A DNA stretch of 43,055 bases from IMG/VR virus record IMGVR_UViG_3300010354_000180, positions 1-43,055 of that record; one strand, written 5' to 3'. Below the pieces are notes generated by a model, which had not been told where the DNA came from, ran no database searches, and saw only the letters and a program-made list of their open reading frames with translations. This stretch comes from a virus. Positions 1 through 43,055 of this stretch are shown one piece after another (position 1 is the first letter of the stretch; each line of letters begins with the position of its first letter). The position numbers and the translations under genes were made by a program.

Positions 1-390
1 AGTGGATGGAGTGGTACTACTGGTGTAAGTGGTACATCAGGAGCTAGTGGCACATCGGGTTGGAGTGGTGTATCAGGTATTAGTGGCACATCAGGTTATA
101 GTGGTACGTCAGGTTGGTCAGGTACAACAGGCGTGAGTGGTACAACAGGCGTGAGTGGTACATCAGGTTGGAGTGGTGTATCAGGCTATACTGGTGTTAG
201 TGGATGGAGTGGTACAACAGGTATATCAGGCTATACTGGTGTTAGTGGATGGAGTGGTACTACTGGTGTAAGTGGTAGATCAGGATGGTCAGGTGTAAGT
301 GGATGGTCCGGAACTAGTGGATGGTCAGGTGTCAGTGGATACACAGGTATAAGCGGATTTAGCGGAGCATCAGGAGCTAGCCCTACAAGT
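1..390 (+). repeat. Degenerate 9-base repeat encoding Gly-X-Ser/Thr triplets
   Basis: Bases ggwnnnwsw repeat in frame (for example ggatggagt, ggtgtaagt, ggctatact). Larger blocks of about 45-60 bases recur, such as agtggatggagtggtac at 1, 205 and 247. The array is protein-coding and clearly grew by duplication. Confidence 0.85.
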
Positions 391-825
391 ATAAGTAACG
401 GTACAAGCAATGTGTCAGTTGCATTGAATAGTATTGTTACTATTGGTATTAGCGGTGTAGCAAATGTCAGTTCTTTTGGTCCAGCTGGACTAACTACAAA
501 CAAGTATTTGATGTATTCTGTACAAACCGGCATATCAGCAGCCGGTACAACACAAGGTGCAGCTACACAATTAGGAAATATAATTAATATTGTTAGCACC
601 GTATCCGGAGGCGCCAATGGAGTTGTGCTACCTTCAGCTACAGCAGGTATGATATTGTACATTACAAACTCTAGTGCTAACGCATTAAATGTATTCCCTG
701 CTAGCGGCGCAGCAATTAATACAGGGGCAACAAATGCAGCACTATCACAAGCTGCCGGGGCAACGCTACAATTTATAGCTCCAACTACAACACAATGGTA
801 TTCAGTTGGCGCAACATATGCATAA
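1..825 (+). CDS. Collagen-like tail fibre protein, 5' end outside the window
   Basis: The reading frame is open from base 1, so this is the C-terminal part of a longer protein. The first ~127 codons are a Gly-X-Ser/Thr triplet repeat (GWS, GVS, GYT, GTT, GTS), i.e. collagen-like with Gly at every third position. The remaining ~145 residues are a Ser/Thr/Ala/Gly-rich beta-type domain with the segments GVVLPSATAG and LNVFPASG and the ending QWYSVGATYA. Collagen-like stalks with a small C-terminal trimerising domain are usual in tail fibres and head fibres of aquatic T4-type phages. The next gene, an endolysin, starts 12 bases later after AAAGGTGA. Structural role is an inference; receptor binding cannot be read. 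Trp and Tyr in the X position are unusual for collagen. Confidence 0.75.
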   Translation, partial: SGWSGTTGVSGTSGASGTSGWSGVSGISGTSGYSGTSGWSGTTGVSGTTGVSGTSGWSGVSGYTGVSGWSGTTGISGYTGVSGWSGTTGVSGRSGWSGVSGWSGTSGWSGVSGYTGISGFSGASGASPTSISNGTSNVSVALNSIVTIGISGVANVSSFGPAGLTTNKYLMYSVQTGISAAGTTQGAATQLGNIINIVSTVSGGANGVVLPSATAGMILYITNSSANALNVFPASGAAINTGATNAALSQAAGATLQFIAPTTTQWYSVGATYA

Positions 826-837
826 TAAAGGTGATAT

Positions 838-1461
838 ATGGTAACATTAGAATTATTACAAGCAATGTGTCCTAAAACTAAAAGAGCGATTTTAGAAGGG
901 TATGTTGAACCATTAAATACAGTGGGTCAATATTATGAAATGTTTGACAATCCCAGACGTATAGCAGGTTTTTTAGCACAAATAGCACATGAATCAGGTG
1001 GATTTAATGCGGTTATAGAAAATCTTAATTATAGTGCTAAAGGTTTAATGACAACGTTTAAGAAATATTTTCCCACAGAAGAATTAGCAAAACAATATGA
1101 ACGCAAGCCACAGATGATTGCTAATCGTGTGTATGCCAATCGCATGAAGAACGGAGATGAAACCAGCGGTGATGGCTGGAGATTTCGTGGTCGAGGATTA
1201 ATTCAATTGACAGGTCGTGACAATTACACACGTTTTGCAGAAGCACTAGACATGGATATAGATAGCACAATTGCTTATTTAGAAACACCCAACGGTGCTG
1301 TAGCAAGTGCAGGATGGTTTTGGGACAACAATAAACTTAATCAATTCTGTGATCGTGATGATTTTATTACGTTAACTAAAAGAATAAATGGCGGTACAAT
1401 TGGATTAGCAGATAGACAACACCATTATCATATTGCATTACATCATTTAGGCGTACATTAA
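838..1461 (+). CDS. GH19 chitinase-like endolysin
   Basis: 207 aa, the length of a stand-alone GH19 lysozyme domain. Features of the family are HESGG at residues 51-55, which holds the likely catalytic Glu52, and FRGRGLIQLTGRDNY at 116-130, the substrate-groove motif of GH19 chitinases and phage endolysins. The C-terminal ITLTKRINGG also fits the family. It would cut the glycan of peptidoglycan at lysis. There is no signal peptide or membrane segment, so a holin is expected; a candidate is at 12271. The start ATG has AAAGGTGA (827-834) in front. It lies between fibre and structural genes, so a virion-associated lysin is also possible. Confidence 0.85.
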   Translation: MVTLELLQAMCPKTKRAILEGYVEPLNTVGQYYEMFDNPRRIAGFLAQIAHESGGFNAVIENLNYSAKGLMTTFKKYFPTEELAKQYERKPQMIANRVYANRMKNGDETSGDGWRFRGRGLIQLTGRDNYTRFAEALDMDIDSTIAYLETPNGAVASAGWFWDNNKLNQFCDRDDFITLTKRINGGTIGLADRQHHYHIALHHLGVH

Positions 1462-1462
1462 T

Positions 1463-3979
1463 ATGGCACAACCAGTATGGAATACACCCGCAGGTTCGAT
1501 AGGCACGTTTCCGTCGGGAGTTCCTGTTTCAGTTGCATTGTCTGCTAGTGCTGTTTTACCTGCTGTTTCGTTGACATATACTATTATAAGTGGTAATTTG
1601 CCACCAGGTATGGTAATGGATGAGGATGGTCTTATATCCGGCATCCCCTCATTAGTAACTGAAGAAACTATATCAACCTTTGTCGTAAGAGCCACAGATA
1701 ATTATAGCAACATACGTGACAGAACTTTTAGTATGGCAGTAACAGGAACTGCTATCCCGTCGTTCACAACTCCATCAGGAACTATCCTTAGTACAAATGA
1801 TAGTGTATGGGTAAGCGCACAGATAGGATATGACAATCCAGATTCTAATAATCCTGTGACTATATCACTACTAGAAGGTTTGTTACCTCCTGGATTAGAA
1901 ATAAATGAAGATGGGTTAATTAGAGGATATGCTGAACCTCCTACTATAACTGTTACTGTTCCTGCTGTCACAACTGCTGCTACAGTAACTGAAACAACTA
2001 ATATTATAACTTGTTTGAGTACTACTGGATTTACTATTGGTCGACCTGTTACTTTTAGCGGCACTGTTATGTTTGGTGGTATTGATGAAAACGTAACTTA
2101 CTACATAAAATCTATTATTAATAGTACCAGCTTTACTATTAGCTCAACACCCAATGGTTCAACATTTGTATTGAATAGTGGTACAGGATTTATGACAGTT
2201 AGCCTGCCTGCTATATCTACAGGACAGCCTACAATAAGAACATATAACTTTACACTACAAATAAACAGTCCATTGGGCGGAGGAATCAGTGCATATTCTA
2301 TAACAGTAATAAATCAAAACACACCTATAAGCCAAGGTGGTCCTGGATCTCCTGTGAATACTAGAGTGCCTACTATATTAAACACTAGACCAGAAACATA
2401 CAATATCAATAATAATAATCCATATTATGGTTATTATGTTTTACCTCCCGCTGATAGTAGTTACAACACGTATCCTCCCTCAGTTCCTGCATTTATAGGA
2501 ACGATTCAGAGTGACAATTATTTTGCTTTTAAAATAATCGGTAAAGATTTTGACAACAATGGTATAACATACTTGTATGCAGGATTACCATTGGGTTTAA
2601 CAGGAGATCCAGATACCGGATGGATCACAGGTACACCCTTTATATCTACGGCAGGTATAAATCAATACTCATTTAGCGTTTCTGTCTATAAGACTGCCAA
2701 CCCATCTATTGCGTCACCCTTTATAAATTTCTCATTTAATTTAGCTAATGATATAACAGGTGTTATTACTTGGGTTACACCAAATAATCTCGGCACTATA
2801 TTTAATGGAACAATCAGTACTAAGAGTGTACTAGCTACTTGTGATGTTGATTTACAATATCGTGTATCTGCTGGTGCACTTCCGCCTAATCTAACTCTAC
2901 TAAGTAATGGTGAAATAACTGGGTATGTAGCGAATCAACCTACATCAGAACTTTTAGGATTGAACGATGAAACTGTATTTACATTTACTATAGAAGCATA
3001 CTCTCCTGATTATCCTATTGTTATCTCAGCAAAAGAGTTTACATTAACGGTAATACAAGCGTATGTACAACCAACTGATATATTGTACATTAAAGCAACT
3101 CCTAGTATAGCCGACAGAGAATTAATCAATAATCTGTTGACAAACGAAACACTTATACCATATGATTATTTGTATAGACCTAACGACATTTACTTTGGTA
3201 AAGCAACAGAAGTTATATACGAACATGCATTTGGAATATATGCTAGTGATATAAACGAATACATTGCAGCAGTAACTAAGAATCACTATTGGAGGAACAT
3301 AACTTTAGGGGAATTAAAGACTGCACAGGCAAGAGATGACAACGGTCAAATTATTTACGAAGTAGTTTATAGTCAAGTAATAGACAACTTGCAAAATCCT
3401 CAAGGTGTAAGCGTAGCTGAAGAAATCTATTGGCCACGCCCAATAAATTTATTTTTAGGACCATGGTATACAAGCGTTACAAATATCTATACAAGTTATG
3501 AAGATATATTGGGACAACAATACTATACTAGTTTATCTCCAGGATTTGTGCGAGACTTATATCCAAACAGTTTGTTCAATATGCGTAACCGAGTAGGACA
3601 AGTTTTGGGTCAAGAATTTGATAGCACGTTACTACCCAAATGGATGACTAGTCAACAAGAAAATGGTAGCACGTTAGGGTACACACAGGCTTGGGTAATA
3701 TGCTACACTAAGCCAGGCTATGCAGAAACTATCAAAAATAACATTAATACATTGTGGTTAAAACCAGAGGGTACTCCTTACTCACTTAATCAAATTAATT
3801 TCAAAATTGATAGATTTGCAGTCAATAAGAGTATCACATACAATTATGATAAAAATACAAGTCCTCCTGCTTGGACCGGTTTACCTAGTGCTACGCCGGT
3901 ACCTGATCCTCTTGACAGTAAAAATTTCTATGTACTATTTCCTAGAAAAACTATTTTACCCGATGAAACGCAATACTAA
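1463..3979 (+). CDS. Large virion structural protein with Ig-like (He_PIG) domains
   Basis: 838 aa. At least four putative Ig (He_PIG type) domains are seen through the signature LPPG(M/L)..-DG-I-G-P: residues ~10-95 (NLPPGMVMDEDGLISGIP), ~100-170 (LLPPGLEINEDGLIRG), ~360-430 and ~445-530 (ALPPNLTLLSNGEITG). Residues ~175-245 hold a different beta module (VTFSGT..GGI..TYYIKSI) shared with the next gene. Residues ~540-838 are rich in Tyr/Asn, have no recognised domain, and may be the virion-attachment part. The ATG begins one base after the endolysin stop without a clear Shine-Dalgarno site, so translational coupling is likely. Probable tail or baseplate-attached surface protein (inference). 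Confidence 0.65.
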   Translation: MAQPVWNTPAGSIGTFPSGVPVSVALSASAVLPAVSLTYTIISGNLPPGMVMDEDGLISGIPSLVTEETISTFVVRATDNYSNIRDRTFSMAVTGTAIPSFTTPSGTILSTNDSVWVSAQIGYDNPDSNNPVTISLLEGLLPPGLEINEDGLIRGYAEPPTITVTVPAVTTAATVTETTNIITCLSTTGFTIGRPVTFSGTVMFGGIDENVTYYIKSIINSTSFTISSTPNGSTFVLNSGTGFMTVSLPAISTGQPTIRTYNFTLQINSPLGGGISAYSITVINQNTPISQGGPGSPVNTRVPTILNTRPETYNINNNNPYYGYYVLPPADSSYNTYPPSVPAFIGTIQSDNYFAFKIIGKDFDNNGITYLYAGLPLGLTGDPDTGWITGTPFISTAGINQYSFSVSVYKTANPSIASPFINFSFNLANDITGVITWVTPNNLGTIFNGTISTKSVLATCDVDLQYRVSAGALPPNLTLLSNGEITGYVANQPTSELLGLNDETVFTFTIEAYSPDYPIVISAKEFTLTVIQAYVQPTDILYIKATPSIADRELINNLLTNETLIPYDYLYRPNDIYFGKATEVIYEHAFGIYASDINEYIAAVTKNHYWRNITLGELKTAQARDDNGQIIYEVVYSQVIDNLQNPQGVSVAEEIYWPRPINLFLGPWYTSVTNIYTSYEDILGQQYYTSLSPGFVRDLYPNSLFNMRNRVGQVLGQEFDSTLLPKWMTSQQENGSTLGYTQAWVICYTKPGYAETIKNNINTLWLKPEGTPYSLNQINFKIDRFAVNKSITYNYDKNTSPPAWTGLPSATPVPDPLDSKNFYVLFPRKTILPDETQY

Positions 3980-4000
3980 ATACTATATGGAAATTAATTT

Positions 4001-5284
4001 ATGAGCGCAATTAATACTAATGGAATAGATGTAAATTATCCTATCCCCGGGCAGAATAATAGTTCACAGGGATTTAGGAATAATTTCGCTAGTATAAAAA
4101 CAAACCTAGATACTGCTAGTGATGAAATCTCTGACCTTCAAAATAAGGTAGTTGTAAAGTCCGCATTGGATAATACTGTCATTAATAATGACATGGGAAA
4201 TACTCTTATTAGCAATTGTGCCACAAGAAGTTTTAGAGCGACTACGTTTAATTTGGGCAACGCATTATCAGGAACCGTTGCCGTAGATGTGAGCTTGGGA
4301 GATGTACAGTACGGTACTGTCTCAGGAAACGTGCAATTTACTTTTGGCAATTGGGCACCATATGGTACTCAAAGTAATGTAGAATTACAATTAACAGTTA
4401 GCAATTCGTTAGCAGTAGTAAGTTGGCCTACAGAAGTTGTATCATCTAACAATAACTTTGGACTAACAACATTAGAAAACTATGGTGGATCCGCAGGATC
4501 AGGTAATATAAGCGTACCATACGGAGTAACACAATTAAATTATAGATTGAGTTCTACAGACTGTGGTAATACTATTACTATAGAACCGTATAACAGACCT
4601 AGACAAACTACACAATTACAACAACGCAATCCTTCTCCTACTGGTTATCAAGGTGATGTAGTAGGTACAGTAGCGTTAGGTGACACATACAATCAATTAA
4701 CTATTAGCAGCACAAATTCTGCGGATTATTTTACTACAGGAAATACTTCACAGTTATATACCGATTTACCTATAGTGTTCACTGGTGTAACTATGGAATC
4801 TAATATTACTATAGGAACAACGTATTATGTACGCAATGTTGTTTCTAGTACAACGTTTACAGTTTCTTCTACATTAGGTGGAGCTAATGTAAACTTAGCT
4901 GGCAACGCTAGCCCTACAAGTTCAATGTACGGGAATCCAGTGTCATACACATATGTATGTACTGATACGTATGATGCGACTTCATATACCAAGACAGTTA
5001 CTAATACAACATCTGGTACTAATTTAATAACTCTAAACAATACAACTAGTTTAACACTTAACGCTCCTATTGTGTTCTCTGGAACTACATTTGGCGGTAT
5101 CACAGCGGGGGTAGTTTACTATATAAAATCTATACCTAGTGGAACTGCAATATCTGTTAGTAGGTCTAGAACGAACGGAGTTGCAGATTCTACAGTTGTA
5201 TTAACTACTGCGACTGGTAGCTGCTCTGCAACAAGTTACGTTGGTTCGGACATATGGAAAAGAGTAGTATTAACTGCATGGTAA
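4001..5284 (+). CDS. Beta-rich virion structural protein
   Basis: 427 aa, Ser/Thr/Asn/Gly-rich. The N-terminus (NGIDVNYPIPGQNNSSQGFR) followed by a short helix (residues ~30-52) and an all-beta body is the form of conserved structural proteins found beside fibre genes in T4-type aquatic phages. Residues ~225-305 and ~330-410 are two copies of the TYYVxxI/VxFSGT module also present at residues 175-245 of the upstream gene. A degenerate late-promoter-like string, CTAAATACTATAT, lies at 3976-3988. Function is inferred from composition and position. Confidence 0.55.
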   Translation: MSAINTNGIDVNYPIPGQNNSSQGFRNNFASIKTNLDTASDEISDLQNKVVVKSALDNTVINNDMGNTLISNCATRSFRATTFNLGNALSGTVAVDVSLGDVQYGTVSGNVQFTFGNWAPYGTQSNVELQLTVSNSLAVVSWPTEVVSSNNNFGLTTLENYGGSAGSGNISVPYGVTQLNYRLSSTDCGNTITIEPYNRPRQTTQLQQRNPSPTGYQGDVVGTVALGDTYNQLTISSTNSADYFTTGNTSQLYTDLPIVFTGVTMESNITIGTTYYVRNVVSSTTFTVSSTLGGANVNLAGNASPTSSMYGNPVSYTYVCTDTYDATSYTKTVTNTTSGTNLITLNNTTSLTLNAPIVFSGTTFGGITAGVVYYIKSIPSGTAISVSRSRTNGVADSTVVLTTATGSCSATSYVGSDIWKRVVLTAW

Positions 5285-5290
5285 TAAATA
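5284..5290 (+). promoter_or_regulatory. Candidate T4-type late promoter (ATAAATA)
   Basis: ATAAATA lies directly after the stop codon of the structural gene and 5 bases before the GTG at 5296. No Shine-Dalgarno site intervenes. A transcript from it would start at or next to the start codon. Confidence 0.5.
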
Positions 5291-5295
5291 TTTAG

Positions 5296-5526
5296 GTGCA
5301 ACATCCATTTATATCAGATTTATCGGATAAGAGTCTAGAGGATCTTCAAAAAACTCTAACAGACCTTACTAACAAACTTAACTTTGCCTATCGTATGGGT
5401 AATGGACCTCTTATCAACCAAATAAATATGGTAATCGAAAGTTACCGAGCCGCATACAATAAGAAAATGGATGAGATGGTAAAGGCACAGAAGATAAACA
5501 CCAAAATAAGCATAGACAAAAAATGA
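5296..5526 (+). CDS. Small conserved helical protein of unknown function
   Basis: 76 aa from a GTG start. Residues 5-40 and 42-70 look helical and amphipathic (LEDLQKTLTDLTNKLNFAYRMGN), with a Lys-rich C-terminus. I recognise no enzymatic motif. The GTG was chosen because no ATG occurs before the conserved-looking helix, but it has no Shine-Dalgarno site and sits 5 bases after a late promoter motif, suggesting a leaderless message. The stop overlaps the next ATG by four bases, so the two are probably co-translated. Confidence 0.55.
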   Translation: MQHPFISDLSDKSLEDLQKTLTDLTNKLNFAYRMGNGPLINQINMVIESYRAAYNKKMDEMVKAQKINTKISIDKK

Positions 5527-6116
5527 ACGCTAGAATTTCTAAAAAATTCTTTTTTCAAGCTGCGGTACACCACGAAAAAACATTTCTAATAAATGACTAC
5601 GATATACAGTTGCACATGATTGTTGCTACTGATGATATTCGTGAACAAAATATTGCAATGGACAGAATCAAATATCTATTTGAATTCTGTTTAGAAAATT
5701 CAATTTTTATCAATAGCAGCGATACTAAAGCTGTAGACTTATATTCAAAGGCAAACATTAGGATATGTCCATTGCCCGAAGATCCTTATGATCAAATCAT
5801 AGGAATCGTAATAATGAATAAATGCAACGTTATTGCAGAAGAAAAATTAATAGTAACGTCAATTGAAATAAAATCTAAGTTATGCGATGACGTTGTTTTC
5901 CATATATCTGCTGACGAAGAAGTTGAATTTACTCATTATACAAATGTTTGGTGGAATGAAAATAATCCAAGCACAAATGGACACAAATCTTCCAAAAAAG
6001 AAAAAATTGTAGAACTTAAGAAAGAACCAAAAGATTGGAACAGTGTTGGGTTGAGTTGGAAACAGAATGACAATTGTGATAAGGGAGAAATTCTTTTTAT
6101 TCCTATTGACAAATGA
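5523..6116 (+). CDS. Conserved phage protein of unknown function
   Basis: 197 aa, soluble, no signal peptide. The N-terminal half is a mixed alpha/beta region (HMIVATDDIREQNIAMDRI). The C-terminal part (residues ~150-180) is Lys/Glu-rich and probably flexible, and the protein ends in a hydrophobic strand. No catalytic motif is visible. It overlaps the previous gene by four bases, and its stop codon lies inside the promoter region of the next gene. Confidence 0.5.
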   Translation: MNARISKKFFFQAAVHHEKTFLINDYDIQLHMIVATDDIREQNIAMDRIKYLFEFCLENSIFINSSDTKAVDLYSKANIRICPLPEDPYDQIIGIVIMNKCNVIAEEKLIVTSIEIKSKLCDDVVFHISADEEVEFTHYTNVWWNENNPSTNGHKSSKKEKIVELKKEPKDWNSVGLSWKQNDNCDKGEILFIPIDK

Positions 6117-6134
6117 TAATTTTTAAGTTATCAT
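6106..6134 (+). promoter_or_regulatory. Sigma70 promoter placed for a leaderless transcript
   Basis: TTGACA (6106-6111), a 17-base spacer and TATCAT (6129-6134). The seventh base after the -10 box is the A of ATG at 6141. There is no Shine-Dalgarno site. The spacer and -10 box hold a small inverted repeat, TGATAA/TTATCA (6114-6119 and 6128-6133). Confidence 0.65.
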
Positions 6135-6140
6135 CATTAT

Positions 6141-6647
6141 ATGAAGATAGATAATTACGGACAGCAAATTTACTCTGAAGAGGACATTTGCGATCTTTAT
6201 ATGTCCAATCCTAATATAAATCTCAAAAAGGTCTTAGTTGACAAAGAGATTAGATTATCAGATATCATTGATACTAGTACTCTACCAAAATTCATCACAC
6301 TTACAGATAATCAATCCAGCTTAAAAGAGTTTGATACTAATCTGCAATCTAAATGGTTCTTGCCCGAAAAATACAACGATTTTGACATAGCTAAATATAT
6401 CCTAGATCAATGTAGTAACGATGCTGAACTTCAACGTGCAGGTCAAGAACTGTTGCTTTTTCACGAAAGAGATATGTTTCCGTTACTTATATATTTGAAG
6501 TTTTTGGTAGACACCCTAAGAAGCAACAATATAGTATGGGGAGTAGGAAGGGGAAGCTCAGTAGCTAGCTTTGTCCTTTTCTTGCTAGGAGTACATAAAA
6601 TTAATTCATTGTATTATGATCTAAATATTGATGAATTCCTAAAATAG
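6141..6647 (+). CDS. Stand-alone DNA polymerase III alpha-like fragment
   Basis: 168 aa. Residues ~105-168 match the part of bacterial PolIII alpha just before the palm: VGRGSSVASFVLFLLG (135-150) corresponds to the family's PGRGSAAGSLVAYxLG, and YDLNIDEFL to the strand that normally reads LLFERFL. The polymerase aspartates (PDIDxDF) and the PHP domain lie outside this piece and are absent, so it cannot be a polymerase alone. The phage also has its own family B polymerase (34218). Possible roles are a structural relic, a decoy or a binder of host replisome or nucleic acid (all inference). It is driven by a near-consensus sigma70 promoter, so early expression is likely. Confidence 0.6.
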   Translation: MKIDNYGQQIYSEEDICDLYMSNPNINLKKVLVDKEIRLSDIIDTSTLPKFITLTDNQSSLKEFDTNLQSKWFLPEKYNDFDIAKYILDQCSNDAELQRAGQELLLFHERDMFPLLIYLKFLVDTLRSNNIVWGVGRGSSVASFVLFLLGVHKINSLYYDLNIDEFLK

Positions 6648-6665
6648 TTATTAAGGAGAAAAATT

Positions 6666-7085
6666 ATGGGAAAATACCGAAGCGCAATGGGCAGAACTGT
6701 TGATATGACAGAACTTATGGCTAAAAATGAACGAACTAGAGCCGTAGGTAACATGAAAGTAAACGCTAGGGGAGATACAATCGATGCACACGGTAAGATT
6801 ATAGAACCCGTTACTTCTAAGGTGAATAGTCAATATGCAAAGACCGTGGGCAATAGGTCAGCACAACCATTGCGAAATCAACGTACTATGAAGCCACCTA
6901 GAAAAGGAAATGAACCACTCCCACCAGTAAATAAAAAGCCCATTAGCAGACCTTCAGCCCCCACACTTGCATCTTCGGCCCCTGCACCTGAATTAACTTC
7001 TGTCGAACGTGAGTTAGAAGAGGATATGCAAGACGATTTAGAAGTGGAACAAATTAAAGCGAGGGAAAATAAGAATGGAAACTAA
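6666..7085 (+). CDS. Conserved basic, Pro-rich protein of unknown function
   Basis: 139 aa. The N-terminus (MGKYRSAMGRTVDMTELM) and the segment NVKARGDTID-like at residues ~30-42 look conserved. Residues ~65-115 are Pro/Arg/Lys-rich and disordered, and the end is acidic and helical (ELEEDMQDDLEVEQIKARE). A strong AAGGAG precedes the ATG. It overlaps the GroES gene by 11 bases. Possibly a virion or scaffold-associated protein; no domain recognised. Confidence 0.5.
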   Translation: MGKYRSAMGRTVDMTELMAKNERTRAVGNMKVNARGDTIDAHGKIIEPVTSKVNSQYAKTVGNRSAQPLRNQRTMKPPRKGNEPLPPVNKKPISRPSAPTLASSAPAPELTSVERELEEDMQDDLEVEQIKARENKNGN

Positions 7086-7440
7086 GCCATCATTTTCACC
7101 ATATAAGATAAAAGCACTGCACCCATTACGTGACAATATTATTGTATCGGATATGGCATTTGACGAACGAATAAGTAATGGCGGCATCGTTCTTATCAAC
7201 GATGACATGAAAAGCTCCGGTATTCGTCCACGATGGGCAAAAGTATTTGCTATTGGTCCCGATCAAAAAGATGTTAAAGTCGGGCAATATATCCTAATTA
7301 GTCACGGTCGGTGGACTAGAGGTATTAAAATAGAAGATGAGAACGGAGAACATACTATACGCAAAGTAGATAACAATGACGTATTGATGGTAAGTGATGA
7401 ACCCGTTAACGATCAAACAATGAGTGATAAGGTGTATTAA
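7075..7440 (+). CDS. 31: GroES-type co-chaperonin (gp31-like)
   Basis: 121 aa, GroES/Cpn10 fold. HPLRDNIIV (residues ~16-24) is the first strand. ERISNGGIVLINDD (31-44) is the mobile loop, carrying the hydrophobic GroEL-binding tripeptide IVL at 38-40. The GKVxxxGPD-like turn is present as AKVFAIGPD. It would cap the host GroEL, as gp31 of T4 does when the major capsid protein is folded. Length is close to gp31 (111 aa) and longer than bacterial GroES. The gene overlaps the previous one, and the next starts two bases after its stop. Confidence 0.85.
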   Translation: METKPSFSPYKIKALHPLRDNIIVSDMAFDERISNGGIVLINDDMKSSGIRPRWAKVFAIGPDQKDVKVGQYILISHGRWTRGIKIEDENGEHTIRKVDNNDVLMVSDEPVNDQTMSDKVY

Positions 7441-7441
7441 A

Positions 7442-7972
7442 ATGGCAACTTGGAAAGTAGAACCTACATGGAAGAAGTCTGTAATTGAGCGCAACTACCT
7501 TACCAACGGTGACAATATATTAATGATTGAAACCGGTTGGCGTTGGGGGGAATTTTTAGTCCATACCGACGACGATAATCCTCCTAACATTGAAGCAGGT
7601 GTTGACATCTACAACTGTGAATATGAAACAGAACTATTAGAAACTTGGGACGGTTGTTGGGAAGATAGAGATTACGATGACTGCGACGATGAAACACGTG
7701 AATGGCTTGAAGAATTCTTAGAGGAAAACAGTTGGCTCGACTTGGAAGAACATGGATGGGTACAAGACGAATGCGAAATGATTATTGATTGTGATTTAAA
7801 AATCACACGTATGAATGATGATGGAACTGAAGGAGAGGTAATCATGACTGAACAACCTGTTTCTTCTGAAATCGATCATGAAGGCTGGGTATCTACTACA
7901 AATACATCGACACCCATTATCACTAATCCTGGTGCCCCTTGGCCCTTTGATACTCCTAAGGAAGAAAAATGA
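7442..7972 (+). CDS. Very acidic Trp-rich conserved phage protein
   Basis: 176 aa from ATG 7442. An in-frame GTG at 7424 also exists, but it overlaps GroES and adds an unlike segment. Residues ~50-115 are extremely acidic with many Trp and Cys (for example WEDRDYDDCDDETREWLEEF). The C-terminus is Pro/Thr-rich. No known catalytic motif is seen. The charge pattern could mimic nucleic acid, but that is speculation. The ATG is preceded by AAGG at some distance. Confidence 0.5.
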   Translation: MATWKVEPTWKKSVIERNYLTNGDNILMIETGWRWGEFLVHTDDDNPPNIEAGVDIYNCEYETELLETWDGCWEDRDYDDCDDETREWLEEFLEENSWLDLEEHGWVQDECEMIIDCDLKITRMNDDGTEGEVIMTEQPVSSEIDHEGWVSTTNTSTPIITNPGAPWPFDTPKEEK

Positions 7973-8265
7973 AATGGTTTAATAAATGGTTCGCTAAAAA
8001 GTGCAAACAAGCATGGGAAGATTCACGTGCTGATGTGCCAATTAAAGAGTCTATGGCAGCACAACTTGTTGCAGCTAGGTCTATTGATAGTCATAATGGC
8101 ATGAATTTTACAATCTATCGTGCAAACGGTGGTTATGTAATTGAGACTAGGACATACGACAAGAAGCGTGATTCTAGCGATCATAATCTTCATATCATTA
8201 CTGATGACAAAGAATTGGGTGAAGAAATAGGTAAAATAATCACATATCAATCATTAAGGAGCTAA
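7969..8265 (+). CDS. Small conserved phage protein of unknown function
   Basis: 98 aa, basic N-terminus (MKWFNKWFAKKCKQAW) followed by an alpha/beta body (MNFTIYRANGGYVIETRTYD, then HNLHIITDDKELGEEIGKII). This looks like a small folded domain with a strand-turn-strand and a final helix. GGAAG precedes the ATG, which overlaps the previous stop. Function unknown. Confidence 0.5.
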   Translation: MKWFNKWFAKKCKQAWEDSRADVPIKESMAAQLVAARSIDSHNGMNFTIYRANGGYVIETRTYDKKRDSSDHNLHIITDDKELGEEIGKIITYQSLRS

Positions 8266-8266
8266 T

Positions 8267-8950
8267 ATGGAAGCAACAATTAATACATATCGAAGTGCAA
8301 GTGCCATTAATACTAGTATGGCAAGTGTATACAAGCATACAGGGCTAGCAATTCTAGTCAGTATGTTAGTTAGTTATTTTGTAGGTACCAGTCCAGAACT
8401 ACTACAATTTTTCTTTACTGGTATTACTAAATGGATTGTAATTTTTGCACCATTGGTAGCAGTCATTGGAATTTCAATCGCATTGAATGCCAATCCACCA
8501 AAGTCTATAGCACAACTGATGTTATACGGTTTTGCAGCACTAATGGGTTTAAGTTTTTCTACAATTTTCGCCGTCTATCAAATGGGTAGCATTTTCACTG
8601 CATTTATGGGCGCAGCCGTTTTATTTGGAGTGATGAGCATCTATGGGTACTTTACTAAAACTAGCTTGGATAGTATTGGTAAGTTTATGTTTGTTGGTCT
8701 TATTGCCGTGGTTATTGCCAGTATTATCAATATTTTTATCGGCAGTAGCGTCTTTGCTATGGTCATTAGCGCATTGGCTATCATTGTTTTCTTGGGTTTA
8801 ACTGCATATGATACACAAAAGATTCGTGAAATGGTCAGTTACGAACGTGATACTGGGTCGCTTGAAGTCCAGGGTGCATTGACATTATACCTAGATTTCA
8901 TTAATATATTCTTATCTCTACTACAACTATTTGGTGGCAAGAAAGAATGA
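8267..8950 (+). CDS. Bax inhibitor-1 / YccA-type membrane protein
   Basis: 227 aa with about seven transmembrane segments. The pattern matches the Bax inhibitor-1 (UPF0005; YbhL/YccA) family: a short polar N-terminus, the segment GFAALMGLSFSTIF, the ALAIIVFLGLTAYDTQKI motif (~residues 175-190) typical of the family, and a last helix ALTLYLDFINIFLSLL. Bacterial YccA is a substrate and modulator of the FtsH membrane protease, and eukaryotic members leak Ca2+. In a phage it may adjust inner-membrane proteolysis or delay lysis (inference). AGGAGC precedes the ATG. The 3' end overlaps the clamp loader start by four bases. Confidence 0.8.
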   Translation: MEATINTYRSASAINTSMASVYKHTGLAILVSMLVSYFVGTSPELLQFFFTGITKWIVIFAPLVAVIGISIALNANPPKSIAQLMLYGFAALMGLSFSTIFAVYQMGSIFTAFMGAAVLFGVMSIYGYFTKTSLDSIGKFMFVGLIAVVIASIINIFIGSSVFAMVISALAIIVFLGLTAYDTQKIREMVSYERDTGSLEVQGALTLYLDFINIFLSLLQLFGGKKE

Positions 8951-9870
8951 AGAACAAACTTTGGGTTGAAGCATATCGTCCTAAATCTGTAGATGAATAT
9001 GTTTTTGTTGATGAACGTCAAAAGCAACAAGTCCAGCAATGGATTAGCGATGGAAGCATCCCGCATCTACTACTCAGTGGCGATCCGGGTACGGGAAAAA
9101 CAACTTTGGCTAAAGTTCTTATCAATGAACTCAAGGTTGAAGATTACGATGTACTTGAAATTAATGCGTCACGTGAAAACGGCATTGATAACTTGCGTGA
9201 AAAAATCAATGGATTCGTGCAAACTATGCCGTTTGGGCAATTCAAAATTGTACTGTTGGACGAAGCTGATTATCTAACTCAACCTGCACAAGCAGCATTG
9301 CGTAATGATATGGAAGCATATCATCAGACTGTACGATATATTCTTACTTGCAATTATCAGTACAAGATTATTCCTGCATTGAAAAGTCGTTGTCATGAAT
9401 TTCATATCAGTAAAACAGATATGACAGAATTTACAGCACGTGCAGCTACAGTATTGGTAAGTGAGAATGTAGAGTTTGATTTAGATACATTGGATACATA
9501 TGTTCGCGGAACATACCCCGATCTACGTAAATGCTTGAATCAACTGCAAGTAAACAGTAATACTGGTAAACTGTTGCCACCGAGAACACAAGAATCAGGT
9601 GAGAATTCGTTCTTACTAGATGCTACTGCATTGTTCAAACAAGGTAAAATCTTAGAAGGTCGTCAGCAATTGATGCAATACTTGTCTCTATATCCAACAC
9701 GTATTGAAGAAGTATATCGTTGGATGTATGATAATCTAGACCTTTGGGGTAAAGAACAAGAAAAGAAAGATGCAGCTATCATCACTATTAGAAATGGTCT
9801 AGCTAATCTACCGTTAGTGGGTATTCCTGAAATTTCTCTAGCTGCAACATTAGTGGAGCTAACAGCATGA
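8947..9870 (+). CDS. 44: AAA+ sliding clamp loader subunit (gp44-like)
   Basis: 307 aa. The N-terminal LWVEAYRPKSVDEYV is the hallmark of RFC/gp44 subunits. Walker A is GDPGTGKT (45-52), Walker B LLDEAD (103-108) and the SRC motif is at 147-149. The small helical C-terminal collar follows. It would load the gp45-type clamp encoded at 37005 for replication and late transcription. In T4, gene 62 follows 44; here an unrelated-looking 83 aa gene does. The start overlaps the upstream membrane protein gene. Confidence 0.9.
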   Translation: MKNKLWVEAYRPKSVDEYVFVDERQKQQVQQWISDGSIPHLLLSGDPGTGKTTLAKVLINELKVEDYDVLEINASRENGIDNLREKINGFVQTMPFGQFKIVLLDEADYLTQPAQAALRNDMEAYHQTVRYILTCNYQYKIIPALKSRCHEFHISKTDMTEFTARAATVLVSENVEFDLDTLDTYVRGTYPDLRKCLNQLQVNSNTGKLLPPRTQESGENSFLLDATALFKQGKILEGRQQLMQYLSLYPTRIEEVYRWMYDNLDLWGKEQEKKDAAIITIRNGLANLPLVGIPEISLAATLVELTA

Positions 9871-10118
9871 AGTATATGTTGATTACTTTTTTACGTAAGC
9901 CCGGTGGGCAGATTGATGAGCAGGTCCAAGTATCTAAACGTGTCAGAGCCAGTGACAGTCAAATGTGTAATGTCATTTTAGATTTTGCAAACAAAAAAGT
10001 AGAAAAGTGTGTTATTGAGGGTAAGGTTGTCGAAACCGATTTTAACAGAATGGTAGAATACTACAAGAAAGTATACCCCAACCTAGTTGCTCAGTTAGAA
10101 AAAGAAAATAACAAATAA
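9867..10118 (+). CDS. Small conserved protein after the clamp loader
   Basis: 83 aa. A beta-rich front (MLITFLRKPGGQIDEQVQVSK) leads to strands around CNVILDFANKKVEKCVIEG and a C-terminal helix (FNRMVEYYKKVYPNLVAQL). It overlaps gp44 by four bases (ATGA). It stands where T4 gene 62 would be but is less than half that length, and I see no basis for calling it gp62. It is the last gene before a bidirectional terminator. Confidence 0.5.
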   Translation: MKYMLITFLRKPGGQIDEQVQVSKRVRASDSQMCNVILDFANKKVEKCVIEGKVVETDFNRMVEYYKKVYPNLVAQLEKENNK

Positions 10119-10140
10119 ATGGGGCCGAAGCCCCATTTAT
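10115..10140. terminator. Bidirectional intrinsic terminator
   Basis: An 11-base-pair perfect stem, ATAAATGGGGC / GCCCCATTTAT, with loop CGAA, lies between the convergent genes 9867-10118 and phoH. A/T-rich arms flank the GC core, so it can end transcription from both sides. It overlaps both stop codons. Confidence 0.85.
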
Positions 10141-10922
10141 TAGCCGTACAATTTTAGTATGTGTTCAATGATCTTATGTCTTTGAACGTCTTTTACCTCA
10201 AATTTGCATAGGCTTAGCCCCGGAACTTGATAATGATTTAATTTCTCTATAAGATCCATTAAACCGTTTTGTGCAGTTTTTCTATCCGTTTGTTCGATAT
10301 CCCCTGTAATAATTAATTTACTACCTTCACCTATCCTAGTCATGATCATTTTGAGTTGACTTGGGGTGCAGTTTTGTGACTCATCAAGAATAATCCAGCT
10401 ATGCTTGAAATTCCTTCCTCGGCAAAATGCTAGGGGTGCAATTTCAATAATTTGTTCTTCTAGCATTGTTTGTATTTCTTTAACTGAGTAATATTCTTTG
10501 AGTACATCTAATAATGGACGAGTCCATGGTTCCATTTTGGCATTTAAATCGCCAGGTAAAAATCCATGCTTCTCATCATCGACACCCACTGCAGGTCTGG
10601 TCAAAATAATCTGATTACATTCTCCTGCTCTTAGAGCCTTAATAGCAGCCTGCATAGCCAAATACGTTTTTCCCGTACCTGCAGGTCCTGAGACTACGAC
10701 AATATCGGTCTCATCGTCTAGGAGGGAAATTATGTATTTTTCTTGGTTGATCGATTTAGGAACAAGTTCGATCGGTTTTCTTAATTTTTTCGGCTGTGCT
10801 TGACTGAAATCTATTGTTTTCGATTGATTGATATAGAAGGTTTTTACTTCATTTTTTGGGAACTCTGTGTATCTAGATGAATTTTCTTTACTGCGTAATG
10901 CGCCGGTTTTGCGTTTGCTCAA
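10140..10922 (-). CDS. phoH: PhoH-like P-loop ATPase
   Basis: 260 aa. Walker A is GPAGTGKT (79-86). The PhoH signature LTRPAVGVDDEKHGFLPGD lies at ~107-125, Walker B is IILDESQN (177-184), and ITGDIEQTD is at ~205-213. PhoH proteins are predicted RNA/DNA helicase-type ATPases, widespread in marine phages. The role in infection is not settled. The first ~60 residues are a basic linker. Transcribed against its neighbours, with AAAGGAG before the ATG (10929-10935 on the plus strand) and a small hairpin in the leader. Confidence 0.9.
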   Translation of the reverse strand: MSKRKTGALRSKENSSRYTEFPKNEVKTFYINQSKTIDFSQAQPKKLRKPIELVPKSINQEKYIISLLDDETDIVVVSGPAGTGKTYLAMQAAIKALRAGECNQIILTRPAVGVDDEKHGFLPGDLNAKMEPWTRPLLDVLKEYYSVKEIQTMLEEQIIEIAPLAFCRGRNFKHSWIILDESQNCTPSQLKMIMTRIGEGSKLIITGDIEQTDRKTAQNGLMDLIEKLNHYQVPGLSLCKFEVKDVQRHKIIEHILKLYG

Positions 10923-10945
10923 GTTGTTCTCCTTTTCTAGAGCTA

Positions 10946-10962
10946 TGAATGCTTTGCATTCA
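10946..10962 (-). promoter_or_regulatory. Hairpin in the phoH leader
   Basis: TGAATGC, three bases and GCATTCA form a 7-base-pair stem about 24 bases before the phoH start. It may affect message stability or translation. No convincing -10/-35 pair was found further upstream. Confidence 0.35.
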
Positions 10963-11023
10963 AAAATTATTTAACCTACTTGTAGTGCAGGTTACTAGCA
11001 TACTTAAAACGCAAAGATCACAG

Positions 11024-11030
11024 ATAAATA
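11024..11030 (+). promoter_or_regulatory. Candidate late promoter, distal (GATAAATA)
   Basis: GATAAATA in the 167-base divergent gap between phoH and 11090. It gives a ~55-base leader for the gene at 11090. The rest of this gap holds the phoH leader and the proximal late motif at 11079; no gene was found in it. Confidence 0.45.
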
Positions 11031-11078
11031 TTAGGATATCCTCTAATTTTTTGATTTCAACAAATAATCTCTGTAGTG

Positions 11079-11085
11079 ATAAATA
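11079..11085 (+). promoter_or_regulatory. Candidate late promoter, proximal (GATAAATAC)
   Basis: GATAAATACTAG sits 4 bases before the ATG at 11090, with no Shine-Dalgarno site. A transcript would be leaderless or nearly so. Confidence 0.55.
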
Positions 11086-11089
11086 CTAG

Positions 11090-11719
11090 ATGAAGAATAA
11101 AACCGCAGACAATTTTTTTGACGATATTGACTTTGTAAGTATTATAAGCAACGTCAAGGGTATTATGACCAGTGATGGTTCTATGTCTACATTATTGGAT
11201 TTTGAGCGTGTTCTAGACGAAGCAGATTTGTACGCTTTTAAGAATTGGATATACGGGGAACTGGTTCAGGGCCCGGATTCAGGTAGATATTCAGTAACAT
11301 GCACATTCATGTGGCCATACAAATTAATGCCTGATCCTAGTGGTGCAAAACGCCTAGCATCAATTGGATGTAGCATATCTTTCGCCAAAGGTAAAATAAA
11401 AGTTCCTATTGAAGTTAAAAACTATGATGACTTTGTACAAGGAACTAGATATCCTAAAGGCGTTGAGAAAAAAGTTTGGTTCGTACAGATTGAAGTGCCT
11501 AAGGCACTGATGAACGAAATCAAAGAAGGTTCTATTGATTTAGCTGATCAAACCATCGACTTGGATGATATAGAAACAGCATACGAAGAAGATTTAGATA
11601 AAGAAAATACCCAGCAATCTGATCAGGATAACCAACAAGGAGCAGGAATGGCTCCAGCAGACTTGGGTGCAGGAATGCCTGCACCGCCAGCAGCACCGGG
11701 GGCGGCTCCGCCGATGTAA
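11090..11719 (+). CDS. Conserved phage protein with Gly/Pro/Ala-rich tail
   Basis: 209 aa. Residues 1-165 form a folded alpha/beta domain (DGSMSTLLDFERVLDEADL; CTFMWPYKLMPDPSGAKRL). Then comes an acidic stretch (DLADQTIDLDDIETAYEEDLD), and a low-complexity GAGMPAPPAAP-type end. I know similar proteins as conserved unknowns in T4-type aquatic phages. No active site is visible. Two late promoter motifs precede it, so a late, possibly structural or assembly, role is likely. The next gene starts two bases after the stop. Confidence 0.5.
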   Translation: MKNKTADNFFDDIDFVSIISNVKGIMTSDGSMSTLLDFERVLDEADLYAFKNWIYGELVQGPDSGRYSVTCTFMWPYKLMPDPSGAKRLASIGCSISFAKGKIKVPIEVKNYDDFVQGTRYPKGVEKKVWFVQIEVPKALMNEIKEGSIDLADQTIDLDDIETAYEEDLDKENTQQSDQDNQQGAGMAPADLGAGMPAPPAAPGAAPPM

Positions 11720-11720
11720 T

Positions 11721-12260
11721 ATGAAAAAATTATATGAAGGATTAGACTATCACGACATGGAGGGGCAAATAGAGCCCCGTGTAACCGTTGACGAGTATTC
11801 CGCTAAAATGGGTAAAGATAAAGATATAGTTACACTAGCTTTTGTTGTGAAATCTAAAGACGCAGGAAATGATTTAGAAGAATGGTTTGAAAAAGGATAT
11901 GACTATGTGCTAGACGCTAGCTTAAGCGACGGAGAAGTAGTGTCTGGCAAATGGCTAGTATTCGTAGAATTAAGTCGCAGATCAACTGTACCAGAAAGAA
12001 TTGTAGAACTTATAAATGACCTTAAAACTTTAACTAATTTAAAATTATCAGAATGGTCAGTACAAGTAGACGATGAAGATTATGAACCTGAAGAACAAAT
12101 ACTTAAACAGGTTATCATATGTAATCCTAATGAATATAAAATAGAACAAGAACAAGAAGATGAACTAAACGAAATGCGTAGTATTGCTGGTTTAGAAGTT
12201 AAAAAACTTTTTGAAAAGGATAGAGAGCTAAAAGATTTCATTAGCAAAGCGGGATTATAA
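11721..12260 (+). CDS. Conserved phage protein, partner of the upstream gene
   Basis: 179 aa from ATG 11721; the frame continues upstream inside the previous gene, but only this start fits. The N-terminus reads MKKLYEGLDYHDMEGQIEP and then VDEYSAKMGKDKDIVTLAF. A strand-rich core (WLVFVELSRRSTVPERI) and an acidic helical end follow. No catalytic motif was recognised. The leader ending DME/G could be a prohead protease site like those of the cargo genes, but this match is weak. Tight spacing suggests it works with the protein at 11090. Confidence 0.5.
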   Translation: MKKLYEGLDYHDMEGQIEPRVTVDEYSAKMGKDKDIVTLAFVVKSKDAGNDLEEWFEKGYDYVLDASLSDGEVVSGKWLVFVELSRRSTVPERIVELINDLKTLTNLKLSEWSVQVDDEDYEPEEQILKQVIICNPNEYKIEQEQEDELNEMRSIAGLEVKKLFEKDRELKDFISKAGL

Positions 12261-12270
12261 GGGAGTAAAA

Positions 12271-12867
12271 ATGGCTACAACAATATTACCTAAAAAAGCC
12301 GGACAAGAAAGGCCAATGGCAACGGATGACGAACAATATGCACAACTTGCAGCAGATCCAACAATACAACAGTTCCCACAGGGAACTACGTATGAATCCT
12401 CACCGTTCAGCGGGACTTCAACATTTGGCGCACCTTCGTCAGGAGGATTCGGCGCAGCCGGCGGTTATAGTTCACCAGCATTTAACCAGCAAGCAACAAC
12501 AAGCTTCGGAAGTACAACAAACATCAATCAATCAAATGGGTCAACACCAGTACTAACTGGTGCTGCACCTACTAATTCTGCCAGCGGTGCAGATGTACTA
12601 GTAGAACATGATAAAGATAGTAGTGACTGGATAAACAAAAAATGGCGCCCAGCAATGGGTTGGAGCTATATGCTTACATGTATTACTGATTTTATTATCT
12701 TTCCAGTTTTGTGGTCCGTGCTACAAGCAGTAAGTAAGGGGCAAGTTACTAGTCAATGGCAACCATTGACTCTGCAAGGAGCAGGATTATACCACATAGC
12801 TATGGGTGCCGTATTAGGTATCGCTGCATATGGTAGAACAAAGGAAAAACTAGAAAAAGCACAATAA
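12271..12867 (+). CDS. Holin-like membrane protein
   Basis: 198 aa. Residues 1-118 are Gly/Ser/Gln-rich and probably disordered. W-NKKWRPAMGW (~120-131) leads into a hydrophobic segment (~130-152, ITDFIIFPVLWSVL), and a second lies at ~170-188 (GAGLYHIAMGAVLGIAAYGR). The W-RP-x-GW entry and the GLYHIAMGAVLG segment resemble the gene-transfer-agent type 3TM holin family. It would permeabilise the inner membrane for the endolysin at 838, although that gene is 11 kb away. AAGGGAG precedes the ATG. Confidence 0.55.
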   Translation: MATTILPKKAGQERPMATDDEQYAQLAADPTIQQFPQGTTYESSPFSGTSTFGAPSSGGFGAAGGYSSPAFNQQATTSFGSTTNINQSNGSTPVLTGAAPTNSASGADVLVEHDKDSSDWINKKWRPAMGWSYMLTCITDFIIFPVLWSVLQAVSKGQVTSQWQPLTLQGAGLYHIAMGAVLGIAAYGRTKEKLEKAQ

Positions 12868-12873
12868 TAAATA
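12867..12873 (+). promoter_or_regulatory. Candidate late promoter (ATAAATA)
   Basis: AATAAATATTTG overlaps the stop of the holin-like gene. The next gene (12918) has a proper AAGGA site, so this message would have a ~40-base leader, unlike the leaderless cases. Confidence 0.4.
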
Positions 12874-12917
12874 TTTGTAAGCCAACAAATCAATAAAAAT
12901 AATAAGAAAGGATTGTT

Positions 12918-13322
12918 ATGGCGGATAAAGAACTTAATTTACTCAAGACTCAAGCTATCATTGAGTTGAAAAAACTTGAGGCGATGAACTCTGCAAAAGA
13001 GGTGTCGAGCAAGTATGTAGGCAAGAGTGCTATACCTTGGATAGTACTCTTGGTTGTAGTGGGAGTAGGCGCTAGCGCCTTTTTACCTAGCGAAAGCTTA
13101 CCTGCTGTCATCGGCTTAGTGTCTACGGCAGTTATGGCTTTAATTACTATGTTAGCAAGTATAACAGGTACAAAAGAAAAAGAAGAAAAACCAGAGTTCA
13201 AAGTTATTAATGAATTGATTAATAAACTTGAACAAGCAAACGAACCTATGAAAGTAGACATTGACGGAGACAAAGTTACTGTCACTAAAGGTGAAAATAA
13301 AATAACTAGCACTAAAGAGTAA
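12918..13322 (+). CDS. Two-helix membrane protein
   Basis: 134 aa. A charged helix (1-35) leads to transmembrane segments at ~38-56 (IPWIVLLVVVGVGASAFL) and ~60-84, then a charged cytoplasmic-type tail ending in VDIDGDKVTVTKGENKITSTKE. Size and topology would suit a holin or antiholin partner of the gene at 12271, but no family was recognised. AAGGATTG precedes the ATG. An AGGCGCTAGCGCCT palindrome followed by five T lies inside the gene (13067-13084). Confidence 0.5.
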   Translation: MADKELNLLKTQAIIELKKLEAMNSAKEVSSKYVGKSAIPWIVLLVVVGVGASAFLPSESLPAVIGLVSTAVMALITMLASITGTKEKEEKPEFKVINELINKLEQANEPMKVDIDGDKVTVTKGENKITSTKE

Positions 13323-13324
13323 TC

Positions 13325-13927
13325 ATGTTAATGTTTTTTTCTGGTGAAGAAGTAGTACATAGAATCGCTATAGGTGCAGTCTCTTTATTACTTGTTGCTA
13401 CGGCAGGAGTTGGTTATTGGTATGTTTCTACTAATACTGTAAACAAAGAAGAAACTACCCAACTCAAAACAGAGTCGAAAAAATTACAAGACGATACTGT
13501 AACGTTGGGTAGTGAGATTGCTTCTGAAAAAGAAGCAACCAAAGAGATAAGAAGCACAATCAAAAAGCACAAAGATGAAGCACAAAAAATTGATGAAAAT
13601 TTAAAAAGCTTTCAAGTCAGTGTAAAGCAGTTTCAACAAGACTATGAAAAATTTAAATCAGACTCACGTGCAGAACATGAAAGATTCAAAACAGAATCAC
13701 GCAATGAAACATCAAAGCTAAAAGATACCAATGCTATATTATCACAACAGTTAACCGATTTGAATGCTGAATTGGATAGAGTAAAGGTTGAAGCCAATAA
13801 ACTCAAAGAATCTAATAGTGCATTATCCAAAAGGCTAACTCAAAGAGAAACAGAATTGGTAGATGTGAAACAAAAACTTGAAAAAGAAATAGATTGGCGA
13901 AACAGAAACATTTGGAATCGACAATAA
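13325..13927 (+). CDS. Membrane-anchored coiled-coil protein
   Basis: 200 aa. One transmembrane helix (~12-34) is followed by ~150 residues of Lys/Glu/Gln-rich heptad coiled coil (LKTESKKLQDDTVTL; LKESNSALSKRL). A second ATG two codons on is possible. The layout, an inner-membrane anchor plus a periplasmic coiled coil beside holin-like genes, resembles an i-spanin or Rz-type lysis protein. No matching outer-membrane lipoprotein was found. Spanin role is inference. Confidence 0.5.
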   Translation: MLMFFSGEEVVHRIAIGAVSLLLVATAGVGYWYVSTNTVNKEETTQLKTESKKLQDDTVTLGSEIASEKEATKEIRSTIKKHKDEAQKIDENLKSFQVSVKQFQQDYEKFKSDSRAEHERFKTESRNETSKLKDTNAILSQQLTDLNAELDRVKVEANKLKESNSALSKRLTQRETELVDVKQKLEKEIDWRNRNIWNRQ

Positions 13928-13930
13928 ATC

Positions 13931-13959
13931 TTGACACTACGAGAGTAATGCTATATAAT
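13931..13959 (+). promoter_or_regulatory. Consensus sigma70 promoter for dnaJ, leaderless
   Basis: TTGACA (13931-13936), 17 bases and TATAAT (13954-13959), both perfect. The dnaJ ATG follows after 5 bases, so the predicted start site is at the start codon. ATAAATA at 13958-13964 overlaps the -10 box and touches the ATG. No Shine-Dalgarno site. Confidence 0.75.
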
Positions 13960-13964
13960 AAATA

Positions 13965-14765
13965 ATGGATCATTATTCTACGCTAGGTGTAGCCAAAGAC
14001 GCTACACCCGATGAAATCAAAAAAGCATATAGAAAATTAGCAAGTAAGCACCATCCAGACAAGGGTGGTGATACTTCTACGTTCCAAAAAGTAGAAGAAG
14101 CATATCGTATTCTTAGCGACCCTGAAAAGAAAGCACAGTACGATAACCCACAGTCACAAGGGTTTCCGCCAAATTTTGGTCAAATGTTTACTGGTGATTT
14201 CGATGTTAGAGATGTATTTTCCCATATTTTCTCTCAGCGTCGTGGTAACCCATTTCAACCTAAATCTGGCAGACAAGTTTTTAGAACACAAATGTCTGTG
14301 TCTTTAGAAGATGTGTATAATGGAGCTACACATGTCCTAAAGTTGCAAACTCCAATGGGATTGAAAATGATGAATATCGATATCCCCAAAGGATTACCTG
14401 ACGGATCACACCTACGTTTTGATAATATATTAGATAACAATACCTCTTTGATTGTAGAGTTTAGGGTTACGCCAAACCTTAGATTCGAACGTAGAGGAAA
14501 TGATTTATATTGTAATCAAAAGATATCCGTGTTAGATTTGATAGTAGGCACTAAGATTAATTTTCAAACGATATCAGGAAAGACGTTTGAAGTTTCTGTC
14601 CCACCCAAAACACAACCATATATACAGTTAAAAATTGCTGGACAAGGAATGCCAATACCCAACTCTAATCTATACGGAGACCAAATACTTTTACTTAAAC
14701 CTTTCATGCCTGATACAATAGCAAACGAAATAACTGAAAGTATTTTGCGTTCCAAAACTAATTAA
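13965..14765 (+). CDS. dnaJ: DnaJ/CbpA-type co-chaperone
   Basis: 266 aa. The J domain is residues 1-62 (YSTLGVAKDATPDEIKKAYRK) with the HPD triad at 30-32 that activates DnaK. A G/F-poor linker follows (~63-100). The C-terminal substrate-binding beta domains (~105-255) include VSLEDVYNGATHVL and a LIVGTKINFQTISG segment. The zinc-finger CxxCxGxG repeats of full DnaJ are missing, so it is CbpA-like. It would recruit host DnaK to phage substrates. Followed by clpA, suggesting a shared unfolding task. Confidence 0.9.
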   Translation: MDHYSTLGVAKDATPDEIKKAYRKLASKHHPDKGGDTSTFQKVEEAYRILSDPEKKAQYDNPQSQGFPPNFGQMFTGDFDVRDVFSHIFSQRRGNPFQPKSGRQVFRTQMSVSLEDVYNGATHVLKLQTPMGLKMMNIDIPKGLPDGSHLRFDNILDNNTSLIVEFRVTPNLRFERRGNDLYCNQKISVLDLIVGTKINFQTISGKTFEVSVPPKTQPYIQLKIAGQGMPIPNSNLYGDQILLLKPFMPDTIANEITESILRSKTN

Positions 14766-14786
14766 ATACCTAAAAGGAAATATATA

Positions 14787-17051
14787 GTGACTAACTCACC
14801 AGAAATTGAAAGCATCATCGAACAAGCTATTGCAGAGGCAAAGCAAAGAAAACATCAGTATTGCACAGTAGAACATTTGCTACTGGCACTCATTAATCAT
14901 AAACCTTTTAAGAAGTGTTTAGTAAGTTTTGGAGCCGATGTTTCTACGTTCGTTGATGAACTTACCTCCTACTTGAATGGACTTCACGCCATTGAAAGTA
15001 AAGATCCTGAAGCTATACCACGCAAAACCAACTCTCTAGAGCGTGTGATGAATCGTAGCATTACACAAGTATTGTTTACTGGACGTAGACAAGTAACTAC
15101 GATTGACTTGTATCTTAGTATTGCGGCTGAGGGCAATAGCCATGCACATTACTTCTTACTTAAATATGGAATTCACAAAGCTGAATTTGTGCAGCATTGG
15201 CAAAAGAATTACAAGGGTCAAGAATATTCAGGTAATCTAACTGAAAATCAAGCAGATGATATTCTTGAAGAATTCACTACTAATTTAACAAAACTAGCAC
15301 AGAATGATAAGCTAGAACCTGTTATTGGTCGTAGCAAAGAGCTAGAAGATATTATTAATGTGTTGGCTAAACGTTTCAAAAGTAACGTATTAATGGTAGG
15401 TGATCCAGGTGTGGGTAAGACTGCTATTGTAGAAGGTCTAGCACAAGCTATTATCAATAAGGAAGTTCCTGAATTCCTAGAAGGATATCAATTATTCTCA
15501 TTAGAAATTGGTAGCTTACTTGCAGGCAGTAAATATCGCGGTGACTTTGAAGAAAAAGTCAAAGCAGTTATTGATGCATTGAATACAAAAAAGAAAGCAA
15601 TACTATTCATTGATGAAGCACACACCATGCAGGGTGCAGGTGGTTCAAATAATGGATCAGTTGATTTTGCTAATATGATCAAGCCTGCAATTACTAAGGG
15701 CACATTAAAGGTTATTGCTAGCACTACATGGGAAGAGTTCTACGAAAGTTTCGAAAAGGATCGTGCATTGATGCGTAGATTCTATCGCATTGGCATTGAT
15801 GAACCTAGTCACGATTCTACGATTCGTATTCTAAGCGGGCTAGCAGCACGATTGAACGAGTTTCATGAGGTTAACATCACAGATGAGGCAATTAAAGCCG
15901 CAGTAGAAAGTTCTACTAGGTATATTCATGATCGTAAAAATCCTGACAAGAGTATTGACTTGTTGGATGCAGCATGTGCAAAGCAACGTGTTGCAATGAA
16001 TAAAGATGCTATCATTACCAAAGAACTTATCTACGAACAGGTAGAAAAGTATACAGGTGTACCTGCTGATAAATTGAAGGGTGACAACCTAGAAAGAATT
16101 AGTACACTTGATGTTAACATCAACGGTAAACTGTATGGTCAAGATGAAGCTGTTAAACAGGTATTGGATCGTGTTTATGTTAGCTTTGCTGGTATCGGAA
16201 ATGAAACGAAGCCAATGGCTAGTTTCTTGTTCTTAGGTCCTACGGGTACAGGTAAAACAGAATTGGCTAAGTTGTTGAGCAAGAACCTCGACATGCCATT
16301 GCTCAAGTATGATATGAGTGAATATAGTGAAAAACATAGTGTATCAAGCTTGATCGGTCCGCCACCTGGTTATGTAGGATTCGGTGATAGTCAAGTTCAG
16401 GGTGGTCGCTTGATTAGTGACTTGAGTAAAAACCCACATGCTATCATGTTGTTCGATGAGGTTGAGAAGGCACATCCTGATATCTTCAACATCTTCTTAC
16501 AAATTCTTGATGAAGGTACTATCACTGGTAGCAATGGTAAGAAAGTTAACTGTAAGAACACCATCATTATCATGACCAGTAACTTGGGTAGTAGTGATAG
16601 TGAACGCAACAATATTGGTTTCGGTAGTCAAGAAAAGACAGGAGAAGATGATAAAGCATTGAAAGAATTCTTCAAGCCTGAATTTAGAAACCGATTAGAT
16701 TTAGTTTGTAAGTTTAACAAACTTGATTTACTTTCTATTAAAAAGATTGTTATCAAGTTCACAGAAGACCTCAAGAAATCATTATTGGATAAGCATAATA
16801 TTACATTAACATTATCTGAAACAACAATCGAATACCTAGCAGAAAAGGGTTACGACAGCAAAATGGGAGCCCGTCCATTATCTAGAAAAATAGATGAATT
16901 GATTAGGGTGCCATTGAGTAAACGTATCCTTTTTGAGAAAATCAGGAATGCCAATATTCTTGCAACGCTCAATAAAGATATGATAGAATTTGTCGTCACA
17001 AACAAAGTATCTGCAAAGGTAAACGAAAATGGGATTATTGAAATCAGTTGA
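14787..17051 (+). CDS. clpA: ClpA-type AAA+ unfoldase
   Basis: 754 aa from GTG after AAAGGAAA. Clp N-domain repeats occupy ~1-140. The first AAA+ has GDPGVGKT (205-212) and ILFIDEAHT (272-280). The second has GPTGTGKT (484-491). The C-terminal region shows [11 protein letters not shown] and [11 protein letters not shown] as in ClpA. There is no long middle coiled coil as in ClpB. IGF at residues 610-612 stands where ClpA has IGL, the loop that docks on ClpP. It therefore may feed proteins to host ClpP; no phage ClpP or ClpS is in the window. E. coli ClpA has 758 residues. Confidence 0.9.
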
Positions 17052-17751
17052 TAATGTGCCCGGAATCAATTACATTGAATTTCGTGAAAGAGATTATTGG
17101 GATAAATTTAAGTATCGGGCTAGACTAAAAGTGCCCGGTGCAAGATACACATATCATGTCAAGTCTGCTGATGCATGGGTAAAACGTGCTAGCACTACAA
17201 AACCTTTTAGATCCTCTATTTTGGATCCAACTGTTGTGCTATCACACAAACCAGTTATTGAAAAGTTCTTAGAATTCAAACGTGAGGTTAAGATTTCTAA
17301 GGAAATGATTGTCCGTGTAGAGGGAGATGTAATTGCAATCTTCTCAAATGATTTATCCAAGTTGCATAGCTTACAAGCTTGGGGAAATATGGAGATTGAT
17401 TTTACTGAAGCACAAATGTCGCCACCCGGGCATTTTGCAGGTATTAAATACTTTGTACGTCAACCCAAAAGACAATACAGAGTTTACTTGAAATCTAAGC
17501 GTGTGGACGTACAAGTTATGGAAGATTTGGTAGAACTTTTTAGTAGGTCCAAGAATCTTTATCCTAGTCCAAGCTTGATAAGTTGGTTAGCATCTAGGGA
17601 TAAAACACGAACTTACAGAGGTAGATATTGTAGTTCCGCATATTCCATTGAATATGATGAAGAATCTTCTATCAGTTTACTTGGACTATTGCACGGGGAA
17701 TTGCTTGGGCGTAGGTTCAAGCTTGAAAAACGTCCAAAAGCTATAGAATAA
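17029..17751 (+). CDS. Conserved phage protein of unknown function
   Basis: 240 aa, basic, soluble. It overlaps the end of clpA by 23 bases. Visible segments include an Arg/Lys-rich start (YWDKFKYRARLKVPGARYTYHVK), a central strand region around VRVEGDVIAIFSND, and HFAGIKYFVRQPKRQYRVYLKSK. No catalytic motif or known domain was recognised. The positive charge allows nucleic acid binding, but nothing proves it. Its position after dnaJ-clpA suggests co-expression with the chaperones. Confidence 0.5.
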   Translation: MGLLKSVDNVPGINYIEFRERDYWDKFKYRARLKVPGARYTYHVKSADAWVKRASTTKPFRSSILDPTVVLSHKPVIEKFLEFKREVKISKEMIVRVEGDVIAIFSNDLSKLHSLQAWGNMEIDFTEAQMSPPGHFAGIKYFVRQPKRQYRVYLKSKRVDVQVMEDLVELFSRSKNLYPSPSLISWLASRDKTRTYRGRYCSSAYSIEYDEESSISLLGLLHGELLGRRFKLEKRPKAIE

Positions 17752-17753
17752 AG

Positions 17754-17760
17754 ATAAATA
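17754..17760 (+). promoter_or_regulatory. Candidate late promoter (GATAAATACTCTATT)
   Basis: GATAAATACTCTATT directly after the stop of the previous gene. It is part of an inverted repeat, TAAATACTC/GAGTATTTA (17755-17763 and 17772-17780), whose second arm carries the GGAG ribosome site of the next gene. Confidence 0.6.
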
Positions 17761-17781
17761 CTCTATTAATGGAGTATTTAC

Positions 17782-17952
17782 ATGGCAAAAATCGTAGAAG
17801 ATGTGGTAGTTATCAAGTTTAGTAAATTGGTAAAAGACTCTCATGATGAGGGTTCTGCTATCGCAGGAAATGATATTCAGCAGGCTTTAGAACAAGTAGC
17901 ACAAGAACTAGTAGGCGACGGCGTAGTTGTTGAGGTCGAAAGGGTTCAATAA
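17782..17952 (+). CDS. Small conserved-looking protein, 56 aa
   Basis: Starts MAKIVEDVVVIKFSKLVKD and ends VVVEVERVQ. It has a strand-helix-strand look, with the acidic segment DSHDEGSAIAGNDIQQALEQVAQEL between. ATG 17782 has GGAG seven bases upstream, and its stop overlaps the next ATG by one base, both supporting a real gene. Function unknown; co-expressed with the following structural-type protein. Confidence 0.6.
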   Translation: MAKIVEDVVVIKFSKLVKDSHDEGSAIAGNDIQQALEQVAQELVGDGVVVEVERVQ

Positions 17953-18338
17953 TGAGCCAAACTACAACACTAATAATGTTGCCACAAACTACCTATCTTA
18001 ATCCAGGCAACTCAGCACCTTATACTGTAACAGGTAATAGTCAACCTGCTGCCGCCTATTATTTGGGTAATCAAGACCTACAAACTGTGAACATAAAAGT
18101 CACAAATTGTACGGGTAATATTGTATTGGAAGCTAGTTTGGCTACTAACCCTACGTCAAACGATTGGTTTAAAGTTTATCAATTAGAGGCAAACGCAAAT
18201 GCAGTAGCTAACACCGCACCCCAAATAGCTAGCAACGCTAGTGTTTATACGAATGTACAGGGTAACTTTGTTTTCATGAGAGCTAAAGTAGAAGATTTTC
18301 AAGGTGGCACTGTACAATTTGTTAAATTGACTTACTAA
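17952..18338 (+). CDS. Beta-rich, probably virion surface protein
   Basis: 128 aa, Thr/Asn/Ala-rich with no charged clusters. Strands such as VNIKVTNCTGNIVLEASL and NFVFMRAKVEDF look like a small beta-sandwich of the kind seen in head or fibre decoration proteins. It is preceded by a late promoter motif via the 56 aa gene. No exact family recognised; structural role is an inference from composition. Confidence 0.5.
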   Translation: MSQTTTLIMLPQTTYLNPGNSAPYTVTGNSQPAAAYYLGNQDLQTVNIKVTNCTGNIVLEASLATNPTSNDWFKVYQLEANANAVANTAPQIASNASVYTNVQGNFVFMRAKVEDFQGGTVQFVKLTY

Positions 18339-18348
18339 GGAAATATAA

Positions 18349-18792
18349 ATGTCTACAGAAATTTTTAGAAAATACATTGACCTATTAAATGAGTCTACTA
18401 ATTTAAGTATTGAGCAATTAGCAACAATTAGTGATAAGGCATTGGATGATGCATACCATTATGGACGCAGCACACCAGGTAATACTTTTGGTTGGCAAGC
18501 TAATCTTAAGTCAGCCGAGTTTGCTAAAAAAGCTATTGAATCGGGTGTAACCGATATCGAACAAATCGCCGATGCAATTCATAAGGGCTGGAATGTTACT
18601 GCAAGAGCATTTGTACAAAATCCAGAGCAATTCGATGATACTGAAAAATTAAGAGCAGCAGGTAAATTAGAGGCTAAATTAGCTCAACGTGAAAAATTAA
18701 TGAACATTAATTATGCACAATTACCCGATGAAGAACAGGAAAAAGACCGTGTAGTTGCTAGAGCATTATTGCAAGCAATGCAAGGTAGTTAA
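18349..18792 (+). CDS. Helical protein with RyR-like end and capsid-targeting-like leader
   Basis: 147 aa. The leader MSTEIFRKYIDLLNE/S resembles the capsid targeting sequences of the later cargo genes, with a potential (L/I)xE cut after residue 15. The body is alpha-helical. The region IADAIHKGWNVTA (~80-92) followed by INYAQLPDEEQEKDRVVAR (~119-137) recalls the RyR domain pattern (H-x-GW ... Y-x-LP-x-x-x-K/E-x-x-DR). The match is by eye and partial. AAGGAA precedes the ATG. Confidence 0.45.
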   Translation: MSTEIFRKYIDLLNESTNLSIEQLATISDKALDDAYHYGRSTPGNTFGWQANLKSAEFAKKAIESGVTDIEQIADAIHKGWNVTARAFVQNPEQFDDTEKLRAAGKLEAKLAQREKLMNINYAQLPDEEQEKDRVVARALLQAMQGS

Positions 18793-18811
18793 GATTTTTT
18801 AAGGAGAAGTA

Positions 18812-19006
18812 ATGGAGTCGTTAAATCAGTTAAAGGTACAATTTGAAGAAGCACTTAAAGAACATGAGAAGTTCTCAAAGGGCAATTCAGCAGCAGGAAC
18901 ACGTGCGAGAAAAGCATTAGGTGAAGTAGCTAAACTATGCAAAGTTATTCGTAACGAAATTACTGCTGAAAAGGCAGCAAGAAAAGAATCTAAAGCAACC
19001 AAGTAA
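18812..19006 (+). CDS. Hc1-type histone H1-like protein
   Basis: 64 aa, Lys/Arg/Ala/Glu-rich helix pair. The core HEKFSKGNSAAGTRARKALG (~17-36) then KLCKVIRNEI closely follows the bacterial Hc1/HCT family (GNKAA-x-RxR pattern), which compacts DNA. The long Lys/Ala tail of chlamydial Hc1 is reduced to KAARKESKATK. It may bind phage or host DNA, or be packaged with the genome (inference). AAGGAG precedes the ATG. Confidence 0.7.
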   Translation: MESLNQLKVQFEEALKEHEKFSKGNSAAGTRARKALGEVAKLCKVIRNEITAEKAARKESKATK

Positions 19007-19008
19007 AA

Positions 19009-19863
19009 ATGAAGAAAATCGTCGTCATGCCGGGAGGCTTTCATCCATTTCATGCAGGGCATTATGCATTATACCAATCTGCCCTTGAAGCCTTCCCTGA
19101 CGCCGATGTTTATGTAGCTGCAACTAACGATCAGAAAGCTAGACCGTTTCCATTTAGTATTAAAGAAAAATTAGCTAAATTGGCAGGTGTAGCACCTGGT
19201 CGTTTTATTCAAGTTAAGAGTCCCTTTAAGGCAGAAGAAATCACCAGTCAATACAATCCAAATGAAGATGTATTAATATTTGTACGCAGTGAAAAAGATC
19301 GCAATGAACAACCAAAGCCCGGTGGTGTAAAGAAAGACGGAACTCCCGCATACTTTCAACCATGGACAGGAAAAGATTTAAAACCATTCAGTCAACACGC
19401 ATACATTGATTATCTACCTACAGTAGAATTTGGTCCTGGTATTAAGAGTGCTACTGAAATTCGTAATGCATGGCCTAATTTAAATGACAGACAGAAAACT
19501 GCAATGGTTATGAGTCTATATCCTGTAACACAAAAGAATCCTAAACTTGCAAAAAATGTTGTTGAGTTGTTGAATGTGGGTATGAGTGGTGAACTAGCCG
19601 AAACTATGAACAACCCTAATCAGGACAATTTCATAGACCAAGAAACAGAAAAAATTCTTAAGTATGCTAAAGCACACTACCCACAGTCTGCATCAAAGCA
19701 ACAAGCATTCGTCATGTATGTATTACGTGCATTAAAACACAGCGAACAAGATGATGACGATCAGGACGAAAAGATCAATAAGCTTCAACGTGCTATTAAG
19801 GATTTAGAAGCCAAAGTAAATTCACCATTGCATGAAAATAAAGACTATTTAGATGAAGTATAA
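19009..19863 (+). CDS. HxGH nucleotidyltransferase with helical extension
   Basis: 284 aa. MPGGFHPFHAGHYALY (7-22) gives the HxGH motif (H15-H18) of the cytidylyltransferase/NadD superfamily, which joins a nucleotide to a phosphorylated substrate. The Rossmann-like domain spans ~1-165. KSATEIRN (~residues 147-154) is in the place of the second, ISSTxIR-type motif. Residues ~180-284 are helical and end in a charged coil. The substrate cannot be told. It begins two bases after the histone-like gene and precedes a glycosyltransferase. Confidence 0.7.
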   Translation: MKKIVVMPGGFHPFHAGHYALYQSALEAFPDADVYVAATNDQKARPFPFSIKEKLAKLAGVAPGRFIQVKSPFKAEEITSQYNPNEDVLIFVRSEKDRNEQPKPGGVKKDGTPAYFQPWTGKDLKPFSQHAYIDYLPTVEFGPGIKSATEIRNAWPNLNDRQKTAMVMSLYPVTQKNPKLAKNVVELLNVGMSGELAETMNNPNQDNFIDQETEKILKYAKAHYPQSASKQQAFVMYVLRALKHSEQDDDDQDEKINKLQRAIKDLEAKVNSPLHENKDYLDEV

Positions 19864-19916
19864 TTTTTTGGTAACAAAAATATCATCTAAATAATTTTAA
19901 CTTTATTGAGGAATGC

Positions 19917-20783
19917 ATGTCAGAAGATAACCAAGAAAAAACTGTTCCAGTGGAACAACTTCAAGAGATTGCTGAACAACAACAGCAACAAGCACAGCCG
20001 GGCCAAGTGCAGGTAAATGTAGATTTTCTAAGAACCACACGTGTTCACATAGCAATGCCCTGCTATGGTGGTATGTTAACTGAATCTACCTTTATGAGTT
20101 TTATTAAATGGGCTAATACAGCAAGGCAATTAGGCATTGATTGGACATTAGAAACAATGGTCAATGAAAGCTTGATCAGTAGGGCACGTAATACATTAAC
20201 AGCTAAGTTTTTGGATATGCCTGACGCTACTCACTTATTCTTTGTTGATGCAGATATTGGTTGGGAGCCATGGCATCTATTAGTACTTATAAATCGTGAC
20301 GTTGACGTAATCGGTGGACTTTATCCCATGAAGACTATGCCGATCAAGTGGGTTGTTAACGGATTTGAAGGGGCAGAAGAAGGACCCGATGGATTACAAG
20401 AAGTAAGCAAAGCCGGTACAGGATTTTTGCTAATGAAGAAACATGTCTTTCACAAGTTGAACAGTCACCCTGCTGTGAAGCAGTATAAAAATGACATAGG
20501 ACTTGACCCCAAATATGACCAGTATTTGAAAACATATTTTGACACAGCAGTACGTCAGAATCGTTATTATTCAGAAGACTGGACCTTCTGTGAGAACTGG
20601 CGTGATCTAGGAGGAAAAATTTATGTTGATAAACGTGTTCTACTACGTCACTCAGGAAGCTATGTATTCTGTATGGAGAATCAACAACATCTATTCAATA
20701 CAATAGGACCTATGTACGTACAAGAAAGACGCAATCAAGGTTGCAAACTTCTTGACAAAGATGGCAACGAAGTAGCACAATAA
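19917..20783 (+). CDS. GT-A type glycosyltransferase-like protein
   Basis: 288 aa. A Gln-rich N-terminus (1-38) precedes a GT-A fold: HIAMPCYGG (44-52), NESLISRARN (83-92), FFVDADIGW (108-116) with the DxD-type metal motif at 111-113, and SEDWTFC (219-225), typical of the acceptor/catalytic end of family 2-like enzymes. It may glycosylate phage DNA, virion proteins or a host glycan; nothing decides between these. GAGGAATGC precedes the ATG, and an intrinsic terminator follows. Confidence 0.7.
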   Translation: MSEDNQEKTVPVEQLQEIAEQQQQQAQPGQVQVNVDFLRTTRVHIAMPCYGGMLTESTFMSFIKWANTARQLGIDWTLETMVNESLISRARNTLTAKFLDMPDATHLFFVDADIGWEPWHLLVLINRDVDVIGGLYPMKTMPIKWVVNGFEGAEEGPDGLQEVSKAGTGFLLMKKHVFHKLNSHPAVKQYKNDIGLDPKYDQYLKTYFDTAVRQNRYYSEDWTFCENWRDLGGKIYVDKRVLLRHSGSYVFCMENQQHLFNTIGPMYVQERRNQGCKLLDKDGNEVAQ

Positions 20784-20786
20784 ACT

Positions 20787-20807
20787 AGCCCCGCAAGGGG
20801 CTTTTTT
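20787..20807 (+). terminator. Intrinsic terminator
   Basis: AGCCCC, loop GCAA, GGGGCT and a run of six T (20802-20807). It ends the 17782-20783 unit just before the late promoter at 20811. Confidence 0.9.
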
Positions 20808-20810
20808 GTG

Positions 20811-20817
20811 ATAAATA
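20811..20817 (+). promoter_or_regulatory. Candidate late promoter (GATAAATAG)
   Basis: Directly downstream of the terminator T-run and only 4 bases before ATG 20822, with no Shine-Dalgarno site. It fits a leaderless late message. Confidence 0.55.
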
Positions 20818-20821
20818 GCTA

Positions 20822-22804
20822 ATGAACCTCAACGAGCTAGATAAATTTCGCCTAGGCGATGCATTAAAATTTCACAACGATTTAAACCCTAAGCTATGGT
20901 TTAACAATCGCCTTCGACCAGAAGTACAAAAACAACTTAAATTAATCGCACAAGATTTTATTGAAGAATTGGGTATCAATAGTTTTGATGTAAAAGATTT
21001 AACTATATCTGGATCAAACGCTGCGTACAGTTATACACCCCATAGCGATTTAGACTTGCATATTCTAATCGATATGAATGAGTTACCCAATAACGAAGTC
21101 TACAGAGAATTATTCAACGCCAAAAAAACAATTTATAATGACAGTCACAATATAAAAGTTCACGGTGTTCCTGTAGAATTATATGTGCAGGATGTTAATC
21201 AACCTGTAATTAGTTTGGGTGAATATAGTTTATTACAGAATAAATGGATTAAAGTTCCTAGTAAAAAGAGAGCTAACTTTGATCAGACAGCAACCAAAGC
21301 AAAATACGACAAATTACATGCATTAATTAAACACGCACTTAAATCCAAAGATTTGAAAATTGTAGGGAACGTAATTAAAAAGATTAAGCAATATAGACAG
21401 GCTGGATTAGATAAAGCAGGTGAGTTTGGTCCTGAAAATCTAGCATACAAGATATTACGTAACCAAGACTATATCACCAAACTGTATGATTTGCGTGATA
21501 AACTACATAGTGATGAATTAACTATAGAAACTATGTATCAACAACCTGGTAGCACTAAACTATTAGACAAGCCTACACTATCAGTTAGAGCATTAGCATT
21601 AAAGCATAATGTCACAGTCAAACATATTTTAAATCAATTGAAACGTGGCATTGAAGTAGAAAGCGAACATACAACATATGCACAAACTGCACGTGAAATT
21701 GCATTAGACCATTTAGCAGAAGATCCCAATTATTATACCAAATTAAAGAAAGCACAATTAGAAGAAGAAAAATATGATGAATTACCTGAAAAGGTTTATC
21801 ATGTAACGTTAGCAGATAACTTAGGTAGTATAATGAGTAGAGGTTTAATACCTCAAATTGGTGACAGAGCTAGAAAAATAGAAGGCGAAAAGCCCGCAGT
21901 ATATTGCTTCCCTGACAAAGTAAGTATGGAAGATGCTGTTATGAATTGGTTAGGTGATGAATACGATGAGGATGATCAACTAGCATTATTAGAAATTGAT
22001 ACTACAGGGTTGAAGGGCCAAGTGACTGACGGTGCTCAGTACGAAGTGGCAATTACCGATAGTATCCCTGTAGATAATATACGTATATTATCCAGAGACT
22101 TAGCAACACCTATTACTGAAAGTATAGAACTGTCTAACGGCAAGCCTGCCTGGAGAATTCGTTTTGAAAGATTTAAAGGACTGGATTCACTATTACCAGA
22201 ACGTGAGAACAAAATGTATCTTATGCCACTGGATAAATCTGCACTAAGAACATTCGGTAGTCTTACAGGTAAAGATTTTGACAAAATCAAAAACATGCCC
22301 ACTGAAGTTTATAGTGTAGATGGCAACGCTATGGTTGGTGATATGTACATCATTAATCAGATATTTAGGCAAATGCAGGAATTAAAACAATATAAACAAA
22401 TAATGAATCGCCCGGAGAATGCTAAAAATAAGCAAGAAACGTTAGATTTTATAGAAGAATTAAAACAAGAATATCTCAATACTAGAGTACCCTATAGTGA
22501 ATATCGACCGGGCATGTTTAGATTTCCTGAAATATTAGCTGAACCTGGACAGATTACCAAGATAGAAAATAAAGGCGTTAGCTACGATAAAAATACCGGC
22601 GAAATTAAATTAACTGACAGACGAATAGGAGAAAGTGCTTCAGGATATATTCCAAGCTATGCTGAACGCAATGATCCTAGATTTAAAACAGCACTAACAG
22701 TAGATATTAAACCTGACACAATGAAAAAGAATGCAAAAGCATTTGGTAATAAGATAAGTCGTGCAGGAATACCGCCAACATTGAGACCAAGTGGGAAGTT
22801 CTGA
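20822..22804 (+). CDS. Multidomain protein: nucleotidyltransferase, DUF5661-like, ART-like
   Basis: 660 aa. Residues ~35-130 are a minimal nucleotidyltransferase: SGSNAAYSYTPHSDLDLHIL has the GS motif (63-64) and DxD (76-78). Residues ~255-310 resemble DUF5661 (GIEVESEHT, then IALDHLAEDPNYY). Residues ~320-440 look like an ADP-ribosyltransferase-type fold: KVYHVT (324-329), IMSRGLIPQIG, VYCFPDK, with an acidic end segment. The final ~60 residues (SASGYIPSYAERNDPRF) form a module I associate with ends of phage polyproteins. No MKxxEF leader is seen. Likely a cargo or host-modifying protein (inference). Confidence 0.6.
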   Translation: MNLNELDKFRLGDALKFHNDLNPKLWFNNRLRPEVQKQLKLIAQDFIEELGINSFDVKDLTISGSNAAYSYTPHSDLDLHILIDMNELPNNEVYRELFNAKKTIYNDSHNIKVHGVPVELYVQDVNQPVISLGEYSLLQNKWIKVPSKKRANFDQTATKAKYDKLHALIKHALKSKDLKIVGNVIKKIKQYRQAGLDKAGEFGPENLAYKILRNQDYITKLYDLRDKLHSDELTIETMYQQPGSTKLLDKPTLSVRALALKHNVTVKHILNQLKRGIEVESEHTTYAQTAREIALDHLAEDPNYYTKLKKAQLEEEKYDELPEKVYHVTLADNLGSIMSRGLIPQIGDRARKIEGEKPAVYCFPDKVSMEDAVMNWLGDEYDEDDQLALLEIDTTGLKGQVTDGAQYEVAITDSIPVDNIRILSRDLATPITESIELSNGKPAWRIRFERFKGLDSLLPERENKMYLMPLDKSALRTFGSLTGKDFDKIKNMPTEVYSVDGNAMVGDMYIINQIFRQMQELKQYKQIMNRPENAKNKQETLDFIEELKQEYLNTRVPYSEYRPGMFRFPEILAEPGQITKIENKGVSYDKNTGEIKLTDRRIGESASGYIPSYAERNDPRFKTALTVDIKPDTMKKNAKAFGNKISRAGIPPTLRPSGKF

Positions 22805-22819
22805 TAAACTAGTATTTTG

Positions 22820-22826
22820 ATAAATA
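22820..22826 (+). promoter_or_regulatory. Candidate late promoter within an inverted repeat
   Basis: GATAAATACTATATT with TAGTATTT/AAATACTA (22810-22817 and 22822-22829) as an 8-base-pair dyad. ATG 22849 follows after 22 bases with a weak CGGAA site. Confidence 0.6.
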
Positions 22827-22848
22827 CTATATTAATTCGGAATTCCCT

Positions 22849-23976
22849 ATGAAAATCAATCAAATAATCATCAATGAAACTACGACCGCAGGCGCAGTTG
22901 CTACGGTCGCTAAACCAATGGGTGAAACTCAAGTTAGAACCAAAGTCCGCGGTCTAGAGCCAGCTGAAAAAGTCATGAAGGGCAAGGCTAAAAAGCAAGG
23001 CCCATATGCAAATAGCTTAAGTGAAAGTAAAAATAAAGTCGAAGAAGCTAAACTAGATGAAGATGATTTGATTGTTGTACCCGGTCAAGGAATAAAAAGA
23101 AAGACAGGTTTTGTACAGCATGGTCAAAGTCGTGTAGACCATGAAGTTGAAATGGCACGTAGCGATGTATTAGCTACGATGAAAAATGCAAAAGCAATTT
23201 ATCAACTATTAAAAGATCGTAGTGAAGATGAAGGAATTGAAGGATGGGTACAAGAAAAGCTTATCAAAGCAAATGACTATCTAAATTCTGTTAAAGAATA
23301 CTATGATGAAAAAATGATGCGTGAAATGACCGGTGGTGTGATTGCAGCAGGTGGGGTAGGAGAAGGTGTGGCGGAAGGCAAGTTAGGTAGTTTAGCATCG
23401 CCAGCCGGAAGCAGGCTAGCACAAATACAAAGTCAAGCAATGGCATTAAGTAGAAAAGCAAATGCCGTTGGTGTAGGTAAAGAATGGGTACACATGATCA
23501 AAACAGGATCAACAAAAGAAATAGATGCTGCCCTAGACCTAGCATGGGATGAAAGGGACGATGCAGCCTCGACAGGAATATTGACTTCACTTCAAGAAAT
23601 AGTTAATTATTTAACAGGAGAATCTAATTATCTTCCATCTAAAATAAAAGAACAAGGTGTGGCGGAAGGCTCATTAAAAGAAGGGCAGTACGAAATGATG
23701 CTACGCAACGGACAGGTAAAAAAGTTTGTTGCTAAAGACGATGCCGATGCTAAAAGAATCGCTGCCGGCCACGGTGCTAAAAGTGTTATCAAGTTAAAAG
23801 GTGGTGTCCCTGCTGGTAAAGTAGCAGAAGGAGCTAAAGTAGACCGTATGGTTAAGCATATTGCTAAATCAGAACGTGAAACGGGAAAGTCTAGCAAAGA
23901 AGCAGAAAACATTGCTTGGGCAACTGTTAACAAACGTGGCTATTTAGATAATAAGAACAAAAAGAAAGGTAAGTAA
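22849..23976 (+). CDS. Modular capsid-cargo candidate with GVAEG sites
   Basis: 375 aa, highly charged, Ala/Lys/Glu-rich. Leader MKINQIIINE/T resembles the T4 capsid targeting sequence. Modules appear joined by short (V/L)xE sites: SLSE/S (~57-59), GVAE/G at 173-177 and 270-274, and KVAE/G near 325. Between them are helical blocks (QSRVDHEVEMARSD; AIYQLLKDRSEDEG) and a small alpha/beta piece (EMMLRNGQVKKFVAKDDADA). No enzyme motif. I infer a precursor cut by the prohead protease and packaged in the head, as T4 internal proteins are. Confidence 0.55.
   Translation: MKINQIIINETTTAGAVATVAKPMGETQVRTKVRGLEPAEKVMKGKAKKQGPYANSLSESKNKVEEAKLDEDDLIVVPGQGIKRKTGFVQHGQSRVDHEVEMARSDVLATMKNAKAIYQLLKDRSEDEGIEGWVQEKLIKANDYLNSVKEYYDEKMMREMTGGVIAAGGVGEGVAEGKLGSLASPAGSRLAQIQSQAMALSRKANAVGVGKEWVHMIKTGSTKEIDAALDLAWDERDDAASTGILTSLQEIVNYLTGESNYLPSKIKEQGVAEGSLKEGQYEMMLRNGQVKKFVAKDDADAKRIAAGHGAKSVIKLKGGVPAGKVAEGAKVDRMVKHIAKSERETGKSSKEAENIAWATVNKRGYLDNKNKKKGK
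23365..23377 (+). repeat. 13-base repeat GGTGTGGCGGAAG, copy 1
   Basis: In-frame GVAE codons (GGT GTG GCG GAA). The same 13 bases recur at 23656, 25316 and 25592, always in the same reading phase and at module borders. Confidence 0.85.
23656..23668 (+). repeat. 13-base repeat GGTGTGGCGGAAG, copy 2
   Basis: Identical to copy 1. Preceded by CAA, like copy 4, giving a 16-base shared string with that copy. Confidence 0.85.
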
Positions 23977-23977
23977 T

Positions 23978-26002
23978 ATGAGTAGAATATTAAAAGGACT
24001 TACCGAAGCAAAGCTTACAGATTTAGGTCCAGGCGACGAAGCTACATGGCCTGCATACTCAGGTCATCCTAATGATCCACGTGATCCTCCTAGAAGAAGG
24101 TCTAGACCAGACGAACCTAGTGGCGACGATCCATATGACCCATGGGACGAACACTATCGCAGACAAGAAAAAGCAAGGCAGCAATACAAAAAAGAAGTTA
24201 ATGTAACATATTCTGACAAAGAAGGTGTTGCTCCAAATGGAAAAAGATACAATAATACCTTTTTAGTTAAAGCAAAAACACCTTATCAAGGTGATAATGA
24301 AATTTATCAATTCAATGACGCTCATTGGGGCGCTAAAACAATTGTAGATACTGTAAAGAAAAACCCAGAAAAAGAAGGTGATCCATATTTAACAATGGTT
24401 TACTATGTAGACAATCATAAGCATGGTTATTGGAAGCCATGGAAGGATGAACCACCTATCAGTAAGGGTATTCAATTCGAAGCAGAGTTGACCAATGAAG
24501 GTATTAGCGAACAAGATTTAGCCGATACACTTTTTTATAGATTGGAAGCACGTTATCCTGACATAGTAACTAGATATGGACATGAGGTAGTAGGTGATGC
24601 TGTGCTAGATGTTGCTAGTTTTCATGCAGGTGCAGAAGAATTAGGATCTAGTGATATTAGTATAATGATACGTGAAATATTAAAGCGTATTGAAAGTCGT
24701 GGGTTGGATGAGGCACAAAGTGGCACAGGTATGGACCCGACTAGTGCATTACAACAAGCAAGAAAAATTACCAGTCAATTTAAATATGCTGATATGCATT
24801 TAGAAATCATTACTAAAATACAGCTATTAGCAGAACAAGCAGGTGTAGACAAAAGAGATTTAGAATATCTTATTAATGATGTATACGAAAAACAGCGTGA
24901 ATTAGAATCCGCTATCTTTGCACTAGACGAACCATTCGAAGAACTTGTAAGAAAACAAGAATGGAACGATGAAGAGGTAGATGAAGGACAGATTTATTCT
25001 ACAGGCGGCGGCGCTGGTCAAGCTATGCGTTGGTACACACCTAAAGATAATTTAGGTGAGGGTGTAATATCTGAGAACCTACGTAAATGGTTTAAAGAAA
25101 AATGGGTAAGATTCGGTCCAGATGGTAAGATTCGTGGTGACTGTGCTAGAGGCGACGATAGTGAGGGTAAACCTAAATGCTTGCCGCAAAGCAAAGCACA
25201 TAGTTTAGGTAAAAAAGGTCGTGCTAGTGCAGCAGCAAGAAAGCGTAGAGAAGATCCTAATCCAGAGCGTAGTGGCAAGGCTATCAATGTTGCTACTAAA
25301 AAGAAATCCAATGAAGGTGTGGCGGAAGAACAACTAGACGAAAAGTGCTGGGATACTCACAAGCAAGTTGGTATGAAAAGTAAGGGCGGTAAAATGGTTC
25401 CCAACTGTGTACCAAAAGAAAGTGTGACAGAGATGGATAAAAGTGCCCCTCAACCTGGTCGTGATGGACGAGTAAGTCACAGCACCTATGGTTCCAGAGA
25501 CAAAGGTGGTAGTAAAGGACCTGAAAAAGAAGCCAAGCCAATCACAGCAAAAAAGGCTAAACAAGATGCTCTTGATATACTGAAGAAGCAAGGTGTGGCG
25601 GAAGAAAAATGCCCACATTGTGGTGGAGCAATGTTCAGCGAACTAATGATTAACGAAAAGAAAGACGCCTGTTACTATAAAGTCAAGAGTCGTTATAAAG
25701 TATGGCCTTCAGCGTATGCAAGTGGTGCTTTAGTTAAATGTCGCAAAAAGGGTTCTAAGAACTGGGGCACAAAAAGCGAAGGTGTTGAAGAAGCAGCCAA
25801 TCCTGCACAACAAGCAGCAATTGCTATCGCTATGAAGAAAGCCGGTAAAAAACCTAAAGGCGAAAGTGCAATTATGAAAGGTCTAGTAGACGAAACATTA
25901 GGCACCCCTTATCCTGGCACATACGAACAAGAAACTGCAATGATTAAACGCAAAGGTCCACAAAGAATTACAGCAATGACCTACGAATCAAAGAAGAAAT
26001 AA
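23978..26002 (+). CDS. Long modular capsid-cargo candidate
   Basis: 674 aa. Leader MSRILKGLTE/A. Residues ~12-60 are Pro/Asp/Arg-rich. Further blocks are a mixed alpha/beta part (~65-170), helical parts (~175-345), a basic Cys-containing block (LRKWFKEKWVRFGPDGK; CLPQSKAHSLGKKGRASAA, ~368-435) that recalls the phage DUF6321 type, then GVAE (447-450), CWDTHKQVGMKSKGGKMVPNC, a second GVAE (539-542), CPHCGG and YKVKSRYKVWPSAYASGALV, GVEE (602-605), and DETLGTPYPGTYEQE. These read as small independent modules between (V/L/I)xE sites. No active site recognised. Confidence 0.55.
   Translation: MSRILKGLTEAKLTDLGPGDEATWPAYSGHPNDPRDPPRRRSRPDEPSGDDPYDPWDEHYRRQEKARQQYKKEVNVTYSDKEGVAPNGKRYNNTFLVKAKTPYQGDNEIYQFNDAHWGAKTIVDTVKKNPEKEGDPYLTMVYYVDNHKHGYWKPWKDEPPISKGIQFEAELTNEGISEQDLADTLFYRLEARYPDIVTRYGHEVVGDAVLDVASFHAGAEELGSSDISIMIREILKRIESRGLDEAQSGTGMDPTSALQQARKITSQFKYADMHLEIITKIQLLAEQAGVDKRDLEYLINDVYEKQRELESAIFALDEPFEELVRKQEWNDEEVDEGQIYSTGGGAGQAMRWYTPKDNLGEGVISENLRKWFKEKWVRFGPDGKIRGDCARGDDSEGKPKCLPQSKAHSLGKKGRASAAARKRREDPNPERSGKAINVATKKKSNEGVAEEQLDEKCWDTHKQVGMKSKGGKMVPNCVPKESVTEMDKSAPQPGRDGRVSHSTYGSRDKGGSKGPEKEAKPITAKKAKQDALDILKKQGVAEEKCPHCGGAMFSELMINEKKDACYYKVKSRYKVWPSAYASGALVKCRKKGSKNWGTKSEGVEEAANPAQQAAIAIAMKKAGKKPKGESAIMKGLVDETLGTPYPGTYEQETAMIKRKGPQRITAMTYESKKK
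25316..25328 (+). repeat. 13-base repeat GGTGTGGCGGAAG, copy 3
   Basis: Same bases and same phase as copy 1; encodes GVAE at residues 447-450 of the 674 aa protein. Confidence 0.85.
25592..25604 (+). repeat. 13-base repeat GGTGTGGCGGAAG, copy 4
   Basis: Encodes GVAE at residues 539-542 of the 674 aa protein, directly before a CxxC motif. Confidence 0.85.
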
Positions 26003-26011
26003 GGATATGTA

Positions 26012-26455
26012 ATGTTAGCAGATGCACTTAAAACACTATTAGCAACAAGCTATGCTTTTGTAATTAAAACACAGAACTTTCATTGGAACGTTGAAGGCCC
26101 TGACTTTCCTCAATATCATGAATTTTTAGGTAAGTTATACGAAGAAGTATATGATAATGCAATAGATCAAACTGCTGAATTAATACGTCAACTAGGTAAT
26201 TACACACCTGGATCTATTACACGTTTTGCTGAACTAAGTCAAATACCAGATCAAACAAAAATTCCACGTGCTGAATTAATGATTGCAGAATTAGAACAAG
26301 ACAATGCAAAATTATTAGCAATGTGGAAAGAGTCATTTCATATTGCTGAAGAAGCCGATGAACAGGGTATAGCTGATTTTATTGCTAGTAGAATCGATGC
26401 ACACGGAAAACATGGATGGATGCTACGCAGCATACTTAACAAAAGTCGTGCATAA
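26012..26455 (+). CDS. dps: Dps / ferritin-like protein
   Basis: 147 aa, four-helix ferritin-like. KTQNFHWNVEGPDFPQYHEF (~21-40) carries the Dps ferroxidase residues (H-W, D, H), followed by LYEEVYDNAIDQTAE with the conserved Glu/Asp set. Dps proteins store iron, remove peroxide and some coat DNA. The protein could protect infected cells or packaged DNA (inference). There is no leader of the MKxxEF type, unlike its neighbours. AAGGAT precedes the ATG. Confidence 0.85.
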   Translation: MLADALKTLLATSYAFVIKTQNFHWNVEGPDFPQYHEFLGKLYEEVYDNAIDQTAELIRQLGNYTPGSITRFAELSQIPDQTKIPRAELMIAELEQDNAKLLAMWKESFHIAEEADEQGIADFIASRIDAHGKHGWMLRSILNKSRA

Positions 26456-26465
26456 AGGATGACTT

Positions 26466-27137
26466 ATGAAGATAAGCGAATTATTGAACGAAGCCTATGT
26501 ACATCCTGATATAGATACTATCCTGCGAAAAAAAGGATATAAATTTTTAGGCAAGGGTGTAGATCAACGTGTCTACGCAGAGCCCAAGTCAGGATTAGTA
26601 TTAAAAATATTTGGTACTTCTCAAGGAAAAAGCGGTAGTGCATCTGAATTAACAAATGCTCAAAAAAGTTTCAAGACATTCTATGATGCAACCCAAGCAG
26701 ATCCTAATAATGAGTTTCTTCCTAATATTATAGCATATACACCCTTCATGTTTAAGGGTAAGCCATATTTACAAATACGCATGGAAAAATTGTTCCCGTT
26801 TACCGGGCCAGATGTAGATGAATGGAACTATACATTAGCTGAATTTGCAGATGATGCAGACAGAGGTATCTATAAATCAGGAAAAGCCTTTGTAGACGGA
26901 TTAGAAAAACAAATCGACAAAGATTCTTACGGTCACACAAAATATGTACAACAATTGGCAATTCTTATAGGAAAAGAAGGCTTAGCAAAGTTATACGATA
27001 CTATTCTTATGTTAAAACGTATTGCTAGAAAAAACAAGTATGTCCTAGATTTACATGACGGTAATTTTATGCTAGGCAATGATGGAACACCTGTCATCAG
27101 CGATCCTTTCTTTATGGGTTGGGGAAGAAGTACATAA
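26466..27137 (+). CDS. Kinase-like protein with capsid targeting leader
   Basis: 223 aa. Leader MKISELLNE/A (cut predicted after residue 9). The rest looks like a small protein-kinase-like fold: FLGKGVDQRVYA (28-39) as glycine loop, VLKIF with Lys47, RMEKLF (105-110) at the hinge, DLHDGN (195-200) as catalytic loop (in place of HxDxxxxN) and SDPF (212-215) in place of DFG. Part of the C-lobe is missing. It may phosphorylate a target or be a pseudokinase. Paralogue of the C-terminal half of the 28710 gene. AAAGGATG precedes the ATG. Confidence 0.6.
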   Translation: MKISELLNEAYVHPDIDTILRKKGYKFLGKGVDQRVYAEPKSGLVLKIFGTSQGKSGSASELTNAQKSFKTFYDATQADPNNEFLPNIIAYTPFMFKGKPYLQIRMEKLFPFTGPDVDEWNYTLAEFADDADRGIYKSGKAFVDGLEKQIDKDSYGHTKYVQQLAILIGKEGLAKLYDTILMLKRIARKNKYVLDLHDGNFMLGNDGTPVISDPFFMGWGRST

Positions 27138-28708
27138 TGAGAGCCCTTGAATTTATTACCGAAAATAAAAGCACCACCATAGAAAAGCTCTACGGTGGTG
27201 ATTATCCTGAGCGTGATGAATTATTTTGGGATCATGTAAGACCCGATGAATTAAATCGTGATCTTACTATTCAGACTATGCCCAAACATAAATTAAAAAT
27301 CATGTTGCAAAGTCAATATCGTGTAGAACACTTAGATGAAATTCTAGATATGATGGATGAAGATCAACAAGCTGTATTGCAAAGATACATGAATGATCCA
27401 AATCTAAGTAATCAAATTATATTAATTGCAGATGATAGAATTATCGACGGTAATCATCGTGCGTTAGCTGCTGCAATGAAGGGCGTACCTATTCATTATG
27501 TAGATTTAGCAGATTTAGATGAGCAAGATGTGACGGAAAACACCTCTAATATACCACAATATCTTTATCATGCTACGTATCGCCCATTATTAAAAAGTAT
27601 TAAAACTCATGGATTAGGTGGTAGTGGTGCCCAAGCAAAATGGGAAGATAGTAAGCCGGGTGTAACGTATCTAGCGTTAGATCCTAATGTAGCAGAAAGT
27701 TATGCGGAAAGTAGCGATGTAGTGCCAGAAGAATGGTTAGATAAAATTATCATATTAAAAATATCAACCAGAGGTTTAGACACACGTAAATTTAAATTAG
27801 ATAGCAATGTTTTAGATAACGAGGGTGATACATTAGAATATCACGGTGTAATACCTATTAACAATATTTCTGTGGTCAAACGGGATATAGACGAAATGGC
27901 ATTGGCCAAGTATCAAACGTTTGGTGACTTTACTAAGCCCGGACCTTTTCGTGGAGCTGATAAAAAGTTAGTTCCGCATCCTAAGAACATACAAAAAGCA
28001 ACTACATTTTTTGAAAATACACCCTACGATTTTCGTCTATTCTTTACTAATGTTCCTGGCTTTGGTAAGTACAGTGAACATGGAGAAATGAATCCCGGTG
28101 AGATTAGAAATATCTTTAATAAAGAACAAGCGGATGAAATAATTAATGGCAGCGAAGATGCTATTACAGTAGTGTTCGTTGGTAACAAAGGTGACAGCAA
28201 AGTAATGATGACACCATGGATCATGGCTCATAGATTTGGACATGCAGTACAAGCAGGAACAAGAATGAAGGGCGGCGGTAGTCCTTGGGTCGCAGCAGAA
28301 GAACATTTCTTTAGAGGTATTAATGAATTACTAAGAGACTTCTATGGCATAGAAAAAAATAATATATTCACTACAAAATTAAATTGGAACTTGCAAAAAG
28401 AATATTCTGCACTTTTTAATGCAATAGGTACACAGCGCAGCAGTAGAACAGGACAAATTAAACGTCCATATGAATTCTTTTATGAATTGTTTGCACAATA
28501 TTTAGGCACCGGTAAAATCACATTAAATCCTTTACCAAAGAAAAAAGAATATGGTCGTAAAGCATGGGGCAGAAGTACACAAAGTTTAAATATGCAACCA
28601 GGCAGTGAAGAAGAATCTCAGTACACAACAGAAATACTTGCAAGAGATATGGAACTAATGTTTGATGATGTGTTATCAAGCAGTGTTGGTAAAATTTTTG
28701 TGATGTAA
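27137..28708 (+). CDS. ParB-like, ART-like and HxxxH multidomain cargo candidate
   Basis: 529 aa from ATG 27137, which overlaps the previous stop by one base; an upstream in-frame TTG is less likely. Leader MRALEFITE/N. Residues ~40-130 look ParB/sulfiredoxin-like (IADDRIIDGNHRALAAAM, DGNHR at 104-108). Residues ~141-255 look like an ADP-ribosyltransferase fold (YLYHATYRPLLKSI, THGLGG, YLALDPNVAESYA). The last ~270 residues contain MTPWIMAHRFGHAVQ (358-372), an HxxxH string near an AAEEH segment that could bind metal but lacks the HExxH Glu. The combination recalls T4 Alt, an injected ART with a capsid leader. Confidence 0.6.
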   Translation: MRALEFITENKSTTIEKLYGGDYPERDELFWDHVRPDELNRDLTIQTMPKHKLKIMLQSQYRVEHLDEILDMMDEDQQAVLQRYMNDPNLSNQIILIADDRIIDGNHRALAAAMKGVPIHYVDLADLDEQDVTENTSNIPQYLYHATYRPLLKSIKTHGLGGSGAQAKWEDSKPGVTYLALDPNVAESYAESSDVVPEEWLDKIIILKISTRGLDTRKFKLDSNVLDNEGDTLEYHGVIPINNISVVKRDIDEMALAKYQTFGDFTKPGPFRGADKKLVPHPKNIQKATTFFENTPYDFRLFFTNVPGFGKYSEHGEMNPGEIRNIFNKEQADEIINGSEDAITVVFVGNKGDSKVMMTPWIMAHRFGHAVQAGTRMKGGGSPWVAAEEHFFRGINELLRDFYGIEKNNIFTTKLNWNLQKEYSALFNAIGTQRSSRTGQIKRPYEFFYELFAQYLGTGKITLNPLPKKKEYGRKAWGRSTQSLNMQPGSEEESQYTTEILARDMELMFDDVLSSSVGKIFVM

Positions 28709-28709
28709 T

Positions 28710-29855
28710 ATGAAAATAAAAGAATTTATAAACGAAGCAGTACTTGATCCCAGTGGATGGGGCAATACGCCATATGGTACGGACATAGATTATTTTGGAC
28801 TACGTGTTCAAATGAAGCCTAGTACTTTCTTAAAGTTAGCACTACCACTAACATCTTCAGTAACAAATCCTGAAGTAGAAAAACATATGAAGGCAGGTGG
28901 CAAGATTGCATATCCAATGCTTGATATTGAGATACCCGATGAATGGCGTGAAGGAGACTTTAGCCAACCTGCCAAAGTTGTAGATCACGAAGGTCGAAAT
29001 AGAATGAAAACTTGGATTGAATTAAAAGGGGATGATCCAATACAAGTTAATATAAGACCACGCGGTGGACTTAGACGTAGAGATTTAAACGATGATTATA
29101 TTCAAGCAATTAGTAATGGGCTTGTGAGTCAACGTGGTAACTTTGTAGACGGTCCGTTATTTCCTACAGAAGATGCGTTAGAAGAAGCAGAAAAGAATAC
29201 TCCAGAATCAAGACAAATTGTTCAAACATTGAAGGATGCAGGCTATAGTCAAATAGGTAGTGGGGCAGACGCTACTGTTTGGATGAAGGATGCAGGACAA
29301 GTACTAAAGATAGTAATGCCTGACAGTCAAGACATTACACAGGCTGCATATACATTTAAAAAGTTCTATGAGTTTTGTATGGCGCATCAAGACTTAGCTT
29401 GTTTGCCTAAGTTTATTCCCATACAAGGTAAAGCTTATACTGAATTCACACTAGGTGATAAACAATATATGCAAATTTCAATAGAGCAATTAAATAAGAT
29501 ACCTAGAAATAGTATACAAGAAGGTATAGTTTGGTTCTTCAGTGATTTTGCAAGTAACAATGTGCCATGGGAACAAGTTGATGAAAAATTAAAATATCCA
29601 ATAACATGGGATGATTTCAATGGTAGATACGCTAATCAATTAGCTGAAAGATGGATAAATCTATCCAGTAAGAGAAACAAGCAAAAATACGCAGAAATGC
29701 AATTACTGTATACCGTAATGAGATTGTTGTATACTACAGGCAAAATAAATAAGATGTACTGGGATTTGCATACAGAAAATGCAATGCTTAGGGGAGACGG
29801 AACAATAGTTATTATTGATCCGTGGTTCGAAAGATATGGTGGTACGATTGATTAA
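28710..29855 (+). CDS. Two-module cargo candidate ending in a kinase-like domain
   Basis: 381 aa. Leader MKIKEFINE/A. Residues ~18-155 are an unknown module (TPYGTDIDYFGLRVQMKPS; DHEGRNRMKTWIELKGD). LEEAEKN is a possible linker, then a kinase-like domain: QIGSGADATVW (181-191), VLKIV with Lys200, DLHTEN (352-357) and IDPW (369-372). The loop motifs parallel those of 26466 (DLHDGN, SDPF), so the two are paralogues. No Shine-Dalgarno site; the start is one base after the previous stop. Confidence 0.6.
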   Translation: MKIKEFINEAVLDPSGWGNTPYGTDIDYFGLRVQMKPSTFLKLALPLTSSVTNPEVEKHMKAGGKIAYPMLDIEIPDEWREGDFSQPAKVVDHEGRNRMKTWIELKGDDPIQVNIRPRGGLRRRDLNDDYIQAISNGLVSQRGNFVDGPLFPTEDALEEAEKNTPESRQIVQTLKDAGYSQIGSGADATVWMKDAGQVLKIVMPDSQDITQAAYTFKKFYEFCMAHQDLACLPKFIPIQGKAYTEFTLGDKQYMQISIEQLNKIPRNSIQEGIVWFFSDFASNNVPWEQVDEKLKYPITWDDFNGRYANQLAERWINLSSKRNKQKYAEMQLLYTVMRLLYTTGKINKMYWDLHTENAMLRGDGTIVIIDPWFERYGGTID

Positions 29856-29865
29856 AAAGGAAAAT

Positions 29866-30300
29866 ATGAAGAAAATAATAACAATAGCAATGTTAGTTGC
29901 AGCATCCAGCGTTTTCGCTCAAAAACAACCTCAAGGTGTTACATATGATGCACAGATACTAAGAGTAAGTGATGGTGATACTGTAGTCATATCAGCGCCG
30001 TTCTTACCAAAACCATTAAAACCAGAATTAGCTGTGAGAATTTATGGTGTTGATACTCCTGAAAAGGGTTTCAGAGCTAAATGCCCACAAGAAGATGCTA
30101 AAGGACAAGCTGCAAGTAAATTCACTAAAGATTTGGTAGCATCCAGTCAAAAGTTTCAAGTGACATTGTATGATTGGGATAAATTCGGTGGACGAGTATT
30201 AGGTGACATTATCTTAAATGGTAAAAGCCTACGTGAAATGCTTATTGCTAACGGGTATGCCAGGGCATATTTCGGGGAAGCAAAACAGAGTTGGTGTTAA
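29866..30300 (+). CDS. Secreted staphylococcal-type nuclease (SNase-like)
   Basis: 144 aa from ATG 29866, chosen because AAAAGGAAA precedes it and it gives a clean signal peptide, MKKIITIAMLVAASSVFA/Q. The SNase fold follows: RVSDGDTVV (33-41), VRIYGVDTPEKG (57-68) with Arg58, Asp63 and Glu66, and GGRVLGDI (108-115) with Arg110, so the key catalytic residues are all present. A Ca2+-dependent nuclease exported to the periplasm or medium could cut incoming DNA or RNA (inference). It sits among cargo genes but has a signal peptide in place of a capsid leader. Confidence 0.85.
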   Translation: MKKIITIAMLVAASSVFAQKQPQGVTYDAQILRVSDGDTVVISAPFLPKPLKPELAVRIYGVDTPEKGFRAKCPQEDAKGQAASKFTKDLVASSQKFQVTLYDWDKFGGRVLGDIILNGKSLREMLIANGYARAYFGEAKQSWC

Positions 30301-30303
30301 TAG

Positions 30304-30310
30304 ATAAATA
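30304..30310 (+). promoter_or_regulatory. Candidate late promoter (GATAAATA)
   Basis: TAGATAAATATACAAT lies directly after the nuclease stop and 6 bases before ATG 30317, with no Shine-Dalgarno site. Confidence 0.55.
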
Positions 30311-30316
30311 TACAAT

Positions 30317-30892
30317 ATGAAAACACATGACTTTGTTAATGAAGCCGCTGCTACTGAACTAGCTAAAAGATTGCCTAGTTTAGAAAAGCATGACTATAAT
30401 ACCATTGACAAACTCATGCAAAACATTGCCAAAAAACATAGAATCACCGGTAAGATTTTGCACGATTTGTTTGTTAAAAAGTATCACTCTACACCTGACA
30501 GTTGGATTAAAAATAAGCTTGACGAAGCTGACGTTGAGTGTGATATGCAAGAAGAAGTTGACAAGTTTGCAGATTGGGCCAGCAAGAAACTACATTTAAA
30601 AACAAGACCAATTATAGAATTGAGTCAGGATACCGAAGAAGCACAGACAAATCATCACACGGGAAGCCATACTGAGGGTGATAACAAAGTTTGGGTATAT
30701 GCTAAAAATAGAAACTTAGTTGATATACTACGCACAGTATTTCATGAGCTAGTTCATGTTAGACAAAGTGAATTAGGAATGATACATCAAGGATCAAGTT
30801 ATCCTGGTAGTCCCATAGAAGCTATGGCTGACATGCTAGCAGGAAAGTACATCAAAATTTACGGCGAGAAAAACAGACACATCTTTCAATAA
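30317..30892 (+). CDS. Zinc metalloprotease-like cargo candidate
   Basis: 191 aa. Leader MKTHDFVNE/A is the closest match here to the T4 internal-protein leader MKTYQEFIAE/A. An N-terminal helical module (~10-68) ends with NKLDE/A, another possible cut. The C-terminal domain has FHELVHVRQ with HExxH (143-147) and EAMADMLAGKY with Glu168 as a plausible third zinc ligand, the layout of gluzincin-type peptidases. A packaged and injected protease is inferred. The stop overlaps the next start by one base. Confidence 0.65.
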   Translation: MKTHDFVNEAAATELAKRLPSLEKHDYNTIDKLMQNIAKKHRITGKILHDLFVKKYHSTPDSWIKNKLDEADVECDMQEEVDKFADWASKKLHLKTRPIIELSQDTEEAQTNHHTGSHTEGDNKVWVYAKNRNLVDILRTVFHELVHVRQSELGMIHQGSSYPGSPIEAMADMLAGKYIKIYGEKNRHIFQ

Positions 30893-32004
30893 TGTACTAT
30901 ATAAAACCAATTAATATCTATGGATATCTTACAGACGATCCAATTGCTTTAAAAAATTTTGAAACCAGCATATTCCAAATTAAGAATACTGCTATAAGCA
31001 TTAATACTATCCCCTATATATTACTGATAGATGTAATGGAAGGCAGAATCTATGATGAATCACACAATACCTACATTGATAATATTCGAAACATTTTGAG
31101 AAATCAGGGTGTCGATTATCAATTTATACTAGACGGTGATTTTGAGTCTGAAAGTAAAATTTCAAAAACTTATAAAGATATTCTATATGTAAATTTTCTT
31201 GCAGTAACTTGCTATGCTCATACATTATTATCTCCAACGCAAAAAGTTAATTCGAAATGGAATCACAAAAGTTCTAAAGGGTTGTATCTACCAGGAAAAC
31301 CTGACAGACCACACAGAATCAAACTATTAGCAATGTTATGGGAAAAGAATCTACTGAACAAATTAGATTATTCTTTTTTTATTACCAAGTCTGAAGAAGA
31401 AAGTGTATACAGACAAAACTTGCTAGCATACGACCGAGAAAAATTTGATAGCTTTTTAAGAGAAACACTTAGAAGTTTAGATGTTATTGCAGGTCCTGAG
31501 GATAGTTTTAATTGTACAGGATACCCGTTCGACCATATGCTGTATTCTGATACTTTGTTTTCTGTGATATCTGAATCCGACTTTAGGGGCGGTACAGATT
31601 GGAGACCAAAACTGACCGAGAAAACATACAGAACCATAGTGAACAAACATCCATTCATTTGTGCTTGGTTCCCTGGCATGGTCAATCATATAGAAAAAAT
31701 GGGATTCAAATCATTTAAAGAATATCTGTATTACCCAAACTACAATGACGAACAAGATTTGGTCAGACGATTGAAACAGATAACTAAAAACATCGAAACT
31801 TTCGATACCCAAATAACACCACATATAGATAGAATACAAGATGATGTAGAATTTAACTACAACCATTTTGTGTCGTTAGCCAAATCACATGCAAGAAAAA
31901 TAGAATTGCTGATTAACAAACCACAACCTCCCCTATATACTGTTACACTAACAGATATAGTGTCTTACTTTTTCCCGGCTATGGCTAACTTGGTAAAAAA
32001 ATAA
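30892..32004 (+). CDS. Exostosin/glycosyltransferase-like protein (tentative)
   Basis: 370 aa. The region LTEKTYRTIVNKHPFICAW (~242-260) followed by MGFKSFKEY resembles the part found in phage and bacterial exostosin- or fucosyltransferase-like proteins (pattern TEK..R.I..K.PF....P......GFK.F). The N-terminal ~170 residues are less typical (LLIDVMEGRIYDE; FILDGDFESES). No DxD or donor-site motif can be named with confidence. Starts on the overlapping stop of the metalloprotease gene but lacks the capsid leader. Confidence 0.4.
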   Translation: MYYIKPINIYGYLTDDPIALKNFETSIFQIKNTAISINTIPYILLIDVMEGRIYDESHNTYIDNIRNILRNQGVDYQFILDGDFESESKISKTYKDILYVNFLAVTCYAHTLLSPTQKVNSKWNHKSSKGLYLPGKPDRPHRIKLLAMLWEKNLLNKLDYSFFITKSEEESVYRQNLLAYDREKFDSFLRETLRSLDVIAGPEDSFNCTGYPFDHMLYSDTLFSVISESDFRGGTDWRPKLTEKTYRTIVNKHPFICAWFPGMVNHIEKMGFKSFKEYLYYPNYNDEQDLVRRLKQITKNIETFDTQITPHIDRIQDDVEFNYNHFVSLAKSHARKIELLINKPQPPLYTVTLTDIVSYFFPAMANLVKK

Positions 32005-32005
32005 C

Positions 32006-32034
32006 TTGATGATAACGAATGTATGTGCTAGAAT
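32006..32034 (+). promoter_or_regulatory. Sigma70 promoter for the tilS-like gene, leaderless
   Basis: TTGATG (32006-32011), 17 bases and TAGAAT (32029-32034). The ATG at 32041 is exactly the seventh base after the -10 box. No Shine-Dalgarno site. It begins one base after the previous stop. Confidence 0.65.
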
Positions 32035-32040
32035 AGCACT

Positions 32041-32631
32041 ATGATTAAACTGTTATTTCCTTTGCCCAGAAATGTGACTGTCGCCTTCAGTGGCGGGGTC
32101 GATAGTGTTGCCGTAGTTGATTTTTTATCTAAGAATCATGACGTAACATGCGCCTTCTATCATCACGGAACTGAGAATAGTGAGAGGGCATTGAAGTTTG
32201 TTAGTCATTTTTGTTCAGACAGAAATCTTCCTATGTTTTTGGGTATCCTCAATCGTGAAAAACCCAAAGATAAAAGTTACGAAGAATTTTGGCGTGAGGA
32301 AAGATATCAATATTTAAGCACACTAGGACCGGTTCTTACTGCACATCATTTAGATGACGCAGTAGAAACATATCTCTGGTCTGCAATGCACGGCAAACCC
32401 AAAGTTCCCAAACTTATTCGCGGTAATGTTATTCGTCCATTTTTGACGACACCCAAGAGTGAATTTATTAGTTGGTGTAAGCGTAAAGAATTGACTTGGT
32501 GCGAAGATTTAAGTAATGAAGATGAACGCTATACTAGAAATTACATTCGTAAAAATCTTGTACCACACGCATTTCATGTCAACCCCGGTCTAAGAAAAAC
32601 CGTGAAGAAAATCATTGAAAATAGTCTTTAA
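32041..32631 (+). CDS. tilS: TilS-like tRNA(Ile)-lysidine synthetase core
   Basis: 196 aa PP-loop N-type ATPase. SGGVDS is at 17-22, AHHLDDAVET at 101-110, then RPFL-x-x-P-KSE and the TilS-type end CEDLSNEDERYTRNYIRKNL (~159-178). Bacterial TilS changes the CAU anticodon cytidine of tRNA-Ile to lysidine so that it reads AUA. This copy keeps the catalytic core but lacks the C-terminal tRNA-binding domains of the ~430 aa bacterial enzyme. It may help decode ATA codons, common in this AT-rich genome, or modify another tRNA (inference). Confidence 0.75.
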   Translation: MIKLLFPLPRNVTVAFSGGVDSVAVVDFLSKNHDVTCAFYHHGTENSERALKFVSHFCSDRNLPMFLGILNREKPKDKSYEEFWREERYQYLSTLGPVLTAHHLDDAVETYLWSAMHGKPKVPKLIRGNVIRPFLTTPKSEFISWCKRKELTWCEDLSNEDERYTRNYIRKNLVPHAFHVNPGLRKTVKKIIENSL

Positions 32632-33283
32632 AGTTTTCTAGAATAAATTTGGCTATCTCTTTGTTACCATCTTCATTCCAATGTATGTCTTTCTTATTAT
32701 TGGGAAATTTTATACACATGATTTTATGATAAAATTGTTTGACAATGTTTTTATCTTGGTTAAGAAGATTTGCAAAATCTAATACAATATAGCTTGTATT
32801 ATGATCTATCAATTTTTTAATGATGCCATGTAACATTAGAACTTGTTGATCCTTATGAATATATGAATTTATGTAGGTAATGTAATAGGTTAGGTAATCT
32901 TTATAAAAAGAATCTATTTCGCTTAACTTAAGCAAAGTATTAAACGTATTTGATCTAATGTTTCCATTATTATTATTTGACAGGTTCAGAATAAAATCTT
33001 CAAATTTAGGTATTTTCTTTTGATCATTTTTTTCAACAACATCGAATCGTTCTGTAGTTGTAGTATTGAATATGACCAAATCAGCTTTATATTCTATAGC
33101 ATGTTCTACTTGTTTTATGATGCAATAATTACTTGCACCAGGAATAGCCAAATTTGTAACTTCAGAGTTTAGTAACTCTGATAAAAATTCTGTATAGTTT
33201 TTGTTAGTACCGAATGAAGAATCCTCTCTTTGATAGAGACCAGTACTGAAACTGCAACCGCACGTTATAATTTTCATAACCAT
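32612..33283 (-). CDS. SGNH hydrolase-like protein on the minus strand
   Basis: 223 aa. Block I is TCGCSFSTGLY (residues ~7-17), the variant GxS of SGNH/GDSL hydrolases. IPGASNY supplies the Asn block, and KDIHWNEDGNKEIAKF the C-terminal Asp/His block. Two more copies of this type lie at 33623 and 40434. Converges with the tilS-like gene and overlaps its end by 20 bases. ATG 33283 or 33277 are both possible; the late promoter TATAAATA is 5 bases before the first. Substrate unknown. Confidence 0.55.
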   Translation of the reverse strand: MVMKIITCGCSFSTGLYQREDSSFGTNKNYTEFLSELLNSEVTNLAIPGASNYCIIKQVEHAIEYKADLVIFNTTTTERFDVVEKNDQKKIPKFEDFILNLSNNNNGNIRSNTFNTLLKLSEIDSFYKDYLTYYITYINSYIHKDQQVLMLHGIIKKLIDHNTSYIVLDFANLLNQDKNIVKQFYHKIMCIKFPNNKKDIHWNEDGNKEIAKFILENFKDYFQ

Positions 33284-33288
33284 ATATA

Positions 33289-33296
33289 TATTTATA
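33289..33296 (-). promoter_or_regulatory. Perfect T4 late promoter octamer, minus strand
   Basis: On the minus strand the sequence reads TATAAATA, the exact T4 consensus, 5 bases before ATG 33283. No Shine-Dalgarno site. It is the only minus-strand copy found next to a gene start. Confidence 0.65.
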
Positions 33297-33309
33297 GGGT
33301 AAATTAAAA

Positions 33310-33337
33310 TTGACTTTCCTCATATAACATATATAAT
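33310..33337 (+). promoter_or_regulatory. Sigma70 promoter for the DsbA-like gene
   Basis: TTGACT (33310-33315), 16 bases and TATAAT (33332-33337), with a normal leader containing AAGGAG before ATG 33360. Divergent from the late promoter of the minus-strand gene. Confidence 0.7.
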
Positions 33338-33359
33338 ATTAGACTCACAAGGAGAACAC

Positions 33360-33623
33360 ATGTCTACACCCAAAACCTTTTCAGGCGATCAAAAAATTAA
33401 GCTTACCCAATTAGTTAACGAAGGCATGGCAGTCATGCATGAAATCGAAACACTACAGGGCGGGTTGAGTGATACTATCAAAGCTGTAGCCGAAGAACTA
33501 GAAGTAAAGCCTAGTGTACTAAAGAAAGCTATTCGTATCGCACACAAGGCTAGCCTTACTCAGACCAATCAAGAACACGATGATTTAAATACTATTTTGG
33601 AAGCTGTCGGCAAAACAATCTAA
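33360..33623 (+). CDS. Small helical DNA-binding protein, DsbA-like
   Basis: 87 aa, all helical: residues ~8-30, 35-50 (LSDTIKAVAEELEVKPSVL) and 50-62 (KKAIRIAHKAS). Size and order of helices, with an AVAEELxVKPxxLKKAIRxAHK core, suit the T4 DsbA type (89 aa), a double-stranded DNA binding protein tied to late transcription. Primary-sequence likeness to T4 is low, so this rests on pattern and on recall of annotated relatives. It lies near the polymerase and clamp and has a strong sigma70 promoter. Confidence 0.5.
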   Translation: MSTPKTFSGDQKIKLTQLVNEGMAVMHEIETLQGGLSDTIKAVAEELEVKPSVLKKAIRIAHKASLTQTNQEHDDLNTILEAVGKTI

Positions 33624-34231
33624 TGCATAGATTGGTATCTTTCGGGTGTTCATATACTTACGGACACGGCTTAAAAGATTGTCACATTGAACCTGACAAA
33701 TTTGGACCATATCCTAGTCAAATGGCTTGGCCATCTCTGTTGTCTGAAAAAATGTGTCGCACTCTAGTTAATACTAGTTCTCCCGGCTCAAGCAACATTC
33801 ATATATTGTGGAAAGTTTTAAATTTTGATTTCCATAATGAAGATATGTGTGTTGTGATGTGGACACACTTTGGAAGAATACCATTTAGCAGATTGTATCA
33901 TGATCCAACTAAAATTGTTTGGGATCATTACGATAATGCATCGTCCTTGCAAATAGCAGAAACTGAGCAAGAAAATTTAGGTATACGAAATTTTATGCTC
34001 ATGCATCATGCATATTTGCATCTTTCACAAAAAGGAATAAAGCACCTTTTTGTCATTGCTACTAAAGATAGTAAAATTTACCAATGTCCTAATGCGTTAC
34101 AAACTAAAAGTTTATTCATGGATTTAACTTTTCCTAAAATAGATGTAGCATTAGATAAAAGGCATCCGGGACCCAAAAGCCATGCAGCCATGGCATCATT
34201 ACTGTATAATAAGATAAATGAGTTATATTGA
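33623..34231 (+). CDS. SGNH hydrolase-like protein
   Basis: 202 aa. Block I is FGCSYTYGHGL (residues ~6-16), SSPGSSN (~50-56) is the Asn block, and LDKRHPGPKSHAAM near the end gives an Asp-x-x-His pair. The catalytic Ser/Asp/His set is thus plausible. It shares the GCS(F/Y) opening with the 32612 and 40434 proteins. Overlaps the stop of the DsbA-like gene and runs 14 bases into the polymerase gene. Activity and substrate unknown. Confidence 0.55.
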   Translation: MHRLVSFGCSYTYGHGLKDCHIEPDKFGPYPSQMAWPSLLSEKMCRTLVNTSSPGSSNIHILWKVLNFDFHNEDMCVVMWTHFGRIPFSRLYHDPTKIVWDHYDNASSLQIAETEQENLGIRNFMLMHHAYLHLSQKGIKHLFVIATKDSKIYQCPNALQTKSLFMDLTFPKIDVALDKRHPGPKSHAAMASLLYNKINELY

Positions 34232-36923
34232 CGCAATACATGACCGCGATAGCGATAGGATATTTGTCGTAGAACGGACTAGCGAAGGGAAGCGAACATA
34301 CAACGAGCATCCTTGCAATTATACGTTTTACTATAGCGACTCTAAAGGTAAGCAACGTAGTATTTACGGCGATCCTGTAAGCAAGTTCAGTAGCCGCAAA
34401 CGCAGTGAATTCGAAAAAGAAAAGCGTATACACAGTGGCAAGAAATTGTTTGAGAGTGATATCAACGTTGTATTCCGTTGCCTCAGTGAAAACTATCTAG
34501 GAGTTGAACCTCCTAAACTTCATACATGTTTCTTTGACATTGAAGTTGACTTTGACCCCGAGAAGGGCTTTAGTCCAACAAGTGATCCATTCAATCCAGT
34601 TACTGCTATCAGTTGTTATTTGGATTGGCTCGATCAATTAGTTACATTGGTCATTGCTCCTCGACACATGAGTCCTGAATCTGCACGTGAGATATGCAAT
34701 CAGTTTGACAATTGTTTGGTATTTGAAAATGAGAAGGATATGTTCGAAACATTCTTCCAACTCATTGAAGATGCTGACGTATTGACTGGTTGGAACTCTG
34801 AAGGATACGATATTCCATATATGGTCAATCGTGTCACACGTGTATTGAGTAAGGATGACACACGCAAGTTCTGTCTACTTGGGCAAATGCCTAAGCCTAG
34901 AACCTATGAGCGTTTCGGTAAAGAAGAAACTACATACGATTTGGTAGGTCGTGTTCACATGGACTATTTGCAGTTGTATAAGAAGTACAACTATGAAAGT
35001 CGCCACAGCTATTCACTTGATGCAATCGGTGAAATGGAAGTTGGTGAGCGCAAGACGCAATACGAAGGCACTCTTGACCAGTTATATAACAAAGACTTCA
35101 AAACATTTATTCAGTATAACAGACAGGATACAATGTTGATGGTCAAGATTCACAACAAACTTAAGTTTTTGGATTTGGCTAATGCACTAGCACATGAAAA
35201 TACTGTGCTATTGCCAACTGTCATGGGGTCTGTTGCAATGATTGAAATGGCAATCATGAACGAGGCCCATGAACGTGGTATGGTAGTACCTGATAAAAAA
35301 CGAAAGGAAATGAATAGTGATGAACAACAAGCGGCAGGTGCCTATGTTGCTACGCCCAAAAGGGGCATCCATGAATGGGTGGGTGCAGTCGATATCAACT
35401 CCCTCTATCCCTCGGCTATTAGAGCCCTCAACATGGCTCCAGAAACAATTGTTGCACAAGTCCGACAGTCCCTCACCGAGCAATACATGCACGAAAAAGG
35501 ACGAAGGTTGGCTAGCGAAAAGAAACGAGCCAAAGACGGAGACGATGAAGTAACAGGCAGTATTCTATGGGAAGGTCTGTTTGGTAGTTTAGAATATACT
35601 GCCATTATGAACTGCGAACGCGGCACTATACTTACACTAGACTATGAAGATGGTCGAAGTGAAGAAATGAGTGCTGCTGAAATTTGGAAACTTATCTTTG
35701 ATAGTCATAAGCCATATATGATTAGTGCTAATGGTACTATCTTTACTTATGAAAAAGAAGGTGTGATTCCAGGACTACTTACACGCTGGTATACAGAACG
35801 TAAAGCAACGCAAAAGCAAGCCAAAGAAGCAAAAGACAAAGCAGAATTTGAATACTACGATAAGCGACAACTTGTTCGTAAGATTTTGCTTAACAGTGCT
35901 TATGGCGCACTATTGAATGAGCATTGCCGTTTCTATGATAAGCGTATTGGTCAAAGTGTAACATTGTCGGGCCGACAGATTGTTAAACACATGATGAGTC
36001 AAATCAATTTGGCTGTAGCAGGTGAATATAATCATGAGGGTCCTGCAATTGTATACGGTGATACTGACAGTTGCTACTTCAGTGCATATCCTATTTTCAA
36101 AGAACAAATTCAAAAGGGTGAACTTGAATGGAACAAGGATGCTTGTATTCAAGTCTACGATGCTATAGCTGACGAAGCTAATGCTAGCTTCCCTGCATTT
36201 ATGGAACGTGCATTTCATGCACCGCGCAAGAATGGTGAAATCATTAAGGCAGGTCGTGAACTGATCGGTGATCGTAGCATCTTTATCACTAAGAAGCGTT
36301 ATGCTATCAACATTTATGATAAAGAAGGCAAACGCAAAGATAAGGATGGCAAGCTAGGTGATATCAAGGCTATGGGTCTTGACTTGAAACGTGCTGATAC
36401 TCCTAAATACGTACAAGAGTTTTTGATGAACGTATTAAAGATGGTTATTCAAGAAGGTAAAGGACGTGATGAAGTCATTGATGCAATCAAGGATTTCAAA
36501 AAGATTTTATCTGCACAAGATCCATGGACTAAAGGATCTCCCAAGTCAGTAAACAACTTGACTAGACATACTGAAAACTGGGAAAAGACTGGTAAGTGTG
36601 GTGTGGGTCATGCAATGGCTGCTATTAATTATAACTATCTACGTAGAGTTAACAGCGATAACTATTCTATGAAGATCGTCGACGGGATGAAGGTTATTGT
36701 TTGTAAACTTAAACCCAATCCATTGAATATGACCAGTGTGGCATACCCTACAGATGAACTTAGATTGCCACACTGGTTCTGTGAATTACCATTCGATGAC
36801 AATGAAATGGAACGAACACTAGTAGACGAAAAGATTGAGAACTTATTGGGCGTTCTCAATTGGGATCTACGTAGCAATACTAATACGAATAGCACGTTTG
36901 ATCAACTATTCAGCTTCGGATAA
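34218..36923 (+). CDS. 43: Family B DNA polymerase (gp43-like)
   Basis: 901 aa, close to T4 gp43 (898). The 3'-5' exonuclease has DIEVD (107-111), WNSEGYDIPY and YNRQDTML. The polymerase has DINSLYPS (392-399), KILLNSAYG (555-563) and YGDTDS (613-618) with Asp615 and Asp617, then KKRYAINI. The C-terminal STFDQLFSFG resembles the clamp-binding tail of gp43 (gp45 partner encoded next). It replicates the phage genome. Starts within the previous gene; no good Shine-Dalgarno site is visible. Confidence 0.95.
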   Translation: MSYIDAIHDRDSDRIFVVERTSEGKRTYNEHPCNYTFYYSDSKGKQRSIYGDPVSKFSSRKRSEFEKEKRIHSGKKLFESDINVVFRCLSENYLGVEPPKLHTCFFDIEVDFDPEKGFSPTSDPFNPVTAISCYLDWLDQLVTLVIAPRHMSPESAREICNQFDNCLVFENEKDMFETFFQLIEDADVLTGWNSEGYDIPYMVNRVTRVLSKDDTRKFCLLGQMPKPRTYERFGKEETTYDLVGRVHMDYLQLYKKYNYESRHSYSLDAIGEMEVGERKTQYEGTLDQLYNKDFKTFIQYNRQDTMLMVKIHNKLKFLDLANALAHENTVLLPTVMGSVAMIEMAIMNEAHERGMVVPDKKRKEMNSDEQQAAGAYVATPKRGIHEWVGAVDINSLYPSAIRALNMAPETIVAQVRQSLTEQYMHEKGRRLASEKKRAKDGDDEVTGSILWEGLFGSLEYTAIMNCERGTILTLDYEDGRSEEMSAAEIWKLIFDSHKPYMISANGTIFTYEKEGVIPGLLTRWYTERKATQKQAKEAKDKAEFEYYDKRQLVRKILLNSAYGALLNEHCRFYDKRIGQSVTLSGRQIVKHMMSQINLAVAGEYNHEGPAIVYGDTDSCYFSAYPIFKEQIQKGELEWNKDACIQVYDAIADEANASFPAFMERAFHAPRKNGEIIKAGRELIGDRSIFITKKRYAINIYDKEGKRKDKDGKLGDIKAMGLDLKRADTPKYVQEFLMNVLKMVIQEGKGRDEVIDAIKDFKKILSAQDPWTKGSPKSVNNLTRHTENWEKTGKCGVGHAMAAINYNYLRRVNSDNYSMKIVDGMKVIVCKLKPNPLNMTSVAYPTDELRLPHWFCELPFDDNEMERTLVDEKIENLLGVLNWDLRSNTNTNSTFDQLFSFG

Positions 36924-36931
36924 ATTGCATC

Positions 36932-36960
36932 TTGACGTTTGCAATAAATTCCACTATATT
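36932..36960 (+). promoter_or_regulatory. Sigma70 promoter for the sliding clamp gene
   Basis: TTGACG (36932-36937), 17 bases and TATATT (36955-36960), giving a ~38-base leader with AAAGGA before ATG 37005. Confidence 0.7.
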
Positions 36961-37004
36961 ACACAGTGATACAGCCTAAATAAATTAACACATAAAGGAT
37001 AAAC

Positions 37005-37736
37005 ATGAAAGACTATTTACTTGACCTCATTCAACACACACATGGTCTGGGCGAGATTGACCTCGTTAAGATCACCGGCACTGACAAAGAAACACAGATT
37101 AATGCTGTAGCAGAAAATAAATCTGTTGTTGTTAGTGGCACTTTTAAAACTCCAATCGCAGATTTTATCGGTACATTTGGTATGCCCAATCTAGGCAAAC
37201 TAAAAACTATTCTGAGTTTTGATGAGTATGATGATACATCTAAAATTAATGTGACACGCACCAAGCGTGACAATGAAGATGTTCCTACTACTATTCACTT
37301 TGAAACAAAATCGGGTGACTTTGTTAATGATTATAGGCTCATGTCTAAGACTATCGTAGAAGAAAAAGTTCGCACACTTATGTTCAAGGGTGCTAATTGG
37401 AACGTTGAGTTTGAACCTAGCGTTGCAGGTATCCTTCGTTTGAAGAAACAAGCAAGTGCTAATAGTGAAGAACAACATTTTACTATGACTACTGTTGGTA
37501 CTGATTTGAAGATCAACTTCGGTGATCCTAGCACTCACAGTGGTAACTTTGTATTTCATGCAGGTGTTAGTGGCAAACTTGCTCAACCTTGGAAGTGGCC
37601 CGTTAAAGTATTTCAATCGATTATGGACTTACCCGGCGATAAGAAAGTAAAGATTGCTGATCAGGGTGCTACGGAGATTACAGTTGATAGCCCGTTTGCA
37701 ACATACAAATATCTTCTTCCAGCACAAAGCAAATGA
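37005..37736 (+). CDS. 45: DNA sliding clamp (gp45-like)
   Basis: 243 aa, T4 gp45 is 228. It follows the polymerase as expected for this protein. Visible parts include the strand-helix region TPIADFIGTFGMPNLGKLKTIL (in two halves, ~48-69) and a second domain with HFTMTTVGTDLKINFGD and WKWPVKVFQSIMDLPGD. It would be a trimeric ring that tethers the polymerase and, in T4, also activates late promoters together with gp33 and gp55, neither of which is in the window. It has its own sigma70 promoter. Confidence 0.85.
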   Translation: MKDYLLDLIQHTHGLGEIDLVKITGTDKETQINAVAENKSVVVSGTFKTPIADFIGTFGMPNLGKLKTILSFDEYDDTSKINVTRTKRDNEDVPTTIHFETKSGDFVNDYRLMSKTIVEEKVRTLMFKGANWNVEFEPSVAGILRLKKQASANSEEQHFTMTTVGTDLKINFGDPSTHSGNFVFHAGVSGKLAQPWKWPVKVFQSIMDLPGDKKVKIADQGATEITVDSPFATYKYLLPAQSK

Positions 37737-38119
37737 TTAAAGACTTGATAGGTAGCAATGGAGTTATCGTATTAGCGGGTACAAGTTCTTACCCATATGT
37801 TAATATGAGTAATGCTAGTGCCGGAATGATTCGCTACAACGGTAGCAATCAAAATTTAGAAGTTTATGATGGTTCTTCTTGGGTTACTCTTCCCGGTAAT
37901 CATACTAGAATAGAGCTAGACATGGAAACTAGAAGGTTGCTAGAGTGGGTAAAGGCTAAGTGCGCCGAAGAAGAATACCTAAAGAAACAAGCAGAGTCTA
38001 ATCCCACTATTAAAGATTTATTAAATCAACGCAATGATATTGATCATAAAATTACTATGGTTAGAACATTGTTGAAAAACGAGTGTTCAGTGTGTAACCT
38101 AGATGAAGTAATTGATTGA
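37733..38119 (+). CDS. Small protein with fibre-like strand motif and coiled coil
   Basis: 128 aa. Residues ~30-55 (AGMIRYNGSNQNLEVYDG, then SWVTL) repeat a motif very common in phage tail fibres. The C-terminal ~65 residues are helical and charged, with a NECSVCN Cys pair near the end. Overlaps the clamp stop (ATGA). Presumably a virion-associated or assembly protein; function unknown. Confidence 0.5.
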   Translation: MIKDLIGSNGVIVLAGTSSYPYVNMSNASAGMIRYNGSNQNLEVYDGSSWVTLPGNHTRIELDMETRRLLEWVKAKCAEEEYLKKQAESNPTIKDLLNQRNDIDHKITMVRTLLKNECSVCNLDEVID

Positions 38120-38134
38120 TCAACAAGCAAGCCC

Positions 38135-39685
38135 ATGATATACATAGAGCATAATCTAACAAACAATCACAACCCCGACTGGGCACTGTTTTTACCGGCA
38201 GTGTCTAGTTTCTTTATTACTGGTTTGGGGAAACAGCGTGAAGGTGAAAACTATTTTGAAGCTAGTCGCATACCTGCGGGTTTCAACGGTGATGTTGAAT
38301 GCTTGAATTTCTTAAACAGTAAGCAAGGACTATTCACATACAAGTGGGGTTTGTACTCTGCTGGTCATGCTAATTTAGATCCAACTAAAAACGACAACGC
38401 AGAATCTATCATTCGTAAGCGTGAAAGTGGCACGTTTATGTTAGGTGATAGCGGTGGCTTTCAGATTCTAAAAGGTCAATGGCCTGCTGATTGGAAAGAT
38501 CCTAACTGTCCTAAAGCATTAGCAAAGCGTAAAGAGGTACTCTTATGGATGGACACATACATGGATTATGGTATGTGTTTGGATGTACCCAGTGAAAGTT
38601 ATCGAAACACAAAGGCATTTGAGCAACATAAGATTCGTAACTTACAAGATGCTATTAAAGCCACACATATAAACAACGAATATTTTATTCAACATCGTAA
38701 TGGAAGTTGCAAGTTCTTAAACGTCATGCAAGGCCTGACGCATGAAGATAGCGATAACTGGTATGAAGAAATGAAGAAGTATTGTGATCCAAAAGTCTAT
38801 CCTGACAATCATTTCAATGGTTGGGCATTTGGTGGACAGAATAAAATTGACATAGATTTGATGTTGCGTAGGCTTGTTGGTATCATTCATGATGGTTTAC
38901 TACAAGAAGGTAAACATGATTTACTTCACTGCTTGGGTGTAAGTATCATGGAGTATGCTGTACTCTTTAGTGACATACAACGAGCCATACGAAAATATCA
39001 TAATCCCAAATTTCAAATTACTTTTGACTGTGCAAGTCCATTTTTTAGTGCGGCTAAAGGTCTTGCTTATTTCAATACTAGCATTGAGCATAATAAGAAG
39101 TGGTCTTACAGTATGGAGAAGACCGCAGAAAACAAAGATTATGCCAACGATAATCGTAAGTTTAGCGATGCTGTTTTACAAGACGGTATCCACAAGCTAT
39201 TTGCCGATAGTCCAGTGACTGATAGAATGTTGGTTCGTGACTTGTGTTATCGTGGTCATGGATTTATCAACAATCAAGGTAAAGAAACTAAAACAAGTTG
39301 GGACACACTAAGTTATACATTGTTACAAGCACACAATGTTTATCAACATATTGTAGCTGTACAAGAAGCTAATCGTAGATATGAACAAGGTATAATGCCT
39401 AAGATGCTAATCAACAAATTTGAAGATATGCACTTCGGAGATATCATTGACGAAATTTTTAGACTTAACGACAAGAATAAAAGTTTAGCATTAATTAAAC
39501 AACATGAGAATCTATGGACTCAAATGCAAAGTGGTAGTCAAGGATTGAGTGGTAAGAAAACAATTAATGCAATCACTATGTTTAACAAGTTATTTGAAGA
39601 TTCAGACACATCATCTGAAGTTGTGCTAGATGATGAAGATAGTGATGAAGAAATAATGAACTCACTAGACCATGATAACGGTTAA
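38135..39685 (+). CDS. dpdA: TGT-superfamily protein, DpdA-like
   Basis: 516 aa. LGDSGGFQIL (103-112) matches the tRNA-guanine transglycosylase site DSGGFQ (Asp105). MQGLTHEDS resembles the QG-block, GWAFGG resembles GYAIGG, HCLGVSI the YLMGVG block, and TFDCASPFF (Asp298) the nucleophile region DxVxPTR. The CxCxxC zinc motif of bacterial TGT is not visible. TGT-like proteins in phages (DpdA) insert 7-deazaguanines into DNA. A queuine tRNA enzyme is the alternative. No Shine-Dalgarno site. Overlaps the next gene by 14 bases. Confidence 0.65.
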   Translation: MIYIEHNLTNNHNPDWALFLPAVSSFFITGLGKQREGENYFEASRIPAGFNGDVECLNFLNSKQGLFTYKWGLYSAGHANLDPTKNDNAESIIRKRESGTFMLGDSGGFQILKGQWPADWKDPNCPKALAKRKEVLLWMDTYMDYGMCLDVPSESYRNTKAFEQHKIRNLQDAIKATHINNEYFIQHRNGSCKFLNVMQGLTHEDSDNWYEEMKKYCDPKVYPDNHFNGWAFGGQNKIDIDLMLRRLVGIIHDGLLQEGKHDLLHCLGVSIMEYAVLFSDIQRAIRKYHNPKFQITFDCASPFFSAAKGLAYFNTSIEHNKKWSYSMEKTAENKDYANDNRKFSDAVLQDGIHKLFADSPVTDRMLVRDLCYRGHGFINNQGKETKTSWDTLSYTLLQAHNVYQHIVAVQEANRRYEQGIMPKMLINKFEDMHFGDIIDEIFRLNDKNKSLALIKQHENLWTQMQSGSQGLSGKKTINAITMFNKLFEDSDTSSEVVLDDEDSDEEIMNSLDHDNG

Positions 39686-40226
39686 AGAAAAACCTGAAGT
39701 GGTATGGGATATACCAAATAAAATTTTTGTACGGGAGAATGTATTAGATCCTGAGCTATGTGTAGAAATCGCTGAGTATGGAAACAATAATGTACAGCCC
39801 GGCGTAAATAAATATAGCCATGCATTTCAAGTAAAGTTTGACGCATGTTTATTACCCGTAGATCATATAATACATTCTAAATTAGAAAATGTTTGGGAAG
39901 ACATAATCAACTTTCTTAAATTTGATATTGACTTTGTAGAACCATACGAACTAAAAAAATATTCTAAAGGAAATTATTTTGGTAAACACATCGATAACTA
40001 TTATTCTATTACACGTAACTTAGATAGAAAAATAACAATGAGTGTTCAATTATCAAATCCATCAGATTATGAAGGTGGTGAATTTATTATTGCAGGAAAT
40101 AGTTTTAAATTACCCATCGGCAGTGTGTTGGCGTTTCCATCTTTCTTTTCACATAATGTTGATTTAGTAAAAAGTGGAACACGATGGTCTCTTATTGGTT
40201 GGGCTTGGGGCCCTTATTGGAGGTAA
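39672..40226 (+). CDS. 2OG-Fe(II) oxygenase (prolyl-4-hydroxylase type)
   Basis: 184 aa. The double-stranded beta-helix core shows GKHIDNYY with H106-x-D108, FSHNVD with His161 and GTRWSLIGW with Arg171: the iron triad and the 2-oxoglutarate Arg. EGGEFI (~138-143) is the usual strand before them. Such phage enzymes may hydroxylate proteins or nucleic acid bases; the target is unknown. Its 5' end overlaps the TGT-like gene, hinting at co-translation and possibly a common pathway. Confidence 0.8.
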   Translation: MITVKEKPEVVWDIPNKIFVRENVLDPELCVEIAEYGNNNVQPGVNKYSHAFQVKFDACLLPVDHIIHSKLENVWEDIINFLKFDIDFVEPYELKKYSKGNYFGKHIDNYYSITRNLDRKITMSVQLSNPSDYEGGEFIIAGNSFKLPIGSVLAFPSFFSHNVDLVKSGTRWSLIGWAWGPYWR

Positions 40227-40227
40227 T

Positions 40228-40434
40228 ATGTACAAAGAAAAGATTCGTAGACTTGAAAATGTTCTTGCAGAACAAACTAGGACAATTGATCTTCTTAAAG
40301 AAGATACTAGTAAAGCATCAGAGTTAAAAATCTTGATAGAACAACGTTCAACTACCTTGAGTGAACTATCACAATTGCGGCGTATGCAATATGAAGAAGA
40401 ACATGAGAGGGTTCATTTTGACGATGATCGCTAA
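40228..40434 (+). CDS. Short coiled-coil protein
   Basis: 68 aa from ATG 40228 with GGAGG just upstream; an upstream in-frame start inside the oxygenase gene is less likely. Heptad-like helix (IRRLENVLAEQTRTIDLL) to the acidic end HFDDDR. No domain recognised. Its stop overlaps the next gene start. Confidence 0.5.
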   Translation: MYKEKIRRLENVLAEQTRTIDLLKEDTSKASELKILIEQRSTTLSELSQLRRMQYEEEHERVHFDDDR

Positions 40435-41279
40435 TGAAGTATAAAAAGATCATAACTAGTGGATGCAGTTTTAGTGATCCATCCACACCCTATAGTTGGC
40501 CTATACAACTAGAAAATTATGTTAACAGGACATATCCAGACGTAAAGTTTGATCACCGTGGATTGAGTAGTCAAGGTCAAGATTTAATACAAAAGAAAGC
40601 AATACATGCTGTCCATGATGCTCTCGCCGAAGGATATACTACTGAGGATTTAGCTGTATTTGTTATGTGGTCATCTTCGGATCGCAAAGCGTTCTATGTA
40701 AACAATCAAGACTACATTAACTCTATCATTGAAAACTGGGGAAACTCCACTCAAGGTTGGCAGTTGCAGTTTGGTGATCTACGTAATAAATCAAGTAACC
40801 CAAATCAAATACAAACCAAGAGTGATTATAACAACACCATCAACTATAATGCTGACGGTGGGTGGTTAGTTACATCAGTGCATACATTAGATAATTTAAA
40901 ACCATTTAGAGATTATTACCTAATGGGATCAAGACAAGGTTTATTACCATTGGGAAATATTCACGAAAGCCTTGAGAATATCATCATGCTACAAAATTTT
41001 TGTCAGGCAAAAGGTATCAAACTCTATCAACAATATTTTATGGATTTGGTACACCGAGATTTTTTAGCAACCAAAGAACATCAAATTATAAAATATCTGT
41101 ACGATCAATTAGACCATTCTACTTTTATTTTACCAAATGGTTCTATTCATGGGTACCTCGAGGGTAACCCTGAATGTTTCAAAAGTCCCAATGACGCACA
41201 TCCCAACGGATTGGGTCATCGTCGTTGGTTAGTTGAGGTAATATTACCTCACATAGAAGAAGATGATTTTTTCCTATAG
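40434..41279 (+). CDS. SGNH hydrolase-like protein
   Basis: 281 aa. TSGCSFSDPS (residues ~8-17) is block I. GLSSQGQD could hold the Gly/Asn block, and SPNDAHPNGLGHRRW (~252-266) gives the typical Asp-x-His ending of SGNH enzymes. It is larger than its two relatives at 32612 and 33623. Substrate unknown; possible deacetylase or esterase of a glycan. Confidence 0.6.
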   Translation: MKYKKIITSGCSFSDPSTPYSWPIQLENYVNRTYPDVKFDHRGLSSQGQDLIQKKAIHAVHDALAEGYTTEDLAVFVMWSSSDRKAFYVNNQDYINSIIENWGNSTQGWQLQFGDLRNKSSNPNQIQTKSDYNNTINYNADGGWLVTSVHTLDNLKPFRDYYLMGSRQGLLPLGNIHESLENIIMLQNFCQAKGIKLYQQYFMDLVHRDFLATKEHQIIKYLYDQLDHSTFILPNGSIHGYLEGNPECFKSPNDAHPNGLGHRRWLVEVILPHIEEDDFFL

Positions 41280-41281
41280 AC

Positions 41282-41310
41282 TTGTTTTTGTAGTTAAGTT
41301 ATTGTATAAT
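41282..41310 (+). promoter_or_regulatory. Sigma70-type promoter, weak -35
   Basis: TTGTTT (41282-41287), 17 bases and TATAAT (41305-41310) in the gap before ATG 41335, with AAGGAA as ribosome site. Confidence 0.5.
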
Positions 41311-41334
41311 AATCAACATTAAGGAACATATATT

Positions 41335-41796
41335 ATGAATATTCAACGTGATACTGAACTTAAAATGAAGCGTGAAAGAGTACGTGATAAAGCTGTACGA
41401 ATGATATGGGTTACCTTTAGGAAAGAAGGTATTCATAAATACCCAGCAGCATTAGAAGATTTATCACTTAAGACAGGAGATATGTATGACGTTTCGTTTT
41501 TGGGCTACCCTCATAGGCATATTTTTCATTTTACTGTTGCCATTCAAGTTTGGCATAACGACAGAGATGTGGAATTCATTCAATTCAAGCGGTGGCTTGA
41601 ACAACTGTATTCTGGCGACCAAAATATATTGTCGCTAGATTTTAAAAGCTGTGAAATGATTAGCGATGATCTTTATGAACAAATCGCTACTCGTTATCCA
41701 GGTCGTGACATCGAAATCACTGTCTCCGAAGACGGCGAGAACGGTGCCACTATTTCTTATAAAACTCATCAACCTATTCAACAACTCGCCATATAA
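41335..41796 (+). CDS. T-fold protein, QueD/PTPS-like (tentative)
   Basis: 153 aa. The order of motifs parallels 6-pyruvoyl-tetrahydropterin synthase/QueD: F28-x5-H34-KYP for FxxAHRLP, PHRHIFHF (59-66) with H60 and H62 for the zinc HGH, DRDVEFIQFKRWL for the VMDFxDLK block, SCEMISDDLYEQI for TAExLA, and ITVSEDGENGATISY with Glu132 for the end VxVxET. The catalytic Cys of QueD is not seen between H34 and H60. If right, it would act on pteridine or 7-deazaguanine precursors, or merely keep the fold. Assignment is by eye. Confidence 0.45.
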   Translation: MNIQRDTELKMKRERVRDKAVRMIWVTFRKEGIHKYPAALEDLSLKTGDMYDVSFLGYPHRHIFHFTVAIQVWHNDRDVEFIQFKRWLEQLYSGDQNILSLDFKSCEMISDDLYEQIATRYPGRDIEITVSEDGENGATISYKTHQPIQQLAI

Positions 41797-41806
41797 GGAG
41801 AACATA

Positions 41807-42016
41807 ATGGCAAAACCTGAAATCAAACCCAATCCTCGTGTCAATCAAATTTTTGAGGATTTGGAAAAGTATCTAGAATTTTGTAAAAAGTTTGGATACA
41901 AATTTGATGAAAGCGAACTATACAGCAATAAAAGTTTTGCATATCGGCAGTTCACTAAATATCTTACAGGGAAACCTGTAAAAGATATGTGGGAAACTGA
42001 TGCAAAAACCGAGTAA
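41807..42016 (+). CDS. Small basic protein of unknown function
   Basis: 69 aa from ATG 41807, with AAGGAG seven bases upstream; the frame extends further up without a better start. Helical (VNQIFEDLEKYLEFCKKFGYKFD) with a Lys/Tyr-rich end. No known domain. Overlaps the next gene by 17 bases. Confidence 0.5.
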   Translation: MAKPEIKPNPRVNQIFEDLEKYLEFCKKFGYKFDESELYSNKSFAYRQFTKYLTGKPVKDMWETDAKTE

Positions 42017-42770
42017 AGTTGTATTAGTGACCGGAGGGTTCGATCCTATACACTCCGGTCACATTGAATATTTTAAAGCAGCAAAAGAATTAGGTGACAT
42101 ATTAGTTGTAGGACTTAATTCTGATGCATGGTTGGCCCGTAAAAAGGGCCAACCTTTTATGCCATTTAATGAACGACAAAGTATTGTTGAACATTTGTAT
42201 ATGGTAGATCATTGCATACTATACAATGATGATGACGGGTCTAGTATCGAGGCTATTAAAAATGTTAGGGTCATGTACCCAGATTGTGAAATTATTTTCG
42301 CAAATGGCGGAGACAGAACTAAAGAAAACATACCTGAAATGCGTCATCAAGATTCAAACTTAAAATTTGAGTTTGGAGTAGGCGGGACTAACAAAAAGAA
42401 TAGCTCCAGTTGGATATTACAAGAATGGAAAAATCCTAAATATAAACGTCCGTGGGGCTGGTATCGTGTGCTAGATGATAAATCTGGTTATAAAGTAAAA
42501 GAATTGGTTATAGAACCGGGCAAAAAACTAAGTATGCAACGACACTTTTTAAGATCAGAACACTGGTATGTTCTTAAGGGTAAATGTGATATTGCAACTA
42601 TCTACAATAATGTTAAAATGACAGTTACGAAAGAAGTAAACGAAACCTATATTATTGGTCAAGGTGTGTGGCATCAAGGTCAAAATAACGGTGATGAATA
42701 TTGTCACATACTTGAAGTCCAATATGGTGACGAATGTGTAGAAACAGATATAGAGAGGCGTGATGCGTAA
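42000..42770 (+). CDS. Nucleotidyltransferase-cupin fusion
   Basis: 256 aa. Residues 1-~135 form an HxGH nucleotidyltransferase (VTGGFDPIHSGHIEYF, H18-H21), close to the RfaE/TagD type. The second motif is degenerate (KKNSSSWILQEW). Residues ~143-256 form a cupin of the mannose-phosphate isomerase type II kind: RPWGWYRVLDD, then GKKLSMQRHFLRSEHWYVLKG and GVWHQGQN. This would combine sugar or polyol phosphate activation with isomerase-like binding. Likely glycan precursor synthesis (inference). It precedes another glycan-type gene. Confidence 0.75.
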   Translation: MQKPSKVVLVTGGFDPIHSGHIEYFKAAKELGDILVVGLNSDAWLARKKGQPFMPFNERQSIVEHLYMVDHCILYNDDDGSSIEAIKNVRVMYPDCEIIFANGGDRTKENIPEMRHQDSNLKFEFGVGGTNKKNSSSWILQEWKNPKYKRPWGWYRVLDDKSGYKVKELVIEPGKKLSMQRHFLRSEHWYVLKGKCDIATIYNNVKMTVTKEVNETYIIGQGVWHQGQNNGDEYCHILEVQYGDECVETDIERRDA

Positions 42771-43055
42771 ATTATTTTATATGGGACTTGAGCCCTACAA
42801 AGCTAGATATACACTACAATTACAAGATTGGAACGTAGAAGTTTTTAAACGTAGAAAAATTAACTACGTTATTGTACCCGGTGAAACACTTAGCAATGAC
42901 AAGGCTATCGTGACTGGCCAAGTATTAGATGCACATGGGCGTACCTATTTCGGTATGAGCCAATTGATGAACTTAGTAAAAATGATGAAGCAAGGAGAAG
43001 TCACAAATGAAGATGTTATCTACTTTGAGGACATGTTTCAACCCGGTATCGAAAG
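42763..43055 (+). CDS. Conserved protein, 3' end outside the window
   Basis: At least 97 codons remain open at the window end. It starts MRKLFYMGLEPYKARYTLQL and continues with INYVIVPGETLSNDKAIVTG and MSQLMNLVKMMKQGEV, then IYFEDMFQPGIE. This looks like the N-terminal half of a GT-B glycosyltransferase-like phage protein (EDMFxPG segment), but the catalytic part is cut off. The start overlaps the fusion gene stop by eight bases. Confidence 0.55.
   Translation, partial: MRKLFYMGLEPYKARYTLQLQDWNVEVFKRRKINYVIVPGETLSNDKAIVTGQVLDAHGRTYFGMSQLMNLVKMMKQGEVTNEDVIYFEDMFQPGIE

Follow-up and report, generated by a model that had tools for sequence, protein, structure and literature searches.

A cassette of genes for leader-bearing, polyprotein-like probable cargo in a large T4-related aquatic phage suggests a widespread, little-noticed way to package and inject proteins

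In bacteriophage T4, the internal proteins IPI–III carry a short leader, the capsid targeting sequence, which ends in hydrophobic-x-Glu followed by a small residue, is cut by the gp21 protease, and precedes bodies that are otherwise unrelated (PMC9026906, PMC3012670). In phiKZ and SPN3US, the prohead protease also trims N-terminal propeptides of ejected head proteins, and some paralogues have identical N-termini (PMC5694885). The polyvalent proteins of phages, which are of modular architecture, are thought to be injected early, as single large chains for which processing by a metallopeptidase domain of their own has been proposed (Iyer et al., 2017, PMC5512222). Finally, in the passages considered here of three cyanophage reports, purified particles of S-CREM2, S-SCSM1 and S-SZBM1 contain non-structural proteins such as kinases, a SAM hydrolase and NMNAT (PMC10665884, PMC9602691, PMC9146016), which are homologues or analogues of proteins in the cassette described below, some of them bearing a leader of its kind. 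Those passages make no mention of a leader, nor did a full-text search that paired 'capsid targeting' with cyanophage terms turn up a report of one.

The DNA studied here (the window, i.e. the whole stretch that was analysed, 43,055 nucleotides) appears to come from a large T4-related aquatic phage, and showed no direct nucleotide match to cultured phages. Between positions 18349 and 30892, seven genes open with leaders of 9–15 residues that end in hydrophobic-x-Glu and are followed by a small residue, all seven exactly where an earlier note on this DNA had placed them (Table 1). What that note missed is that the bodies behind the leaders are modular and polyprotein-like, with internal hydrophobic-x-Glu junctions.

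Table 1. Leaders, modules, junctions and other genes of the cassette, in window coordinates
Feature	Position	Strand	Remarks
Leader MSTEIFRKYIDLLNE, then S	18349..18393	+	147-aa protein 18349-18792
Histone H1-like Hc1 protein, no leader	18812..19006	+	Pfam PF07432, E=3.9e-16
Cytidylyltransferase/NMNAT-like protein, no leader	19009..19863	+	PF01467, E=2.8e-5
Nucleotidyltransferase-like multidomain protein, no leader	20822..22804	+	homologue S-CREM2 gp156 in virions
171-aa module, PITE/S to RIGE/S	22121..22633	+	alignment; missing in L001 and L003
Leader MKINQIIINE, then T	22849..22878	+	protein 22849-23976; cf. T4 gp24 MAKINELLRE/S
GVAE linker (GGTGTGGCGGAA)	23365..23376	+	within protein 22849-23976
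GVAE linker (GGTGTGGCGGAA)	23656..23667	+	within protein 22849-23976
Leader MSRILKGLTE, then A	23978..24007	+	modular protein 23978-26002
VISE/NLRKWF module junction (Glu codon)	25073..25075	+	within protein 23978-26002
GVAE linker, then KCWDTHKQVGMK module	25316..25327	+	within protein 23978-26002
GVAE linker, then CPHCGG module	25592..25603	+	within protein 23978-26002
GVEE/AANPAQQAA module junction (Glu codon)	25790..25792	+	within protein 23978-26002
Dps/ferritin-like protein, no leader	26012..26455	+	PF00210, E=1.2e-19
Leader MKISELLNE, then A	26466..26492	+	kinase-like protein 26466-27137
Leader MRALEFITE, then N	27137..27163	+	protein 27137-28708
Module YPE to LDE	27212..27523	+	alignment; in L003, not L001; ParB-like in the earlier note, unsupported
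Module VTE/N to IDE/M	27539..27895	+	alignment; missing in L001 and L003; ART-like in the earlier note, unsupported
Leader MKIKEFINE, then A	28710..28736	+	protein 28710-29855, C-terminal half kinase-like
SNase-like nuclease, signal-peptide-like N-terminus, no capsid leader	29863..30300	+	PF00565, E=2.5e-11
Leader MKTHDFVNE, then A	30317..30343	+	HELVH protein (putative metalloprotease) 30317-30892

The leaders match T4 cleavage-site sequences, namely those of IPIII (MKTYQEFIAE/A), gp24 (MAKINELLRE/S) and gp23 (SFLTE/A). The sequence MKTYQEFIAE, which had been attributed to the T4 internal proteins and Alt alike, is so read in IPIII, and IPII is stated to be identical to IPIII (PMC9026906); Alt has MELITELFDE/D, and IPI has MKTFKEFTSTTTPVSTITE/A. 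As with T4-type targeting sequences, an N-terminal leader of about 10 residues ending in hydrophobic-x-Glu is common to unrelated bodies. This arrangement is known from the T4 internal proteins themselves; the cassette exceeds T4 in how large the set is and in having modular bodies. It has more cargo, in many tandem genes and with enzyme domains, and its multi-module bodies contain internal junctions and a linker conserved as DNA. A further difference is that cleavage by gp21 is established for T4 but is deduced here from the sequence. Compared with phiKZ and SPN3US, whose propeptides mostly exceed 100 residues and have other cleavage motifs, the leaders are short. The repertoire overlaps with that of the polyvalent proteins (kinase, Pol-beta nucleotidyltransferase, zincin-like peptidase), but the T4-like leaders and the hydrophobic-x-E junctions, which point to the prohead protease, set the cassette apart from them, and the polyvalent kinase family (Kinase-PolyVal, PF18762) matched only at E=0.034, below the cut-off.

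The leaders are not a product of chance, because the pattern M[KR].{2,4}[FIL][FILVM].E is enriched about 24-fold at N-termini (36 of 2212) over internal methionines of the same genomes (6 of 8980, p=5e-20). Within the window, the pattern with a small residue after the Glu occurs at 4 of 51 N-termini and at none of 256 internal methionines (p=7e-4). In the 147-aa protein 18349-18792, the only hydrophobic-x-E site followed by A, S, G or N is the end of its leader. Leaders are retained at orthologous genes of two related contigs, with variation in the residues around the Glu (MKIVELLNE/A and MKSTDFISE/A; MRATEFITE/A and MRANEFITE/A; MKANDFVNE/T and MNSTDFIIE/T; MSNILRGLKE/G and MSNILKGIINE/A), and the L003 homologue of protein 18349 begins with MLVESVRKLLNIVNE, then S. 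The leader DNA of genes 26466, 28710 and 30317 is 75–78% alike.

Orthologue comparison revealed the multi-module proteins of the cassette: whole modules are gained or lost at hydrophobic-x-Glu junctions, and in protein 20822 the only two hydrophobic-x-E sites followed by A, S, G or N are the two ends of the 171-aa module. Unrelated modules recur behind a leader, behind the QGVAE linker or behind another linker, and one module stands behind a leader in one protein and behind a linker in another. Glu precedes 67 of 70 module starts (background 6.8%) and hydrophobic-x-E precedes 63 of 70 (background 2.2%), in a set of starts defined by hand, where a Glu fixed ahead of a module may in part have been passed on together with it. 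At the junctions other than QGVAE (ITE, LAE, LNE, VEE, ISE, IDE), hydrophobic-x-E is the sole common feature. Several bodies thus look like polyproteins; for most modules of the multi-module proteins, no known domain was matched.

The GVAE linker is conserved also as DNA. It was found in at least 120 viral-contig stretches, with the consensus AGCAAGGTGTGGCGGAAGG (peptide QGVAEG); its four residues are encoded by GGTGTGGCGGAA in 30 of 39 cases (0.3% expected), all 112 DNA copies lie in one reading frame, and strict leaders open 35 of 94 linker proteins against 201 of 2694 other ORFs (p=2e-15), statistics that describe contigs selected through the linker itself. That the linker is a bacterial or host element was rejected, as a scan of 84,980 genomes of bacteria and archaea gave only seven copies, each of them single. 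A literature search for QGVAEG returned no relevant paper.

We consider it probable that the cargo consists of capsid-targeted polyproteins that are processed by the prohead protease and exchange modules at a repeated seam. The leaders would be propeptides of the T4 kind, through which the proteins dock to the prohead core during head assembly. A gp21-type protease would then cut after hydrophobic-x-Glu, and the freed bodies would stay inside the DNA-filled head and enter the next cell along with the genome. The same protease would cut the QGVAE, ITE, VTE, LDE and VEE junctions, and a single targeted precursor would thereby give rise to several small effectors. The QGVAE junction, kept as DNA, probably also serves as the homology seam for in-frame module swaps. 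For the window phage, we infer cleavage, packaging and injection, as well as recombination at the seam, from these patterns.

Rather improbable, though the strongest of the alternatives, is that the leaders are T4-like targeting propeptides but the internal junctions are uncut joints or recombination seams, the modular proteins being packaged whole. Recombination could by itself maintain GVAE, which is conserved as DNA beyond the peptide; the leaders have the stronger independent support; and for polyvalent phage proteins, injection as chains of several domains has been proposed (PMC5512222). A DNA seam alone, however, explains neither why the non-QGVAE junctions share just hydrophobic-x-E nor why a given module can be preceded by either a leader or a linker.

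Capsid targeting itself is well supported, if indirectly, because the leaders match T4 sites, gp21 and gp23 occur in related contigs, and leader-bearing proteins are found in virions. The window is a fragment with no head genes, and the gp21 protease (Peptidase_S77) is absent from it. The earlier note had proposed looking for a gp21 homologue outside the window: seven of 16 related contigs reach the head region, and all seven carry gp21 and gp23, with the T4-type gene order gp20-67-68-21-22-23 seen complete, but gp21 was not found in the closest relatives, G001–G003, of which G001 also lacks gp23 and the portal gene. The other nine contigs have neither gp21 nor gp23; since eight of them also lack the portal gene and in the ninth it is cut by the contig end, we read them as fragments, and rejected them as counter-examples. 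Two contigs with gp21, G011 and G013, have no R1-type leader in the part examined.

As for virions, in S-CREM2 (PMC10665884, Table 3) all CDSs with the T4 pattern MK....F[FILVM].E are non-structural virion proteins: gp6 (SAM hydrolase), gp13, gp14 (kinase) and gp154 (cytidylyltransferase). This amounts to 4 of 26 non-structural virion proteins against none of the 167 proteins not on the virion list (p=2.7e-4). The regular expressions that separated the two sets postdate the inspection of these N-termini, although the T4 sequence itself fixes the exact T4 form. The leader count among the 26 is four or five. The S-SCSM1 NMNAT (MKSFLQFLKE/A) and the S-SZBM1 cytidylyltransferase (MRFRQFIIE/A) were also reported from virions. 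Two window proteins have homologues in S-CREM2 virions, gp156 (of 20822) and gp160 (of 23978, E=1.5e-23). A profile built from 18 leaders of the window family did not separate the S-CREM2 virion proteins (3 of 26 against 5 of 167 at score 6; rank test, p=0.77).

Short amphipathic N-termini can serve many roles, and the leaders might remain uncut and address a target other than the prohead, such as the membrane of the host, a compartment of the phage or a core complex. We regard this as very unlikely, given that they match N-termini that are cleaved in T4, that of gp24 included, and that leader-bearing non-structural proteins are present in cyanophage virions. Least likely of all is that the virion detections are contaminating abundant infection proteins and the leaders merely conserved gene starts: carry-over through CsCl purification is raised by the S-CREM2 and S-SCSM1 authors themselves (PMC10665884, PMC9602691), but the S-CREM2 leader is confined to the virion list, and cytidylyltransferase-like proteins, each with a leader, occur in three independent virion proteomes.

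Returning to capsid-targeted, protease-cut polyproteins, a wider proposal, which we put forward tentatively, is that a widespread class of aquatic T4-type phages packages such proteins and renews the cargo through recombination that joins modules in frame at a linker conserved as DNA, which is both seam and protease site. If true, it would provide a sequence rule for spotting injected proteins in environmental phages, and account for the kinases, SAM hydrolase, Cas9-like and NMNAT-like proteins of cyanophage virions. It would also point to polyproteins as a strategy of phages, with a single motif used for packaging, for maturation and for the exchange of modules, and the question of which proteins a jumbo phage injects could be put to a direct test by applying mass spectrometry to relatives in culture.

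The functional labels that had been given to the bodies fared unevenly. The kinase-like label is supported for 26466 (PHROG 15752, T7-type protein kinase, E=4e-7) and 28710, the kinases of the cassette matching PHROG 15752 and APH/ChoK-like folds. Neither ART nor ParB nor a metalloprotease was assigned by searches of Pfam, NCBIfam and PDB sequences; the putative metalloprotease label of protein 30317 comes from its conserved HELVH motif. An AlphaFold model of 27137 (pLDDT 41) was set aside as a basis for labels.

The cassette also includes leaderless proteins, namely 19009, 20822 and the Hc1-like, Dps/ferritin-like and SNase-like proteins. Protein 19009 belongs to the superfamily of the leader-bearing virion proteins S-CREM2 gp154, S-SCSM1 gp91 and S-SZBM1 gp140, and S-CREM2 gp156 likewise has no leader; packaging therefore does not always need one.

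The 43-kb IMG/VR fragment comes from a jumbo phage of the T4 superfamily; the DNA polymerase that it encodes has its nearest matches, at 46-48% identity, in Sinorhizobium phage Phosso and Agrobacterium phage Atu_ph07. The cassette (18349-30892), whose predicted proteins are named here by their start positions, is situated between the genes for a Clp-type ATPase and for the DNA polymerase. As the earlier note had proposed, seven proteins of this gene run carry short leaders, i.e. N-termini of 9-15 residues with a hydrophobic-x-Glu ending. Relatives of the kinase gene were found in three contigs, L001, L002 and L003, the first two of which are alike across the kinase-gene region; in L001 and L003 the same genes retain their leaders, the Glu being fixed while the surrounding residues vary. 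Over nine related sequences and the T4-like cyanophage S-CREM2, the leader pattern was present at 36 of 2212 N-termini, compared with 6 of 8980 positions following an internal Met.

The N-termini of the T4 proteins were read directly: ipIII begins MKTYQEFIAE/A, gp24 MAKINELLRE/S, gp23 SFLTE/A and ipI MKTFKEFTSTTTPVSTITE/A, where the slash marks the cut position, placed according to published T4 work and general knowledge. The ipIII leader had also been ascribed to Alt, which is wrong, as Alt begins MELITELFDE/D. For IPIII, the initial 10 residues are enough for packaging, and processing is governed by residues 8 and 10 (PMC9026906). On evidence that is indirect, we hold with high confidence that the leaders of the window act like the T4 capsid targeting sequences.

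No gene for Peptidase_S77, the gp21-type prohead protease, was found in the window or in its nearest relatives. Of the 16 contigs considered, which either carry the linker QGVAE or are near relatives, seven encode Peptidase_S77 together with the head protein Gp23; nine have neither, and of these eight also have no portal gene and one terminates within it. The head module of the related contigs follows the T4 gene order, and in one of them (G009) the small gene adjoining the portal begins MKLFEMFDE/A.

Virion proteomes of T4-like cyanophages bear on the fate of such proteins. For S-CREM2, Table 3 of the published account gives 52 virion proteins (PMC10665884). Among those listed that have no structural role are gp6 (MKDFDSFLEE), gp13 (MKDLHSFLTE), gp14 (MKRFDAFLTE), gp136 (MQTFSMFFSE) and gp154 (MKNFSSFLTE/A). 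Among the S-CREM2 CDS, the exact T4 spacing (MK....F[FILVM].E) was found in 4 of 26 listed non-structural virion proteins vs. 0 of 167 proteins missing from the virion list (p = 2.7e-4); these four are the only CDS of this kind. The leader-like segment of the S-CREM2 Cas9-like protein suggests that this protein is packaged cargo. Likewise, the NMNAT of S-SCSM1 begins MKSFLQFLKE/A and the cytidylyltransferase of S-SZBM1 MRFRQFIIE/A, both being reported as detected in virions (PMC9602691; PMC9146016). Window proteins 20822 and 23978 have homologues in S-CREM2, gp156 and gp160, which are both on the virion list. It should be noted that the authors of two of the three virion papers (PMC10665884, PMC9602691) consider that carry-over through purification may have occurred.

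Alignments of orthologues revealed modules that are gained or missing as wholes between hydrophobic-x-E sites. In 20822, a 171-aa module that L001 and L003 lack is bounded by ITE/S and IGE/S, the sole hydrophobic-x-E sites of this kind in the protein; two modules of 27137 are present or absent between hydrophobic-x-E sites, and 23978 shows module exchanges between GVAE sites. Of 70 different module starts, which represent seven module families, 67 have E before them and 63 have hydrophobic-x-E in that place. The same modules stand directly after a leader in some proteins and after a linker in others. Viral contigs contain the linker DNA repeat, CAAGGTGTGGCGGAAG, in at least 120 stretches, and a search of bacterial genomes found it to be essentially missing there; all 112 copies examined lie inside ORFs in a single reading frame. 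As many as seven GV[AST]E motifs are found per protein, and strict leaders are present on 35 of 94 linker proteins vs. 201 of 2694 other ORFs. In the larger contigs, the codons for GVAE are GGTGTGGCGGAA in 30 of 39 cases; elsewhere in the GVAE proteins of these contigs, GCG and GTG account for 7% and 13% of the respective codons. With moderate confidence, we regard a model of polyproteins joined at seams as the one that explains the module data best; cleavage and injection would be putative steps in this phage.

As for the protein bodies, the kinase-like label given previously was supported, both proteins (26466 and 28710) matching PHROG 15752 (T7-type kinase; E = 4e-7 and 6e-8), and the ART-like and ParB-like labels found no confirmation. 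The predicted model of 28710 is poor in its N-terminal half and confident in its C-terminal half, with APH/ChoK-like fold matches at low TM-scores; in 30317 the HELVH motif is conserved. The domain types of the cassette overlap with those of polyvalent proteins (PMC5512222), a likeness of repertoire; the window kinases did not qualify as members of the specific polyvalent kinase family. The Hc1 protein is possibly a DNA-binding component of the head. The SNase-like nuclease keeps its position in L001 and L003 and, considering also how it starts, therefore appears to have a different destination from its leader-bearing neighbours.

Features of the window and of S-CREM2 with their coordinates
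Feature	Position	Context	Evidence
Bax1-inhibitor family membrane protein	8267-8950		PF01027, E=2.4e-53
Histone H1-like Hc1 protein	18812-19006	Within cassette	PF07432, E=3.9e-16
SNase-like nuclease	29863-30300		Secretion-signal-like start
PP-loop ATPase	32041-32631		PF01171, E=5e-33
516-aa protein	38135-39685		
S-CREM2 Cas9-like protein	7704-10313 of L228 (S-CREM2)	Listed in virion, non-structural	Internal leader-like RFASFMAE/A ending 25 residues in

The 516-aa protein reads like a DpdA-like relative of tRNA-guanine transglycosylase. It gave no Pfam match at E ≤ 0.001, so that modification of the DNA with 7-deazaguanine is no more than a guess. Elsewhere in the window, the PP-loop ATPase resembles tRNA-lysidine synthetase, and the Bax1-inhibitor family membrane protein is unusual for a phage.

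Follow-up and report, generated by a model that had tools for sequence, protein, structure and literature searches.

We conclude that two adjacent open reading frames (ORFs) of the viral DNA analysed here (43,055 nucleotides in all, called the window) encode capsid polyproteins of exchangeable modules, in which one short DNA word is both seam and site of cleavage; sequence shows the former, and the cleavage and packaging are inferred, no protein data being at hand. It is likely that a large group of uncultured T4-related phages possesses such a combinatorial polyprotein system, with the word as seam and inferred protease site, in which small modules would be joined in frame through a DNA word of about 21 bp that hardly varies. 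Equally without protein data, the multi-part proteins of these uncultured large phages, which number in the hundreds, are probably packed in the head.

The initial annotation had pointed to a 13-base repeat, GGTGTGGCGGAAG, lying in one phase in two neighbouring genes, and this was borne out: exact copies begin at 23365, 23656, 25316 and 25592, on the plus strand only, and each is translated as G-V-A-E in the frame of the 375-aa or the 674-aa ORF (Table 1). The identity shared by the copies extends to 15 bases, longer than the 13 first described. No fifth copy with up to two mismatches was found in the window, and at least four matches occurred in none of 100 dinucleotide shuffles of it (mean, 0.29). 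The suspicion that GTG and GCG are uncommon held as well, since in the 48 window ORFs they make up only 100 of 806 valine codons (12.4%) and 40 of 854 alanine codons (4.7%), respectively. The VAEG near 23820 indeed uses other codons, AAA-GTA-GCA-GAA-GGA (KVAEG, 23818-23832); at its KVAE (residues 324-327) the related locus L108 has GVAEG. The module behind the seam-like GVEE is CTS-led in another locus (MFINDLFDNKKIQE-AANAAQQA) and elsewhere stands upstream of linkers. In a structure model of the 375-aa ORF, separate structured blocks are predicted at residues 98-167, 185-255, 280-315 and 325-362, and linkers 1 and 2 fall inside predicted disordered segments (168-187 and 259-277, respectively); the scores are low (mean pLDDT 64, pTM 0.31), and therefore only local order was taken from it. 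The 674-aa ORF matched eight PHROG families, all of unknown function, with the best stretches in different parts of the protein.

Table 1. Features of the window that bear on the module seams
Feature	Position	Strand	Basis or remark
Linker 1, AAGGTGTGGCGGAAG	23363-23377	+	Exact match; GVAE at 23365-23376, residues 173-176 of ORF 22849
Linker 2, AAGGTGTGGCGGAAG	23654-23668	+	Exact match; GVAE at 23656-23667, residues 270-273 of ORF 22849
Linker 3, AAGGTGTGGCGGAAG	25314-25328	+	Exact match; GVAE at 25316-25327, ORF 23978
Linker 4, AAGGTGTGGCGGAAG	25590-25604	+	Exact match; GVAE at 25592-25603, ORF 23978
Seam-like KVAE, non-consensus codons	23818-23829	+	Residues 324-327; homologous blocks of L034, L096 and L108 start at 324-325
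Seam-like GVEE, non-consensus codons	25781-25792	+	Precedes module AANPAQQAAIAIAMKKAGKK
ORF of 375 aa, module polyprotein, two linkers	22849-23976	+	Module-wise homologues; structure model
ORF of 674 aa, module polyprotein, two linkers	23978-26002	+	PHROG matches
Capsid-targeting-like N terminus MKINQIIINE	22849-22878	+	Sequence
Possible capsid-targeting-like N terminus MSRILKGLTE	23978-24007	+	Hydrophobic-x-E; strict pattern not fitted
CTS-like-led neighbours without linker	26466-30892	+	ORFs 26466 (MKISELLNE), 27137 (MRALEFITE), 28710 (MKIKEFINE) and 30317 (MKTHDFVNE)

Each of the four window junctions is joined differently in relatives, which confirms that the repeat marks module borders. 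The module upstream of linker 1 is common to L203, L178, L042 and L116, always with other downstream modules; that downstream of linker 2 recurs in L147 and L111 at 92% identity, there preceded by other modules. At linker 3 the upstream module recurs with 98% identity in L061 and L068, followed by different modules, and the downstream one with 88% identity in L049, behind another module. The module downstream of linker 4 (EKCPHCGG...) is shared by L134, L209, L061, L034, L049, L143 and L087, whose upstream modules differ.

The word, with a consensus of about 21 bp (AAGCAAGGTGTGGCGGAAGGC) encoding K-Q-G-V-A-E-G, recurs in public viral contigs, where at least 120 stretches contain it, mostly on one strand per record; of the 185 exact 15-mers, 183 fall within the longest open frame. 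The 254 linker ORFs carry one to nine linkers each, with a median spacing of 81 aa from linker to linker. The modules form 613 families (125 with at least two members). In a separate count of partners, 78 of 88 upstream families with at least two members are joined to several downstream families, and 88 of 96 such downstream families have at least two partners. Directly outside the word, DNA identity falls to about 28% (199 and 205 pairs). Between ORFs, homology ends at a linker in 39.7% of cases against 6.0% expected, about 60% of the ends being located away from linkers; for pairs with at least 95% identity, it ends at a linker in both ORFs in 47 of 71. One pair (L215/L081) displays a module insertion and another (L183/L142) a tandem duplication with the crossover inside the word. 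These comparisons show, at the level of sequence, that the modules flanking the word have repeatedly been exchanged, inserted and duplicated, with breakpoints at the word. The earlier suggestion of shuffling through the repeat is thus sustained, the same word and codons standing at the borders of differing modules in many contigs, where homology breaks; recent duplication, offered beside it, applies to some cases only, such as the tandem copy in L142, shuffling being the general rule. Ordinary GCG and GTG codons, with one module order kept across diverged border DNA, would have refuted the proposal; instead, the order differs among relatives and the border DNA is the same.

L003 (58% GC) and L031 (67% GC) look like chance matches. 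They were excluded from the mutation spectrum and from the module-family, linker-ORF, CTS, homology-end, recency and same-junction counts, and are included in the frame count (183/185), the partner-family counts, the flank DNA identity and the comparison of linker identity with relatedness; L128, L129 and L205, also GC-rich, were retained among the 96 codon-neutral sites described below. L114, whose IMG number looked isolate-like, was rejected as a carrier, its match being an out-of-frame chance one in 60% GC DNA. A search of host genomes for the exact 21-mer gave one match among the contigs of 84,980 species, inside an apparently ordinary bacterial nucleoside-deaminase gene, which we judged a coincidence.

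All phage carriers seen are metagenome contigs. No exact copy occurred in the seven named relatives searched, blastn of a 37-nt linker stretch yielded only chance-level results across 50,697 phage records, and tblastn with the 375-aa protein found no match in named phages. Since a shared 21-mer is also a plausible assembler branch point, the mosaic junctions could be metagenome-assembly chimeras formed at the word. We regard this as very improbable, as the repeated word itself would still have to exist, the contigs differ in metagenome number in 68 same-junction pairs (some numbers possibly standing for reassemblies of one sample), eight of these 68 have diverged by at least 3% on one side or more, and the mutation spectrum bears the mark of protein-level selection.

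The identity of the word at the DNA level goes beyond what the protein needs, as had been claimed. The KQGVAEG sites collected by a codon-neutral scan number 96, and 65 of them carry exactly the 12-mer GGTGTGGCGGAA, against 0.75% expected; GVAE outside word matches is identically encoded in 92 of 132 cases. To suppose that the peptide alone matters, as a recurrent protease site whose codon bias yields the identity, is scarcely tenable: its glutamate and hydrophobic positions are under protein-level selection, but two uncommon codons are used nearly every time, the identity extends to the lysine codon (AAG in 82/96) and the P1' glycine codon (GGC in 70/96), and the scan itself contradicts it. 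Control tetrapeptides are variably encoded (GVAA, 16 encodings in 17 copies; GLDE, 13 in 15), as is FITE, a CTS peptide that the same protease presumably cuts (13 encodings in 19 copies). The DNA identity is not required by the peptide alone.

One might instead ask whether the word is recognised specifically, as DNA, by a homing-type endonuclease or a module-mobilising recombinase, and kept constant by that recognition. The concerted identity across unrelated modules, the single phase and predominant strand, the exact module insertions, and an ORF downstream of gp23 in G002 that we read as HNH-endonuclease-like would agree with it. We nevertheless think it unlikely, because no position is fixed and silent changes are common (among 136 single-step variants, GTA 25, GAG 28 and GCA 14), dyad symmetry is not evident in the word, and no link between the linkers and a recombinase gene emerged, albeit without a systematic search. 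Chi sites are G-rich, and with a following glycine the word offers four GG runs (GG-TGT-GG-C-GG-AA-GG), so a recombination hotspot signal such as Chi or a two-tetrad G-quadruplex was also weighed. Hardly any weight can be given to it: the first GG is the one most often broken (31 changing variants at the glycine), the second is broken by GTG to GTA in 25 cases, the fourth is missing in two of the four window copies, and the mutation spectrum suggests uniform tolerance of silent changes that break GG. The Caulobacter Chi, GCGGTGGT, as given in the accessible part of its description (PMC5443536), does not lie within the word, the host here being unknown.

We favour the explanation that exchanges would be made by homologous or annealing recombination between copies of the word, whose one fixed phase would keep the reading frame in every exchange. 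DNA identity might then be maintained either by the copies that match the pool recombining most or by exchange so frequent that copies are overwritten. If recombination selects identity, recent junctions should be exact more often; this was not observed (57/92 in recent junctions against 92/152, p=0.89). Linker identity does not rise as module relatedness rises, a result compatible with homogenisation and partly built in, because junctions with more than two mismatches were left out. It also counts against the proposal that the word, with 15 strict bases in the window and about 21 in the consensus, is below the minimal efficient pairing segments quoted in the available portion of PMC3945230 (31-34 bp for RecA, 23-27 bp for Red-beta).

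As to the second role of the word, V-A-E|G would be cut by the phage's own gp21-type prohead protease and, being a gp21-type site, would allow shuffled products to be cut into separate modules inside the head. Support for this fit, proposed earlier, is indirect only, and comes from the mutation spectrum, gp21 in the group, CTS-led homologues, disordered linkers and Tat-like signals. Among single-step mutants of the word, silent and changing variants number 28 and 2 at the P1 glutamate, 27 and 12 at the P3 valine (10 Met, 1 Leu, 1 Ala), and 6 and 31 at the P4 glycine (P1 versus P4, Fisher p=9e-11). Judged from these sequences, the mutants follow the hydrophobic-x-E rule of T4-type prohead proteases, with the glutamate and the P3 hydrophobic residue kept and the glycine free.

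The gp21 protease (PF03420) is above cut-off in six of 24 records, the same six having gp23, and in all six the capsid protein carries L-x-E before its presumed mature end; neither gene was found in the other 18 of 24, the window fragment included, and those may be fragments. The word is patchily distributed across records picked by capsid gene, only five of 27 having a match with up to two mismatches and one of 318 kb having none at that threshold. Many proteins of the group begin with CTS-like peptides: the strict pattern M[KR]x(1-3)[EDQN][FILV][ILVFM]xE occurs in 157 of the 7534 N-terminal candidates but in only 4 of the 15880 internal methionines. It is fitted by 23 of the 134 linker ORFs and by 78 of the 1157 other ORFs, and thus many linker ORFs have no visible CTS. 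Where linker-led modules match CTS-led ones, an offset of 0 is commonest (18/91) and 31 of 91 lie within five residues. Tat-like signals begin two to six residues past the linker in five of eight linker-led motif matches.

These data also bear on the idea that the linkers are uncut hinges of multidomain injected proteins of the polyvalent kind. Their predicted disorder would suit it, and N4 virion RNAP, of the polyvalent set, is packaged unprocessed according to the part of the source available (PMC5512222). It nonetheless seems distinctly improbable, given that selection acts on the P1 glutamate and the P3 hydrophobic residue and not on glycine, the flexible residue, that the same module is known in CTS-led and linker-led versions, and that the Tat-like signals adjoin linkers.

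If the linkers are cut, the freed modules may be delivered together with the phage DNA, as the internal proteins of T4 are; for these, and for Alt, the accessible text of PMC9026906 describes a capsid targeting sequence and the gp21 prohead protease. The present phage group resembles them in its CTS-like N termini with hydrophobic-x-E and its T4-type S77 protease and gp23, and delivery with the DNA is, by inference, the likely purpose here too. T4 proteins of this kind are, in the same text, processed near their ends, whereas the presumed site is found here repeatedly within long ORFs, which it divides into many modules, and, unlike in T4, these are joined by a DNA-identical seam. Ongoing exchange of fragments between phage proteins, reported in the consulted part of PMC10684548, is a further likeness; linkers and microhomology are not discussed in that part. 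We found no published description of a DNA-identical seam word in shuffled phage modules. In the modular theory of phage evolution, conserved boundary sequences are short shared stretches of DNA at module borders, located between genes, that serve as targets of homologous recombination. The present word differs from them in lying inside ORFs, in one phase, and in encoding a presumed protease site.

It is possible, and we raise it only tentatively, that this is a cassette-exchange system in which recombination, or else a dedicated enzyme, keeps the 21-bp coding word identical across many phages as a universal in-frame joint, and in which injected effector domains are traded and each new arrangement is cut at the joint by the prohead protease. 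Any phage in the pool could therefore, if this is true, trade single injected effector domains, which touches the open question of how new injected or head-borne proteins arise quickly in phages. Were recombination and cutting to share one joint, this would explain why random exchange yields usable products, the frame being kept and the modules freed afterwards. As one short word marks many seams, module boundaries become readable from DNA in mostly unannotated proteins, and one can count and date the exchanges. With this one pattern it also becomes possible to search a large reservoir of small unknown domains, whose action probably falls in early infection.

Early action is likewise expected of the kinases, ARTs and peptidases among the polyvalent proteins of phages and conjugative elements (Iyer et al. 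2017), long virion proteins of two to 15 domains, as far as the available text goes (PMC5512222). The linker ORFs, in their varied architectures, share with them several modules per polypeptide. Polyvalent proteins have no repeated junction word in what is available of that paper, 'linker' and 'shuffling' being absent from its main text, and their domains are described families, whereas most modules here have no Pfam match. A Pfam scan of linker ORFs from other loci gave any match in nine of 16, mostly DUFs, GNAT, LysM and GP88. Kinase matches were confined to linker-free neighbours in the window, ORFs 26466 and 28710 both matching PHROG 15752, a T7 0.7-type protein kinase.

The four copies of GGTGTGGCGGAAG that the initial annotation had placed in two adjacent genes were confirmed, the stretch common to all being 15 bases, and its claim that the codons GTG and GCG are uncommon also held (12.4% and 4.7% in the codon usage of the window). 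When viral contigs were searched for exact matches to the 15-mer, at least 120 stretches with at least 185 copies were returned; 183 of the 185 copies listed lie in the longest open frame and encode GVAE, and in aligned copies the conserved span runs only from about -6 to +14 relative to GGT, the flanks being near random. No account of this word, either as a seam or as a presumed cleavage site, was found in the literature searched.

Allowing two mismatches, we collected 625 junctions, 576 of which were left once identical contexts had been dropped. Among families with at least two members, 78 of 88 upstream ones join at least two downstream partners and 88 of 96 downstream ones join at least two upstream partners; the 14 occurrences of family 45 (63 aa) have between them 13 left and 12 right neighbours. 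In 199 pairs with a common upstream and a differing downstream module, DNA identity spans the word and then drops to about 28%, and a mirror-image pattern was seen in 205 pairs with the downstream module in common. Where DNA homology between linker ORFs ends internally (n=1847), the end falls at a linker of the query in 39.7% of cases, versus 6.0% by chance; when only matches of at least 95% identity are counted, a linker stands at the end in both ORFs for 47 of 71. Modules that adjoin as A and B in the viral-contig locus L215 are parted in L081 by an insertion of X1 and X2. Locus L142 holds a tandem copy of a module of which L183 has only one; the middle linker of L142 follows the usual module end and shows the rare GTC-GCA form seen in the 5' linker, which indicates a crossover inside the word. 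All four window linkers are joined otherwise elsewhere, bearing out the expectation of the same word at borders of differing modules in relatives, and the homologous blocks of the 375-aa ORF cover residues 1-160, 266-328 and 324-375. At the sequence level, the word is shown to be the seam of exchanged modules. The worry that assembly chimeras created these junctions is lowered by 68 same-junction pairs from contigs with different metagenome numbers (two contigs present in duplicate left out), 8 of them diverged by at least 3% on at least one side; it is not removed, since some of these numbers may be reassemblies.

Conservation acts on the DNA of the word, beyond the peptide alone. A codon-free scan for KQGVAEG, in newly collected loci each found via at least one KQGVAEG and hence no random phage sample, gave 96 distinct sites, 65 of them GGTGTGGCGGAA; AAG encodes the K in 82 (background 34%), and GGC the final G in 70 (background 29%). 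Beyond these hits, GVAE is identical in 92 of 132 cases (17 encodings), and DVAE, SVAE, AVAE and others are often one or two bases from the same word; control tetrapeptides are encoded freely (GVAA, 16 encodings in 17; GVAK, 10 in 12; GLDE, 13 in 15). Protease use does not account for this identity, because the DNA of the T4-type capsid targeting sequence (CTS) is itself not conserved, its peptide FITE having 13 encodings in 19. Third-position identity of linkers stays flat (0.75-0.89) across the full range of module divergence and is about the same at unrelated junctions (0.853), so linkers do not age with their modules; the two-mismatch limit flattens this trend. Read most simply, the joints form a pool homogenised by mutual exchange, in which recombination would proceed best between matching copies, the homogenising force being inferred. 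A RecA/UvsX-type gene occurs in 10 of 23 records, and a direct test went against one prediction of the exchange model, namely that junctions of recent origin should be more exact. Possibly the word is instead a recognised DNA site, against which stands the lack of a fixed base anywhere in it.

The linker also looks like a cleavage site, cleavage and packaging themselves being inferred. Of the 574 junctions considered, 347 match exactly and 136 lie one step away, with silent/changing variants numbering 6/31 for Gly (P4), 27/12 for Val (to Met 10, Leu 1, Ala 1), 17/13 for Ala and 28/2 for Glu (P1; P1 vs P4, Fisher p=9e-11). Selection therefore retains the Glu and, two positions ahead of it, a hydrophobic residue; the remaining two residues are under weaker selection. 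Prohead proteases of T4 and giant phages cleave behind Glu in short motifs (PMC9026906, PMC5694885). The protease gp21 (PF03420) and the capsid protein gp23 co-occur in 6 of 24 records and are both absent from the other 18; in the 6 capsid proteins, L-x-E precedes the presumed mature start, a position inferred by analogy. In locus L242, an HNH-endonuclease-like ORF (by reading) lies directly downstream of gp23, the place of segD in T4. N termini of MRASEFITE/MKINEFITE type occur at 157 of the 7534 start candidates, versus 4 of 15880 internal Met, and resemble the T4 CTS, for which T4 IPI (beginning MKTFKEF) and the N-terminal form of T4 IPIII served as comparison. Linker-led modules match a CTS-led segment in 91 of 604 cases, most commonly with both modules starting directly after Glu (18 of 91; 31 within five residues; the rest scattered). 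In an AlphaFold model of low overall confidence, linkers 1 and 2 fall within low-confidence segments (168-187, 259-277) that separate structured blocks. Of 8 linker-led hits to a Tat-like motif, 5 have the motif 2-6 residues past the linker (those in L140 and L210 are one and the same sequence), and Pfam TAT_signal scores close to its cut-off in L140 and L183; as a Tat signal functions at the N terminus, such motifs directly past linkers fit release by cutting. These Tat-like motifs (DRRGFLRG, SRRGFLKG) follow the linker Glu mid-polyprotein in L162, L183, L094 and L140/L210.

Most modules belong to no known family: of 16 linker ORFs taken from other loci, Pfam gives 9 at least one hit (E 0.01), and these hits are mostly weak or to DUFs. 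Near the linker ORFs, two CTS-like-led window proteins matching PHROG 15752 are likely head-borne kinases; the idea of head-borne effectors is thereby supported, not proven. The protein encoded between them matches neither Pfam nor PHROG at E 0.01.

Features of the window
Position	Feature	Match or reading
133-825	ORF near window start, long GVSGxSG-type repeat run	collagen-like
19009-19863	cytidylyltransferase-like gene	PF01467
22849-23976	375-aa ORF	linkers 1 and 2
23978-26002	674-aa ORF	linkers 3 and 4
26466-27137	CTS-like-led protein	PHROG 15752, T7 0.7-type protein kinase, E 4e-7
27137-28708	MRALEFITE-led protein, YLYHAT...-type stretch	reads like an ADP-ribosyltransferase
28710-29855	CTS-like-led protein	PHROG 15752, T7 0.7-type protein kinase, E 6e-8
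32612-33283 (-)	starts with GCSxSxG/GCSYTYG-type stretch	possibly SGNH-hydrolase-like (by reading)
33623-34231	starts with GCSxSxG/GCSYTYG-type stretch	possibly SGNH-hydrolase-like (by reading)
40434-41279	starts with GCSxSxG/GCSYTYG-type stretch	possibly SGNH-hydrolase-like (by reading)
42000-42770	second cytidylyltransferase-like gene, cupin-like tail	by reading

A 17-mer with up to two mismatches matched in 26 of 26 whole records (1-10 per record), on one strand in each save for one opposite-strand copy in record G005; this set was selected by the word, and 2 of the 26 records, those of L003 and L031, probably match by chance. Among 27 records selected by capsid gene, 5 have a match at up to two mismatches, all among the 8 exceeding 100 kb, and 4 of these 5 also match at no more than one mismatch. 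Record G036 (318 kb, L266), a large relative, has no copy at up to two mismatches, though its capsid protein is 83% identical to the query, which makes it a natural reference for asking how the linker system was gained or lost.

The window itself, a 43-kb virus-record fragment of 37% GC, carries T4-like genes. The named phages with the most similar DNA polymerase are Sinorhizobium phage Phosso (48%) and Agrobacterium phage Atu_ph07 (46%), with RaK2-kind Klebsiella phages ranking lower (43%). The three proteins with a GCSxSxG/GCSYTYG-type start are dissimilar to one another.
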